Of a stretch of DNA of 46,742 bases, positions 1 through 46,742 are shown one piece after another. This stretch comes from Gammaproteobacteria bacterium. Lineage in GTDB: Bacteria; Pseudomonadota; Gammaproteobacteria; HK1. The stretch's first letter is position 1, and each line of letters opens with the position of its first letter. The translations under genes were made by a program, and so were the position numbers. Location: assembly GCA_021773635.1 (NCBI GenBank), contig JAJFJV010000030.1, positions 1 through 46,742 of the forward strand, written 5' to 3'. A model generated the notes under the pieces. That model saw nothing but the letters and a program-made list of their open reading frames with translations, did no database searches and had not been told where the DNA came from.

Positions 1-35
1 AACCGGCCGCAAAGAAGAAAAAGAAAGACAAGTAG
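1..35 (+). CDS. C-terminal end of a lysine-rich protein (partial)
   Basis: Only the last ten codons lie in the window, in the frame starting at base 3: they read PAAKKKKKDK and stop at TAG 33-35. The same frame stays open after this stop and encodes another lysine-rich tail with Gly-Lys repeats up to TAG 189-191. Very basic, low-complexity tails of this kind occur in histone H1-like bacterial proteins such as AlgP, but too little is present to name the protein. The gene either ends here, or the downstream stretch is a tail cut off by a recent nonsense change. Confidence 0.45.
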   Translation, partial: PAAKKKKKDK

Positions 36-62
36 AAAAAATCCAAAAAGACAGGCAAGGTC

Positions 63-140
63 AAGGGCAAGGGCAAGGGCAAGGGCAAGGGCAAGGGCAA
101 GGGCAAGGGCAAGGGCAAGGGCAAGGGCAAGGGCAAGGGC
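63..140 (+). repeat. Hexanucleotide tandem repeat AAGGGC x13 (Lys-Gly)
   Basis: Thirteen uninterrupted copies of AAGGGC. In the frame of the partial lysine-rich gene they read (Lys-Gly)n. The array is framed by more lysine codons on both sides and ends in the tail KKKKRK at TAG 189-191. An array of perfect 6-bp units is prone to slippage, but gain or loss of a unit keeps the frame, so length variation would change only the basic tail. Confidence 0.95.
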
Positions 141-284
141 AAAAAGTCTGACGGAAAGAAGAAGAAAGGAAAGAAAAAAAAGCGCAAGTAGTGCGCCATC
201 TGCAAGCCCGGGGCACCGGGCCGTACAGCGAGCACAGGCCATGCAGACTACACTGGGCCTAATGCCACCAACGGCCCGCTCAGA

Positions 285-1442
285 TTGAAAGCACTGGCAA
301 AAATCGTCATCACACTGACCCTGCTCGCAGCCGCAGGGTGGGGTCTCTGGCGCGCGTCCCGGCCCGAACCCGTTGCTGTCATCCTCGCGCCGGTGCAGCG
401 TGGTGTGGTAGAGGCAACCGCCGCTAACACCCGTGCAGGCACGGTGAAGGCCTGCCGCCGTTCTCATCTCTCCCCCGCCACCGGCGGTCAGGTGGCCAAT
501 CTTCCGGTGAGCGAAGGCGACCGGGTAAGCACCGGCCAGCTGCTGATGGTCATCTGGAACGAGGATCTGGCTGCGAATCTGCAACTGGCGGAGAGCCAGA
601 TCGCCACGGCACGTGCCAACGAGAAGGAAATCTGTCTGCGCGCCGACGCGGCCAAACGCGAGGCCCGGCGCATGGAGCGCCTGGCAAAACAGAAACTCGT
701 CTCCGAGGAACGCCGCGATCAGGTCAGTACCGATGCACGCGCCCGTCAGGCGGGCTGCGAGAGCATGCGCGCTACCCTTCAGGTTCGCCGCGCACAACTG
801 GAAGCAGCGCAGGCGGCATTGCAGCGCACCATTCTCAAGGCGCCCTTTGCAGGCGTGATCGCCGAGGTCAATGCTGAACTCGGTGAATTCGTCACCCCCT
901 CGCCGCCGGGCATTCCCACCCCGCCCGCGGTGGATCTTATCGACGACCAGTGCCTCTATATCACCGCCCCCATCGATGAGGTAGATGCGCCGGCGATACG
1001 TCTGGGCATGCCCGCCTGCGTCTCGCTGGACGCCTTTCCACAACCCATTTGCGGCGCCCGGGTACGGCGTATCGCACCCTATGTACTGGATGTGGAGAAG
1101 CAGGCGCGCACGGTGGAGATCGAGGTGGAGTTCGGCGACCCGAAAGATGCGGCCGGCCTGATCCCCGGCTACAGCGCCGACATCGAAGTCACACTTGATC
1201 GTCGCGACCAGGTGCTACGTATCCCCACCGAGGCCATCCTGGAAGGTAACCGTGTGCTGGTCTACCAGGCAGAAACCGGCGTACTGGAGGAACGTCTCTT
1301 CAAGCCGGGCATCGCCAACTGGCGCTTCACCGAGATACTGGATGGCCTTACCCTGGATGAAAGGGTCGTCACCTCGGTGGGCCGGGAAGGTGTGGAGGCG
1401 GGAGCGCTGGTCACTCCGGAGACCGCGACGACCTCACCGTGA
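285..1442 (+). CDS. Efflux RND/ABC periplasmic adaptor subunit (MacA/HlyD family)
   Basis: This 385-residue protein has an N-terminal signal anchor (about residues 4-23). A lipoyl half-motif follows (GGQVANLPVSEGDRVSTGQ), then an alanine- and arginine-rich alpha-helical hairpin (about 95-185), the second lipoyl half (ILKAPFAGVIAEV) and the beta-barrel/membrane-proximal domains. This is the layout of membrane fusion proteins that link an inner-membrane transporter to an outer-membrane channel. The start is TTG at 285 with no clear ribosome site; no in-frame ATG lies near it. The end overlaps the ATPase gene by four bases (GTGA), so the genes are probably translationally coupled. With one ATPase and two permease genes following, it is the adaptor of a MacAB-like pump; the substrate cannot be read from sequence. 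Confidence 0.88.
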   Translation: MKALAKIVITLTLLAAAGWGLWRASRPEPVAVILAPVQRGVVEATAANTRAGTVKACRRSHLSPATGGQVANLPVSEGDRVSTGQLLMVIWNEDLAANLQLAESQIATARANEKEICLRADAAKREARRMERLAKQKLVSEERRDQVSTDARARQAGCESMRATLQVRRAQLEAAQAALQRTILKAPFAGVIAEVNAELGEFVTPSPPGIPTPPAVDLIDDQCLYITAPIDEVDAPAIRLGMPACVSLDAFPQPICGARVRRIAPYVLDVEKQARTVEIEVEFGDPKDAAGLIPGYSADIEVTLDRRDQVLRIPTEAILEGNRVLVYQAETGVLEERLFKPGIANWRFTEILDGLTLDERVVTSVGREGVEAGALVTPETATTSP

Positions 1443-2119
1443 TCTGCCTGCGGAGCGCCTGCCGCGACTACCTCATGGGCACGCAGACGGTGCATGCCCT
1501 GGATGGTGTGGACCTCGACGTGGAGGCAGGAGAGTACGTTGCCATTACCGGCCCGTCCGGCTCGGGCAAATCCACCCTGCTGCATATCATCGGCCTCCTC
1601 GACCGGCTGTCGCAGGGCAGCTATGAACTGGACGGTGACGACGTTACCCACCTCTCCGATGACGAACTGGCGCTGGTGCGATGCGAGACCATCGGCTTCG
1701 TATTCCAGTTCTTCCATCTGGTGCCGCGACTAAGCGCGGCGGCCAATGTCGAGCTGCCGCTCATCCTGGGCGGTATCGCGGCAGGCGAACGCGAAGAACG
1801 CGTTCAGGCAGTGTTGCAATCCTTTGGTCTTGCCGATCGTGCCGATCACCGCCCGGACCAGCTCTCCGGTGGCCAGCGCCAACGCGTCGCCATTGCCCGC
1901 GCCATGGTCACCAAACCGGCCATCCTGCTCGCAGACGAACCCACCGGTAACCTCGACCGCAGCTCCGGCAAGGAAGTGATACACATCCTGGAGACACTCA
2001 ATAGCGACGGCCTGACGCTACTGGTCGTCACCCATGATCCGGAACTTTCCGCCCGCGCCAATCGCCGCCTGCACATCGTCGATGGCGCCATCACGAAAGA
2101 CGAGCGGGGGGCCGGCTGA
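1439..2119 (+). CDS. ABC transporter ATP-binding protein (MacB/LolD type)
   Basis: 226 residues, one nucleotide-binding domain. Visible motifs are Walker A GPSGSGKST (about 39-47), signature LSGGQRQRVAIARAM, Walker B ILLADEPTGNLD and the switch His in VVTHD. The LSGGQ and DEPTGNLD forms are typical of the MacB/LolD/FtsE branch, which couples ATP hydrolysis to periplasmic mechanical work rather than to transport through the membrane. The start is GTG 1439 inside the stop of the adaptor gene; the stop overlaps the following permease ATG by one base. In classical MacB the ATPase is fused to the permease; here it is separate and serves two permease genes. Confidence 0.95.
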   Translation: MICLRSACRDYLMGTQTVHALDGVDLDVEAGEYVAITGPSGSGKSTLLHIIGLLDRLSQGSYELDGDDVTHLSDDELALVRCETIGFVFQFFHLVPRLSAAANVELPLILGGIAAGEREERVQAVLQSFGLADRADHRPDQLSGGQRQRVAIARAMVTKPAILLADEPTGNLDRSSGKEVIHILETLNSDGLTLLVVTHDPELSARANRRLHIVDGAITKDERGAG

Positions 2120-3324
2120 TGCGCAGTCTGGACATCCTCCGCTATACCACCAGCAGTATCGTCGGCTACCGCGCCCGCAGCCTGCTGCTGCTCTTCGCCA
2201 TGGCCATCGGGGTTGCCAGCGTGATCCTGCTGACCTCCCTGGGCGAGGGTGCACGCCGTTATGTGACCGGAGAATTCTCCGCCCTCGGCACCCATTTGCT
2301 CATCATCCTTCCGGGGCGCTCGGAAACCACCGGTGGCGCACCCCCTCTGCTCGGGGAAACCCCGCGCGATCTCAACCTTGACGATGCCCTGTCGCTGGAA
2401 CGCATCCGGCAGATCCGGCGCATTGCACCCATAGCCGTGGGTTCAGCGCCGGTCTCATGGCAAGGCCGCGAGCGCGAGAGCATGGTGCTCGGAACCACCG
2501 CCGACTTTCTGGCGCTGCGTCAGTTGCGCATGGCCCAGGGCCGCTTTCTTCCCGCCATGGACCCACACCGTTCCGCACCGATCTGCATACTCGGCTCCCG
2601 CGTGCGCAAGGAACTGTTTGGTAGCCAGTCGGCCCTTGGCCAATGGTTGCGCATCGGTGATCGCCGCTTCCGGGTCGTCGGCACGCTCGGCAGCGAAGGG
2701 CGCTCTATCGGCGTGGACCTGCAGGATGTAGTGATAGTCCCGGTCGCCTCGGCACAGGCCCTCTTTGACACCCCGTCCCTATTCCGCATTCTCGCCGAAG
2801 CACGTACCGCGGCAGATATTCCCACCGCCAAGGCAGCCGTCGCGCGGGCCATCCGTGACCGCCATGAAGGCGAAGATGACGTCACCGTGATCACCCAGGA
2901 TGCGGTGATCGCCACCTTCAACCGTATCTTCAGGGCCCTGACCCTCACCGTTGCCGGTATCGCCGCCATCAGCCTGGCAGTGGCCGGCATCCTGATCATG
3001 AACGTAATGCTGGTGGCAGTTTCCCAGCGCACCGCCGAGATTGGACTACTGAAGGCACTGGGGGCTACCCAACACCGCATCCTGCTGCTGTTTCTCACCG
3101 AGGCCGGATTGCTGTCACTTGCGGGTGCGACCATCGGCCTCGGGCTCGGCTCCGGCGCCGCATGGATGGTGGGAGAGTTCTACCCGGCACTGCCCATGAC
3201 ACCACCATCGTGGGCGGTTTTTGCGGCCCTTGGCACCGCACTTTCCATCGGCCTCGTGTTCGGTGTCCTGCCGGCACGGCGGGCGGCGGCGTTAGACCCG
3301 GTCATCGCCCTGGCAGGCCGTTGA
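2119..3324 (+). CDS. ABC transporter permease, MacB/FtsX family (first of two)
   Basis: 401 residues. A single N-terminal membrane helix (about 18-40) is followed by a large periplasmic MacB-type core domain (about 45-265) and three C-terminal membrane helices (about 275-395). That is the four-helix MacB/LolC layout. The helix-turn segment TAEIGLLKALGAT before the third helix is the conserved coupling region of FtsX-type permeases. The gene overlaps the ATPase gene by one base and lies 9 bases before a homologous permease, so the pump probably works as a heterodimer of the two. Confidence 0.93.
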   Translation: MRSLDILRYTTSSIVGYRARSLLLLFAMAIGVASVILLTSLGEGARRYVTGEFSALGTHLLIILPGRSETTGGAPPLLGETPRDLNLDDALSLERIRQIRRIAPIAVGSAPVSWQGRERESMVLGTTADFLALRQLRMAQGRFLPAMDPHRSAPICILGSRVRKELFGSQSALGQWLRIGDRRFRVVGTLGSEGRSIGVDLQDVVIVPVASAQALFDTPSLFRILAEARTAADIPTAKAAVARAIRDRHEGEDDVTVITQDAVIATFNRIFRALTLTVAGIAAISLAVAGILIMNVMLVAVSQRTAEIGLLKALGATQHRILLLFLTEAGLLSLAGATIGLGLGSGAAWMVGEFYPALPMTPPSWAVFAALGTALSIGLVFGVLPARRAAALDPVIALAGR

Positions 3325-3333
3325 AGAAGTCTC

Positions 3334-4533
3334 ATGCGTAACCGCGACCTCATCGGATTTGCAGGCGGCGCCATACTTGGCCACCGTCTGCGCTCGGGGC
3401 TGACCGCACTCGGTATCGCAGTGGGTATTACTGCAGTAGTACTGCTTACCTCCATCGGCGAGGGAATTCATCGCTTTGTGCTTGCAGAGTTCACCCAGTT
3501 CGGCACCAATCTGATTGCGGTGATGCCAGGCAAGACCGAGACCCTGGGGATCTCGGCGGCCACCATCAGCAATGTCCGCCCCCTGAGCCTCAACGATTCC
3601 GCCGCGCTGGGACGCCTGCCCGGCGTGATTGCCGCGGTGCCGGTGGTTCAGGGCAACGCCCCGGTGGAATCCTCTGGACGCTCGCGGCGCACCATGGTGC
3701 TCGGCGTCGGCTCGGAAATGCCGGCGGTGTGGAGTATGGGCGTCGCGGCCGGACGTTTCCTGCCGGCGGACGACCCGCGCGCACCACGGGCCTATGCGGT
3801 GCTGGGCAAGACCCTGTACACGGAACTCTTTGGCGATCGCTCAGCCCTCGGCCAGCGTGTCCGCGTAGGCGGCGACCGCTACCGCGTAATAGGCGTGATG
3901 GCCCCCAAGGGCCAGTTCCTCGGCTTCGATCTGGATGACGCCGTCTATATTCCCACGGCCAAAGCACTGGCACTCTTCAATCGCGAAAGCCTGATGGAAA
4001 TCGACCTGCTCTATCGCGAGGATGCGAGCGTGGATGCGCTGGTCAAACAGGTCCACCAGCGCCTGCTGGATCGCCACGGCTTTGAAGACTTCACCATCGT
4101 CACTCAACAGCAGATGCTGGACATCCTCGGCTCCGTGCTCGACGTGCTGACCTTCGCGGTCGGTGCCCTCGGCGGGGTTTCACTGTTCGTGGGCGGGGTG
4201 GGCATTCTCACCATCATGACCATCGCAGTACGCGAGCGCACCGGGGAGATCGGCCTGCTGCGGGCCATCGGCGCGCGCCGCGGCCAGGTCCTTCAATTAT
4301 TCCTGCTGGAGGCGCTGTTACTCGCGGTACTGGGCGGCCTCGCTGGTGTCGGTCTGGCACTCGGCATCACCGGCCTGCTCAAACTGCTGGCCCCGGCCCT
4401 GCCCGTCTACCCCTCCCCAGGCTATGCCCTGCTGGCCCTCCTGCTGGCCATGGTGGTGGGCCTCATCTCCGGCGTCCTCCCCGCCCGCCGCGCCGCCGCC
4501 CTGCAACCGCTGGAGGCACTGCGCGCGGAGTGA
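3334..4533 (+). CDS. ABC transporter permease, MacB/FtsX family (second of two)
   Basis: 399 residues with the same layout as the preceding permease: a helix near residues 15-37, a periplasmic MacB-type core, then three membrane helices. The coupling motif is RTGEIGLLRAIGAR. It is clearly a paralogue of its neighbour, with shared blocks such as the LLTSIGEG segment after the first helix and LPARRAAAL at the C-terminus. It is the last gene of the operon that starts at 285; no terminator with a T-run follows, and the 206-bp gap after it holds an intergenic repeat. Confidence 0.93.
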   Translation: MRNRDLIGFAGGAILGHRLRSGLTALGIAVGITAVVLLTSIGEGIHRFVLAEFTQFGTNLIAVMPGKTETLGISAATISNVRPLSLNDSAALGRLPGVIAAVPVVQGNAPVESSGRSRRTMVLGVGSEMPAVWSMGVAAGRFLPADDPRAPRAYAVLGKTLYTELFGDRSALGQRVRVGGDRYRVIGVMAPKGQFLGFDLDDAVYIPTAKALALFNRESLMEIDLLYREDASVDALVKQVHQRLLDRHGFEDFTIVTQQQMLDILGSVLDVLTFAVGALGGVSLFVGGVGILTIMTIAVRERTGEIGLLRAIGARRGQVLQLFLLEALLLAVLGGLAGVGLALGITGLLKLLAPALPVYPSPGYALLALLLAMVVGLISGVLPARRAAALQPLEALRAE

Positions 4534-4560
4534 ATAAATACTATAAGTGCTTCCCTGCGC

Positions 4561-4665
4561 AAGATGACCTTATGGCGCGGAGCACATACGTACAGGGATG
4601 TAGGTGAGGGGCGTAAGCAGGATGCGGAAGCCTTGCCGAGGACGTGCGGGAGCGACCCACCTTAC
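4561..4665. repeat. Intergenic dispersed repeat, copy A
   Basis: Non-coding stretch between the permease gene and the YyaL-like gene. Its left part (GATGACCTTATGGCGCGGAG) and right part (GAGCGACCCACCTTAC) match the two halves of copy B at 6819-6871, with about 50 extra bases between the halves. The paired halves and intergenic positions suggest a small dispersed repeat family. It sits between genes in the same orientation and could be transcribed; no coding potential is seen. Confidence 0.6.
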
Positions 4666-4739
4666 GGAGACACTCGCATCATTTCGGATCCAGCCTCGTA
4701 TAAAGTACGGTGCATGTTCCGTACCGAGTGAGTCCTGAC

Positions 4740-6782
4740 ATGCCCAACCGCCTCGTCGACGAAACCAGCCCCTATCTGCAGCAGCATGCCCATAACCCAG
4801 TGGACTGGTATCCGTGGAATTCCGAGGCGCTGGCGCTCGCGGAGCGGGAGGACAAGCCGATCCTGCTGTCCATCGGATATTCCGCCTGCCACTGGTGCCA
4901 TGTGATGGCGCACGAGTCCTTCGAGAATGAAGGTACTGCGGCGCTGATGAATGAGTTGTTCATCAATATCAAGGTGGATCGCGAGGAGCGCCCGGACCTG
5001 GATCGCATCTACCAGAATGCCCATCACCTGCTGGCCCAGCGTGGCGGCGGCTGGCCGCTGACGGTATTTCTTTCACCGAAAAATCAGGTGCCTTTTTTCG
5101 CCGGCACCTATTTCCCCAATGAAGCGCGCCACGGTCTTATCAGTTTCAGCGATCTGCTACGCCGTATCGCGGATTTCTACCGCAGCGATACGGACAGCAT
5201 CGCGGAGCAGGGACCGCGCATGATTGCGGCATTGCAGAGTATCGATGCCTCCCGGGAGGGTGCGGGCACCGCGAGCCTGGATATCACCCCGCTGCAAGGT
5301 GCACGCCGGCAACTGGAAGATAGTTTCGAGGCCGGCCACGGGGGCTTTAGCGATGCACCGAAGTTCCCTCATGCCACCCACCTGGAACGCCTGTTGCGCC
5401 ACCGGGCCCGCCATCCGGAGGATGACAAGGCGCTGGAAATGGCCCGCCGCACGCTGGAGAACATGGGTCGTGGTGGGATCTACGACCAGCTGGGTGGTGG
5501 TTTTTGCCGCTACTCCGTAGACAAGTTCTGGATGATCCCCCACTTCGAGAAAATGCTCTACGACAACGGCGCCTTGCAGGCCGTCTATGCGTGGGCCTGG
5601 CAGACCACTGGGGAGTACTTGTTTCGTGAGATTGCCCTTGGCATCGGGCGCTGGGTGATGGCGGAGATGCAATCACCGGAAGGGGGTTATTACTCGGCCC
5701 TGGATGCGGACTCTGAAGGAGAGGAGGGGCGTTTCTATGTCTGGGACAAGGCGAAGGTGGAAACGCTGCTGGAGGCCGATGAATTCCGGCTGCTCGCCCG
5801 CCGCTACGGCCTCGATGGTGCCCCCAACTTCGAAGGCCGTTGGCACCTGCATGTCTATCACGAACTTCCGGAGCTTGGGGAAGCGCTTGGGCTAACGGAA
5901 CCGGCCTGCCATGAACTACTGGCAAGCGGCCATGACAAACTGTTCAAGGCTCGCGCAAAACGGGTACGGCCGGGGCGGGATGAAAAGATCCTCACAGCGT
6001 GGAATGCACTGATGATCAAGGGCATGGCCATCGCCGGGCGCAATCTGGACGAGCCGGAACTCATCGATTCTGCGGAGCGGGCGCTGGACTTTCTTCACCA
6101 CACCCTGTGGCGGGACGGCCGGTTACTCGCCACCTGCAAGGATGGCAAGGCGCATCTGATGGCCTATCTGGATGATTATGCCTACCTGATTGATGCCATC
6201 CTCGAACTACTCCAGGCGCGCTGGCAAAGCAAAGCACTGCGCTGGGCCGGTGAACTCGCCGATGTGCTACTTGAGCATTTTGAGGACCGTGAGGCCGGGG
6301 GCTTTTATTTTACCGCCGATGATCACGAACGCCTGATTCATCGCTCCCGCAGTTTCGCCGACGACGCCACCCCGGCGGGCAACGGCATTGCCGCCTATGC
6401 GCTGGCGCGCCTTGGCCACCTGCTCGGCGAAAGCCGCTATCTTGAGGCCAGCGAACGCACCCTGCAGGCTGCCTGGCCCGCCCTCCAACAGCATCCTGCT
6501 GCCCATAACAGCCTGCTGCTTGCGCTGGAGGAATATCACCAGCCGCCACAAATTGTCATTCTGCGCGGGAAAGTCGAAGAGCTGGAGAAATGGCGGCAGA
6601 ACCTGGAGCAGAATTACGCCCCGGGACGCATGGTATTCGCCATCGACAGCGACCTTGATGATTTACCCGCGCCCCTGGCTGATAAAAAATATACGGGCGA
6701 GATCGTCGCCTATGTATGTGAAGGTACGCGCTGTCTACCACCGGAGTATTCGCTGGAGGGGCTGAAGGCGCGGCTGGAATAG
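4740..6782 (+). CDS. Thioredoxin-domain protein, YyaL/DUF255 (SPATA20-like) family
   Basis: 680 residues from ATG 4740, chosen because [20 protein letters not shown] is the usual N-terminus of this family; an in-frame ATG at 4710 adds ten residues unlike the family. The N-terminal thioredoxin-like domain carries a CxxC in SACHWCHVM. It is followed by an (alpha/alpha)6 barrel like N-acylglucosamine epimerases (motifs [37 protein letters not shown]-type [13 protein letters not shown]). The size agrees with the family. The role is not established; a redox or sugar-binding function has been proposed from the folds. It stands alone, with hairpin and repeat sequence after it. Confidence 0.92.
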
Positions 6783-6798
6783 GATCACCGAGGTGATC
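6783..6798 (+). other. Perfect inverted repeat directly after a stop codon
   Basis: GATCACC-GA-GGTGATC, 7-bp arms with a 2-base loop, starts at the base after the TAG of the YyaL-like gene. There is no T-run after it, so it is not a standard intrinsic terminator; it could protect the mRNA 3' end or be part of the adjacent repeat. Confidence 0.4.
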
Positions 6799-6818
6799 GG
6801 CGGGCGCGGCTTTGGCCA

Positions 6819-6871
6819 AGGATGGCCTTATGTCACGAAGCACAAGGATGTGCGAGAGTGACCCACCCTAC
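6819..6871. repeat. Intergenic dispersed repeat, copy B
   Basis: Contains GGATGGCCTTATGTCACGAA and GAGTGACCCACCCTAC, matching the two ends of copy A (4561-4665) but without the roughly 50-base middle section. It lies in the 165-bp gap between the YyaL-like gene and the metallopeptidase gene. No open frame or structured RNA is evident. Confidence 0.6.
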
Positions 6872-6947
6872 AATAACCGGATTCTGGATTGGCACTCCGC
6901 GCCCTCCCGGATGACGAAAAAGAAACGGGATTTAATAAAGCAAAAAC

Positions 6948-7661
6948 ATGCGTTCCAGGCAGGAATATATCGAAGTCGAAGGCATCCCGGTGGAGGTTGT
7001 GCGCAAGCGTATCAAGCACCTCAATCTCCGGGTCTATCCACCGGATGGACGGGTACGGCTGGCAGCACCACTGCGGACGGATGAGGCCACCGTGCGCTGG
7101 ATGGTGAGTTCCCGGCTGGAGTGGATCAGGCGCCAGCGTGCCCGCCTCATGGGACGTCCCCGGCCCGGCATTCCAACCATGCTCCCGGGCGAAACCCACT
7201 ACTTTCTCGGCCGCCCCTATAAGCTCGACATACGTGAAAACTGCCGTCGCCAGGGCGTCAAATTAAATGGCGACTCGATCCTGGAACTTCACACGCGCGG
7301 CACCGCCCACACCACCCAGCGTGTCGCCCTGCTGCAGGACTGGTATCGTCAGCAAATGCAGGCGCTGTTACCGGAACTGATTACCAAATGGGAGCCGGTT
7401 ATCGGGATGCGGGTAGCCGAATGCCGCATTAAAAAGATGAAAACCCGCTGGGGCAGTTGCAACATCGCCGCCCACCGTATCTGGCTCAATCTGGAGCTGA
7501 TCAAACGACCCGTGCTCTCGCTGGAATATGTGCTGATGCACGAAATGACTCATCTGCTGGAGCGCTATCACAACGCACACTTTTACGCGCTGATGGACGG
7601 ATTCATGCCGGACTGGCGCCAGCACCGGGCAGCCCTCGATCAGACCACGCCGTCAGTGTGA
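6948..7661 (+). CDS. YgjP-type M48-like metallopeptidase (DUF45)
   Basis: 237 residues. The C-terminal half has the zinc motif HEMTHLLERYHNAHF, an HExxH-like signature (HEMTH) with a further His downstream, and the preceding MKTRWGSCN block typical of the DUF45/WLM-type metallopeptidase family. The N-terminal part (IPVEVVRKRIKHLNLRVYP) is the family's beta-rich lead-in. The length is normal. It is probably a cytoplasmic protein, as no signal peptide is seen. It converges on the GIY-YIG gene with eight bases between the stops. Confidence 0.9.
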   Translation: MRSRQEYIEVEGIPVEVVRKRIKHLNLRVYPPDGRVRLAAPLRTDEATVRWMVSSRLEWIRRQRARLMGRPRPGIPTMLPGETHYFLGRPYKLDIRENCRRQGVKLNGDSILELHTRGTAHTTQRVALLQDWYRQQMQALLPELITKWEPVIGMRVAECRIKKMKTRWGSCNIAAHRIWLNLELIKRPVLSLEYVLMHEMTHLLERYHNAHFYALMDGFMPDWRQHRAALDQTTPSV

Positions 7662-7669
7662 CAGGCGAA

Positions 7670-7927
7670 TTACGGTTTCCCGCTAACGAGCAACTCTTTC
7701 TGCCCTTTTTTTAGCCGCTTGATCGCCGCCTCGCGACGGCAGGCCTCTGCACGGGACGCGACTTGCTCAGAGTAGAGCAACTGCACTGGCCGCCGACCGC
7801 GAGTATAGCGGGCGCCTCCGGGTAACTCGCCGTTATGCTCGGCGAGGCGGCGCACCACGTCGGTGGCAACACCGGTGTAGAGGCTGTCATCAGCGCATCG
7901 CAAAATATAGACCAACCACTCACTCAC
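7670..7927 (-). CDS. GIY-YIG nuclease-superfamily protein (YhbQ-like)
   Basis: 85 residues, start GTG 7927. The GIY-YIG core is visible as VYILRCADDSLYTGVATDVVRRLAEH, followed by YTRGRRPVQLLYSE and the lysine-rich C-terminus, as in the small UvrC-like single-domain family (YhbQ/UPF0213). These proteins are presumed structure-specific nucleases of uncertain role. The gene stands alone and converges on the metallopeptidase gene. Confidence 0.92.
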   Translation of the reverse strand: MSEWLVYILRCADDSLYTGVATDVVRRLAEHNGELPGGARYTRGRRPVQLLYSEQVASRAEACRREAAIKRLKKGQKELLVSGKP

Positions 7928-7985
7928 TCGGCTTTAACCCTATGAAGAAATCCTTCCCGAGTGTGCCGCGAGACGAGGCAGACAG

Positions 7986-9200
7986 CTAGCTTTTCAGCCT
8001 AGTGCTGATGCGGACTTCCTCATTCAGGGTGCGGTGTACCGGGCAACGGTCGGCGATTTTCTGCAGGCGGGTGCGTTGGGTAGCATCCAGCTCGCCACTC
8101 AATTCGATTTCCCGGGTGATGTGATCGATCTTGCGCTGCTCATCGGCACAACCGCTGCAATCATCGGCATATGCCTTTGCATGGCTGAGGTGCACCTTCA
8201 CCTCGCCCAGTGGCCAGCCCTTGTGGTCCGCGTACATACGCAGGGTCATACCGGTGCAGGCCCCGAGTGCCGCTGCCAGTAAGCCGTAAGGACTTGGTCC
8301 CAGCCCCGTGCCTCCCGCGGCGGCTGGCTCGTCGGCCGCGAAGCGGGATGCTCCCGCCTTGATCTCGGTATAAAAGCCCTCGGCCCCGGTGCGGGTCAGT
8401 ATCTGGTGCTCGCTGTCGCCCATGTCTCCTGCATCCGTTGGCGGCAGATATTTTTCCGCCCAAACCGCAATCATGTTGCCCACATAGCGGGCGTCTTCTT
8501 CCCGGCCCAGCAGATGATCGGCACGGTCCAGCGAAATAAAGCTCTTGGGATGATGGGCGACCTCATAGATCCGCCGGGCGTGCTCGACCTCCACCGTTTC
8601 ATCCACCGGCGAGTGGAATACCAGCAACGCACGGTCGAGCCCGACGATGGCCCTGTGCAGCGGCGCCTCGGCAATATCCTCAAGAAACTGTTTGCGGATG
8701 CGAAACGGTCTGCCCGCCAGCTGCAGTTCTACCTCACCCTCTGCTTCCAGCGTCTCCCGCTGTTCGGCAAAAAGGTGCGCCACGTGGCCGGGATCGCTGG
8801 GCGCCGCGATAGTCGCCACCGCGACGGCGCTCGGGATGTGTTGCGCGGCCACCAGTACCGCAGCACCGCCCAGGGAGTGTCCGATGAGAATACGCGGGGC
8901 ATCGTATTCCCGTTCCATAAATTGGGCCGCGGAGACGAGATCATCGACATTGGAGGAAAAATTGGTGTCGGCGAAATCACCCTCGCTCTGGCCGAGACCA
9001 GTGAAATCGAAGCGTAGTACCGCAATGCCCTGCCGAGTCAGGGCGCGGTTGATATGGCTAACGGCCTTGAGGTTTTTGCCACAAGTAAAGCAATGGGCGA
9101 ACAGGGCGCAGGCGCGCGGTTTGCGATCAACTGGCAAGTCCATAACGGCAGCCAGGCGCTGACCGCGGTCATTAAAAAAATACAGTTTGCGCGAGCGCAT
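7986..9200 (-). CDS. Bifunctional alpha/beta hydrolase - OsmC fusion
   Basis: 404 residues with two domains. Residues about 1-255 form an alpha/beta hydrolase with nucleophile elbow GHSLGG, a likely acid in FHSPVDE and a His in RADHLLG. Residues about 265-400 form an OsmC/Ohr-type domain with two family Cys positions: GACTGMTLRMYADHKGWP and DRCPVHRTL. The OsmC part would reduce organic hydroperoxides, and the hydrolase could release acyl hydroperoxides, but this coupling is an inference. The fusion is known in proteobacteria. A good ribosome site (AGGAG, about 6 bases upstream) supports ATG 9200. Confidence 0.93.
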   Translation of the reverse strand: MRSRKLYFFNDRGQRLAAVMDLPVDRKPRACALFAHCFTCGKNLKAVSHINRALTRQGIAVLRFDFTGLGQSEGDFADTNFSSNVDDLVSAAQFMEREYDAPRILIGHSLGGAAVLVAAQHIPSAVAVATIAAPSDPGHVAHLFAEQRETLEAEGEVELQLAGRPFRIRKQFLEDIAEAPLHRAIVGLDRALLVFHSPVDETVEVEHARRIYEVAHHPKSFISLDRADHLLGREEDARYVGNMIAVWAEKYLPPTDAGDMGDSEHQILTRTGAEGFYTEIKAGASRFAADEPAAAGGTGLGPSPYGLLAAALGACTGMTLRMYADHKGWPLGEVKVHLSHAKAYADDCSGCADEQRKIDHITREIELSGELDATQRTRLQKIADRCPVHRTLNEEVRISTRLKS

Positions 9201-9342
9201 GGAGAACTCCTGTGGATCCGGATATGAAGGTAGCGTGATGTCTTCCGAAATGCTGACCGAATTTTAGTGGCTTTGTTCCCGGAACCCTGTCCGGAGAAAC
9301 GGATATTCAATCACTTCGTTGCCTGAAATTTTCGAAGAATAT

Positions 9343-9359
9343 TGTCATAAATTTTTACA
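9343..9359 (+). promoter_or_regulatory. 17-nt motif copy 1, candidate enhancer site
   Basis: TGTCATAAATTTTTACA. It shares TGTC-N2-AAA-N2-TTTACA (13 of 17 positions) with the copy at 9477, 134 bases further on. Both lie upstream of a -24/-12 promoter, the position expected for binding sites of a sigma-54 activator. Each has a TGT...ACA dyad at its ends. Confidence 0.5.
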
Positions 9360-9476
9360 CTTTATGCTGTTGAAAGGATGATCTATAAGCCATTGTTTAA
9401 AAACCATAAAACACCCACTAATCGCGGAGTAGCATGCCCATCACTCGAATCGGCGGGCCAAAAAGCACGTTAATTC

Positions 9477-9493
9477 TGTCGGAAAACTTTACA
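9477..9493 (+). promoter_or_regulatory. 17-nt motif copy 2, candidate enhancer site
   Basis: TGTCGGAAAACTTTACA, second copy of the motif seen at 9343. It ends 76 bases before the -24/-12 element, a usual distance for a bacterial enhancer-binding protein. The PrsR regulator of PEP-CTERM systems is a plausible binder, but no such gene is in the window. Confidence 0.55.
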
Positions 9494-9568
9494 GAGATTC
9501 ATCCAGGGATTTGGCATATGACTATGTCTGGCTCTTAACCATCTGAAAAATAAACTAAATTATCCGTC

Positions 9569-9583
9569 CGGCACAATTATTGC
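9569..9583 (+). promoter_or_regulatory. Sigma-54 (-24/-12) promoter
   Basis: CGGCACAATTATTGC: GG at 9570-9571 and GC at 9582-9583 with exactly ten bases between, matching the RpoN consensus TGGCAC-N5-TTGC apart from the first base. Transcription would start near 9595, about 29 bases before ATG 9624. PEP-CTERM genes are known to be controlled by RpoN with the PrsK/PrsR pair, which agrees. Confidence 0.8.
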
Positions 9584-9623
9584 GTTGTCTCATCCAGCAG
9601 ACATTTCAGAGAGAGAAAGACAA

Positions 9624-10412
9624 ATGAATACGTGGAAACTTTTGGGGAAAATCGCTGCTGTTTCGGGGCTGGCACTGGCAATCTCGGCGCCCTCCCAAGC
9701 CGCCATTTTTGACGTCACGGTCGATGGTAGCGATGCGATCTTTCTGGCGGGGCGTACGGACGTGGCTATTCCGGATGCCTCCCTGCCCTGGACCACAGGC
9801 ACCCACCTGATTCGCCATGGCGGGCCTACGCCTGAGGAAATCAAGGAGACTTTGCCGCCTTTTATCTCCGTTGCCGCAGGTGACGTAATCCGTGCCGCCG
9901 ACCCCGCAGTGGGCGGTATCAGCTTTTTCAACGGCTTTGGCGCTCCTTTCTTTGGTCCGGGGGGCAATGGCGTAAGTGGCAGCAACCTCACCTCCCTGGA
10001 CGGCATCAGCGGATATATAGGACCGCAGGGACCTCTAACCGGTGTTTTTCTGGACAGTTCGATTCCCAGCAGCGGGCCTGCCCCCACCACCCTCGACTTT
10101 TCCGGCTCAGGATTAGGCACGGATTTTCTTACCCTGACCCCGTTACTAGGTCAGGTGTTCTATATTGGAGACGGCCTCACCAGTAGCAATGTGTTTCAGG
10201 AATTTACCGCTCCGACTGGCGCTACACGCCTGTTTCTTGGTATTCCTGACGGTTTTGGTTTCGTCGGTGCTCCCGGTGCCTACGACGACAACGATGGTTC
10301 CTACCGCATACGTATCGGCGTTAATCAGGTGCCCTCGGTACCCGAGCCCGTTACCCTCGCGCTGCTTGGGCTGGGACTGGCCGGCCTGGGATTCAGCCGC
10401 CGACGCACTTAA
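9624..10412 (+). CDS. PEP-CTERM sorting domain-containing exported protein
   Basis: 262 residues from ATG 9624. This start puts a standard signal peptide at the N-terminus (MNTWKLLGKIAAVSGLALAI, cleavage after SQA) and has a purine-rich AGAGAGAAAGA ribosome site; the longer open frame would bury the signal peptide. The C-terminus has the full sorting tail: VPEP motif, a short hydrophobic helix (VTLALLGLGLAGLGF) and basic SRRRT. An exosortase (EpsH/XrtA-type, encoded elsewhere) would cleave at the PEP motif and sort the protein to the envelope or extracellular matrix. The middle part is rich in Gly, Pro and Asp, with no recognised fold. A sigma-54 promoter upstream and an intrinsic terminator downstream make it a single-gene unit. 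Confidence 0.93.
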   Translation: MNTWKLLGKIAAVSGLALAISAPSQAAIFDVTVDGSDAIFLAGRTDVAIPDASLPWTTGTHLIRHGGPTPEEIKETLPPFISVAAGDVIRAADPAVGGISFFNGFGAPFFGPGGNGVSGSNLTSLDGISGYIGPQGPLTGVFLDSSIPSSGPAPTTLDFSGSGLGTDFLTLTPLLGQVFYIGDGLTSSNVFQEFTAPTGATRLFLGIPDGFGFVGAPGAYDDNDGSYRIRIGVNQVPSVPEPVTLALLGLGLAGLGFSRRRT

Positions 10413-10431
10413 GCCCAGCAATATCAGGAAT

Positions 10432-10461
10432 AAAAAACCCGGGACCGTGCCGGGTTTTTTT
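10432..10461 (+). terminator. Rho-independent terminator after the PEP-CTERM gene
   Basis: AAAAAACCCGG - GACCGTG - CCGGGTTTTTT: a GC stem flanked by an A-run and a T-run, 20 bases after the stop codon. The symmetrical A/T runs could also serve the leftward nitroreductase transcript that ends at 10515. Confidence 0.9.
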
Positions 10462-10514
10462 ATGCAGGGTGATCACGGCTATTCCTGTAGGGCGTACACG
10501 GTGCGCCCTACAAT

Positions 10515-11117
10515 TTATCCGGCAAAGTTTGCCGGCGCGTCCCAGGTATCGGCAAATACTTGTGTCGCCAGTGTCCGGCGTTCCCGTGGTGCCCGCTCCT
10601 GTTGACTTGCCGCCCCCGGCAGGCTGTCCGGGTCCCCCAGATAGCCGATAGCAAACGCGGTAACCACATCGTAGTCCTCGGGGATCTGGTAACGCGATCG
10701 CGCCTCCTCGGGCAGGATGCCGGCCATGGCGTGTACGTAGAGTTCTAGTGCGCTGGCCTGCACCGTTAGCCCGCCGGTTGCCAGACCCAGATCGTGCCGG
10801 GCATGGGCATTGGGCTTGCCGTTATGGGCAAATGTTTTCTTTACTACGCCCAGCACCAGTACCGGGGCTGCTTTGGCCCAAGCCTGATTGGGTTCCACCA
10901 GGCACCCCAGCAGGCGTTCGAACTCGTTGGGCTGCTCGCGGGTGGCGACGATGAAGCGCCAGGGCTGTTCGTTGAAGCAGGAGGCCGCCCAGCGCGCCGC
11001 TTCAAAGAGGGCGCCGAGTGTTTCAGGGGCGACCGTTCGGTCCGCGAAGGCTCGCGGGCTCCAGCGGCTGGCCAGCAGTTCATGGATGGGGTAACGGGTT
11101 TCGGCCTGTTTACTCAT
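10515..11117 (-). CDS. Nitroreductase family protein (FMN oxidoreductase)
   Basis: 200 residues. The N-terminal RWSPRAFADRTV motif is the FMN-phosphate binding segment of nitroreductases. AARWAASCFNEQPWRFIV follows, then the central GLATGGLTVQASALEL helix and the C-terminal IGYLGDP block. These proteins reduce nitro groups, quinones or flavins with NAD(P)H. A ribosome site GGAG lies upstream of ATG 11117. It has no operon partner, since the pirin gene downstream of its promoter region runs the same way but is 101 bases away. Confidence 0.93.
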   Translation of the reverse strand: MSKQAETRYPIHELLASRWSPRAFADRTVAPETLGALFEAARWAASCFNEQPWRFIVATREQPNEFERLLGCLVEPNQAWAKAAPVLVLGVVKKTFAHNGKPNAHARHDLGLATGGLTVQASALELYVHAMAGILPEEARSRYQIPEDYDVVTAFAIGYLGDPDSLPGAASQQERAPRERRTLATQVFADTWDAPANFAG

Positions 11118-11218
11118 GGGTAAATGCTCCTTCGGTTACGGCGTCAGCTTACAGCTGGACGGTTGCACACCGGCAAAGAAAAATATCGGGGACATCACGA
11201 CGCTGGCCGCGCACTGCC

Positions 11219-12112
11219 TCAAGCCAGCACACCATCGCGATAATCACGTAGGGCCTGTTCGATCTCCTCACGCGTATTCATTACGAAGGGACCGTGCCGC
11301 ACCACCGGTTCGTTCAGTGGCGCTCCGGCCAGCAACAGCAGTTCCACCGGCCCTTCCTCCCCTTTGTCCACCGCCAAAGAAACCGCCTCACCCGCTCCAA
11401 AAAATACTGTCTGCCCCTCGCGCACCCGTGTTTCTGTGGGTCCGGCCAGCAGCTCGCCCCCAAAGACATAGGCGAAGGCTTGCTCGTCAACAGCAAGCGG
11501 CTGCACGTGGCAGGCGCCTGGCTGGAGCGTGAAATGCAGATAGGTGATGGGAATGACCGTGTCGATGACCGCCCGAGTACCCAGCGCTTTTCCGGCGATG
11601 ACCCTTACTTTTACCGTGCCATCGGCATTACGGGCTGCGGGAATCCCTGCCGCAGGGATATCCTGGTAGCGCGGAGCCATCATCTTGTGTGAGGCGGGCA
11701 GATTCACCCAAAGCTGAAAGCCGTGCAGCACACCACCGCGGGCACGGAAATCCGGATCAGGCAACTCCGAGTGGATGATGCCGGAGCCCGCGGTCATCCA
11801 TTGCACATCGCCTGGCCCCAGCTCGCCCCGGTTTCCGGCTGAATCCCGATGCTGCATCTTGCCGGCAAGCAGGTAGGTCACTGCCTCGAAGCCTCGATGC
11901 GGGTGGTCAGGGGCACCGAGGGCCTCCCCGGGCGGCCAATTCACCGGCCCCATATGATCCAGCAGCAAAAATGGGTCATATGACGACAGCGATGCGGTAG
12001 GAAAAGGTCGGCGGACCGGGAAGCCGCCCCCCTCCAGCAGTGACTGCGCGTCAATCACCTGGGTGACCGAACGTAAAGTTGGTGCCTGCTCATTCATTCC
12101 GGATGTGTGCAT
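11219..12112 (-). CDS. Pirin family protein
   Basis: 297 residues with the two-cupin layout of pirins. The N-terminal cupin has the metal-binding pattern HPHRGFEAVTYLLAGKMQHRDSAGN and GDVQWMTAGSGIIHSE, with His and Glu ligands visible. The C-terminal cupin is PGACHVQPLAVDEQAFAYVFGGEL. Bacterial pirins include quercetinases and redox-sensitive regulators of metabolism. ATG 12112 has a strong GGGAGGG site; an in-frame ATG at 12097 is possible. The gene is divergent from a LysR-type regulator, a standard arrangement for the regulator's target. Confidence 0.94.
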   Translation of the reverse strand: MHTSGMNEQAPTLRSVTQVIDAQSLLEGGGFPVRRPFPTASLSSYDPFLLLDHMGPVNWPPGEALGAPDHPHRGFEAVTYLLAGKMQHRDSAGNRGELGPGDVQWMTAGSGIIHSELPDPDFRARGGVLHGFQLWVNLPASHKMMAPRYQDIPAAGIPAARNADGTVKVRVIAGKALGTRAVIDTVIPITYLHFTLQPGACHVQPLAVDEQAFAYVFGGELLAGPTETRVREGQTVFFGAGEAVSLAVDKGEEGPVELLLLAGAPLNEPVVRHGPFVMNTREEIEQALRDYRDGVLA

Positions 12113-12219
12113 CTTGCCCTCCCCGCCGCTTCCAGCGCCGCTAAATACTGTTCAAAACGTGGAAAGCAGCGTATATCTTGCCTAATTACAAAACAATTAT
12201 AGAATCCTGCAGACCGCTA

Positions 12220-12233
12220 TTGCATAATTGCAA
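12220..12233 (+). promoter_or_regulatory. Palindrome at the LysR gene start (candidate operator)
   Basis: TTGCA-TAAT-TGCAA, a perfect 5-bp-arm dyad ending two bases before ATG 12236 and containing CATAAT, a possible -10 element. A site here would suit autoregulation by the LysR protein. No ribosome site is seen before the ATG, so the mRNA might be leaderless. Confidence 0.45.
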
Positions 12234-12235
12234 AC

Positions 12236-13141
12236 ATGGCCAATTGGGAAGACCTTCGTTTTTTTGGCGCCATCGCCCGCGCCGGAAGTCTCTCCGGAGC
12301 AGCCCGCGAGCTCAAGGTTAACCACTCCACCGTTTTTCGGCGCCTGAACGCGCTTGAATCCAGTCTCGGGGTACGCCTATTCGATCGCCTGCAGGGACGT
12401 TATGTGCTGACCGCCGCTGGCGAGTCCATGGGTGCGGGTGTAGAACGGGTACATAACGAGATTGATACACTGGAGCGCCAGATGCTCGGGCAAGACCATC
12501 AGCTGGCAGGCGAGATACGCCTCGCCACCACGGATGCCCTGGCACAAAACTATCTACAGCCCCATCTGCTCGACTTCCACCAACGCTATCCGCGGGTACG
12601 CATCGAGCTGCTGTGCTCAAACCTGTTTTTTGACCTCTCCAAACGCGAGGCAGACATTGCCCTGCGGCCCACCAATGATCCGCCCGGGCATCTGATTGGA
12701 AGGGAGCTCGCCCGCAGTGGCTGGGCGGTCTACGGAGCACCTGCTTACCTGGATGGTCGTGATCCACCCCGCGAAGAGGCAGACCTCAAGGCCCATACAC
12801 TGATTGCCGGTGACAGCAGCCTCGGGGCCATCCCAGCTAACCGCTGGCTCCAAAGCTTGGCAGGAGAGGCCATCGCCATGCAGGCCGACAGCTTTGTAAC
12901 CCAGTGGAGCGCAGTTCGAGCGGGCTTCGGGCTGGCAGTGCTCCCCTGCGCATTGGGGGACCAGAGTCCGGAACTCAGACGAGTGCTCGGTCCCATTAGG
13001 GAGCTGGAAACCGGCCTCTGGTTACTGACTCACCCCGATCTTCGCCAAACCACCAGAATTCGTACTTTCGTGGCCTGGCTGGGTGCGGCGGTCATCAAGG
13101 ACCGGGCATTATTTTCCGGAGAGATGGCGGATCCAGCCTGA
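12236..13141 (+). CDS. LysR family transcriptional regulator
   Basis: 301 residues. The N-terminal winged helix-turn-helix is clear (WEDLRFFGAIARAGSLSGAA then LKVNHSTVFRRLNALESSLGVRLFDR). A linker helix follows, and an effector-binding domain starts near residue 90 (GEIRLATTDALAQNYLQPHL). The WEDLRFF start is typical of the LysR subgroup that regulates divergent pirin or nitroreductase-type genes. It probably controls the pirin gene 124 bases away; the effector is unknown. Confidence 0.94.
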   Translation: MANWEDLRFFGAIARAGSLSGAARELKVNHSTVFRRLNALESSLGVRLFDRLQGRYVLTAAGESMGAGVERVHNEIDTLERQMLGQDHQLAGEIRLATTDALAQNYLQPHLLDFHQRYPRVRIELLCSNLFFDLSKREADIALRPTNDPPGHLIGRELARSGWAVYGAPAYLDGRDPPREEADLKAHTLIAGDSSLGAIPANRWLQSLAGEAIAMQADSFVTQWSAVRAGFGLAVLPCALGDQSPELRRVLGPIRELETGLWLLTHPDLRQTTRIRTFVAWLGAAVIKDRALFSGEMADPA

Positions 13142-13175
13142 AATTCGAGGTTACGGGTCAACTGCGAATACACTA

Positions 13176-13760
13176 TCAACCCTGTATCAGCTCATTGACC
13201 TCCGCATGGCGAAAGCAATCTGTCGTGTGGTCATTCACCATACCCACGGCTTGCATAAAAGCATAACAAATGGTCGGGCCAACGAACTTGAAACCACGTT
13301 TTTTCAAGGCCTTGCTCATAGCGTCGGATTCCGGTGTGGAAACGGGAATATTCCCCAACGTTGCCCAGCTGTTAACAAGCGGCTTGCCACCCACGAACTG
13401 CCACAAATAGTTGCTCAAGCTGTAACCTTCGTCCTGTAAGGCAAGACAGGCGCGGGCATTCACTATGGTGGCGTTGACCTTCAGACGATTGCGCACGATA
13501 CCGGCATCACCGAGTAGTGCCGAAACTTTATTCATATCGTAGCGGGCAATTTTTTCCACATCGAAGTGGTCGAAAAGCCGCCGGTAATTCTCACGTTTTT
13601 TTAAAATCGTGTACCAGCTCAGGCCCGCCTGCGCCCCCTCCAGAATCAACATCTCGAACAGGTGCCGATCGTCATATACCGGAACACCCCACTCATCATC
13701 GTGATATTGGAGATATAGCGCACTGCCGTCATCGACCCATGCACATCGATTAGTGGTCAT
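13176..13760 (-). CDS. tag: DNA-3-methyladenine glycosylase I
   Basis: 194 residues from ATG 13760; the longer frame to 13811 adds residues with no family match. The N-terminus RCAWVDDGSALYLQYHDDEWGVP and C-terminus KALKKRGFKFVGPTICYAFMQAVGMVNDHTTDC match E. coli Tag closely. They include the four zinc ligands: Cys and His near the N-terminus (RCAW, YHDDEW) and His and Cys in NDHTTDC. GLSWYTILKKRENYR is the DNA-binding and catalytic region. The protein removes 3-methyladenine from alkylated DNA. It converges on the LysR gene. Confidence 0.96.
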   Translation of the reverse strand: MTTNRCAWVDDGSALYLQYHDDEWGVPVYDDRHLFEMLILEGAQAGLSWYTILKKRENYRRLFDHFDVEKIARYDMNKVSALLGDAGIVRNRLKVNATIVNARACLALQDEGYSLSNYLWQFVGGKPLVNSWATLGNIPVSTPESDAMSKALKKRGFKFVGPTICYAFMQAVGMVNDHTTDCFRHAEVNELIQG

Positions 13761-13899
13761 ACAGTTTCCCGTATTCGTATGGACCAGATCGTCCTGGGTC
13801 TCTCCAGCCATTGTGCCGCAGCACTCCCGTGGGGGCAGAGAAACCAGTTATATAGAACAGCCGGTCAGCGCATCTCACTATTGTTCAACCTGCGACACG

Positions 13900-14292
13900 T
13901 TAATTATCGGGCATCTCAACGTAGGTAATCATTGACAAGGTTGCTCCCTGGGGATCCTGGATTACGCAAAAGCGGCCAATACTCGGAATATCCGTTGGCG
14001 GGACCACTAATTTCCCACCGAGTTGCTGTACCTTTAGTGCAGAAGCATCGACGTTATCGACCGTAACATAGCCGCCCCACTGTGGAGCCATACCATCAAG
14101 CTCTGGCGGAATAGCCATGATTCCGCCAACTTCTTTATCGCCTGCCTTGACCATCGTATAGCGCATATTGAGCTCCATATCCTCCGTGGACCAACCCAAT
14201 AGTTCTTCGTAGAACGATTTTGCGCCGGCCACATCAGTGGTCATCAATTCATTCCAGCTAAATGCACCGTGTTGTTTCATGGCGTCGGTCAT
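13900..14292 (-). CDS. VOC family protein (glyoxalase/bleomycin-resistance fold)
   Basis: 130 residues with one VOC module pair: FSWNELMTTDVAGAKSFYEELLGW at the start, a central AIPPELDGMAPQWGGYVTVDNVDA, and C-terminal FCVIQDPQGATLSMI. Proteins of this type in the CFP30/hydroxylase-like group often have unknown substrates. AGGAG eight bases before ATG 14292 supports the start. It is not in an obvious operon; tag ends 108 bases upstream of it in the same direction. Confidence 0.9.
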   Translation of the reverse strand: MTDAMKQHGAFSWNELMTTDVAGAKSFYEELLGWSTEDMELNMRYTMVKAGDKEVGGIMAIPPELDGMAPQWGGYVTVDNVDASALKVQQLGGKLVVPPTDIPSIGRFCVIQDPQGATLSMITYVEMPDN

Positions 14293-14411
14293 CGCTTCAC
14301 TCCTGATTGGTTTTCCGAATGCCGAAAAGAGACTGCAACAGGGCTACTGACAGCATAGTGTCAGGAGGCTTTCAGTATTTTGATTCATGTCCCGACAGTC
14401 CTCCGGCCACG

Positions 14412-15323
14412 TTAATTTTTCCTGGATAAATCCTCATACAGGATTTGAACGAACTGATTTGCAGAGAGGAATCCATCGGCCCATTCAGAATCAAAGTCTT
14501 TTGATGGAGCAAGATCCTGAATTTCCTTCAAGGTCTTTCCATCCGAAATATAAGCACTGACCCGGTCCCGCATTGCCTCCAACATCTCTACATACAGGGC
14601 AAACTCCGCCCTGTTGGACAGAGGGCCATGTCCCGGGATCACCTTCGTATCATCGTCGATGATCGAGAGCATATGTTTGGCAGCTTCGATCACACCCTCC
14701 ACCGAACCATCAGATGACATATCAATGAAGGGGTAAAATCCCGAGAAATAGATATCTCCCGTGTGGATCACATTTTCCTTTTTGAAGAACACGACGGCAT
14801 CTCCGTCCGTATGCGCATTTGGCACATGGTAGATATGAGCTTCATCACCATTGAGATGAAAGTTAATGTCCCGGGTAAAGGTGATGACTGGCAGGGCGTT
14901 TTTCGGGGCGGCGGGGACCGTTTTGTTAAAGAACTCAATCATCTGATCCGTACTCATTCGTCGACGGACATTCTCATGGGCCACGATAACCGTACCGGCC
15001 CCACCGAAATTTTCATTGCCACCCACATGATCAAAGTGCCAGTGAGTATTGATGACAAAACGAATCTTCCTGTCGCTGATTTTCGAAATCGAAGCCCTTA
15101 TTTTCTCCGTAAGCGGCGCGAACTGGTCATCGATCAGAAAGATCCCATCCTCGCCAACGGAGACCCCGATATTTCCACCCTGACCTTGAAGCATGTAGAT
15201 GTGCTCTGACACTTGTTCAGATGTTATCTGAACCTTGTCAAAGTCCTGGGCATATATGGCTGGCGCAGTTAGTACAGTGGCAACGATAAAACCAAGACAA
15301 CTCGACAATCGACGGAAACGCAT
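14412..15323 (-). CDS. MBL-fold metallohydrolase, exported
   Basis: 303 residues from ATG 15323, which has an AAGGA site; a TTG one codon earlier is less likely. The signal peptide covers about residues 1-25 (ends AIYAQ). The metallo-beta-lactamase motif THWHFDHVGGN supplies HxHxDH, with further ligand candidates in NAHTDGDAVV and IPGHGPLS. The layout resembles periplasmic class-B-like hydrolases related to quinoprotein-associated SoxH or cyclase-like groups, so a beta-lactam substrate is not implied. It follows the MocR regulator gene on the same strand by 84 bases. Confidence 0.9.
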   Translation of the reverse strand: MRFRRLSSCLGFIVATVLTAPAIYAQDFDKVQITSEQVSEHIYMLQGQGGNIGVSVGEDGIFLIDDQFAPLTEKIRASISKISDRKIRFVINTHWHFDHVGGNENFGGAGTVIVAHENVRRRMSTDQMIEFFNKTVPAAPKNALPVITFTRDINFHLNGDEAHIYHVPNAHTDGDAVVFFKKENVIHTGDIYFSGFYPFIDMSSDGSVEGVIEAAKHMLSIIDDDTKVIPGHGPLSNRAEFALYVEMLEAMRDRVSAYISDGKTLKEIQDLAPSKDFDSEWADGFLSANQFVQILYEDLSRKN

Positions 15324-15410
15324 CAATTAATTCCTTTTTGTAATTCATTTTATGGACATCACCGAAAGCAGTTTGTTCACAAATGAAACCTTCCACTAAT
15401 CGCAGACAAG

Positions 15411-16826
15411 CTAAAGCATTCTTGAAAGCAACTTCCCAAGCTTCTCAATTGCCTGCTCCCGGCCCTCATTCCAGTCGAGCGCATAGTTGATCCGAATATG
15501 ATTTCGGAATCTGTTTTTTGGTGAGAACAAGGGGCCGGGTGTAATGCTTATACGCTGGGCCATGGCCTGGTGGTAAAGAGTCATTGCATCTGCATTCCCG
15601 GGCAGTTCAACCCACGCCAGAAATCCGCCTTCCGGACGGGTTACGCGTGTTCCTTCCGGGAAATAGCGGGCGATAAGATTGATACAGATATCCCGGTTCC
15701 GGCGATACTGGCTACGCATGCTTCTCAGGTGGCGATCGTAGCCGCCGTTTTCCAGATAATCCGCGACCGCAACCTGGGGCAACGTGGCAGTCGCCATGCT
15801 GGTTACCAGCTTCAGGTGCTCTATCTTCTGGAAATACCGACCCGGGCTGGTCCAGCCTACCCGCAGACCAGGCTCAAGTGTTTTGGAAACCGAGGAACAA
15901 AGCATTACGCGTCCATCCTGGTCCCAGGACTTTATCGTCCGTGGTCGTGATGGGCCGTAGCCGAGTTCCCCGTACAAATCATCCTCAATGAGGGGCAGAT
16001 CCTTTTTCTCCAGCAAGCGCGCGAGGGCTTCCTTTTTATCATCCGGCATACAGTAACCCAGGGGATTGCTGAAAGCCGGCGTCAATACACAGGCCTTGAT
16101 AGGCCATTGTTCCGTAGCAAGTTCGAGGGCCTCGAGGCTGATCCCCTTGAGTGGATGGGTAGGAATCTCCAATGCCTTCATGCCCAGAGACTCTATCGCC
16201 TGCAGGACGCCGTAAAAACTGGGCGACTCAATGGCAACCGTATCACCGGGCGCGGCAACTGCTCGCAGACACAGTACCAGTGCCTCCTGGCAACCATTGG
16301 TAATGATGACTTCGTCCGGACTGACTGAGCATCCTGCATCCACCGCACGGCGCGCGATCTGCAATCTCAGCTCCGGTAAACCGGGAGGAAAAGCATAGCT
16401 TGCATTGCGGTTACGGGGGCTGCGCGCAGCCCGGGCGAGCATCCGGTGTACCCGGCCGATGGCAGGGGCCGTGGTATTGGGCAAGGCTGCACCAAACTGA
16501 ATCATGTCCGGTGCCTCAATGGCCTGAACCACCTCCATCACGAGCCCACTGACTGTCACCTCGGCGGGTGAAAAAACCGGCTTCGACATGGTGGGCGGAG
16601 GTGGCATGTGGACCGGTTGACTCACGAAATAACCGGATTGGGGGCGCGCCTCAATCAGCCGCTGATCCTGTAGTTGTCCGTAGGCCTGAAGCACGGTGGA
16701 TGCACTGACACCGAGTTGACTGCGCTGGTGACGCACAGACGGCAGGCGGTCTCCCGGACGATAAAGGCCCTGGCCGATCTGCTCCCTTATTCCGCTCGCA
16801 ATTCTTTCGTAAAGTGTTTCAGGCAT
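15411..16826 (-). CDS. MocR/PdxR-like GntR-aminotransferase transcriptional regulator
   Basis: 471 residues from ATG 16826, where the GntR winged helix-turn-helix starts (MPETLYERIASGIREQIGQG, PGDRLPSVRHQRSQLGVSAST). It is followed by a fold-type I aminotransferase domain (residues about 95-470) with PLP-site motifs: NGCQEALVL, PAFSNPLGY, EDDLYGEL and the Schiff-base Lys in SSVSKTLEPGLRVGW. Such proteins sense PLP or amino-acid derivatives and regulate a neighbouring gene. The divergent DMT transporter is the likely target, and repeated half-sites lie between them. Confidence 0.95.
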   Translation of the reverse strand: MPETLYERIASGIREQIGQGLYRPGDRLPSVRHQRSQLGVSASTVLQAYGQLQDQRLIEARPQSGYFVSQPVHMPPPPTMSKPVFSPAEVTVSGLVMEVVQAIEAPDMIQFGAALPNTTAPAIGRVHRMLARAARSPRNRNASYAFPPGLPELRLQIARRAVDAGCSVSPDEVIITNGCQEALVLCLRAVAAPGDTVAIESPSFYGVLQAIESLGMKALEIPTHPLKGISLEALELATEQWPIKACVLTPAFSNPLGYCMPDDKKEALARLLEKKDLPLIEDDLYGELGYGPSRPRTIKSWDQDGRVMLCSSVSKTLEPGLRVGWTSPGRYFQKIEHLKLVTSMATATLPQVAVADYLENGGYDRHLRSMRSQYRRNRDICINLIARYFPEGTRVTRPEGGFLAWVELPGNADAMTLYHQAMAQRISITPGPLFSPKNRFRNHIRINYALDWNEGREQAIEKLGKLLSRML

Positions 16827-16863
16827 CCTGATAACCAGAACAATTAGCGCTTGATTGTGCCCT

Positions 16864-16923
16864 AACAGATGAGATAACCCCCATCTGTTCTGCCTATTTA
16901 TACGATTTATTGAATCTGTACTG
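16864..16923. promoter_or_regulatory. Candidate MocR operator: repeated ATCTGT half-sites
   Basis: An inverted repeat AACAGATG (16864-16871) / CATCTGTT (16882-16889) with a 10-base spacer, plus a direct repeat ATCTGTTCTG (16883-16892) and ATCTGTACTG (16914-16923) exactly 31 bases, about three helical turns, apart. MocR regulators are known to bind direct repeats between themselves and a divergent target. Confidence 0.6.
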
Positions 16924-16984
16924 CTATCAATATCCCCGATAGCCTGATAACCGTCAACTGCCAGTTCCCACAACGGAGACGGAC

Positions 16985-17878
16985 GTGGCCCGATTCAGAT
17001 TAATGAGATCGATGCAAAATCAGGAAGCCCGGGGATGGTTGCTGGGTTTTATCGGCATGCTCGGCTTCAGCCAAACCCTGGCCGCCACCCGCATTGCCGT
17101 TACTTACCTGGACCCGGCCCTGGTTGGCCTGGGACGGGTCTGTGTAGCCGCCTTGCCTGCGGCATTGCTGCTCCTTGTATACGGTTCGCCACGACTAGCC
17201 GGACGGCAATGGTGCAGCCTGGCCATAGTGGTACTCGGCGTCGGATTGGGATTCCCGCTCTTTTCAGCGCTCGGTATGCGCGATCTTTCTGCCTCGGCGG
17301 GCAGCATACTCATCGCCATACTGCCCATGGTGACTGCAGTGGTATCCCGGTTTATCAGCAATGAACGCCCTTCGCGTGGCTTCTGGATCACCGCGCTGAC
17401 CGGAACCGCCGTGGTCACCACCTTTGCACTCCGGCAGGGTGACGGCCAATTGCATGCTGGCAGTGCCAGCCTGCTGTTGGCGGCCGTGCTCGCCGGGGCT
17501 GGCTACGCCGAGGGCGGCCGGCTTGCGCGGGAGATTGGTGGATGGCGGGTCATCTGCTGGGCTGTTGTGCTTGCAGCGCCCGTCGCTTTGATATTCATCG
17601 TGCTTTTTGCGGAACTTCCGGCTTCTGCCTGGCTTGGTTTTGCCTATGTCGCCCTCATCAGCCAGCTATTTGGCTTCTTCGCCTGGTACCAGGGGCTCGC
17701 ACTGGCGGGGATCGCGCGGGTGAGCCAACTGCAGCTGCTGATGCCTTTCCTGGGCCTGCTGGGTGCTGCCTTGCTACTGGATGAAGCCCTGAGCCTGGAG
17801 TATTTCCTCTTCGCCGGCGCGGTTATCCTTATCGTGTCACTGAATCGCCGTATGAAGGTCCAGGTGGTCGGACGGTGA
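16985..17878 (+). CDS. DMT family transporter (EamA domains)
   Basis: 297 residues and about ten hydrophobic helices in two EamA halves (about 17-150 and 160-292). GTG 16985 has a GGAGA site; ATG 17003 is an alternative. EamA transporters of this kind export amino acids or other metabolites. Its position opposite a MocR regulator suggests a substrate linked to amino-acid or PLP metabolism. It is a single gene; the following membrane protein gene converges on it. Confidence 0.93.
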   Translation: MARFRLMRSMQNQEARGWLLGFIGMLGFSQTLAATRIAVTYLDPALVGLGRVCVAALPAALLLLVYGSPRLAGRQWCSLAIVVLGVGLGFPLFSALGMRDLSASAGSILIAILPMVTAVVSRFISNERPSRGFWITALTGTAVVTTFALRQGDGQLHAGSASLLLAAVLAGAGYAEGGRLAREIGGWRVICWAVVLAAPVALIFIVLFAELPASAWLGFAYVALISQLFGFFAWYQGLALAGIARVSQLQLLMPFLGLLGAALLLDEALSLEYFLFAGAVILIVSLNRRMKVQVVGR

Positions 17879-17931
17879 GTCATACCACCAAAAAGTGCAC
17901 AAAATTACAGTTGCCGCCTCAAACTGTATGG

Positions 17932-18570
17932 CTACATATCATGCACGTATTTTCCGGTTTTCAGATCGATGCTGGCACCACAGTCCGGTCCCATACAGTC
18001 GCGGTAGCGGATCGTGGCTGAGTCCTTTTTTCGGCCAACAAAATAACTGACCTGGTAGGCACGCTTGGGAAATCGGGTGTTATCCAGCACGGCAGGCAAT
18101 GCCGGCAGATAGACGGGGACCAGATCGCTCAGGGCGTGGGGGTAGTGGCCTTGCTCTTGCCGATAACGGGTTACGGCCGGGCGTAATTGCTGGTTAATTA
18201 CCTCACGCCGTTCCGCGGCCAGATGACGTAAATCGGTCGGGAATAAAGTGAATTTCACGAACAGCACAAAAGCGGTTAAAAGAGTCAGTACTGCCCAGCG
18301 ACCATAGGCAACAGACTTGCGGCGTACCTTCCGATCCTTTTTCTGAATTTTCCGGGTCAAACGTCTGAGCGCCGCCGCTATTGCGAAGGCAATCGCACAC
18401 ATGCCCGCATATTTCGCGCTGTTGAGCAGATCATTCGGTGCCAACGACACCGTAAGCAAGGCAGCCAGAAAGAGTATCCAGCTCGCCAGATACGACAGCG
18501 CAGCAACGATATTCAGGCACAGGATTCCTGCGTGCCTGCCAATCCTGAGGGCCAGGTCTTTCATTTCCAT
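17932..18570 (-). CDS. Membrane protein with pseudopilin-like periplasmic tail
   Basis: 212 residues, no named family recognised. There are three hydrophobic segments (about 16-42, 50-68 and 92-112), with a very basic cytoplasmic loop between the second and third (RLTRKIQKKDRKVRRKS). The tail after residue 115 (INQQLRPAVTRYRQEQGHYP then LSDLVPVYLPALP) looks like the helix-loop of type II secretion pseudopilins, and it contains two Cys (DCMGPDCG) that could form a disulfide. It lacks a prepilin cleavage site. Function unknown. Confidence 0.75.
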   Translation of the reverse strand: MEMKDLALRIGRHAGILCLNIVAALSYLASWILFLAALLTVSLAPNDLLNSAKYAGMCAIAFAIAAALRRLTRKIQKKDRKVRRKSVAYGRWAVLTLLTAFVLFVKFTLFPTDLRHLAAERREVINQQLRPAVTRYRQEQGHYPHALSDLVPVYLPALPAVLDNTRFPKRAYQVSYFVGRKKDSATIRYRDCMGPDCGASIDLKTGKYVHDM

Positions 18571-18666
18571 GAGAGTGGAGCCCGATCTACAGGCACAGAT
18601 ATCGCTATAAACCGGGAGTCGGTCGCTTTGAGGCCCTGGGAAAATGCTATCAAACGGCGGTCCGTG

Positions 18667-19443
18667 TCAGACAAAAGTATCGAAACGTGTCCCTGCGCCA
18701 ATGCCCGCCTCAGTCGTACCGATCGCTGCACGCAATTGATTCCGCGCTGCTTCGGCGGAGCGCTCTGATTGGCGCCCGGAGGGGTCAGTGCTGTTTGTTG
18801 GGCTGGCCTGCTGGCTGGAATCCTCTCCGCTATCTTCCCTGATCTGCCCGGCATTCAGCTGCGCCAGCTCTGCCCTCGCCTGCTGCTCCATGACCGTTGC
18901 CTGGGCCGCGATCTGCTGGTCCCGAGCAGACGGATCGGCTGGCGCCAATGCCGCCCGGCGTATCTGTTGGGCCTTGCGAATGGTTGCCTCAGGATCCCCA
19001 GGTACGCCGGAGGTATCTATCCGGACCTCACCCCCTACCGCATAGCGCCGCCCATCCGGGCCTGTGGTAAAAGTGAAACCAGGGCCTCCATTTGCCAACC
19101 CACCCGAGGCAGCAAGATGGGCCTGCTCGTGGCTACGCACCTGCCGATCCCGCGCCTGTAATTGCTGTACCACACGCTGCTCATCGGCAGTCCGCTCCAG
19201 GCTAGCCGGGTCAGAAGTTGCGCCACGTGCCACATCGCGGGCTTGTAGCTCGGAGCCATCACTGGAGGAATTGGCGCTTGCACTGGCTGAGGCCTCATTG
19301 ACACGCTGAACAACTTCCGGCTCAGATGCTGGAACCGCGCCAGAGCTGGCTGCTTCAGCGCCAGCCGGGGCAACTCTCGCACCCCCCGCCCCCACTACAC
19401 CCGGATGCTTTGTAAACCCTACAGTTGGCAATCCAATTTGCAT
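18667..19443 (-). CDS. SprA-related putative metalloprotease (CJM1_0395 family)
   Basis: 258 residues. The middle block (RDRQVRSHEQAHLAASGG, FTFTTGPDGRRYAVGGEVRID, GDPEATIRKAQQIRRAALAP) is the conserved core of the SprA-related putative metalloprotease family, with HEQAH in the place of a zinc HExxH. Low-complexity Ala/Ser/Glu stretches flank it on both sides. There is no signal peptide. Catalysis has not, to my knowledge, been shown for this family. It is a single gene. Confidence 0.85.
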   Translation of the reverse strand: MQIGLPTVGFTKHPGVVGAGGARVAPAGAEAASSGAVPASEPEVVQRVNEASASASANSSSDGSELQARDVARGATSDPASLERTADEQRVVQQLQARDRQVRSHEQAHLAASGGLANGGPGFTFTTGPDGRRYAVGGEVRIDTSGVPGDPEATIRKAQQIRRAALAPADPSARDQQIAAQATVMEQQARAELAQLNAGQIREDSGEDSSQQASPTNSTDPSGRQSERSAEAARNQLRAAIGTTEAGIGAGTRFDTFV

Positions 19444-19828
19444 GGGTCATACCTGCCAATCAAAAAAGAACAGACCAGAGCGAGTAGTGCTCTTAAAAAC
19501 ACCAACATACCCGAAGCAGTATAGCGGGAGATTTTCAGGGTGCTAAAACTGAGGGTACGTACAAAGGGTCACCGGCGTCACTCGCTGGACCTCACTCATC
19601 AACCACTTGCAGGGTGGCGAGATTCTGCCTGTACACAATGAGCCTCACACAAACGGTGGCCCAACATATTACAAAGAGAGGGAGGAATAATGGTGGCCAA
19701 GGGCGGCCCGAAGGGTGACCGCCAGGGATGGCGAGCATCAGCCACCGACAAGGGGGTGAGATTCCGCCTGCCAGCGACGAACTCCGCACAATCGACAGTC
19801 CGAAGCATTACATTTGGGATGATGAAGA
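19444..19828. other. Non-coding gap with a degraded partial tRNA-Phe copy
   Basis: No gene is supported here. Bases 19691-19706 repeat the 3' end of the adjacent tRNA-Phe gene (15 of 16 identical, TGGTGGCCAAGGGCGG), and 19742-19750 repeat CCACCGACA from its T-arm/variable region. About 35 unrelated bases lie between them where the intact gene has about 7. It may be a decayed tRNA duplicate or an old integration scar. Confidence 0.6.
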
Positions 19829-19904
19829 TGGTGGCCAGGGGCGGAATCGAACCACCGACACGAGGATTTTCAATCCACTGCTCTACCGACTGAGCTACCT
19901 GGCC
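19829..19904 (-). tRNA. tRNA-Phe (GAA), CCA encoded
   Basis: 76 nt. The cloverleaf was read by eye: acceptor GGCCAGG / CCTGGCC, D-arm GCTC...GAGC, anticodon loop TTGAAAA (anticodon GAA), T-arm GGTGG-TTCGATT-CCGCC, then A and CCA. The anticodon stem has a T-T mismatch (GTGGA / TCCTC, positions 28-42). It has its own sigma-70 promoter directly upstream. Confidence 0.97.
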
Positions 19905-19918
19905 ATTGGGGAGGCGGT

Positions 19919-19947
19919 ATTAAAGCGATCACGCCCCGGGGAGTCAA
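19919..19947 (-). promoter_or_regulatory. Sigma-70 promoter of tRNA-Phe
   Basis: On the minus strand: TTGACT (19947-19942), 17-base spacer, TTTAAT (19924-19919), then a GC-rich discriminator before the tRNA. Near-consensus with ideal spacing; GC-rich discriminators are typical of stringently controlled stable-RNA promoters. Confidence 0.8.
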
Positions 19948-19953
19948 GGGAAT

Positions 19954-20226
19954 TCATGAATCCGAGGGAACAAACTCAGGTGGAGGTTTGGAATCCCCGC
20001 CAAAGAAGAAAGACTCCATCTCCTCCTCGATAAATTTGCGCGACTTCGGGTCCAGGGGGTTGATGCGATATTCGTTAATGAGCAGGGTCTGGCGCCCCAA
20101 CCACTGCTGCCAGGCCTCCCGCGACACGTTTTCGAAAATACGCTGGCCCAATTCACCCGGATAGGGTGAATTATCAAGGCCCGGGGCCTCACGCTGGAGC
20201 AATACACACTGCACGGTTCGGCTCAT
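19954..20226 (-). CDS. yggX: Oxidative damage protection protein / Fe(II) trafficking protein
   Basis: 90 residues, full-length member of the YggX family: MSRTVQCVLLQREAPGLD, then YPGELGQRIFENVSREAWQQWL, LINEYRINPLDPKSRKFIEEEM and a phenylalanine-rich FFF end block. The single conserved N-terminal Cys is present. It protects iron-sulfur proteins from superoxide. It overlaps mutY by four bases (ATGA), the common gammaproteobacterial pairing with a protein that itself needs an iron-sulfur cluster. Confidence 0.97.
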   Translation of the reverse strand: MSRTVQCVLLQREAPGLDNSPYPGELGQRIFENVSREAWQQWLGRQTLLINEYRINPLDPKSRKFIEEEMESFFFGGDSKPPPEFVPSDS

Positions 20227-21290
20227 AACGGGGTGTTTCCTGAGTTATTGGAAAGGCTGGAGAGAAGGCGCGCCACCGGGGTGGGCAGGCCGGGCGCATC
20301 GGTTTGCCCGTGTTTATACCAAAGACTGTCTTCACCTTCCATTACCCGTGATGCAGCGGCGAGCTCTATCAAAACCGGGGTCATAGTCAGCCGAAAATGG
20401 GTAAAGGTGTGCTGTACCGGCTCCAGGCAATGCATCGTAACGGGCACGTGGCCGGTCTGCGCCAGATACCACGCCTCTGCCTCCACCGGCGAGGCGCACT
20501 CCGGGACGCTCCAGAGACCACCCCAGATTCCCACGGGAGGGCGGCGCTGGAGAAAGATGGCGCCATCTTCTCGACGCAAGAAAAGGAAGGCCTTGTTACG
20601 CAGTGGCAACTTTCGACGCGGACGCGGGGCAGGCAAATCCTGTGTCCGCCCCGTGGCCCGGGCAAGGCAGGTAGCGCGTAGCGGACATTCCCCGCAAGCA
20701 GGCTGGTGCCGGGTACATAAGGTCGCACCCAAATCCATGATCGCCTGGGTGTAATCGGCCACCTGATGCCGTGGCATATAGCTCTCCGCCAGGGACCAGA
20801 GCTGCCGAAGTACCGGTGCCGTACCCGGCCAGCCCTCGACTGCATGATAGCGGCACAATACACGCTTTACGTTGCCATCGAGGATGGCCTCACGCTGGCC
20901 TGCGGCGAGGGAAAGTATCGCGCCCGCCGTGGATCGGGCAATGCCCGGCAAGGCACACAGGGCTCCCCGTTCCAGTGGCAAATGACCATCGTGTCGTTCA
21001 CAGATCAAACGGGCAGAACGGTGGAGATTGCGTGCCCGGGCGTAATAGCCAAGACCACTCCAGAGTTGGAGCACGGCATCGAGTGGCACGTCGGCGAGGG
21101 TCGCTTCATCGGGGAATTTTTGCAGAAAACGGTCGTAATAGGGCAGCACGGTGGCCACCTGGGTCTGCTGCAGCATGATTTCCGAGACCCAGACCCGGTA
21201 GGGTGTTATCTGCTTGCGCCAGGGCAGTTCATGGCGGCCATGCCGGGCATACCAGGCGAGCAGCTTTGGGGCAACATCGTCACGACTCAT
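20223..21290 (-). CDS. mutY: Adenine DNA glycosylase MutY
   Basis: 355 residues. Helix-hairpin-helix GPD region (SEIMLQQTQVATVLPYY with the catalytic Glu; LPGIARSTAGAIL hairpin; catalytic Asp in LDGNVKRVL). The [4Fe-4S] loop has the Cys-X6-Cys-X2-Cys-X5-Cys spacing (CTRHQPACGECPLRATC). A C-terminal NUDIX-like 8-oxoG recognition domain follows (about 225-350). It removes A opposite 8-oxoguanine. It overlaps the SRPBCC gene and yggX by four bases each, so the three are translationally coupled. Confidence 0.97.
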   Translation of the reverse strand: MSRDDVAPKLLAWYARHGRHELPWRKQITPYRVWVSEIMLQQTQVATVLPYYDRFLQKFPDEATLADVPLDAVLQLWSGLGYYARARNLHRSARLICERHDGHLPLERGALCALPGIARSTAGAILSLAAGQREAILDGNVKRVLCRYHAVEGWPGTAPVLRQLWSLAESYMPRHQVADYTQAIMDLGATLCTRHQPACGECPLRATCLARATGRTQDLPAPRPRRKLPLRNKAFLFLRREDGAIFLQRRPPVGIWGGLWSVPECASPVEAEAWYLAQTGHVPVTMHCLEPVQHTFTHFRLTMTPVLIELAAASRVMEGEDSLWYKHGQTDAPGLPTPVARLLSSLSNNSGNTPL

Positions 21291-21829
21291 CCGGATGCCT
21301 GCCTCGCCAGCCGCTCCAGATTGATAACCGTCCCAACGGCAAGCTCATGCAATTTTTTCTTCAGTATCCACGGTCCGATCAGGGGCGGAATCCACTGCGA
21401 GGGTTCAACCTCGGCGCTGAACATGATGTGGGTGGTCCCGCGTTTAGACTCGCGGATCCTCCAGTAGAGCCGCCCGTAATGGAAGTCACTGCCAGCCGGT
21501 ACGATATTCCCCTGCAAATCCCCCTCGGGCCGAAGCTGAAAGTCGGTAATCTGGTCAATATCAAAGCAGAAGATCAGCACGCAGATGCGTGACAGGATGT
21601 AGACCCGGTCGCGGCCATCGGGGTGCTTTTTGAGCCAGCGGCTCTCCTGAATGGTGGGATGAATACGGTGAAAGTGCGGGTAATCGGTGAGTAGTCCACG
21701 AATGCGCGTGGCTGGCGCGTTGATAACCGAGGCCACACGCACTAAATAGCGATCGCCATCGCGGCGAATCTCGCTAGACTCGATGCCCGTTGCCGGAACG
21801 GCGGCGGCGACCAATACCGCAAACAGCAC
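21287..21829 (-). CDS. SRPBCC (START-like) protein, probably exported
   Basis: 180 residues from GTG 21829. The body is a polyketide cyclase/START-like fold: VRVASVINAPATRIRGLLTDYPHFHRIHPTI, then TTHIMFSAEVEPSQWIPPLIGPWILKKKL. The GTG gives a short hydrophobic N-terminus without a positive charge. The same frame continues upstream to a CTG at 21856 behind an AAGGG sequence, which would give a proper signal peptide with an Arg at position 2. The true start may therefore be the CTG, overlapping the asmA stop. Ligand unknown; a periplasmic lipid-binding role is possible next to AsmA. Confidence 0.85.
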   Translation of the reverse strand: MLFAVLVAAAVPATGIESSEIRRDGDRYLVRVASVINAPATRIRGLLTDYPHFHRIHPTIQESRWLKKHPDGRDRVYILSRICVLIFCFDIDQITDFQLRPEGDLQGNIVPAGSDFHYGRLYWRIRESKRGTTHIMFSAEVEPSQWIPPLIGPWILKKKLHELAVGTVINLERLARQASG

Positions 21830-21852
21830 GCATATTGCGCCGCCGCAGATTC

Positions 21853-24171
21853 TCAGCGGAACAAGCCCTTCAGCACACCACCTGCTTTATCTCCCAGGCT
21901 CTTTTGCAGCTTCTCCTGCACCCGCTCCTGCACCTTGGCCTTTTGCTGCTCAACCACGGCCTTGGCCTTGGCATTCATCAGCGCATTCATATCGACCCCA
22001 TATTTGGGATCGGCAAAGGAGCCGGTGACCCGGATGGGAATCGGCACGCCGGAAAGGTTAGCCAGATCCTTGCCTCCCTGTCCCTTGGAGGTGGCCACCA
22101 GAGTGGTCTTGATGCCGTAATTGAGTTGCTCCTTGGGCAGATCGACGGTGCCCGAACCCTCGACCCTTAGCAATGGCGACTTGACCAGCAGGTCCCGGTT
22201 GGTAGCAATGCCCTTGGCAATCTGTACGGTACCGTCCAATGCGGCAAAGTCAGTCTGTAAAGGTGCCGAATCCGCGGGTAGCGAACGACCCTTTAATTTA
22301 GCCTGAGCCTCGCGGATAAGACGGGCGACGTTGACGCCCTTAACCGCACCATTACGCAGGCTGAAACGCACATCGCCGCCGAGGGTCTTTTTGACTGCAT
22401 CCGGATCTGCGCCAATGGCGCTCAGGCGTGCCTGCAGATTAGTGGTGCCCGCAAGCTTGCCCTTGCCGTCCTGCATGTCATTCAGCAGCGGGCCAATCTG
22501 CACGCCAGACAGTTTCTCGTCGAGGCGCAGTTTCGGTTGGGCACCCCGGGCATCGAGGCCGATATTGCCCTTATAACTGCCCTGATAGAGCTGTGCCGCG
22601 GGCGTTATCCCGATCAGCCCGTTCCGCCCCTTGATCGCGAGTGAAATATTCTGCAATTTGAGCTTGCGTACAGTGAGCTTGCCAAGTGTCAGCTTGCCGT
22701 CCACGTCCAGTGCCCGCAGGGTTTCCAGTGGCAACTCAACGGCTCCACCCGCCGCCGTTGCTCCAGGGCTGGCCACGGCTTTTTCCGGTGCCGCGCTCTC
22801 CGGCGGCAGATAGCGGTCAGCATCCAGCGTGTCGGCGGCCAACTGGAAACGGATCGCCGGTTTGGCAAAATGCCGCACCGAGGCCGTTCCCTTCAGCTTG
22901 GTGTCGTCCAGCTGCAGACTCAGGGCAGCGAGTTGTACCGCATCCATCGAGCCGCTCAGCGATGCCTCCAGCTCCGCCCGCCCCAGCACCTTGGGATCGG
23001 CCGTCTCAGGTACCTCCTGACCCAGCCGCGCAAGTAATTCCCGCGGACTGAAAGGTGCCGCATGCAGCCTGCCCTTATAGCGCGGTCCGTCGAGTAACTG
23101 GCTGACCTGCACCGCACCATCCACCTTCAGGCCCGCCACTTGCAGCGCGAGTTTATCCAGTGCCAGGGTCTGGGCCATCAGATCTGCAGCAACATCCGCG
23201 CCCAGTTGCAGTTCTACCTTGCCGGCGGGCAAGGCCTTGCCTTCCAGCGCCCCGCTCAAGGCAAGCCCCGGCGCACTGAAACGCTGCTTTTCCAGATCTC
23301 CCTGTAGCGACCCGCTGAAGGACAGGGCACCGTCCAGATCCGCCATATTGAGCTTTGTGATTTCCACTTTCAGGCCATCGAGGGCCAATTGCTGTTTCAC
23401 CTGATCGAGCAGCAGATCCGCATTCAGCTGACCCTCCACACTGCCGCCACCCAGCCCGTCACCACTTAGCTGCACCTTGAGTTCGAAGCCACCAAGCGCC
23501 AGTTTTCCCGCGTCCAGTTCCAGCCGTCCATCGGCTTCGACATGCCCGGCGATAGCGCCATCAAGGTCAAACGATAGCGTCAGATCCACCGGTGCACCAC
23601 CACCGAGCGCCCCGGTACTTAGCGCCAGTTTGCTCACCTGATAACGCTGACCTGCCTGCGCGTCATCCCAGCGGACACTCGCATTGCTAAGGTCGACGCC
23701 ACCGATGGCAAGCGCCGCCAGCGCTGGAGGTTCGGACTTCCCGGCAGGGGCCGCCGTGTCGGTTTTAGCCTCGCCCCCTCTGGCAACCAGATCATCCCAG
23801 TTGCTGCGCCCCTTTGCGTCGCGTGCGAGATTGAGCTGCAGGCCGTGAATCGTGACCGTATCCATCTCGACCCGCTTTTTCAGCAAGGGCATCAGTTTTA
23901 CCCGTACCACCACCTTCTCGGTGCGGGCAAAGACCGCCGGTTTGAACCCGGATGCGTTGGCCAGTTCCACTACCCCCAGTTTCGCTCCCAGCCAAGGAAA
24001 TACGGTGAGCGAGATATCGCCCTCAATCTTCAGCGCGCGCCCGGTCTGATCCTTTACCGCCGCGGCGATCTCCTCGCGATAGTCGTTGGGATCTATCACC
24101 ATGGGCAGAGCAACAACTGCCACGATGACCAGCACCAGTACCGCCGCCAGGATTTTTAGCAGTATTTTCAT
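21853..24171 (-). CDS. asmA: AsmA family protein
   Basis: 772 residues. N-terminal membrane anchor (MKILLKILAAVLVLVIVAVV) followed by the AsmA N-terminal domain (INPNDYR-type block as IDPNDYREEIAAAVKDQTGR, then GDISLTVFPWLGAKLGVVEL). There is a long repetitive beta-rich middle and the C-terminal AsmA_2 region with KLAGTTNLQARLSAIG and LRNGAVKGVNVARLIREA. AsmA-like proteins bridge the periplasm and are linked to phospholipid transport and outer-membrane balance. A strong AAGGAG site precedes ATG 24171. First gene of an asmA-SRPBCC-mutY-yggX operon. Confidence 0.94.
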   Translation of the reverse strand: MKILLKILAAVLVLVIVAVVALPMVIDPNDYREEIAAAVKDQTGRALKIEGDISLTVFPWLGAKLGVVELANASGFKPAVFARTEKVVVRVKLMPLLKKRVEMDTVTIHGLQLNLARDAKGRSNWDDLVARGGEAKTDTAAPAGKSEPPALAALAIGGVDLSNASVRWDDAQAGQRYQVSKLALSTGALGGGAPVDLTLSFDLDGAIAGHVEADGRLELDAGKLALGGFELKVQLSGDGLGGGSVEGQLNADLLLDQVKQQLALDGLKVEITKLNMADLDGALSFSGSLQGDLEKQRFSAPGLALSGALEGKALPAGKVELQLGADVAADLMAQTLALDKLALQVAGLKVDGAVQVSQLLDGPRYKGRLHAAPFSPRELLARLGQEVPETADPKVLGRAELEASLSGSMDAVQLAALSLQLDDTKLKGTASVRHFAKPAIRFQLAADTLDADRYLPPESAAPEKAVASPGATAAGGAVELPLETLRALDVDGKLTLGKLTVRKLKLQNISLAIKGRNGLIGITPAAQLYQGSYKGNIGLDARGAQPKLRLDEKLSGVQIGPLLNDMQDGKGKLAGTTNLQARLSAIGADPDAVKKTLGGDVRFSLRNGAVKGVNVARLIREAQAKLKGRSLPADSAPLQTDFAALDGTVQIAKGIATNRDLLVKSPLLRVEGSGTVDLPKEQLNYGIKTTLVATSKGQGGKDLANLSGVPIPIRVTGSFADPKYGVDMNALMNAKAKAVVEQQKAKVQERVQEKLQKSLGDKAGGVLKGLFR

Positions 24172-24201
24172 TGTCGAATACTCCTTAAAGATCAGTTTTC
24201 C

Positions 24202-25620
24202 TCAAACCCCGTCAGTGGGAACGGAGAGCGCCTGCAGGCGTTTCTGAGCCCGCTTTATCGCCTTGCTTACCTGGGCCGGTGCCGTGCCACCCACATGCTT
24301 CCGGGCGGCTAACGAACCCTCCAGAGTCAGTACCCGATGGACATCTGCCTGAATTTCAGGACAGTAGCGCTGCAGCTCCTCGAGACTGAATTGGGCGAGG
24401 TCCCGCCCCGAGGCAACCCCCTCAGCCACCGCTCGTCCCACCACTTCATGGGCATCGCGAAAGGCGAGGCCCTTGCCCACCAGATAGTCAGCCAGATCCG
24501 TTGCCGTCGAGAAGCCCTTGAGTGCCGCCGCCCGCATATTATCTGCCTTGACCTGCATGGTCGGCAGCATCCGCGCAAAGACCTGCAGAGAATCCTTCAC
24601 CGTATCCAGAGTATCGAACAGGGGCTCCTTGTCTTCCTGATTGTCGCGGTTATAGGCCAGGGGCTGACCTTTCATCAGCATCAGCAAGGCCATCAGATGA
24701 CCACTGACCCGCCCGCATTTTCCCCGCACCAGCTCGGGGATATCGGGATTCTTCTTCTGCGGCATGATCGAGGAACCGGTACAAAAGGCATCGCCCAGCT
24801 CGATAAAATCGAATTGGGCCGAGGACCAGAGCACCAATTCCTCCGAGAAACGCGATAGATGGACCATCAACAGGGCGCAGGCGGAGACAAATTCAATCAC
24901 AAAATCCCGGTCACTGACGGCATCCAGCGAGTTTTCACAAACCGTAGCGAAGCCCAGCAGATCGGCCACTCGCTGGCGGTCGATGGGATAGCCGGTACCG
25001 GCAAGGGCAGCGGCGCCCAGCGGCAGACGATTAATGCGCTGGCGGCAGTCGAGCAAGCGTTCCCGATCGCGTAACAGCATCTCGGTCCACGCCAGCATAT
25101 GGTGACCAAAAGTCACGGGCTGGGCGATCTGCATATGGGTGAAGCCCGGCATCACCGTTTCTGTCTCCCGCCGGGCAAGGGCCAATAGCGCCTCTTGCAG
25201 CTCCCCCAACAGACCCAGCACCCCATCGGTTTCGGCACGCAGGTAGAGCCGGAGGTCGGTGGCTACCTGATCGTTGCGGGAGCGGCCGGTGTGGAGTTTT
25301 TTGCCCGCCAACCCAATGCGCCGGGTAAGCTCCGACTCGATATTCATGTGCACGTCTTCGAGGGTAATGGACCAGCGCATGGTGCCCGCCTCGATATCCG
25401 CCAGGATCCCGCGCAGTCCGGCGACGATGGCGTCGCGCTCTTCACCGGTCAGCAGTCCGACCTCTGCCAGCATGGTGGCGTGGGCGATGGAGCCCGCTAT
25501 GTCGTGGGCATAGAGACGCTTGTCGTAGGAAACCGAGGCCGAGAAGGCCTCTACCAAGGCATCGGTGGGCGCACTAAAACGCCCGCCCCAGGGTTTATCC
25601 GCTGATTGCTGCTGCTTCAA
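24202..25620 (-). CDS. argH: Argininosuccinate lyase
   Basis: 472 residues from TTG 25620, where the usual start [20 protein letters not shown] follows and a GGGGA site lies six to seven bases before. The fumarase/ASL signature [12 protein letters not shown] is present, with the catalytic loop Ser. Other family blocks are [17 protein letters not shown] and TAYNRDLQED-type [15 protein letters not shown]. It releases fumarate and arginine in the last step of arginine synthesis. It is divergent from algZ, the same neighbourhood as in Pseudomonas. Confidence 0.97.
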
Positions 25621-25703
25621 TGTTGATCCCCGCCTGCTGTGAATTTTATGAGTATAAAGGGCTTCCCTTCGGCCCGCACCCGGACGCCGGACTACAGCAT
25701 GCC

Positions 25704-25709
25704 TATAAT
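25704..25709 (+). promoter_or_regulatory. Perfect -10 hexamer upstream of algZ
   Basis: TATAAT preceded by TGCC, close to an extended -10. The -35 region 17 bases upstream is weak (CGGACG). A start site near 25716 would leave about 28-37 bases before the ATGs at 25744 and 25753 and would rule out the upstream GTG/ATG starts. Confidence 0.45.
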
Positions 25710-25743
25710 GGAGCCCAGCCGCGGGGCGTTGGCCCGATTCTGG

Positions 25744-26898
25744 ATGGAATGGATGGTGGGGAACGACAAGCACAGTGCCAAACCACAGAAGGATCACCTC
25801 TTTCTGCCGGATTTCTGCACCATCCCCATGGTGTACTCGGTGGTGGTGGTGGGTGAGCTGCTGGCTTTTATTCTGGTGCTAACACCTGCCGGAAGTGCGG
25901 GGGGGCGCTGGACTCAACTCGCCCTGGTATCCCTCTTTGTGCAGTGGGTGGGACTGAGCAGTACTGCATTATTGTGTGCCAGCCGACGCTGGCTGGAAAG
26001 CCTGGGCAATGTCGCGGCTGGCTTTGCGGGCTATATTCTGGTGCTGCTGGTCACTGGCATGCTGAGTGAAGCCGCCTACTGGCTCGTTCAGCAACCCATA
26101 CTGGGTATTGAGGCACCCGCCATTCGCCCACTGGGAGAGACCGCCTACTGGCCACTGCAGGGGGGTGGCCCGTCGCTGGACCATGACACCGCTCGTCACC
26201 TTAATTTTCTGTTACGTAACCTCGCTATCAGCGCTATCGTCAGTGCGGTCGCGCTACGCTATCTCTATATCCACCATCAATGGAAGGCCCGCCTGGAGTC
26301 CCAGACCGAGGCCCGGATCCAGGCCTTGCAGTCCCGCATTCGCCCGCACTTTCTGTTCAACAGCATGAATACCATCGCCAGCTTCATACACAGTCAACCC
26401 GAGCTGGCAGAAACTGTGGTGGAAGACCTCTCCGACCTGTTCCGGGCAAGCCTTGGGGATGCCCGTGTCCCGGTGAGTCTGAAGACCGAATTGGAGCTAT
26501 GTCACCGCTATCTGCACATCGAAGGTCTGCGCCTTGGAGATCGTCTACGCATCGAATGGCGCACCGATACGCTACCGGACGATGCCTTGCTGCCCGCGTT
26601 GAGCCTGCAGCCTTTGCTTGAAAATGCGCTCTATCACGGTATCGAGCCCTGCGCCGATGGAGGGCTGCTTGAAATTCATGGCAAGGTGGATAACAAGCTG
26701 ATTAGCCTGAGTATTAGCAACAGCTGCCCCACGGCGGACATACCTGCACCTCACCATCGTGGCAACCGCATGGCCCAGGCAAATATTCGTGAGCGGCTGG
26801 CCCTGTTTTTTGGTCCGCAGGCCACGCTCCGCTGCGAGGCCCGGGCAGCTGAATACCGGGCCGAATTCTGCTTTCCCTATCTTCAGGAAGCCCCATGA
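25744..26898 (+). CDS. algZ: AlgZ/LytS-type sensor histidine kinase
   Basis: 384 residues from ATG 25744. Earlier in-frame starts (GTG 25639, ATG 25648, 25699, 25708) overlap the probable promoter; ATG 25753 has the better GGATGGA site. The N-terminus [10 protein letters not shown] is the AlgZ/FimS entry motif. Four membrane helices follow, then the His_kinase domain with phospho-acceptor [17 protein letters not shown] reduced HATPase module has N-box [14 protein letters not shown]. It phosphorylates the LytTR regulator whose gene overlaps by four bases. In Pseudomonas the orthologous pair controls alginate and type IV pili. Confidence 0.94.
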
Positions 26899-27659
26899 AA
26901 ATTCTCGTGGTTGATGACGAGCCGCCCGCACGCCAGCGCCTCCTCAACCTGCTGGCCAGACTCCAGCCAGACAGCATGGTGCGAGAAGCGAGCAATGGCG
27001 TGGAAGCCCTGAAGGCAGTCTCGGATGATGCCCCGGATGTGGTGCTGATGGACATCCGTATGCCCGCAATGGACGGCCTTGAGGCCGCCACTCATCTCGC
27101 GGCATTACCGGCACCCCCGGCGGTGATTTTTACCACCGCCTACGATGCTCATGCCCTCGCGGCCTTTGAAGCCCAGGCCATAGACTACCTGTTAAAACCG
27201 ATCCGCCGGGAGCGACTGCAGACCGCCCTGGAACGGGTGCCCAGGCTGGAGCAAAACAGCGTCAGCAAGCTTCAGGCGATGTGCGGCGATGTGCGCAGTT
27301 ATCTGAGCACCCATCTGCATGGTGAACTGCACCTGATACCGGTAAACGAGATCCGCTACCTCTGCGCCGAGGATAAATACGTCAGTGTCGGTTTTCCCGA
27401 TAATGAATACCCGGTGGAGGATTCACTGCAGGCCCTGGAAGCCGAATTTCCCGAGCATTTCCTGCGCGTACACCGCAATGCCCTGGTTGCCCATGCCTTT
27501 ATTAGCGGGCTGGAGAAGGGCCCGAGCGGCAAGCCCCACATCCGTCTCGCCGGGGTGCCCCGAACCATTGCCGTCAGCCGGCGACTCCTGCCTGCAATCA
27601 GACGCCAATTGAAGGCGCTGGCCCAGGGACATCCACCATTGAAGCAGGCCAGCACATGA
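26895..27659 (+). CDS. algR: AlgR-type LytTR response regulator
   Basis: 254 residues. The receiver domain has the acidic pair and phospho-acceptor (VVDDEPPARQRL; Asp53 in VLMDIRMP) and the conserved Lys of LLKP near 101. A C-terminal LytTR DNA-binding domain (about 145-245) includes IRYLCAEDKYVSV, FLRVHRNALVAHAFI and the RRLLPAIR end helix. It overlaps the kinase gene by four bases and the CheW-like gene by four, so it is part of one coupled operon. In Pseudomonas hemC follows algR; here Pil-Chp-like genes do. Confidence 0.96.
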   Translation: MKILVVDDEPPARQRLLNLLARLQPDSMVREASNGVEALKAVSDDAPDVVLMDIRMPAMDGLEAATHLAALPAPPAVIFTTAYDAHALAAFEAQAIDYLLKPIRRERLQTALERVPRLEQNSVSKLQAMCGDVRSYLSTHLHGELHLIPVNEIRYLCAEDKYVSVGFPDNEYPVEDSLQALEAEFPEHFLRVHRNALVAHAFISGLEKGPSGKPHIRLAGVPRTIAVSRRLLPAIRRQLKALAQGHPPLKQAST

Positions 27660-28201
27660 TATCCGGGACCGACCCTGCCAGCGTCCTGGCAAAGATCGAA
27701 ATGCGTGTGCGTACCCGCCAGCACACCCTGCCAGAAATCCAGCCAGCGAATGAAAACCCAAGCCGTTTTCTGGGATTTCATCTTGGCAAAACCCGGCTGG
27801 CCGTTGCCGCCACGCGCGTGCTGAAATCCCCACTCTCCACCCGCGTTCCCGGCGCTCCCCCCTGGTTGTGGGGGGTAGCCGGGCTACATGGTTATCCACT
27901 CCCCATTCTCAACTTTGCTGCGCTATGCCAATGCCATACTCCAGGGCAGACGGCTGGCGAGGACGCCCGGGTGCTGGTGATCCACCATCGACAGTCAAGC
28001 TGCGGTCTGCTGGTGGATTCAATCCACGGATTGCTGCTCCCCAATGAACTGAGTGACACGCCACCACCGGGTATGGAGCCGGGGATCACAAGCTACCTGC
28101 AGGGAGCTTGTTACTGCGATGACACCCTTTGGGGAGTCGTGGACTGTGCCCGAATATTTCACCGTCTGGTGCCCATGAAACATCTGGAGAAGGCGGGATG
28201 A
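27656..28201 (+). CDS. CheW-like coupling protein (PilI-like)
   Basis: 181 residues. After a variable lead (about 1-38), the CheW fold can be followed: RFLGFHLGKTRLAVAATRVLKS, PWLWGVAGLHGYPLPILNFAAL, VLVIHHRQSSCGLLVDSIHGL and the closing WGVVDCARIF. It couples a receptor to a CheA-type kinase. Its position before a PilJ-like gene matches pilI. It overlaps algR and the receptor gene by four bases each. Confidence 0.88.
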   Translation: MISGTDPASVLAKIEMRVRTRQHTLPEIQPANENPSRFLGFHLGKTRLAVAATRVLKSPLSTRVPGAPPWLWGVAGLHGYPLPILNFAALCQCHTPGQTAGEDARVLVIHHRQSSCGLLVDSIHGLLLPNELSDTPPPGMEPGITSYLQGACYCDDTLWGVVDCARIFHRLVPMKHLEKAG

Positions 28202-30156
28202 GTTTACGTTTCAGGGGCGTACTATTTTTAGGGTTTCTCGCCGTCAGCCTGGGCTGCTTTTATCTGCTGGGTCGCGCCCAGGCAGAGGATGCGGAATTTC
28301 TCAGGCGTACTGCGGGCCTGCAAGCGCAGCTGGGAAGCCTCACCTATCAGGCGGCAAACCTGGATCGCGCACAGCCGGCGGCCCTCCATACCATGGGCAG
28401 GCTACGGGATGAGCTGGAAACCGCTTTGCGTATCCAGCGCCCTGACCTGCTGGAATCAGTGTGGAAAAACCTGCGTGACGATGTCGATATGTTACTCGCT
28501 GAAGCCCCCGTCAGGCGCACGCTGATGGAGGACATCGCCACCCTGCAGATCGCCATGAACCAGGCGCAGGAACTCAGTTGGCGGCTCGAAAACATCGGCA
28601 GTGACCCCTGGATAGAAAGGCGAGCGGCGCACCACCAACTCCTCATCGCGAACATGGAAATCGCTCTGGCGCACCTGCGCGAGGACGGCAATACCCTCGG
28701 ACTCGAAGCCAACCTGGTGGAACTGGGACGTTCTATCCATCAGCTTCTTAACGAGGCCCCATCAGAAAATGCCGGAGTGGAAACAAAAGAAATGGCCCGC
28801 GACCAGCTGGAGGATCTGTCCGTATTGCTACGGGAACATGCCGCCCTGTTCCGCCACGTTATCCAGCAATCCGGTACCTTCGTCTCTTTTCGCGAAGTGC
28901 AAAAAGCCATCAATCACGGCACCTTCCTGCTGCGGGAGGAACTCACCGCCGCAGTGCGCCAATTAGGGGAGCAAGTCAGCCGGCGAACGATCTCCCTGCC
29001 CTTGGTCCTGAACCTGCTGGGAATCACCTCCTTGGCGCTGGCACTCCTGATCATCGAGTTACTCCGTATTGCGCGAGTGCAAGCAAACAGGGCGACCCGG
29101 CTACAGAAATATCGTCGTCAGTCCCGTGCTGCCATTGGTGAAATTTCAGAGGCCATCGGGGAACTGGTAGGGGCCCCGGACCATCCCATGGCACTACGCC
29201 ACGACCGTTATGGTGATATTGTCGAGGCCATCAACGAACTACTGGAGGCGCGCGGAAAACGATACACACTGGTTTCGGCCCAGGCCCACGAATTGAGCGG
29301 CATGGCCACTGCCGCGCAGGAAGCCACCAAGGGCCTGCTGACGCTCACACAGTTGCAGCAAAAAAACCAGCGAAATTCCCGTGATGGACTACACGAGGCC
29401 AGCCGGGCACTGCGTCAGACCGCCGCGGAGGCGCGCAGTTTTGGCGAGAGCCTTGGCCGGATACAGGGTGCCATTGATGCTGAACTTAAAGCACTCTCGG
29501 CAGACGGTGATGTGCTGCGGCTGGGAATGAAGGGCTTCGCACAGGCACAGACCGTCCTGACCCAGTCGGACGCCCCACTGCACAGGCTGCACCAGCTGCT
29601 GCATGAAATGGGAGAACTCACCGAGGCATGTAATATCCTGGCTATTAACGCGGCCTTGCTCAGCGCCTCGAATGGGGAACGCCGGGATGATGAGCTGACA
29701 CCCGATATTGAGCACATCCAAAGCCATGTGGGCCAGATCAGCCAGGGCAGCCGCAAAGCTGTAGCTGAGCTGGAGCAGATGCAAGAACATGGGCTTTCTG
29801 TCCGGGAAATCACCCGCCAGAACAGGGAAAAGATGGCTACCCACTCGCACCAAAACGAAGAACGCATGGATACCCTGCAGACCCTGAGTAGCCGCATGCG
29901 CAGCCTCGCCAATCAGTCAACTGACCTGCTACGTGCGGCCGAAACCGCCGACCAGGCCATCGCTACCAACGACCCCGCCACAGAAGCTATCGAGGAAACC
30001 GCGGTACGAGAGGTTTCCGACTGGCTCACGAGCATGGCTGAATTAGCAGGTGCACTGCAGACGGACCTGCGCGAACTTCATACCCTGCCCAATCAGACGA
30101 CCACCCGGCAAAATGGCACTCGCAAGCACGTGAATGGCGGCACTCATCATGAATGA
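28198..30156 (+). CDS. PilJ-like chemoreceptor with degenerate signalling tip
   Basis: 652 residues from ATG 28198 (ATGA overlap). Membrane helices at about 7-23 and 265-285 enclose an all-helical periplasmic domain resembling PilJ. The cytoplasmic part is a long coiled coil. The region where methyl-accepting proteins have their hairpin tip reads ACNILAINAALLSAS followed by NGERRDDELTPDIEHIQ (about 476-505). The NLLALNAAIEA core is recognisable, but the highly conserved ARAGE...GFAVVADEVR part is lost. No methylation sites or CheR/CheB genes are evident. It probably docks to the neighbouring CheW-like and ChpA-like proteins, but normal kinase control is doubtful. Confidence 0.85.
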   Translation: MSLRFRGVLFLGFLAVSLGCFYLLGRAQAEDAEFLRRTAGLQAQLGSLTYQAANLDRAQPAALHTMGRLRDELETALRIQRPDLLESVWKNLRDDVDMLLAEAPVRRTLMEDIATLQIAMNQAQELSWRLENIGSDPWIERRAAHHQLLIANMEIALAHLREDGNTLGLEANLVELGRSIHQLLNEAPSENAGVETKEMARDQLEDLSVLLREHAALFRHVIQQSGTFVSFREVQKAINHGTFLLREELTAAVRQLGEQVSRRTISLPLVLNLLGITSLALALLIIELLRIARVQANRATRLQKYRRQSRAAIGEISEAIGELVGAPDHPMALRHDRYGDIVEAINELLEARGKRYTLVSAQAHELSGMATAAQEATKGLLTLTQLQQKNQRNSRDGLHEASRALRQTAAEARSFGESLGRIQGAIDAELKALSADGDVLRLGMKGFAQAQTVLTQSDAPLHRLHQLLHEMGELTEACNILAINAALLSASNGERRDDELTPDIEHIQSHVGQISQGSRKAVAELEQMQEHGLSVREITRQNREKMATHSHQNEERMDTLQTLSSRMRSLANQSTDLLRAAETADQAIATNDPATEAIEETAVREVSDWLTSMAELAGALQTDLRELHTLPNQTTTRQNGTRKHVNGGTHHE

Positions 30157-32563
30157 TCACAAGTCCACTGCCTTGCCCCCCGTCTGGGCGGAACATCTGA
30201 ACGAGGCGACCCAGTGGCTGGGTGCTTATGTGGAGGGCTCCCGTGGACCCGAGGCCTTGCGAGCTTTCGCTGCGACCCTTTTGCGCCTTGCCCGGCTCAC
30301 AGATATTGCTACGAATGCGGGAGCGGTTAAATCCTTTGAAGCCATCGCCACCCTGGCCCAGGCGCTTAGCGGTAGCAGCGGCCCCGCCAGCGAGGAAGGC
30401 AACCACCATCTACAGATCGCGTTTAGCTCGGTACCCGGGCGCTTGGCGGCGATGCACCAAAACACACCCTTTGAGAACGGCACTTCGATGCCACCCAAAG
30501 TGCTGGCAAGCGCCCTGCGGGTACGTAATAACGACGCCCTGCTGGAACATCTGGAGGCCGGAATTCCCCATCAGGCCAGCCAGCAACTTCCGCCGGGTGA
30601 CGCGGGAAAGTCCCGGCTTCGGCAGCTCCGCGGATACTTCCAGCGCAGTCTGACTGGCTGGCTGCGCAACCCCGCGGGCACGGCTCATACCGCGCTAATG
30701 GCGCAAGTGCTGGGTGAATTGGGGCAACACACCCCGATACAGGAACAGGGCAATCTTTGGTGGTGTGGGCAAAGCATTGCCATGGCCCTGATGGCCGGAC
30801 AGCTACGTGCCACACCACCACTGCGCCGCACGCTCTTCCGGCTGGATGGTGAATTGCGTGCGCTGCAGCAAGACCAGTCACCTTCCCAAACTACCCCGGC
30901 ACTCTGCCACGACCTGCTGTTTTACTGCTTGCTTGCCGGCCCGGCCAACCCACGCGCCCGGGCTTTGCACCAAGTGCTGGCGGCGGGCGTAAAAACGCAG
31001 CAGGCAACGCCCACCCGAGATACATCAACTCAGGAAGAGGTAGAAATCCCGGAACACCTGCAGGCAGATATAGATCATGCCCGTAACCTGCTCCGGCGTA
31101 TCGATGGAAACACTGCAGAATCTGAGGCGCAGTTTCAAGATGCCCCCAGCTCCGGTCACACCGATCCTGAAAGCATCCCCGCCTATGTGGATGCCGAAGC
31201 CCTGCGACAGTTTTTTGACCGTGCCGGCGAAATCAAGGAAACACAATTTCGCATGGAACAACAGGGCGGTGCCGTCGACAATGGCCTGAAGCGCATGGAA
31301 GACACCATCCTCACCCTCAAGACCCAGTTAGAACGCATCGAAGGGCCCATGGAACCACACGCCGAGGTGATTGCCGACAAGCGGCATGGGCGAGACCCCG
31401 GCGGGCAGCTCAACGCCAGCCTTAGCGAAAGCATGGATACACTACGCTCCGCCCATGACCAGCTGCTGGACCTGAAACGGGATTCAAACTCCCTGCTGGA
31501 CCACCAGCACCAGCTCGGCTCTGAACTGGACCAGGTATTGGTCCGATTACGGATGTTGCCCTTCCACCACCTGCTGCCCACGCTTCGGGAATTTGTTGCG
31601 GAGCAGGTGGCGCGCCACCCCGGAAAGGCGCTTGAACTCTCCGTGCTTGGGGAGGAAGTGCAGCTGGAGCGGAGCCTGCTGGAACCCCTGGAAAAACTGC
31701 TGAAGACCCTTATCGCAAGCGCCATCTCGGGGGGTATGGAAAGGGCCGAAGCGCGCAGCGAATTGAGCCAGGAGAAAACCGGCTATCTCCATCTGGTGCT
31801 CACCCAGGAAAAAGCCGGGCTTTGTATCCAGCTCTGGGATGATGGCACCACCCCGGATCACCCGGAGATTTTGCGCAGGGCAGTTGCTCGCGGCGTGCTG
31901 GAGGCCGAGGACAAACCCTCTACCGAGGCGATACTACAATGCCTGAGCCACCCGGCAATGGCACGCGAGGCACCCACTTTCCCACGCATAAAGGGATTGA
32001 TAGAGAGTGCCCATGCCGCTCACGCCCTCGGTGGCAGCCTCCGGCTTGCCACTAACCCTGGCGGTGGCCTAAAGGCCATTGTCACACTCGGCACCCAGCC
32101 CAGTGTGGGCGAAGTGTTGCTCATCGAACTCCATGATGAAGCCTACGCCATACGGCTGAATGACATCCGGGGACTGACCCGCATCAGCCACGAGGAGCTG
32201 GAAGCATTGGCCGGTCATCAACCGCTGCAACACGTACACCAGGAACGCAGCTATCGGTGCGTCGAACTAAGGCACGCACTGGGCGTGCCGGCTAACGACG
32301 ACACCACAACCCCACACTCCCGACCGGCATTGCTGGTGGAGGGCATCAACGGACCCCGCGCAATACTTGTAGATCGGATCCACGGGCGCAGGCAGGCGCT
32401 GGTGCAGCCTATCGCGCCCCCCCTCAATACCCTCCCGCTACTCGCCGGCTCCACCATCAGTGAGCAGGGGCGTGTGATCTTCGTGCTGGATCTGGAGGCC
32501 CTGGATCCTCCCCGGCTTCCCGCCGGAGAAAGCGACACCAGCAACCATCCTGCACCGCCTTAG
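30149..32563 (+). CDS. ChpA/CheA-like protein, apparently inactive kinase
   Basis: 804 residues from ATG 30149 (ATG 30134 is possible). Residues about 1-300 are an all-helical region like FimL or the ChpA N-terminus, without an HPt His motif. About 355-400 match the ChpA dimer helix (DAEALRQFFDRAGEIKETQF). About 450-620 match the CheA ATPase (LVRLRMLPFHHLLPTLREF), but the N-box reads LLKTLIASAISGGME where active kinases have LRNAVDHGIE, and the GRGVGMD G-box is gone. About 650-790 is a CheW-like regulatory domain. There is no receiver domain. It looks like a scaffold derived from ChpA. Confidence 0.86.
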   Translation: MNDHKSTALPPVWAEHLNEATQWLGAYVEGSRGPEALRAFAATLLRLARLTDIATNAGAVKSFEAIATLAQALSGSSGPASEEGNHHLQIAFSSVPGRLAAMHQNTPFENGTSMPPKVLASALRVRNNDALLEHLEAGIPHQASQQLPPGDAGKSRLRQLRGYFQRSLTGWLRNPAGTAHTALMAQVLGELGQHTPIQEQGNLWWCGQSIAMALMAGQLRATPPLRRTLFRLDGELRALQQDQSPSQTTPALCHDLLFYCLLAGPANPRARALHQVLAAGVKTQQATPTRDTSTQEEVEIPEHLQADIDHARNLLRRIDGNTAESEAQFQDAPSSGHTDPESIPAYVDAEALRQFFDRAGEIKETQFRMEQQGGAVDNGLKRMEDTILTLKTQLERIEGPMEPHAEVIADKRHGRDPGGQLNASLSESMDTLRSAHDQLLDLKRDSNSLLDHQHQLGSELDQVLVRLRMLPFHHLLPTLREFVAEQVARHPGKALELSVLGEEVQLERSLLEPLEKLLKTLIASAISGGMERAEARSELSQEKTGYLHLVLTQEKAGLCIQLWDDGTTPDHPEILRRAVARGVLEAEDKPSTEAILQCLSHPAMAREAPTFPRIKGLIESAHAAHALGGSLRLATNPGGGLKAIVTLGTQPSVGEVLLIELHDEAYAIRLNDIRGLTRISHEELEALAGHQPLQHVHQERSYRCVELRHALGVPANDDTTTPHSRPALLVEGINGPRAILVDRIHGRRQALVQPIAPPLNTLPLLAGSTISEQGRVIFVLDLEALDPPRLPAGESDTSNHPAPP

Positions 32564-32569
32564 TTCACG

Positions 32570-32989
32570 GTGGAAAAAGAGTGCATAAACTGCCTGCTCC
32601 TGCCCCTTGCCACGGGCAGGCTACTGGTACCGGCCGCCCTGGTGGCCCACGTACAACCCTTGGAACAGCCCATCATTCAGCGCGACGACGGGCCCCCATG
32701 GCTTGTGGGGAATATTGATTGGCGTAATCATCAGTTGCCCGTCATCGCACCCGACCATCGCGCTTCTGAGACTATAGCCATCTTGCACACCCTGGAACCA
32801 GAGACAGGACCCGAATTCTTTGCCTGCCTGCTTTCGGAACTCCCGCGATTTCTTCAATTCCCAAGGCAAGGCATTTCCTGGAGCAAACAAGAAGATCGCC
32901 CGCTGCCCTGCGTCGTGGGTGCGGTGCAACTGGATGACGGACCCGCGTGGATTCCGGATCTGGAAGGTCTGGAAGCCGCCCTGCAATAG
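32570..32989 (+). CDS. Short CheW-like protein (ChpC-like)
   Basis: 139 residues, start GTG 32570, six bases after the ChpA-like gene. It is recognisable as a CheW-like fold from LLLPLATGRLLVPAALVAHV, PPWLVGNIDWRNHQLPVIAP and the closing GPAWIPDLEGLEAAL. It takes the place of chpC as the last gene of the Pil-Chp-like order. A second coupling protein often links an additional receptor or regulator to the array. Convergent with the beta-barrel gene; no clear terminator in the 101-bp gap. Confidence 0.82.
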   Translation: MEKECINCLLLPLATGRLLVPAALVAHVQPLEQPIIQRDDGPPWLVGNIDWRNHQLPVIAPDHRASETIAILHTLEPETGPEFFACLLSELPRFLQFPRQGISWSKQEDRPLPCVVGAVQLDDGPAWIPDLEGLEAALQ

Positions 32990-33090
32990 CTACGGTCTAA
33001 TATTTTTTTGCAGTGGAATTCAAAGGTGCCCGTGCTCCGCCTGGAATCTCTGACACACCCATCGTAACGATTGGAATTATTCGGTGCGTG

Positions 33091-35583
33091 TTAGAAATTG
33101 ATCCGGTATCCCGCGTTCACAAAATAGCTGCGGGTAATTTCCGCGCTTCCAGCCCGCCGGTCCTTGGCCCATTCACCCCCCACCTCTGCCTCGAAACGCA
33201 CCTGTTTCTTCCAGCGATTTTCTACCCGCAGCGACGGCGTAAGGGTAAACCGCTCACCCGTATCCCGCTTGTTCTGGCGGTAGGACAGGGTTGCCTTGGG
33301 ATTGATGCGAAACGCCCGTGTAAACGGGTATCGGGTGTTGATATTGAGGCTCACGGTGTCCGAGGTATTGACGTCAGAATAGCGCAGCCCAAGGATACCG
33401 ATGTCGCCCTCCTTAAGTAATCCGCTACCGATAAGCTGGGTACTAATGAAAAAATCATAACCACTGCTCGATGTTCCATCGATACCACCATTTAGCAGTT
33501 TGCTGTTGAGGGAAGCATCCGTGCCGGAGGTATGGCTTACGTTGGCATCGCCGGTAATCTGAAATTTCTCACTCAGCGGGCGCGATGCACCCAGGGTGAA
33601 CGATGTGGTGGTCGCAGCACGATCACGGGCAAACTGCCGCAATTCATCCTTACTGAAGGTTCCGAGCGCATCGGAGATGGATAAAATACTGGTGCCCGCC
33701 GCATTGAGTTGCTGCAGGGCATTACTGGTGGTCAGAATAGGGCTTTTGCGACGGTCAAAGGTGGCATTGAATGAGGTCCGGTCTGGCAGCGTCCAGGTTC
33801 CAAGCACCAGAAAGGTATTGAGGGTGCGGTAAGAAATATCGTAGTCCACCAGGCTGAACAGTGAACGCCCGGCGGAAAAATAGCGCGCTTCACCACCGGC
33901 AGCACGGCGATCCGTGATTCCGTCTACCTGCTGATCGATGACGAAGACATTAAAGTCCCAGCGTTCGTTAAAGGTCCCGAGATCGGCACTCAAGCCGGTG
34001 AAGTGCTTGTCTGTGGTAATCGTGGTGTCATCGGTATCATTAACGGGGTAGCCGAACACCGCGTTCAATTTCAGCTTGGGCGAAAACCCGTAACCCACCA
34101 ACGCACCATCAAAGCGTCCAAGCACACCGCCGGTGCTGCGCGACTGACGCCCCGCCCGCAAGGAGGCACGGCTTCCGCCCTTGTGAAAGGCATCAAAAAA
34201 TAACTCGCTGACAGAGGTGTCGCTGTCGGCTGCATCGAGAAAGTCGAGCTCGTGTCCGCCGGTGAACTGGAAGCGCAAATCGTAGTCCTTGCCACGCCGC
34301 CGGGCACTGAGATTCACATTGGTGGGCAATCTGGACTGCGTGATGGTTGTTCCCGCGGCCTGGGTACGCAGAATATCGCGCCGATAAAACTGCGAGAGCC
34401 CGCCAAAAACACGCCAGACCGGAGCCGCTGCGCGACGAGCTCGCCGGGTTTTCTTTCCCAATGATTTTTTGGGCGCCTTGCTGGCAGTTAATAAGCCCGC
34501 AAGCCGCTGCCGAACCCGCTCCGTCGCTTCACCCTCCGGATACTCCAAAAGATACTTTTTGTACTCCGCCTTGGCATGGGCAAGTTGTCCATTGCGCTCC
34601 CGGGCCAACGCCAGCAACTCCCGTGATTCACGCCGGTAGCGTCCCCCCGGCTCCCGCAAAATCCGGGTTAGCAGACGTATGGCACCGCGATAATTCTTTG
34701 CGGTCATTGCGTCCTTGGCTTCGCCAAACATCTGGCTCAGGCGGGTTTCTGACAAGCGCCGGGTAGCCTTCGGTATGGCGCTGGCCGCCTTCACCGGTGA
34801 TCGGGTTAATCTGCTTCGTAGCGGGGCCGACATTTCTCCCAGATGAGCGGCTATTTCCGTTGCCGGGGCCCGCTCAATCCATGTCTGTGGATAATCATTG
34901 CGGATTTTTTCTGCCATTTTTTTTGCGCTGGAAAAGCTCGGAAAGAAACCGAGACGCAGCCGATGCCACTCCTTTCCATCTTTGGTAAACGAGGTGGTGT
35001 AGAAAGCATAGCCACTTATCGCCGCCGGACGCACCAGCCGGTCAAGCACAAAGGCCTTTTGGGAAGACCGCAGGTTAAGCACGTAATGCCGACGCTCAGC
35101 CAGGCCTGCAGCGGGTGGGGTGATTTTCTTCGGCTTGGCAGCAATGCGGGGAGACAGGGGGATACTGATCACCACACTACGGAAATCACTGCCGTCATGG
35201 ACAGCGGCTTTGACGCCAGTTTTCAGACGGACCAGCAGTTCAGGAAAACCCGCGGTTTCCCCGTCAAATATGACTTCGGTAACAGGCACCGCGGCGGTCG
35301 CGTCCCAGGACAGGGACTCGCGTACTTTCAGCAGCGAACTTTCGGTGCCAGGCGCGGTAACCGGCTGCAATTGAATGCGTAACAGCCGCCCGCCCTCGGC
35401 AACCTGATGGGCCACATAGCGCACGGGGAAATTAAAGAGAATACTGAGATCAGCGGCGTCCTGGTGTTTCTCCACCCGGATCTCGGACAAAATTCTGGAA
35501 CCGACTTCTGCTGCCTGCAACGACGATGTGAATATGAATATGCCCGCTATCAAGACTACGCGGAAACCCGAAAAATAGCGCAA
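33091..35583 (-). CDS. Outer-membrane beta-barrel with SPOR and TPR regions
   Basis: 830 residues. Signal peptide (1-24, ends SLQAA). A beta-rich domain (25-145; NFPVRYVAHQ, DGSDFRSVVISIP) is shared with the small protein encoded upstream. A SPOR-like domain follows (about 165-245; YVLNLRSSQKAFVLDRLV, LRLGFFPSFSSAKKMAEKI), then a TPR-like stretch (275-365), a basic linker (KKTRRARRAA), and about 440 residues of alternating strands ending in Phe (NAGYRINF), the BAM signal of outer-membrane barrels. The last gene of the cytochrome operon, it could be the outer-membrane pore or anchor for the multihaem proteins. This is inference; it does not read as an MtrB-type porin. Confidence 0.8.
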   Translation of the reverse strand: MRYFSGFRVVLIAGIFIFTSSLQAAEVGSRILSEIRVEKHQDAADLSILFNFPVRYVAHQVAEGGRLLRIQLQPVTAPGTESSLLKVRESLSWDATAAVPVTEVIFDGETAGFPELLVRLKTGVKAAVHDGSDFRSVVISIPLSPRIAAKPKKITPPAAGLAERRHYVLNLRSSQKAFVLDRLVRPAAISGYAFYTTSFTKDGKEWHRLRLGFFPSFSSAKKMAEKIRNDYPQTWIERAPATEIAAHLGEMSAPLRSRLTRSPVKAASAIPKATRRLSETRLSQMFGEAKDAMTAKNYRGAIRLLTRILREPGGRYRRESRELLALARERNGQLAHAKAEYKKYLLEYPEGEATERVRQRLAGLLTASKAPKKSLGKKTRRARRAAAPVWRVFGGLSQFYRRDILRTQAAGTTITQSRLPTNVNLSARRRGKDYDLRFQFTGGHELDFLDAADSDTSVSELFFDAFHKGGSRASLRAGRQSRSTGGVLGRFDGALVGYGFSPKLKLNAVFGYPVNDTDDTTITTDKHFTGLSADLGTFNERWDFNVFVIDQQVDGITDRRAAGGEARYFSAGRSLFSLVDYDISYRTLNTFLVLGTWTLPDRTSFNATFDRRKSPILTTSNALQQLNAAGTSILSISDALGTFSKDELRQFARDRAATTTSFTLGASRPLSEKFQITGDANVSHTSGTDASLNSKLLNGGIDGTSSSGYDFFISTQLIGSGLLKEGDIGILGLRYSDVNTSDTVSLNINTRYPFTRAFRINPKATLSYRQNKRDTGERFTLTPSLRVENRWKKQVRFEAEVGGEWAKDRRAGSAEITRSYFVNAGYRINF

Positions 35584-35754
35584 AATCCCGCCTCCCTGTC
35601 ATACGCTCGTAGATATTCGTTTGCTTCGCCCGGCACTCGATCTGCCGAATCTTTATTATTATTTTCAGAAAGTTAACTAACTATCATTGATTACTAACAC
35701 ATATATGCATCGTAAACCACTATATTTTATGCCTTTTTGTGTCCTCGTCACACT

Positions 35755-36237
35755 TTAAGGAGTACAAGTGGCCGCGGACGAAGCCCCTGGAACAACGACA
35801 GTGATGCTGCGGAAATCGCCCCCCTGCGATACCGCCGCCCTTCGTGGCCCGGAAAATTCAAGATGTAATACGGGTCCGTTGGGTGAATTCCCCTGATAGA
35901 CCACGGCTTCTACCACATCATTCTCACCATTCTCGGGAAAGACGGCCTCCCGCTGCACCAGCACATCCTGGTCCCCGGGGTTTAGCCTAATCGGCCTGAG
36001 CTCAATGTGCAGCTCATCGTGGGCATGCAACGGGAAATGCCGCACATAGCGCACCGGAAAGCTGAAATCTATATTCACCACGAGACAACCATCGTCACGG
36101 GAATATAGCTGGGCTCCCTCCAGCACCCGGTCCCGCACGGGTTGCGCCATTAGCCAGAAGGCCGGCATAAGCCCAATGAGCAGCAGACCAGTCCACCAGG
36201 CGCACTTGCATCCACGACCACAAATTCGGGAAACCAT
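35755..36237 (-). CDS. Small membrane-anchored or exported protein, AMIN-like domain
   Basis: 160 residues from ATG 36237, preceded by GAGGGGG; the longer frame to GTG 36348 overlaps the cytochrome gene and adds residues before the hydrophobic segment (WWTGLLLIGLMPAFWLMAQ). The rest resembles the N-terminal domain of the beta-barrel protein downstream: INIDF-type VNIDFSFPVRYVRHFPLH, LHIELRPIRL and GGDFRSITVVVPG. Both are reminiscent of AMIN domains, which bind cell-wall components. A partner or adaptor for the barrel is plausible. No named family recognised. Confidence 0.72.
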   Translation of the reverse strand: MVSRICGRGCKCAWWTGLLLIGLMPAFWLMAQPVRDRVLEGAQLYSRDDGCLVVNIDFSFPVRYVRHFPLHAHDELHIELRPIRLNPGDQDVLVQREAVFPENGENDVVEAVVYQGNSPNGPVLHLEFSGPRRAAVSQGGDFRSITVVVPGASSAATCTP

Positions 36238-36341
36238 GGGCCTTACCCCCTCAGCGAAGAATCCGGGCGGTAACAATGTTGCTATTTCAGGTGTCGAGGC
36301 GCCCGAAATGGGATTGTCATAGCCGTTCGAGCCCTGTGTAT

Positions 36342-39059
36342 CTACCACCCGTCCTTGTTAATGCTGTGCTTGTTGCTCTGATGTTTCTCAATCACACTGA
36401 AAGTGTTGTCCGTATATCTGTGGCAGGAACCCTCGCAATCCCTGAGTTCTCCCACTGAATACAGTACATCGGGCTCCTTGACCTTCTTGTGCTTGTCCTG
36501 CTTTTGCAGGTAATCGCTCGCGTGACAGCCGGCACAATCCGGGCGGTAGGATGGCGAAAACCAGGTAGCATTCTGACTGTTGCCGGTATGACAATCCGTA
36601 CATTGCAGGTTTTTGCCGTGTTGCCCCGGATATTCCGGTGAAGAATGCTGGAAATCAATCGGTATCCAGAAGGATGTATCGTGGCAACTGTCGCACTGCA
36701 AGGTGGTGACAAAATGGCCGCCCGGCTTACCGGGTGCGGTCACCCCATTGTGACAACTGGAACAACTACCGGTAACCGTTCCGTGATCGAAATTGGCCGG
36801 CAACCAGGCAATCGTCGTATGGCAGATATCGCATTGACCACTGGTCTGGACGTGATTACCCGGTTTTCCCAGCGCCAGAACGCCATTGTGGCAGGTTGAA
36901 CAGGTCGCCGTCACACCCGTATGGTCAAAGGTCGCACCGGCCCAACCCGAAGTCGTATGACAGTCATCGCACAGATTGCTGGTAGGCAGGTGGGTGGGGG
37001 ATTTACCGGAAGCAGTTAAGCCATTATGGCAACTCGCGCAGCTTCCCTGCACCGCGCCATGATCTACTTGCGATACCGGCGCCCAGGCCAGGGTAGTGTG
37101 GCAATCATCACAGAGGTTGGTGGTAGCGATATGGGTCCCACCCTTGCCCGGGGCCGTTACCCCATTGTGGCAACTGGAGCAGGAGCCTGTGACCCCGGCG
37201 TGGTCGAAGATCGCACCGGCCCAGCCTGAAGTCGTATGGCAGTCATCACACAGATTACCGCTGGGCAGGTGGGTGGGGGATTTACCGGAAGCGGTCACCC
37301 CATTGTGGCAACTCGCACAGCTTCCTTGCACCGCACCATGATCCACCTGGGACACCGGGACCCACGCGGAGGTCAAATGACAGTCCTCGCAGAGGTTGGT
37401 GGTCGCCATATGAGTTCCACCCTTGCCCGGAGCAGTCACACCGTTATGGCAGCTGGAGCAGGAACCCGTAACGCCTGAATGATCGAAGATCGCGCCCGAC
37501 CAGCTGGTGGTGGTATGGCAGTCGTCACACAGATTGCCACTGGCGAGGTGAGTCGGCGACTTGCCCGGGGCGGTCACTCCATTGTGGCAGCTCGCACAGC
37601 TACCCTGCACCGCACCATGATCCACCTGGGATACCGGGACCCAGGCGGAGGTCAAATGACAGTCCTCACAGAGGTTGGTGGTCGATATATGAGTTCCACC
37701 CTTGCCCGGGGCGGTCACCCCGTTATGGCAGCTGGAGCAGGAACCCGTAACACCTGAATGATCGAAGATCGCGCCCAACCAGCTGGTGGTGGTGTGACAG
37801 TCGTCACACAGATTGCCACTGGCAAGGTGAGTCGGCGACTTGCCCGCGGCAGTCACTCCATTGTGGCAACTGGCGCAACTTCCCTGGACCGCACCGTGAT
37901 CCACCTGGGACACGGGAATCCAGATGGAGCTCAGGTGGCAATCCTCGCAAAGATTGGTGGTCGCCATATGAGTTCCACCCTTGCCCGGGGCAGTCACGCC
38001 GTTGTGGCAACTGGCGCAGGAGCCCGTAACACCCGCATGATCGAACTGGGCACTGGCCCAGCTGGTAGTGGTATGGCAATCCTCGCAGAGATTACTGCTG
38101 GCGAGGTGGGTGGGGGATTTGCCCCGGGCGGTGACACCGTTGTGACAACTTGCACAGCCGCTGCTGATCCCCGGGTGGAGAAATTGCGCACCGGCCCAAG
38201 TGGCCGTGGTGTGACAATCCTCACACAGATTATCGGTGGGCAGGTGATTCGGCGTTTTACCGGGAGCGGTCACCCCATTGTGACAACTCGAACAGCTCCC
38301 CTGCACCGCCCCGTGATCCACCTGTGACACCGGGATCCAGGCCCCCGTCAGATGGCAGTCCTCGCAGAGATTGGTGGTCGCCATATGACTCCCGCCCTTG
38401 CCCGGGGCAGTCACGCCATTGTGGCAACTGGAGCAGGAGCCCGTAACACCCGCATGATCGAACTGGGCGCTGGTCCAGCTGTTAGTGGTATGGCAATCCT
38501 CGCAGAGATTACCACTGGCAATATGGGTGGGGGATTTCCCCTGGGCGGTCCCGCCATTGTGGCAGCTTGCGCAGCCGCTGCTTATGCCCGGATGATCAAA
38601 CCGTGCGCCGACCCAGGTGTTGGTGGTATGACAATCCTCACAGAGGTTGCCACTGGCGATATGGTTGGACGATTTACCTTCTGCAGTGACTCCATTGTGG
38701 CAACTGGAACAGGTGCCCGTTACCCCGGCATGGTCAAATTGTGCACCCAGCCAGCGCTCCGTATCGTGGCAACTCTCACAGGCCAGGTTGGTCGGAATAT
38801 GGTTGGTAGATTTACCGGAGAGCCCCACCGGGCTGCCCTGTGAATGACACACCTCGCAACGGGTAGGTGTGCCCTTGAACACGCCGCGTATATGGCAGCC
38901 CTGACACTCGGCGACCGCATGCTTTCCGGTCAGGGCAAAACCCGTAGAAAGATGGTCGAAGTCAGCCGTAACCTGCGCCATCACGGGCATTCCCTGGAGT
39001 GCCAACAGGAGCCCCAGGGCAAAAACCTGCCCCAATACACGAGACAGGAGGGTGCTCAT
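36342..39059 (-). CDS. Giant multihaem cytochrome c, about 36 haems
   Basis: 905 residues. A Sec signal peptide (ends PVMAQ) is followed almost throughout by haem motifs: I count 35 CxxCH plus one CxxxCH (CEGSCH) near the C-terminus. Two alternating modules make up the body, CSSCHNGVTAPGK..TH and NLCEDCHTT..W....FDH. Each has one haem site and one extra His, so bis-His ligation of every haem is likely. A 93-residue, four-haem unit is repeated in tandem. No membrane anchor is seen. The protein overlaps the 24-haem cytochrome gene by four bases. A periplasmic or extracellular electron conduit is the obvious reading; the electron acceptor is unknown. Confidence 0.93.
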   Translation of the reverse strand: MSTLLSRVLGQVFALGLLLALQGMPVMAQVTADFDHLSTGFALTGKHAVAECQGCHIRGVFKGTPTRCEVCHSQGSPVGLSGKSTNHIPTNLACESCHDTERWLGAQFDHAGVTGTCSSCHNGVTAEGKSSNHIASGNLCEDCHTTNTWVGARFDHPGISSGCASCHNGGTAQGKSPTHIASGNLCEDCHTTNSWTSAQFDHAGVTGSCSSCHNGVTAPGKGGSHMATTNLCEDCHLTGAWIPVSQVDHGAVQGSCSSCHNGVTAPGKTPNHLPTDNLCEDCHTTATWAGAQFLHPGISSGCASCHNGVTARGKSPTHLASSNLCEDCHTTTSWASAQFDHAGVTGSCASCHNGVTAPGKGGTHMATTNLCEDCHLSSIWIPVSQVDHGAVQGSCASCHNGVTAAGKSPTHLASGNLCDDCHTTTSWLGAIFDHSGVTGSCSSCHNGVTAPGKGGTHISTTNLCEDCHLTSAWVPVSQVDHGAVQGSCASCHNGVTAPGKSPTHLASGNLCDDCHTTTSWSGAIFDHSGVTGSCSSCHNGVTAPGKGGTHMATTNLCEDCHLTSAWVPVSQVDHGAVQGSCASCHNGVTASGKSPTHLPSGNLCDDCHTTSGWAGAIFDHAGVTGSCSSCHNGVTAPGKGGTHIATTNLCDDCHTTLAWAPVSQVDHGAVQGSCASCHNGLTASGKSPTHLPTSNLCDDCHTTSGWAGATFDHTGVTATCSTCHNGVLALGKPGNHVQTSGQCDICHTTIAWLPANFDHGTVTGSCSSCHNGVTAPGKPGGHFVTTLQCDSCHDTSFWIPIDFQHSSPEYPGQHGKNLQCTDCHTGNSQNATWFSPSYRPDCAGCHASDYLQKQDKHKKVKEPDVLYSVGELRDCEGSCHRYTDNTFSVIEKHQSNKHSINKDGW
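36940..38110 (-). repeat. 279-bp higher-order tandem repeat in the cytochrome gene
   Basis: The 11-base marker CCCTTGCCCGG recurs at 37141, 37420, 37699 and 37978, exactly 279 bases apart each time, and again at 38395. Each 279-bp unit encodes 93 residues with four haem sites. The boundaries given are approximate. Strong nucleotide identity between units suggests recent duplication or gene conversion. Confidence 0.9.
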
Positions 39060-40822
39060 CGCACACGAATCACGGAAAACGACTCATTGACATGGCAGCG
39101 CTCACAGCGACGGCCAAAGCCGCCACGATGCTCATCATCGCCCTGGTGGCAAGCTACACATTCCGTTGACATAACAATTTCTCCTTCGGTCCGTTCCTTG
39201 TGGCAAGCGGTGCAACCCAGCTCCTCATGAGCCCCCTGCAACGGAAATTCCGTCTGTTTATCGTGGTCAAACTCCCAGTACTGCCAGCCGTTGGGGTTAT
39301 GGCATACCGCACACCGGGTCCCCAGTGTCCCTTCATGGACATCCTCCGGCTGGTGGCAGGCAACGCAGTCCATCTCCGTATCTTTAAATCTGGAAGAGAG
39401 GTGGCAAGCCTCGCAAGGCGCGCTAGCATGCAAGCCAATGAGGGGGAAACGGGTGATATCGTGCTCGAACCGAATCCGCTCACCCCAATTTTTATCCCCG
39501 TGGCAACGTCCACATTCTTTTCCCTGCTGGCCTTCGTGCACATCATCTTTTTCATGACATGAGAAACACGTCCCATCCATCTTTTCAGGTTCCGTTCCCT
39601 TGCGATGACAAGCATGGCATGCAAGCCCCGTATGTCCTCCGCTTAGCGGAAACTCCGTGTCCTTGTCATGCTCGAACCTGACCTGTTTCCAGTTTTCTTC
39701 CTGGTGACATCCCACACATGATTTTCCCAGTGCGCCCACATGAATATCATCCCGCTGGTGACAACCGTTACACCGCTTTCCCGGTGTATCATCCCGAAAC
39801 AATTTGCCCCGGTGGCAGGCCTCGCAGGAAAGCTGGCGGTGCTTCCCCTGCAAAACAAAGTCCGTATCCCGACCGTGGTCGAAGCTTACGCGCGACCATG
39901 ATTCCTCTCTGTGGCATTTTTCACATTTCCGGCCATTACGCTCGCGATGCTCGTCATCATTCTTGTGACAGGCGTAACATTCCCGGGCCATTTCCTGCTC
40001 ATAGTTATCATTCTTGTGACAGGCTTTGCATTGCAGCTTTTGGTGCGCCCCCAAAAGTTTAAAGTCGGTCTCCTTGTCATGGTCAAAACGAATCTCCCGC
40101 CAGCCTTTCTCCTCGTGACATTTATCACACCGCTTGCCAAAGCGACCCGTATGCACATCGTGAATACCATGGCATGCCTGACATTGCGTGGAGGGTAATT
40201 TGTAGCGAGCATCCGGATGACATTGCTTGCACGCCACTTCCTCGTGCTTTCCCAGCAGTGCGAACTTTGTTTTTCCATGGTCAAAACGGGAATCAGACCA
40301 GCTCTTTTCCGTATGACAGTCGCCGCACTCTTTTCCCAGCTTGCCCCGGTGAGGCTCATTTTCGCCATGACAGTTTTCACATCGTGAAGGGGCCTCCCGA
40401 AATTTATTTTTTTCCTTGTGACAACCGGAGCAGCCCGCCTTTTGATGCGCGCCGACTAAGGGAAAATCCGTGTAACGATGGTCGAATGCATCGCGATCCA
40501 GGACAACGATATCGACCTCGCGCCCCTGATGTTCAGTATGGCAATGCTTGCAGTCCTGACCCTTTATATTTTCCTCACGGCCGTGAAAACCACGCCCATT
40601 CTGAACATCCAGGGCCGTCTCCTCGTGGCAATCCAGACACAGCGGCGCCTGAGCCTGCTTTTTAAATGACTGATGACATTTTGCGCAATTTGTTTCGTAT
40701 TCCTCATGCGCCTGGATGACAGGCCCCGGCATAACCAGGGATTCAAAAATACCGGCACTCGTCGCGGATGAAAAAACCGGCAGCAGTATTGCCAGATAAA
40801 GCAGAAACAGTCTCTTGCCCAT
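39056..40822 (-). CDS. Multihaem cytochrome c, 24 haems
   Basis: 588 residues with a signal peptide (about 1-23). I count 24 CxxCH motifs and no other variants. The N-terminal part (NCAKCHQSF, CLDCHEE, DCKHCHTEHQGRE) resembles cytochrome c3/c7-type modules. The rest repeats a three-haem unit of roughly 70 residues: C..CH...DDxHxGxxGxxC..CH, then W..xxFDHxxxTxFxLxGxH, then C..CH. Many of the conserved His lie outside CxxCH and can be the distal ligands. It is rich in Lys and Glu, unlike the neutral Gly/Ser/Thr-rich 36-haem protein, which suggests different partners. It is likely the periplasmic carrier between the membrane b-type protein and the larger cytochrome. Confidence 0.93.
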   Translation of the reverse strand: MGKRLFLLYLAILLPVFSSATSAGIFESLVMPGPVIQAHEEYETNCAKCHQSFKKQAQAPLCLDCHEETALDVQNGRGFHGREENIKGQDCKHCHTEHQGREVDIVVLDRDAFDHRYTDFPLVGAHQKAGCSGCHKEKNKFREAPSRCENCHGENEPHRGKLGKECGDCHTEKSWSDSRFDHGKTKFALLGKHEEVACKQCHPDARYKLPSTQCQACHGIHDVHTGRFGKRCDKCHEEKGWREIRFDHDKETDFKLLGAHQKLQCKACHKNDNYEQEMARECYACHKNDDEHRERNGRKCEKCHREESWSRVSFDHGRDTDFVLQGKHRQLSCEACHRGKLFRDDTPGKRCNGCHQRDDIHVGALGKSCVGCHQEENWKQVRFEHDKDTEFPLSGGHTGLACHACHRKGTEPEKMDGTCFSCHEKDDVHEGQQGKECGRCHGDKNWGERIRFEHDITRFPLIGLHASAPCEACHLSSRFKDTEMDCVACHQPEDVHEGTLGTRCAVCHNPNGWQYWEFDHDKQTEFPLQGAHEELGCTACHKERTEGEIVMSTECVACHQGDDEHRGGFGRRCERCHVNESFSVIRVR

Positions 40823-40825
40823 GCG

Positions 40826-41695
40826 TCAGTACATATGTACCGCAACGATATGAGCAATTGCCGTAATCACCAGAAAAATAAACAGGGGCAAATGCAGCAG
40901 ATGCCACATGGAGAAAAGACGCTCAAAAAATGTAAGCCCTGCGACCATCCTGCAGGTCTTCAGATACTTGCGAATGCGATGACGGGCACTCTTCCGGTAG
41001 GATATTTTCCTTGGCTTACTCCATCCCGCACGTGCAATTTCCCGCTTCAGGTAGTGCAGGGACAACAGGTGGGCCATCCGGCTTTTATAAGCCGTTTTCA
41101 GCACGTGGAAAGCAGCACCTGCAAGTGATGGCACAGCGGTATCAATTTCGTCTACAGCATGATCAATGTATCGCCGAACTCGTGGAAAATCGGCAATTAT
41201 TCGGTTGAGCAGGGAGCTTGAGGATTCGAGAGAGCGGGTAAGTTCACGTAACTTTATGTGATTGCCGTAAAGTCCATAGTGGATCTGGCTATAGATATAG
41301 CGGCCAGCAAGACCGCTCAAGGCAACTGCCAACATGGAGAATAGCGCCACATTACTGTTGATTGAACCCAGGTTAAAATTGCAGTGAAACAGGATGGCGA
41401 CGGGCCCCACCACGCCCAGTACCATATGGATTCGGAACCAGTTTCTCAGCGCCCCCCAGCCACGCATGAACCGCACGCGTTTGCGTAACGGATAGCCCAT
41501 CAGTAGCAGCATCAGCACACTGCCGATAATCCCCAGGGCATAACCGAGTCCGGATTCCGGAGTGAGGTGGTACTCCCCGCGCTCGCTCCAGCCCGTAACC
41601 AGCATGTAGACCACCAACAGGGAAAATAGATAGGTAGAGGCTTGCAGAGCTACAAAAGAAAAGGAGGCGCTTCTCGAACGTTGCAGACCAGCCAT
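40826..41695 (-). CDS. Cytochrome b-like integral membrane protein
   Basis: 289 residues. Hydrophobic helices lie at about 10-35, 48-68, 87-110, 118-136 and 262-285. His residues fall inside two of them: IHMVLGVVGPVAILFHC in the third and HLLHLPLFIFLVITAIAHIVAVH in the last. Pairs spaced 13-14 residues apart are typical of haem b ligation. A long basic cytoplasmic region sits between helices four and five. ATG 41695 has an AGAGG site. It is the first gene of the leftward operon and probably passes electrons from the quinone pool or from the divergently encoded flavoprotein to the cytochromes. No exact family recognised. Confidence 0.8.
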   Translation of the reverse strand: MAGLQRSRSASFSFVALQASTYLFSLLVVYMLVTGWSERGEYHLTPESGLGYALGIIGSVLMLLLMGYPLRKRVRFMRGWGALRNWFRIHMVLGVVGPVAILFHCNFNLGSINSNVALFSMLAVALSGLAGRYIYSQIHYGLYGNHIKLRELTRSLESSSSLLNRIIADFPRVRRYIDHAVDEIDTAVPSLAGAAFHVLKTAYKSRMAHLLSLHYLKREIARAGWSKPRKISYRKSARHRIRKYLKTCRMVAGLTFFERLFSMWHLLHLPLFIFLVITAIAHIVAVHMY

Positions 41696-41720
41696 CCATA
41701 AGCCTCTTAAATCTACGCCT

Positions 41721-41757
41721 TTTCCCGAAGGTTCGGGAAACTCCGGGGATTCCGGAG
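41721..41757 (-). promoter_or_regulatory. Two tandem inverted repeats in the leader of the cytochrome operon
   Basis: TTTCCCGAA-GG-TTCGGGAAA (41721-41740, 9-bp arms) directly followed by CTCCGG-GGATT-CCGGAG (41741-41757, 6-bp arms). If the leftward transcript starts near 41762, both fall in its 5' leader, 26 to 62 bases before the ATG. They could be operators or leader hairpins. Confidence 0.55.
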
Positions 41758-41764
41758 AGAACTG

Positions 41765-41793
41765 TTGACTATATAGGGAACAAGACGCATGAA
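41765..41793 (+). promoter_or_regulatory. Candidate sigma-70 promoter for the ferredoxin-flavoprotein gene
   Basis: TTGACT (41765-41770), 17-base spacer, CATGAA (41788-41793). The start site near 41800 would lie inside the CRP-like palindrome, so CRP binding would block this promoter. Confidence 0.4.
41768..41773 (-). promoter_or_regulatory. Candidate -10 element of the leftward cytochrome operon
   Basis: TATAGT on the minus strand, giving a start near 41762. The CRP-like site centred at 41803.5 would then be at -41.5, the standard class II activator position. Confidence 0.4.
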
Positions 41794-41794
41794 T

Positions 41795-41812
41795 CTGTGA
41801 ATTATTTCACAG
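41795..41812. promoter_or_regulatory. CRP/Vfr-type operator
   Basis: CTGTGAA-TTAT-TTCACAG, a perfect 7-bp-arm palindrome. It contains TGTGA-N6-TCACA, the exact core of the E. coli CRP consensus. It lies in the 210-bp gap between the divergent cytochrome and flavoprotein genes. Confidence 0.75.
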
Positions 41813-41905
41813 CATTATCGACTGAACAGGACGATCCTGAGCCGCTGGCGCGAAACTGAGCGCCCTAGGCATATCCATTCCCTGTTTCTGCGTGGTGTAC
41901 ATCCA

Positions 41906-43213
41906 ATGGCATCAATGCCCTACAGCCTTGTTTACTACGCGCCCGTGCTACTCGTGCTCTGGGCCACATACCTGCTCTTCAGGTCACGCAGGGAACGCAA
42001 ACACCGAAAACTGTGGGATGAAGCGAAACACTCTGGTCTGACCGAGCCCGCTTCCCTGCATCCGGTTATCGACCCCAACCGCTGCGTCGGCTGTGGCTCC
42101 TGTGCCCACGCCTGCCCCGAGAACCACGTAATCGGCGTGGTGGGCGGAAAGGCCAAGCTCATTCACCCAACCCGCTGTATCGGGCATGGTGCGTGCAAAA
42201 TTGCCTGCCCCATGGACGCGATCACACTGGTATTCGGCACCGAGAAACGCGGCATTGATATTCCCAATATACAACCCGATTTCCAAACCAATGTGCCGGG
42301 TCTCTTCATCGCCGGAGAGCTCGGTGGTATGGGGCTTATCCGCAACGCAGTGGAGCAGGGACGGCAGGCCATGGAAACCATCCGCAAACTACCCGGTATC
42401 GGCAAGGGAGATGACCTGGATGTACTGATCGTCGGCGCTGGACCCGCAGGATTTTCCGCCTCACTAGGAGCCAAGCAGCATGGGCTACGTGCGGTGACGG
42501 TGGAACAGGAGTCACTGGGGGGCACCGTCTTCCACTACCCCAGAGGCAAGGTGGTCATGACCGCGCCCGCCATCCTGCCCATTTACGGCAAGACAAAATT
42601 CAAGGAAACCACCAAGGAAGAACTGCTGACCTTCTGGAATGACGTGGAAAAGAAAACCGGTATCTCTATCAACTATGAAGAACGCATGGAAAAAATCAGC
42701 CAGACCGATACCGGTTTTGAGATCAAAACATCACGGGGTAACTATTCCAGCCGGGCGATATTGCTCGCCCTGGGTCGACGAGGCACGCCCCGAAAACTAG
42801 GGGTTCCCGGTGAGGAATTGCCCAAAGTTCTCTATCGCCTGATCGACCCCGCCCAGTATGAAAATCAGCATGTTCTGGTTGTTGGCGGTGGCGATGCCGC
42901 ACTTGAAGCAGCCACCAGTATTGCCGAAGAAACAGGTACTACGGTCACCCTGTCCTACCGCAGCGAAGCCTTTGGACGGGCCAAGGAAAAAAACCGCGAC
43001 AAGGTAGTCGCAGCCGAATCAGCGGGGCGCCTGCAACTGTTGATGAAATCCAATGTGAAGAAAATCGGTGAAGACTATGTCGAGCTCGAACATGCGGACG
43101 AGGCAGTCAAGCTGCCAAACGACGCAATAATAGTCTGCGCGGGCGGCATTCTGCCCACCCCCTTTCTGAAAGAAATCGGTATCGAAGTCGATACCAAATT
43201 CGGTACTGTCTGA
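41906..43213 (+). CDS. Membrane-anchored ferredoxin-flavoprotein oxidoreductase
   Basis: 435 residues. An N-terminal membrane helix (about 6-25) is followed by two [4Fe-4S] motifs. The first is CVGCGSCAHACP; the second, CIGHGACKIACP, has His where the second Cys normally is. Then comes a thioredoxin-reductase-like flavoprotein, with FAD site VLIVGAGPAGFSAS (about 173-186) and NAD(P) site VLVVGGGDAALEAA (about 325-340). The FAD-closing motif TNVPGLFIAGELGG, normally at the C-terminus, lies before the first dinucleotide site, so the fold appears circularly permuted. It probably moves electrons between NAD(P)H and an iron-sulfur or membrane carrier. Confidence 0.87.
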   Translation: MASMPYSLVYYAPVLLVLWATYLLFRSRRERKHRKLWDEAKHSGLTEPASLHPVIDPNRCVGCGSCAHACPENHVIGVVGGKAKLIHPTRCIGHGACKIACPMDAITLVFGTEKRGIDIPNIQPDFQTNVPGLFIAGELGGMGLIRNAVEQGRQAMETIRKLPGIGKGDDLDVLIVGAGPAGFSASLGAKQHGLRAVTVEQESLGGTVFHYPRGKVVMTAPAILPIYGKTKFKETTKEELLTFWNDVEKKTGISINYEERMEKISQTDTGFEIKTSRGNYSSRAILLALGRRGTPRKLGVPGEELPKVLYRLIDPAQYENQHVLVVGGGDAALEAATSIAEETGTTVTLSYRSEAFGRAKEKNRDKVVAAESAGRLQLLMKSNVKKIGEDYVELEHADEAVKLPNDAIIVCAGGILPTPFLKEIGIEVDTKFGTV

Positions 43214-43237
43214 AAATTCCCGGATTCGAAGCAGGTG

Positions 43238-45277
43238 ATGCGAAACCATAATATCCAGAAGGCCGCCAAATACAGCTTGCTGTCGCTGCTGCTCCTCACC
43301 CCCCTCACGGTGAGCGCAGATGATATGGATGCGGCACTCCAGGCGGTTCGTACCCGGGCCTATGACCAGGCGGCAGGCTTGTTGCAACCGCTCGCGCAAC
43401 AGGGAAACGCCGAGGCTCAATACCAGCTGGCAAGCCTCTACCGTTCCGGACGAGGCGTGCCGAAAGACCACGCCCGTGCGGTTACCCTGCTGCAATCGGC
43501 CACCAAGCAGGGGCATCCTGCCGCGCAATATCAGCTGGGTGTAATGTATGAACGCGGCTGGGGTGTCGCGGGCAATGCCGAAGCAGCAGAAAAGTGGTTT
43601 CGGACCGCCGCGGCGAATGGACACCATCTGGCAAAACGGCGCCTCAAACAGGGGCCACCGCCTACCCGCAGGCGTACGCAAAACCCACCCCCGCCAGCGG
43701 AAAGAGCACCTTCCGTTAAGCCCGAAGAACTGCTCCACCACGCCGCTGCCCGCGGTGACCAGAAGCTGCTGAAGCAGGCACTTTCTCTACAGGCCAAAGT
43801 AAACGCCAGGGATCGCCATGGCCGTACCGCACTGATGGAGGCAGCTGAAAACGATCATGGCAATCTGGTCAGCGAACTTCTACGCCAGCACGCTAACCCG
43901 GAACAGTATGATCCCTTCAACGATACCGCCCTTCTGCTGGCGACACGCAAGGGTGCATTTTCCGCCGTTCGTGCCCTCCTTCAGGGTGGTGCGGCAACCG
44001 ATGTGCAAGACAAAAATGGCGATACCCCGCTGATCATTGCGGCGAGAAAAAATCACCGACGGATCCTGAACGCCTTGCTAAAAAGGCGTGCCAATATCTC
44101 CCTGAAGAACAAAAACGGGCGCACGGCCATCGCCGTCGCTCTGACACGCAAACATACAGCCGCCGTCAAAATTCTGGAAAATCACGGTGGCATTGTCCCG
44201 CCAAAATCCACACCTAAGGCGACCGCCGATCTGGAAAATCCGGCGATACTTGAAAAGCTGGCCACGCGGGGTGTTACCAACGAAGGCGTTTATGCCGGCT
44301 GGTCGACACTGATGACCGCCAGCTGGCGGGGACAGGAAAGACTGGTGCAAACGCTGCTTGCCAAAGGTACGGCAGTAGATTGGCAGGACGATCAGGGCTA
44401 CACCGCACTCAGCCGGGCTGCCTGGCAGGGCCACGAAAATATCGTCATGGCCCTGCTGCAAGCCGGTGCAGATGCCAACACCGTGGCCAATAACGGGCAA
44501 ACACCACTTCTTCACGCCATCGAAGGTGGCCACCCCGCTGTGATTAAACGCCTGTTGGCTGAAAATGTGGGTGTGGAGCGCCGTCCCAATGGCCGGGCAC
44601 CACTTATCGTCGCGCTCGAGTCAGGGCAACAGGACGCGGCCGCAATGCTTCTGGAAAATGGTGCGTCGGTTAAGGTTAGCGACCAGCAAGGCCGCTCCCC
44701 GCTTATTTGGGCCGCCCGCAAAGGACTGGAACAAAGCACCATGCGCTTGCTGGTCGCCGGCGCGGATCCCGCACTGCAGGATGCCCGGGGCTGTAATGCA
44801 CTCTGGTTCGCGGCAAGTGAGGGGCACGACAAAGTGGTCAGCCTGCTGGCACCGCTAGGGGATGTAAATGCCACTGACCGGCAGGGCTATACTGCGCTCG
44901 CGCGGGCCGCCCGCCAGGGGCACAAATCCTCCATCCGCCTTCTGCTTACGACGGGTGCGGCCATCGATCTGGCCAATCAATCCGGTAATACCCCCCTCAT
45001 TCTCGCCGCCAAACAGGGGCATACCGCCACCATCGAACTGTTAATTTCCAGCGGAGCGAAAGTTGACCGGAAAAATATCAACGGCAATACCGCACTCATG
45101 CTGTCCGCCGCCGCGGGACACGCGGAAACCGTTCGTATGCTGCTAAAAAGAGGTGCCAACCCGAAGCTGCGAAACGAGCGGCGTGAACGTGCCCATCAGC
45201 TTGCGAACAAAGCAGGTCATCAGGATATTCTTGCGATCATCAACGGTGCCCACAAAGATAGCGGGTGGTTTCGCTAG
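43238..45277 (+). CDS. Exported Sel1 and ankyrin repeat protein
   Basis: 679 residues from ATG 43238 (GTG 43235 also possible). Signal peptide up to about 28 (ends TVSA). Three Sel1 repeats follow (about 35-135; AEAQYQLASLYRSGRGVPKD is the first clear one), then a Pro-rich linker (about 140-160) and 14-15 ankyrin repeats to the end (for example GNTPLILAAKQGHTATIELL). It starts 24 bases after the flavoprotein gene in the same direction. A secreted protein made only of interaction repeats suggests a periplasmic scaffold, perhaps for the cytochromes; this is inference. Confidence 0.88.
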   Translation: MRNHNIQKAAKYSLLSLLLLTPLTVSADDMDAALQAVRTRAYDQAAGLLQPLAQQGNAEAQYQLASLYRSGRGVPKDHARAVTLLQSATKQGHPAAQYQLGVMYERGWGVAGNAEAAEKWFRTAAANGHHLAKRRLKQGPPPTRRRTQNPPPPAERAPSVKPEELLHHAAARGDQKLLKQALSLQAKVNARDRHGRTALMEAAENDHGNLVSELLRQHANPEQYDPFNDTALLLATRKGAFSAVRALLQGGAATDVQDKNGDTPLIIAARKNHRRILNALLKRRANISLKNKNGRTAIAVALTRKHTAAVKILENHGGIVPPKSTPKATADLENPAILEKLATRGVTNEGVYAGWSTLMTASWRGQERLVQTLLAKGTAVDWQDDQGYTALSRAAWQGHENIVMALLQAGADANTVANNGQTPLLHAIEGGHPAVIKRLLAENVGVERRPNGRAPLIVALESGQQDAAAMLLENGASVKVSDQQGRSPLIWAARKGLEQSTMRLLVAGADPALQDARGCNALWFAASEGHDKVVSLLAPLGDVNATDRQGYTALARAARQGHKSSIRLLLTTGAAIDLANQSGNTPLILAAKQGHTATIELLISSGAKVDRKNINGNTALMLSAAAGHAETVRMLLKRGANPKLRNERRERAHQLANKAGHQDILAIINGAHKDSGWFR

Positions 45278-45283
45278 GCTGTT

Positions 45284-46030
45284 TTATCCGGTCTGTTGGT
45301 CGCCGAAATCACCCTGCAACAATTGCAGCGCGGTCAGCCCGGCCACCACCGCAGTCTCCGCTCGCAGAATGCGCGGCCCGAGTCCCATGGCCATCCAGCC
45401 TGCTTGCCGTGCCGCCGCAACTTCCGCTTCACTCAATCCGCCCTCCGGCCCAATCAGAAGATCGGTTCCGGTTGTGGAAGAAGTCATCATCGATAAGGGT
45501 TGGGCCGCAGGATCAAGCAACACCTGCTGACGTCCGCAAGCTGGCGTAGCCAGATATTCGGCCAACGGCATAACTGGCAGCAGTTCCGGAATACGGGTAC
45601 GACCGCATTGCTCACAGGCATGTATCACGACCTTGCGCCAGTGACTGGTACGACGCCGGGCACGCTCACCGCCGAGACGAACCACGGTGAACTCGGTCAT
45701 CAGCGGTACGATACGATGTACGCCCAGCTCCACCGCCTTTTGTACCGCGAAATCCATGCGCTCACCGCGACACACGGCGAGGGCAAGGGTTAGCGACAGG
45801 GATGATTCACGAATCGGGGAACAGGCGGTCCCGGTACATGCTGAAGCACTGCCCCCTCGCGGGAGGTTCAGGGTAGCCGGGTACTCATCTCCTGCCCCGT
45901 CGAAGAGAATGAGTTCTGCGCCGTTCTTCAAGCGCAAAACCCGGGTCAGATAGTGAACGGTGTCCGCGGACAGCGCGTACACCTGCTCCGATGCCAGCGG
46001 AAACTCCACATAAACCCGACTGATCCGCAT
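45284..46030 (-). CDS. rsmE: 16S rRNA (uracil1498-N3)-methyltransferase
   Basis: 248 residues. An N-terminal PUA-like part (RISRVYVEFPLASEQVY, HYLTRVLRLKNGAELILFDG) precedes a SPOUT knot methyltransferase (about 75-245) with LLIGPEGGLSEAEV and LGPRILRAETAVVAGLTALQ, the SAM-binding knot. AVQKAVELGVHRIVPLMTEFTVV is the family's central block. It methylates U1498 in the decoding region. It ends six bases from the ankyrin gene stop, convergent. Confidence 0.96.
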   Translation of the reverse strand: MRISRVYVEFPLASEQVYALSADTVHYLTRVLRLKNGAELILFDGAGDEYPATLNLPRGGSASACTGTACSPIRESSLSLTLALAVCRGERMDFAVQKAVELGVHRIVPLMTEFTVVRLGGERARRRTSHWRKVVIHACEQCGRTRIPELLPVMPLAEYLATPACGRQQVLLDPAAQPLSMMTSSTTGTDLLIGPEGGLSEAEVAAARQAGWMAMGLGPRILRAETAVVAGLTALQLLQGDFGDQQTG

Positions 46031-46066
46031 GCATGAAGCCAGTCAGTAGCCGCTCAGCTCAACGCC

Positions 46067-46742
46067 TCAGGAAAAGGCGTAGGCGCCATAACCCACAACG
46101 CGATCCTTGGGGCCCCCGGTATCTCCGGAATTACAGGTTCCCAGCGTGGTCACCTTAAGCCCCTTCTCCTTCGCCACCATCATCAGCGCATTCAGGGGGC
46201 GGCACCCACAGGCCTGGGGCGGCTGCAGGTCCTCGGACAGGGTCTCGATGATGCGAGTGGTGTCAGCATCTATCTTTTTGGCCGTATCATAGTCATGGTA
46301 ATGACTGAGATCGCTGCTAACCACGATCAGGGTTTCCTTCTCATCCCAGAACTCATTAATGATATCGGCCACATCCTCCACGTAGGTATCGCCTACCACC
46401 ACCGGCAAGAGTCGAAAATCCTCCAGCACGGTCTGTAAAAACGGCAGTTGCACTTCCAGGCTATGCTCCATGCGGTGCACGATCTCAAGGGACTGGACCG
46501 GTTGGAGTTTCTCGACCTTCATTTGACCAACCCGGTCCAGGCGAATCTCGCCCAGCGGGGTGACGTAGGCCTCTTTCGGTGTGAGTGCTAAGCCCTCAAA
46601 AGGAATGTGATGGGTGGGTCCCAACAGAACGACCCGCTCGATCTCTTTGCGCCTCGCCGCCAGTTGAGCATAGGCCTGGCCGGCAAGCGCACCAGAGTAG
46701 ATATAACCGGCGTGCGGAACGACCAGCGCCAGTGGCCGCTCC
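46067..46742 (-). CDS. amrB: AmmeMemoRadiSam system protein B (Memo family), partial
   Basis: The 5' end is outside the window; the last 224 codons are present. Ordered Memo motifs are LALVVPHAGYIYSG, VVLLGPTHHIPFEGLAL, MEHSLEVQLPFLQTVL, LIVVSSDLSHYHDY and the closing GYGAYAFS. The His and Cys residues of the non-haem iron site of Memo/dioxygenase-like proteins are visible (HAGY, THH, CGCRP). Function in bacteria is unclear; it usually pairs with an AMMECR1 and a radical SAM gene, which may lie upstream. It precedes rsmE on the same strand by 36 bases. Confidence 0.94.
   Translation of the reverse strand, partial: ERPLALVVPHAGYIYSGALAGQAYAQLAARRKEIERVVLLGPTHHIPFEGLALTPKEAYVTPLGEIRLDRVGQMKVEKLQPVQSLEIVHRMEHSLEVQLPFLQTVLEDFRLLPVVVGDTYVEDVADIINEFWDEKETLIVVSSDLSHYHDYDTAKKIDADTTRIIETLSEDLQPPQACGCRPLNALMMVAKEKGLKVTTLGTCNSGDTGGPKDRVVGYGAYAFS

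Follow-up and report, generated by a model that had tools for sequence, protein, structure and literature searches.

The window analyzed here, a stretch of 46,742 nt (JAJFJV010000030.1), contains seven ORFs at 33091–45277, at the positions given in the preliminary description of this DNA. Five genes are read leftward (minus strand), namely those of an inner-membrane protein (IMP), two multihaem cytochromes (P and X), a small, probably exported protein, and an outer-membrane barrel, and two are read rightward (plus strand), coding for a ferredoxin-flavoprotein (FD) and an exported Sel1/ankyrin-repeat protein (ANK). The left flank is a chemotaxis cluster whose cheW-like gene ends at 32989, and the right flank starts with a gene at 45284–46030 that is presumably rsmE. 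In another genome of the same genus (G001), the rsmE and cheW-like matches lie 30 bp apart with no cluster between them, and cheA and the next flanking gene are also in order at this empty site; in G002, the block is found at the same place on two contigs (cheW-like gene and barrel on one, ANK and rsmE on the other). Since the flanks adjoin without the block in one same-genus genome, the whole seven-gene block (32990–45283, genes on both strands) comes or goes as a unit, either by loss in G001 or by gain in the others. An IMP match was present in 16 of the 55 relatives searched, and in none of the 14 genomes among them that belong to other genera of the same family. A promoter scan returned two hits, with 7.5 expected.

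By gene content and signatures, four of the seven genes (barrel, P, X, and IMP) are the PCC3 of He et al. 2017 (PMC5566968), so that a system first taken for an undescribed one is known in its core. As described in the main text of that paper, PCC3 comprises a porin, two giant cytochromes (an extracellular one with a median of 34 haems and a periplasmic one with a median of 21), and an IMP of ~300 residues and five helices, of which helices 3 and 5 each bear WX3HX13H and helix 4 bears SGXXG; it is reported from Alpha-, Beta-, and Gammaproteobacteria as four genes with a link to quinones, and the electron flow is drawn inward. The four core genes, their order, the IMP motifs, the haem range, and the repetitive cytochromes are the same in the window, whereas FD, ANK, and a domain shared by the N-terminus of the barrel and the small protein go unmentioned in that description. 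Bradyrhizobium sp. STM 3843, named in the same paper as a PCC3 holder, has the same locus, with an IMP 41% identical to that of the window, ANK, FD, P (18 haems), and an X that is cut by the contig end, past which the barrel would lie. This locus, together with the PCC3 signatures, rules out an undescribed system.

For the comparison of loci, a species-genome collection was scanned with one peptide pattern, which gave 334 relatives. The best 80 of these were combined with the window and 11 stretches from relatives (92 loci), and the removal of three duplicates left 89 distinct loci, a sample that is biased towards IMPs resembling the window’s. Of the 88 testable loci, 87 have P immediately after IMP; in 70 of 76, X comes after P with the strand unchanged, and a barrel is present in 42 of the 44 loci with enough DNA to tell. 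Alpha-, Gamma-, and Deltaproteobacteria, Nitrospinaceae, Nitrospira, Nitrospirae, and Omnitrophota are among the record titles, and as most records are MAGs, some of these labels may be wrong. Cultured holders are Bradyrhizobium sp. STM 3843, Marinagarivorans algicola, Paraglaciecola sp. MB-3u-78, and Emticicia oligotrophica DSM 17448; many holders of PCC3 are not known as iron oxidizers.

Both cytochromes were recognized by their haem motifs. P (39056–40822, minus strand) has 24 CxxCH motifs, arranged in eight 3-haem modules and mostly spaced by 16–18, 18, and 32–33 residues, and X (36342–39059, minus strand) has 35 CxxCH and one CxxxCH motif, mostly 23–24 residues apart. As such even spacing is not expected by chance, the motif counts bear out the 24- and 36-haem cytochromes of the preliminary description. 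The two proteins are repetitive and very rich in haem motifs, as PCC3 cytochromes are, and each starts with an N-terminal hydrophobic segment; from gene order and homology we infer that P is periplasmic and X extracellular. The 80 complete P genes in the sample have 18 (n = 12), 21 (n = 54), 24 (n = 10), or 27 haems (n = 2), the remaining two having 22 and 23. No PDB sequence matched P, and its score against a DmsE-type decahaem model was 20 bits (cut-off 192).

The barrel (33091–35583, minus strand) was characterized with Pfam, AF2, and fold searches as a PCC3 porin consisting of an N-terminal beta domain (35140–35523), a SPOR domain (Pfam, E 2e−6), a TPR part (TPR/YfiO matches under the curated cut-off), and a predicted 22-strand barrel. 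In the AF2 model, which was built from 32 sequences (pLDDT 82.6, pTM 0.56), these parts occupy residues 30–142, ~166–238, 279–367, and 390–829, respectively, with the strands counted by hand. Porins and ushers were the top matches in Foldseek (best E 4.6e−10, TM-score by query 0.23) and siderophore receptors in VIA-align (Z 16.4, rmsd 4.3, 367 aligned); as these matches are significant but low in TM-score, they establish a barrel and no nearer kinship. The outer-membrane barrel with SPOR and TPR parts noticed earlier is therefore confirmed. It had also been set apart from MtrB/PioB, which agrees with the absence of the Pfam family that we take to be that of MtrB/PioB (window barrel searched at E up to 1, 32 members of the PCC3 porin family at E up to 0.01), but its SPOR and TPR parts are ordinary within the PCC3 porin family, of which 11 of 32 members match SPOR and 21 of 32 match one TPR model. 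The plan of a periplasmic cytochrome plus a barrel, in MtrCAB also with a surface cytochrome, is shared with MtrCAB, MtoAB, and PioAB; the present cytochromes, however, have 24 and 36 haems where those systems have 10, so that P is not a decahaem cytochrome of the MtrA type as in MtrAB and PioAB, and no CymA-type gene lies in the block. MtrB has 26 strands, versus the 22 modelled here.

The beta domain at the N-terminus of the barrel recurs in the small protein (35755–36348, minus strand; BLASTP E 6e−13) and accounts for most of its length, a relationship missing from the preliminary description. The domain occurs in 37 of 46 barrel ORFs longer than 550 aa (duplicates counted), and it has no PDB sequence at E < 0.1 and no Pfam match of note. 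AMIN was tried as its identity and rejected, as it matched none of 36 members and gave only chance-like matches with single members (best E 0.0096). The small protein had been called anchored, but most of its homologues start with apparently cleavable signal peptides and the protein itself yielded no strong TM segment, and it is therefore probably exported and soluble. Judging by lengths, translation probably begins at an in-frame ATG (36237, giving 160 aa) and not at the GTG at 36348. A separate copy is encoded in 11 of the 89 loci; one of these copies (L094) is truncated at the end of its contig, and another (L027) lies off the usual place.

IMP (40826–41695, minus strand) is a protein of 289 aa with five hydrophobic segments that carries the PCC3 IMP signature, i.e., two WX3HX13H motifs and SGXXG. 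Motifs, topology, and an AF2 model (pLDDT 86.5) point to a five-TM, putative di-haem b protein, in line with the b-type membrane protein noticed at first. W86/H90/H104, S127/G128/G131, and W264/H268/H282 are invariant in 12 of 12 relatives, and the four histidines are conserved in 64 of 64 sequences. As loops 2 and 4 are basic, the N-terminus is predicted to lie inside and the C-terminus outside, which would place H90/H268 on the inner side of the membrane and H104/H282 on the opposite one; loop 4 (~120 residues) would be cytoplasmic and could act as a dock for FD. The IMP model had no PDB match at E 0.001. The best VIA-align row was an ABC exporter (Z 11.3, rmsd 6.6, 127 aligned), and cytochrome b561 (Z 7.6, rmsd 3.2, 103 aligned) was discarded as a fold relative because its alignment covers residues 150–254, the predicted cytoplasmic helices. 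PDB sequences searched with the IMP profile gave coiled-coil-like rows (best E 0.011), no FRD/ferric-reductase domain was matched in Pfam at E up to 1, and PHROGs gave no match for IMP, the barrel, or the small protein. With neither an FRD match nor a structural relative of the model found in these searches, the likeness to NADPH oxidase (NOX) and FRD proteins drawn by He et al. 2017 from the two HX13H pairs (helices 3 and 5) lies in the motifs. According to the same paper, similar IMP motifs occur in PCC4 and other IMP-multihaem clusters, and PCC4 is also accompanied by other redox genes, but it has another IMP family, three smaller periplasmic cytochromes, and no extracellular one.

FD (41906–43213, plus strand) has two Fer4 motifs and a Pyr_redox domain in Pfam, and Pfam together with the alignment suggests a membrane-tethered ferredoxin-flavoprotein of the NAD(P)H type with two [Fe-S] clusters. 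The assignments of a ferredoxin-flavoprotein and of Sel1 and ankyrin repeats in ANK had been made before and were confirmed with Pfam. The flavin part is TrxR/YpdA-like (FAD-NAD(P)H type) by sequence likeness, with a score of 159 bits against the curated YpdA NCBIfam, below the cut-off of 340. A hydrophobic segment lies ahead of the Fe-S motifs in 75 of 78 sequences, and the mean number of K+R is 0.45 before and 5.1 after the TM helix (74 sequences); this charge pattern, together with the basic IMP loops 2 and 4, points to a cytoplasmic location of the FD domains and of the long IMP loop. The second Fe-S motif reads CxxHxxCxxxC in 74 of 74 aligned sequences and also in Emticicia, with His94 in the place of the expected second cysteine, and in the first motif the second cysteine is replaced by serine in 2 of 74 and in Emticicia. 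Histidine ligands of Fe-S clusters are known in NuoG and NiFe hydrogenase, and we predict that His94 is a cluster ligand in FD. The second Rossmann unit contains GGGDxA and xRxxxFxR, in which R352 and F356 are present in 74 of 74 and R358 in 73 of 74 sequences, and which we take to be an NADPH-type site. The invariant cysteines all belong to the two Fe-S motifs, and no conserved CxxC pair exists outside them in the 74 aligned sequences.

FD is encoded on 80 of the 89 distinct loci. In 62 of these it lies upstream of IMP and is read divergently, in 17 it is upstream with both genes on one strand, and in one it is downstream. Where the IMP contig has no FD (nine genomes), the gene is found elsewhere in eight, bringing the total to 88 of 89. 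For another, separate sample (274 genomes of the class), cut-offs were placed at visible gaps in the scores (strong IMP at least 190 bits, the next being 87; strong FD E 4e−49 or better, the next being 9e−19). A strong IMP was found in 33 genomes, a strong FD in 34, and both in 32, i.e., in 32 of the 35 with either; the three others are G206, whose IMP has a weak FD match beside it, and G114 and G193 (560 contigs; 72% complete). None of the 17 genomes with only weak IMP-like matches (36–87 bits) was among the FD matches. The two genes are on different contigs in G017, G102, G201, and G284, of which G102 (~20 contigs) is the best candidate for true unlinking. Among 72,556 plasmids, a single one had an IMP (E 1e−15; limit 1e−10) and a single one had an FD (47.6% identity, E 2e−120; limit 1e−60), and both matches come from the same record, pEMTOL02 of Emticicia oligotrophica DSM 17448 (Bacteroidota), where the genes adjoin in a run of one direction, ccsA-IMP-FD-P (23 haems)-X (40 haems)-barrel-like. 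The barrel-like protein of 538 aa matches the PCC3 barrel profile weakly (E 0.008) and no Pfam family, and no ANK is annotated in the stretch. FD is thus a near-obligate partner of PCC3. Of the seven genes grouped in the preliminary description, the core genes and FD are co-conserved, and ANK and the separate copy of the small protein are less so.

The near-obligate presence of an NAD(P)H-type FD suggests that electrons enter from cell metabolism and flow outward, and on balance we consider it fairly probable that the block encodes a PCC3-type trans-envelope conduit fed by NAD(P)H from the cytoplasm, i.e., an outward reductase. At the inner face of the inner membrane, NAD(P)H would reduce FD, in which electrons would pass to FAD and then to the two Fe-S clusters; provided that FD contacts IMP and that the cofactors are loaded, they would continue over the inner and the outer b haem of IMP to the 24-haem P in the periplasm, through the barrel, and to the 36-haem X on the surface, which would reduce some external acceptor. 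SPOR would anchor the barrel to the cell wall, and ANK might hold P or help in its assembly. The conduit could be likened to an NADPH oxidase or ferric reductase, with the same predicted path, outward from NAD(P)H over FAD and two b haems, but with the flavin half as a separate protein of the TrxR/YpdA type with Fe-S motifs and with the outlet lengthened by 60 c-type haems. Points against this model are the non-canonical Fe-S motifs of FD, which might also be a maturation factor, and the two NapC/NirT-type genes in the window’s own genome make a quinol route to P possible.

The reverse flow, from Fe(II), minerals, or cathodes over X, barrel, P, and IMP to the quinone pool, with FD making NAD(P)H or sitting aside, is the model of He et al. 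2017 (PMC5566968), and it agrees with the reported commonness of PCC3 in Gallionellaceae iron oxidizers. Surveys list PCC3 as an iron-oxidation candidate (PMC10734462, PMC13386937), and the IMP of PCC3 copy 2 is reported to be up with iron oxidation in strain CL21 (PMC12442390). In Sideroxydans ES-1, however, both PCC3 clusters are reported as lower on Fe(II) (PMC8788666), and of their proteins one set was largely undetected and the other, minus the extracellular cytochrome, was at similar levels in all samples (PMC12016527). The many holders outside the known iron oxidizers also speak against an inward conduit. So does the window’s genome, which has no RuBisCO-large match, two COX1-family genes (one of which could be a NO reductase), and the NapC/NirT-type genes, and is therefore unlike that of a Calvin-cycle iron oxidizer. 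For a conduit that has an NAD(P)H-type flavoprotein at its inner end, outward flow is downhill, whereas inward flow, and with it the reduction of NAD(P) from iron via FD, is uphill against the membrane potential. We thus regard inward conduction at this locus as unlikely. A 2025 paper refers to PCC3 as functionally unverified, and no experiment with PCC3 moving electrons was found in the literature searched.

ANK (43235–45277, plus strand; Pfam and locus comparison) is common but not universal, being present on 68 of the 89 loci. Of the 21 loci without it, 17 genomes were searched, and ANK was encoded elsewhere in four (once in two pieces of one frame and once at the genome’s other PCC3 cluster), had partial matches only in two, and gave no match at E 1e−20 anywhere in 11. 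The earlier claim that the genes cover all steps of a trans-envelope route thus holds insofar as the protein set fits one with a plausible NAD(P)H entry, but ANK, unmatched in these 11 genomes and not annotated in the Emticicia stretch, is dispensable to it. The length of ANK follows the haem number of P, with exceptions: it is 456–586 aa at 18 haems (12 of 12), 614–705 at 21 (36 of 39; outliers L035 with 377, L032 with 950, and L034 with 1004), 670–687 at 24 (5 of 5), and 961–963 at 27 (2 of 2), so that the 24-haem forms, window included, are off the trend, with an ANK no longer than in 21-haem forms. Contrasts on the tree gave r 0.64 between ANK and P (56 tips), or 0.43 minus the two 27-haem loci, and the correlation rests on about four changes, three drops to 18 haems, in which ANK is shorter, and a single rise to 27, in which it is longer; for the other proteins, r with P was −0.25 (barrel, 32 tips), −0.03 (X, 36 tips), and 0.01 (FD, 56 tips). 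Distance matrices from the trees of IMP, FD, ANK, and P correlate at 0.50–0.77 in a comparison without a control set, which was given no weight. The length relationship can be read as ANK lying along, or handling, P.

It would also suit a different role of the two additional proteins, namely as assembly factors, with FD reducing haem or cysteines, ANK handling the unfolded apocytochrome, and the electron path itself linked to quinones. Maturation genes do lie near many PCC3 loci: CcmI/CycH-type ORFs occur in 39 of the 92 loci (one weak; just upstream of IMP in 19) and CcmF-type ORFs in 13, and ccsA heads the Emticicia run. These counts are the only result used from the clusters of neighbour ORFs, which appeared to consist mostly of frames overlapping core genes, and no Ccm maturation gene was seen in the window’s block. 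The resemblance of FD to YpdA and thioredoxin reductases points the same way, but its predicted topology is cytoplasmic and it lacks a CxxC redox pair, whereas haem attachment is periplasmic, and the genomes with only weak, other IMP-like proteins have no FD match; we consider such an assembly role quite improbable. ANK and the CcmI-type protein were also considered as mutual replacements, an idea dropped because several loci carry both.

Within the NAD(P)H-fed, outward reading, the PCC3 core is known, and the partners FD and ANK and the implied direction look new: no mention of FD or ANK with PCC3 was found in the papers searched or in the main text of He et al. 2017. A near-obligate FD of the NAD(P)H type predicts the electron entry point and the direction of flow in PCC3, and if this is true, PCC3 genes in surveys, now counted among putative iron-oxidation genes, would be read differently. 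A bolder version, possible but rather doubtful, is that PCC3 is a quinone-independent, NAD(P)H-fed reductase in several phyla, in which FD with its invariant Cys3His-type Fe-S motif drives a split-NOX-like IMP and ANK serves as a ruler or scaffold for P, whose 3-haem steps would be fitted to the width of the periplasm. PCC3 is widespread, and some of its cytochromes rank among the largest reported from conduits of this kind; in our sample, the complete X genes carry 11 to 74 haems, with an even number in 44 of 52.

Cytochrome c maturation genes were frequently found near PCC3, the porin-cytochrome cluster type to which the window's seven-gene block belongs. Among the 92 loci compared (the window, 11 stretches from relatives and the 80 best-matching loci), 39 carried CcmI/CycH-type maturation ORFs and 13 carried CcmF, with the CcmI/CycH-type ORF placed directly 5' of the gene for the putative di-haem b inner-membrane protein in L044, L075, L096, L106, L110, L111, L114, and others. 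The presence of maturation ORFs in so many loci suggests that PCC3 frequently brings along its own help for cytochrome maturation. Likewise, ccsA is the first gene of a PCC3-like run (L178, NC_018749.1, 78197–89995) that includes the membrane-tethered ferredoxin-flavoprotein and is plasmid-borne in a cultured member of the Bacteroidota; Proteobacteria are the sole group named for PCC3 in the available portion of the 2017 paper (PMC5566968).

The putative extracellular cytochrome genes of L102 (from 12466) and L111 (from 12713) encode 98 and 96 haem motifs, respectively, before the locus ends and, if the assemblies are right, both exceed 85, the number given as the largest in 2017. Gene order on one strand is usual, yet not obligatory, since the extracellular cytochrome and the porin lie on the opposite strand from the inner-membrane protein in L033 and L088. 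A Nitrospira MAG (L099) has the inner-membrane protein and a 24-haem periplasmic cytochrome, but neither an extracellular cytochrome nor a porin was found in the 8 kb beyond them; the next gene encodes a 515-aa protein with a TPR match and weak peptidase matches. In L026 (9407–11032), the ferredoxin-flavoprotein is divided between ORFs of 294 and 171 aa, which may reflect a frameshift or sequencing error.

Chemotaxis-like genes (27656–32989; names assigned by eye) directly adjoin the window's PCC3 block. They are also present at the empty site of the same-genus genome G001 and therefore lie outside the island. At 9585–10412, the window encodes a protein that bears a PEP-CTERM sorting motif.
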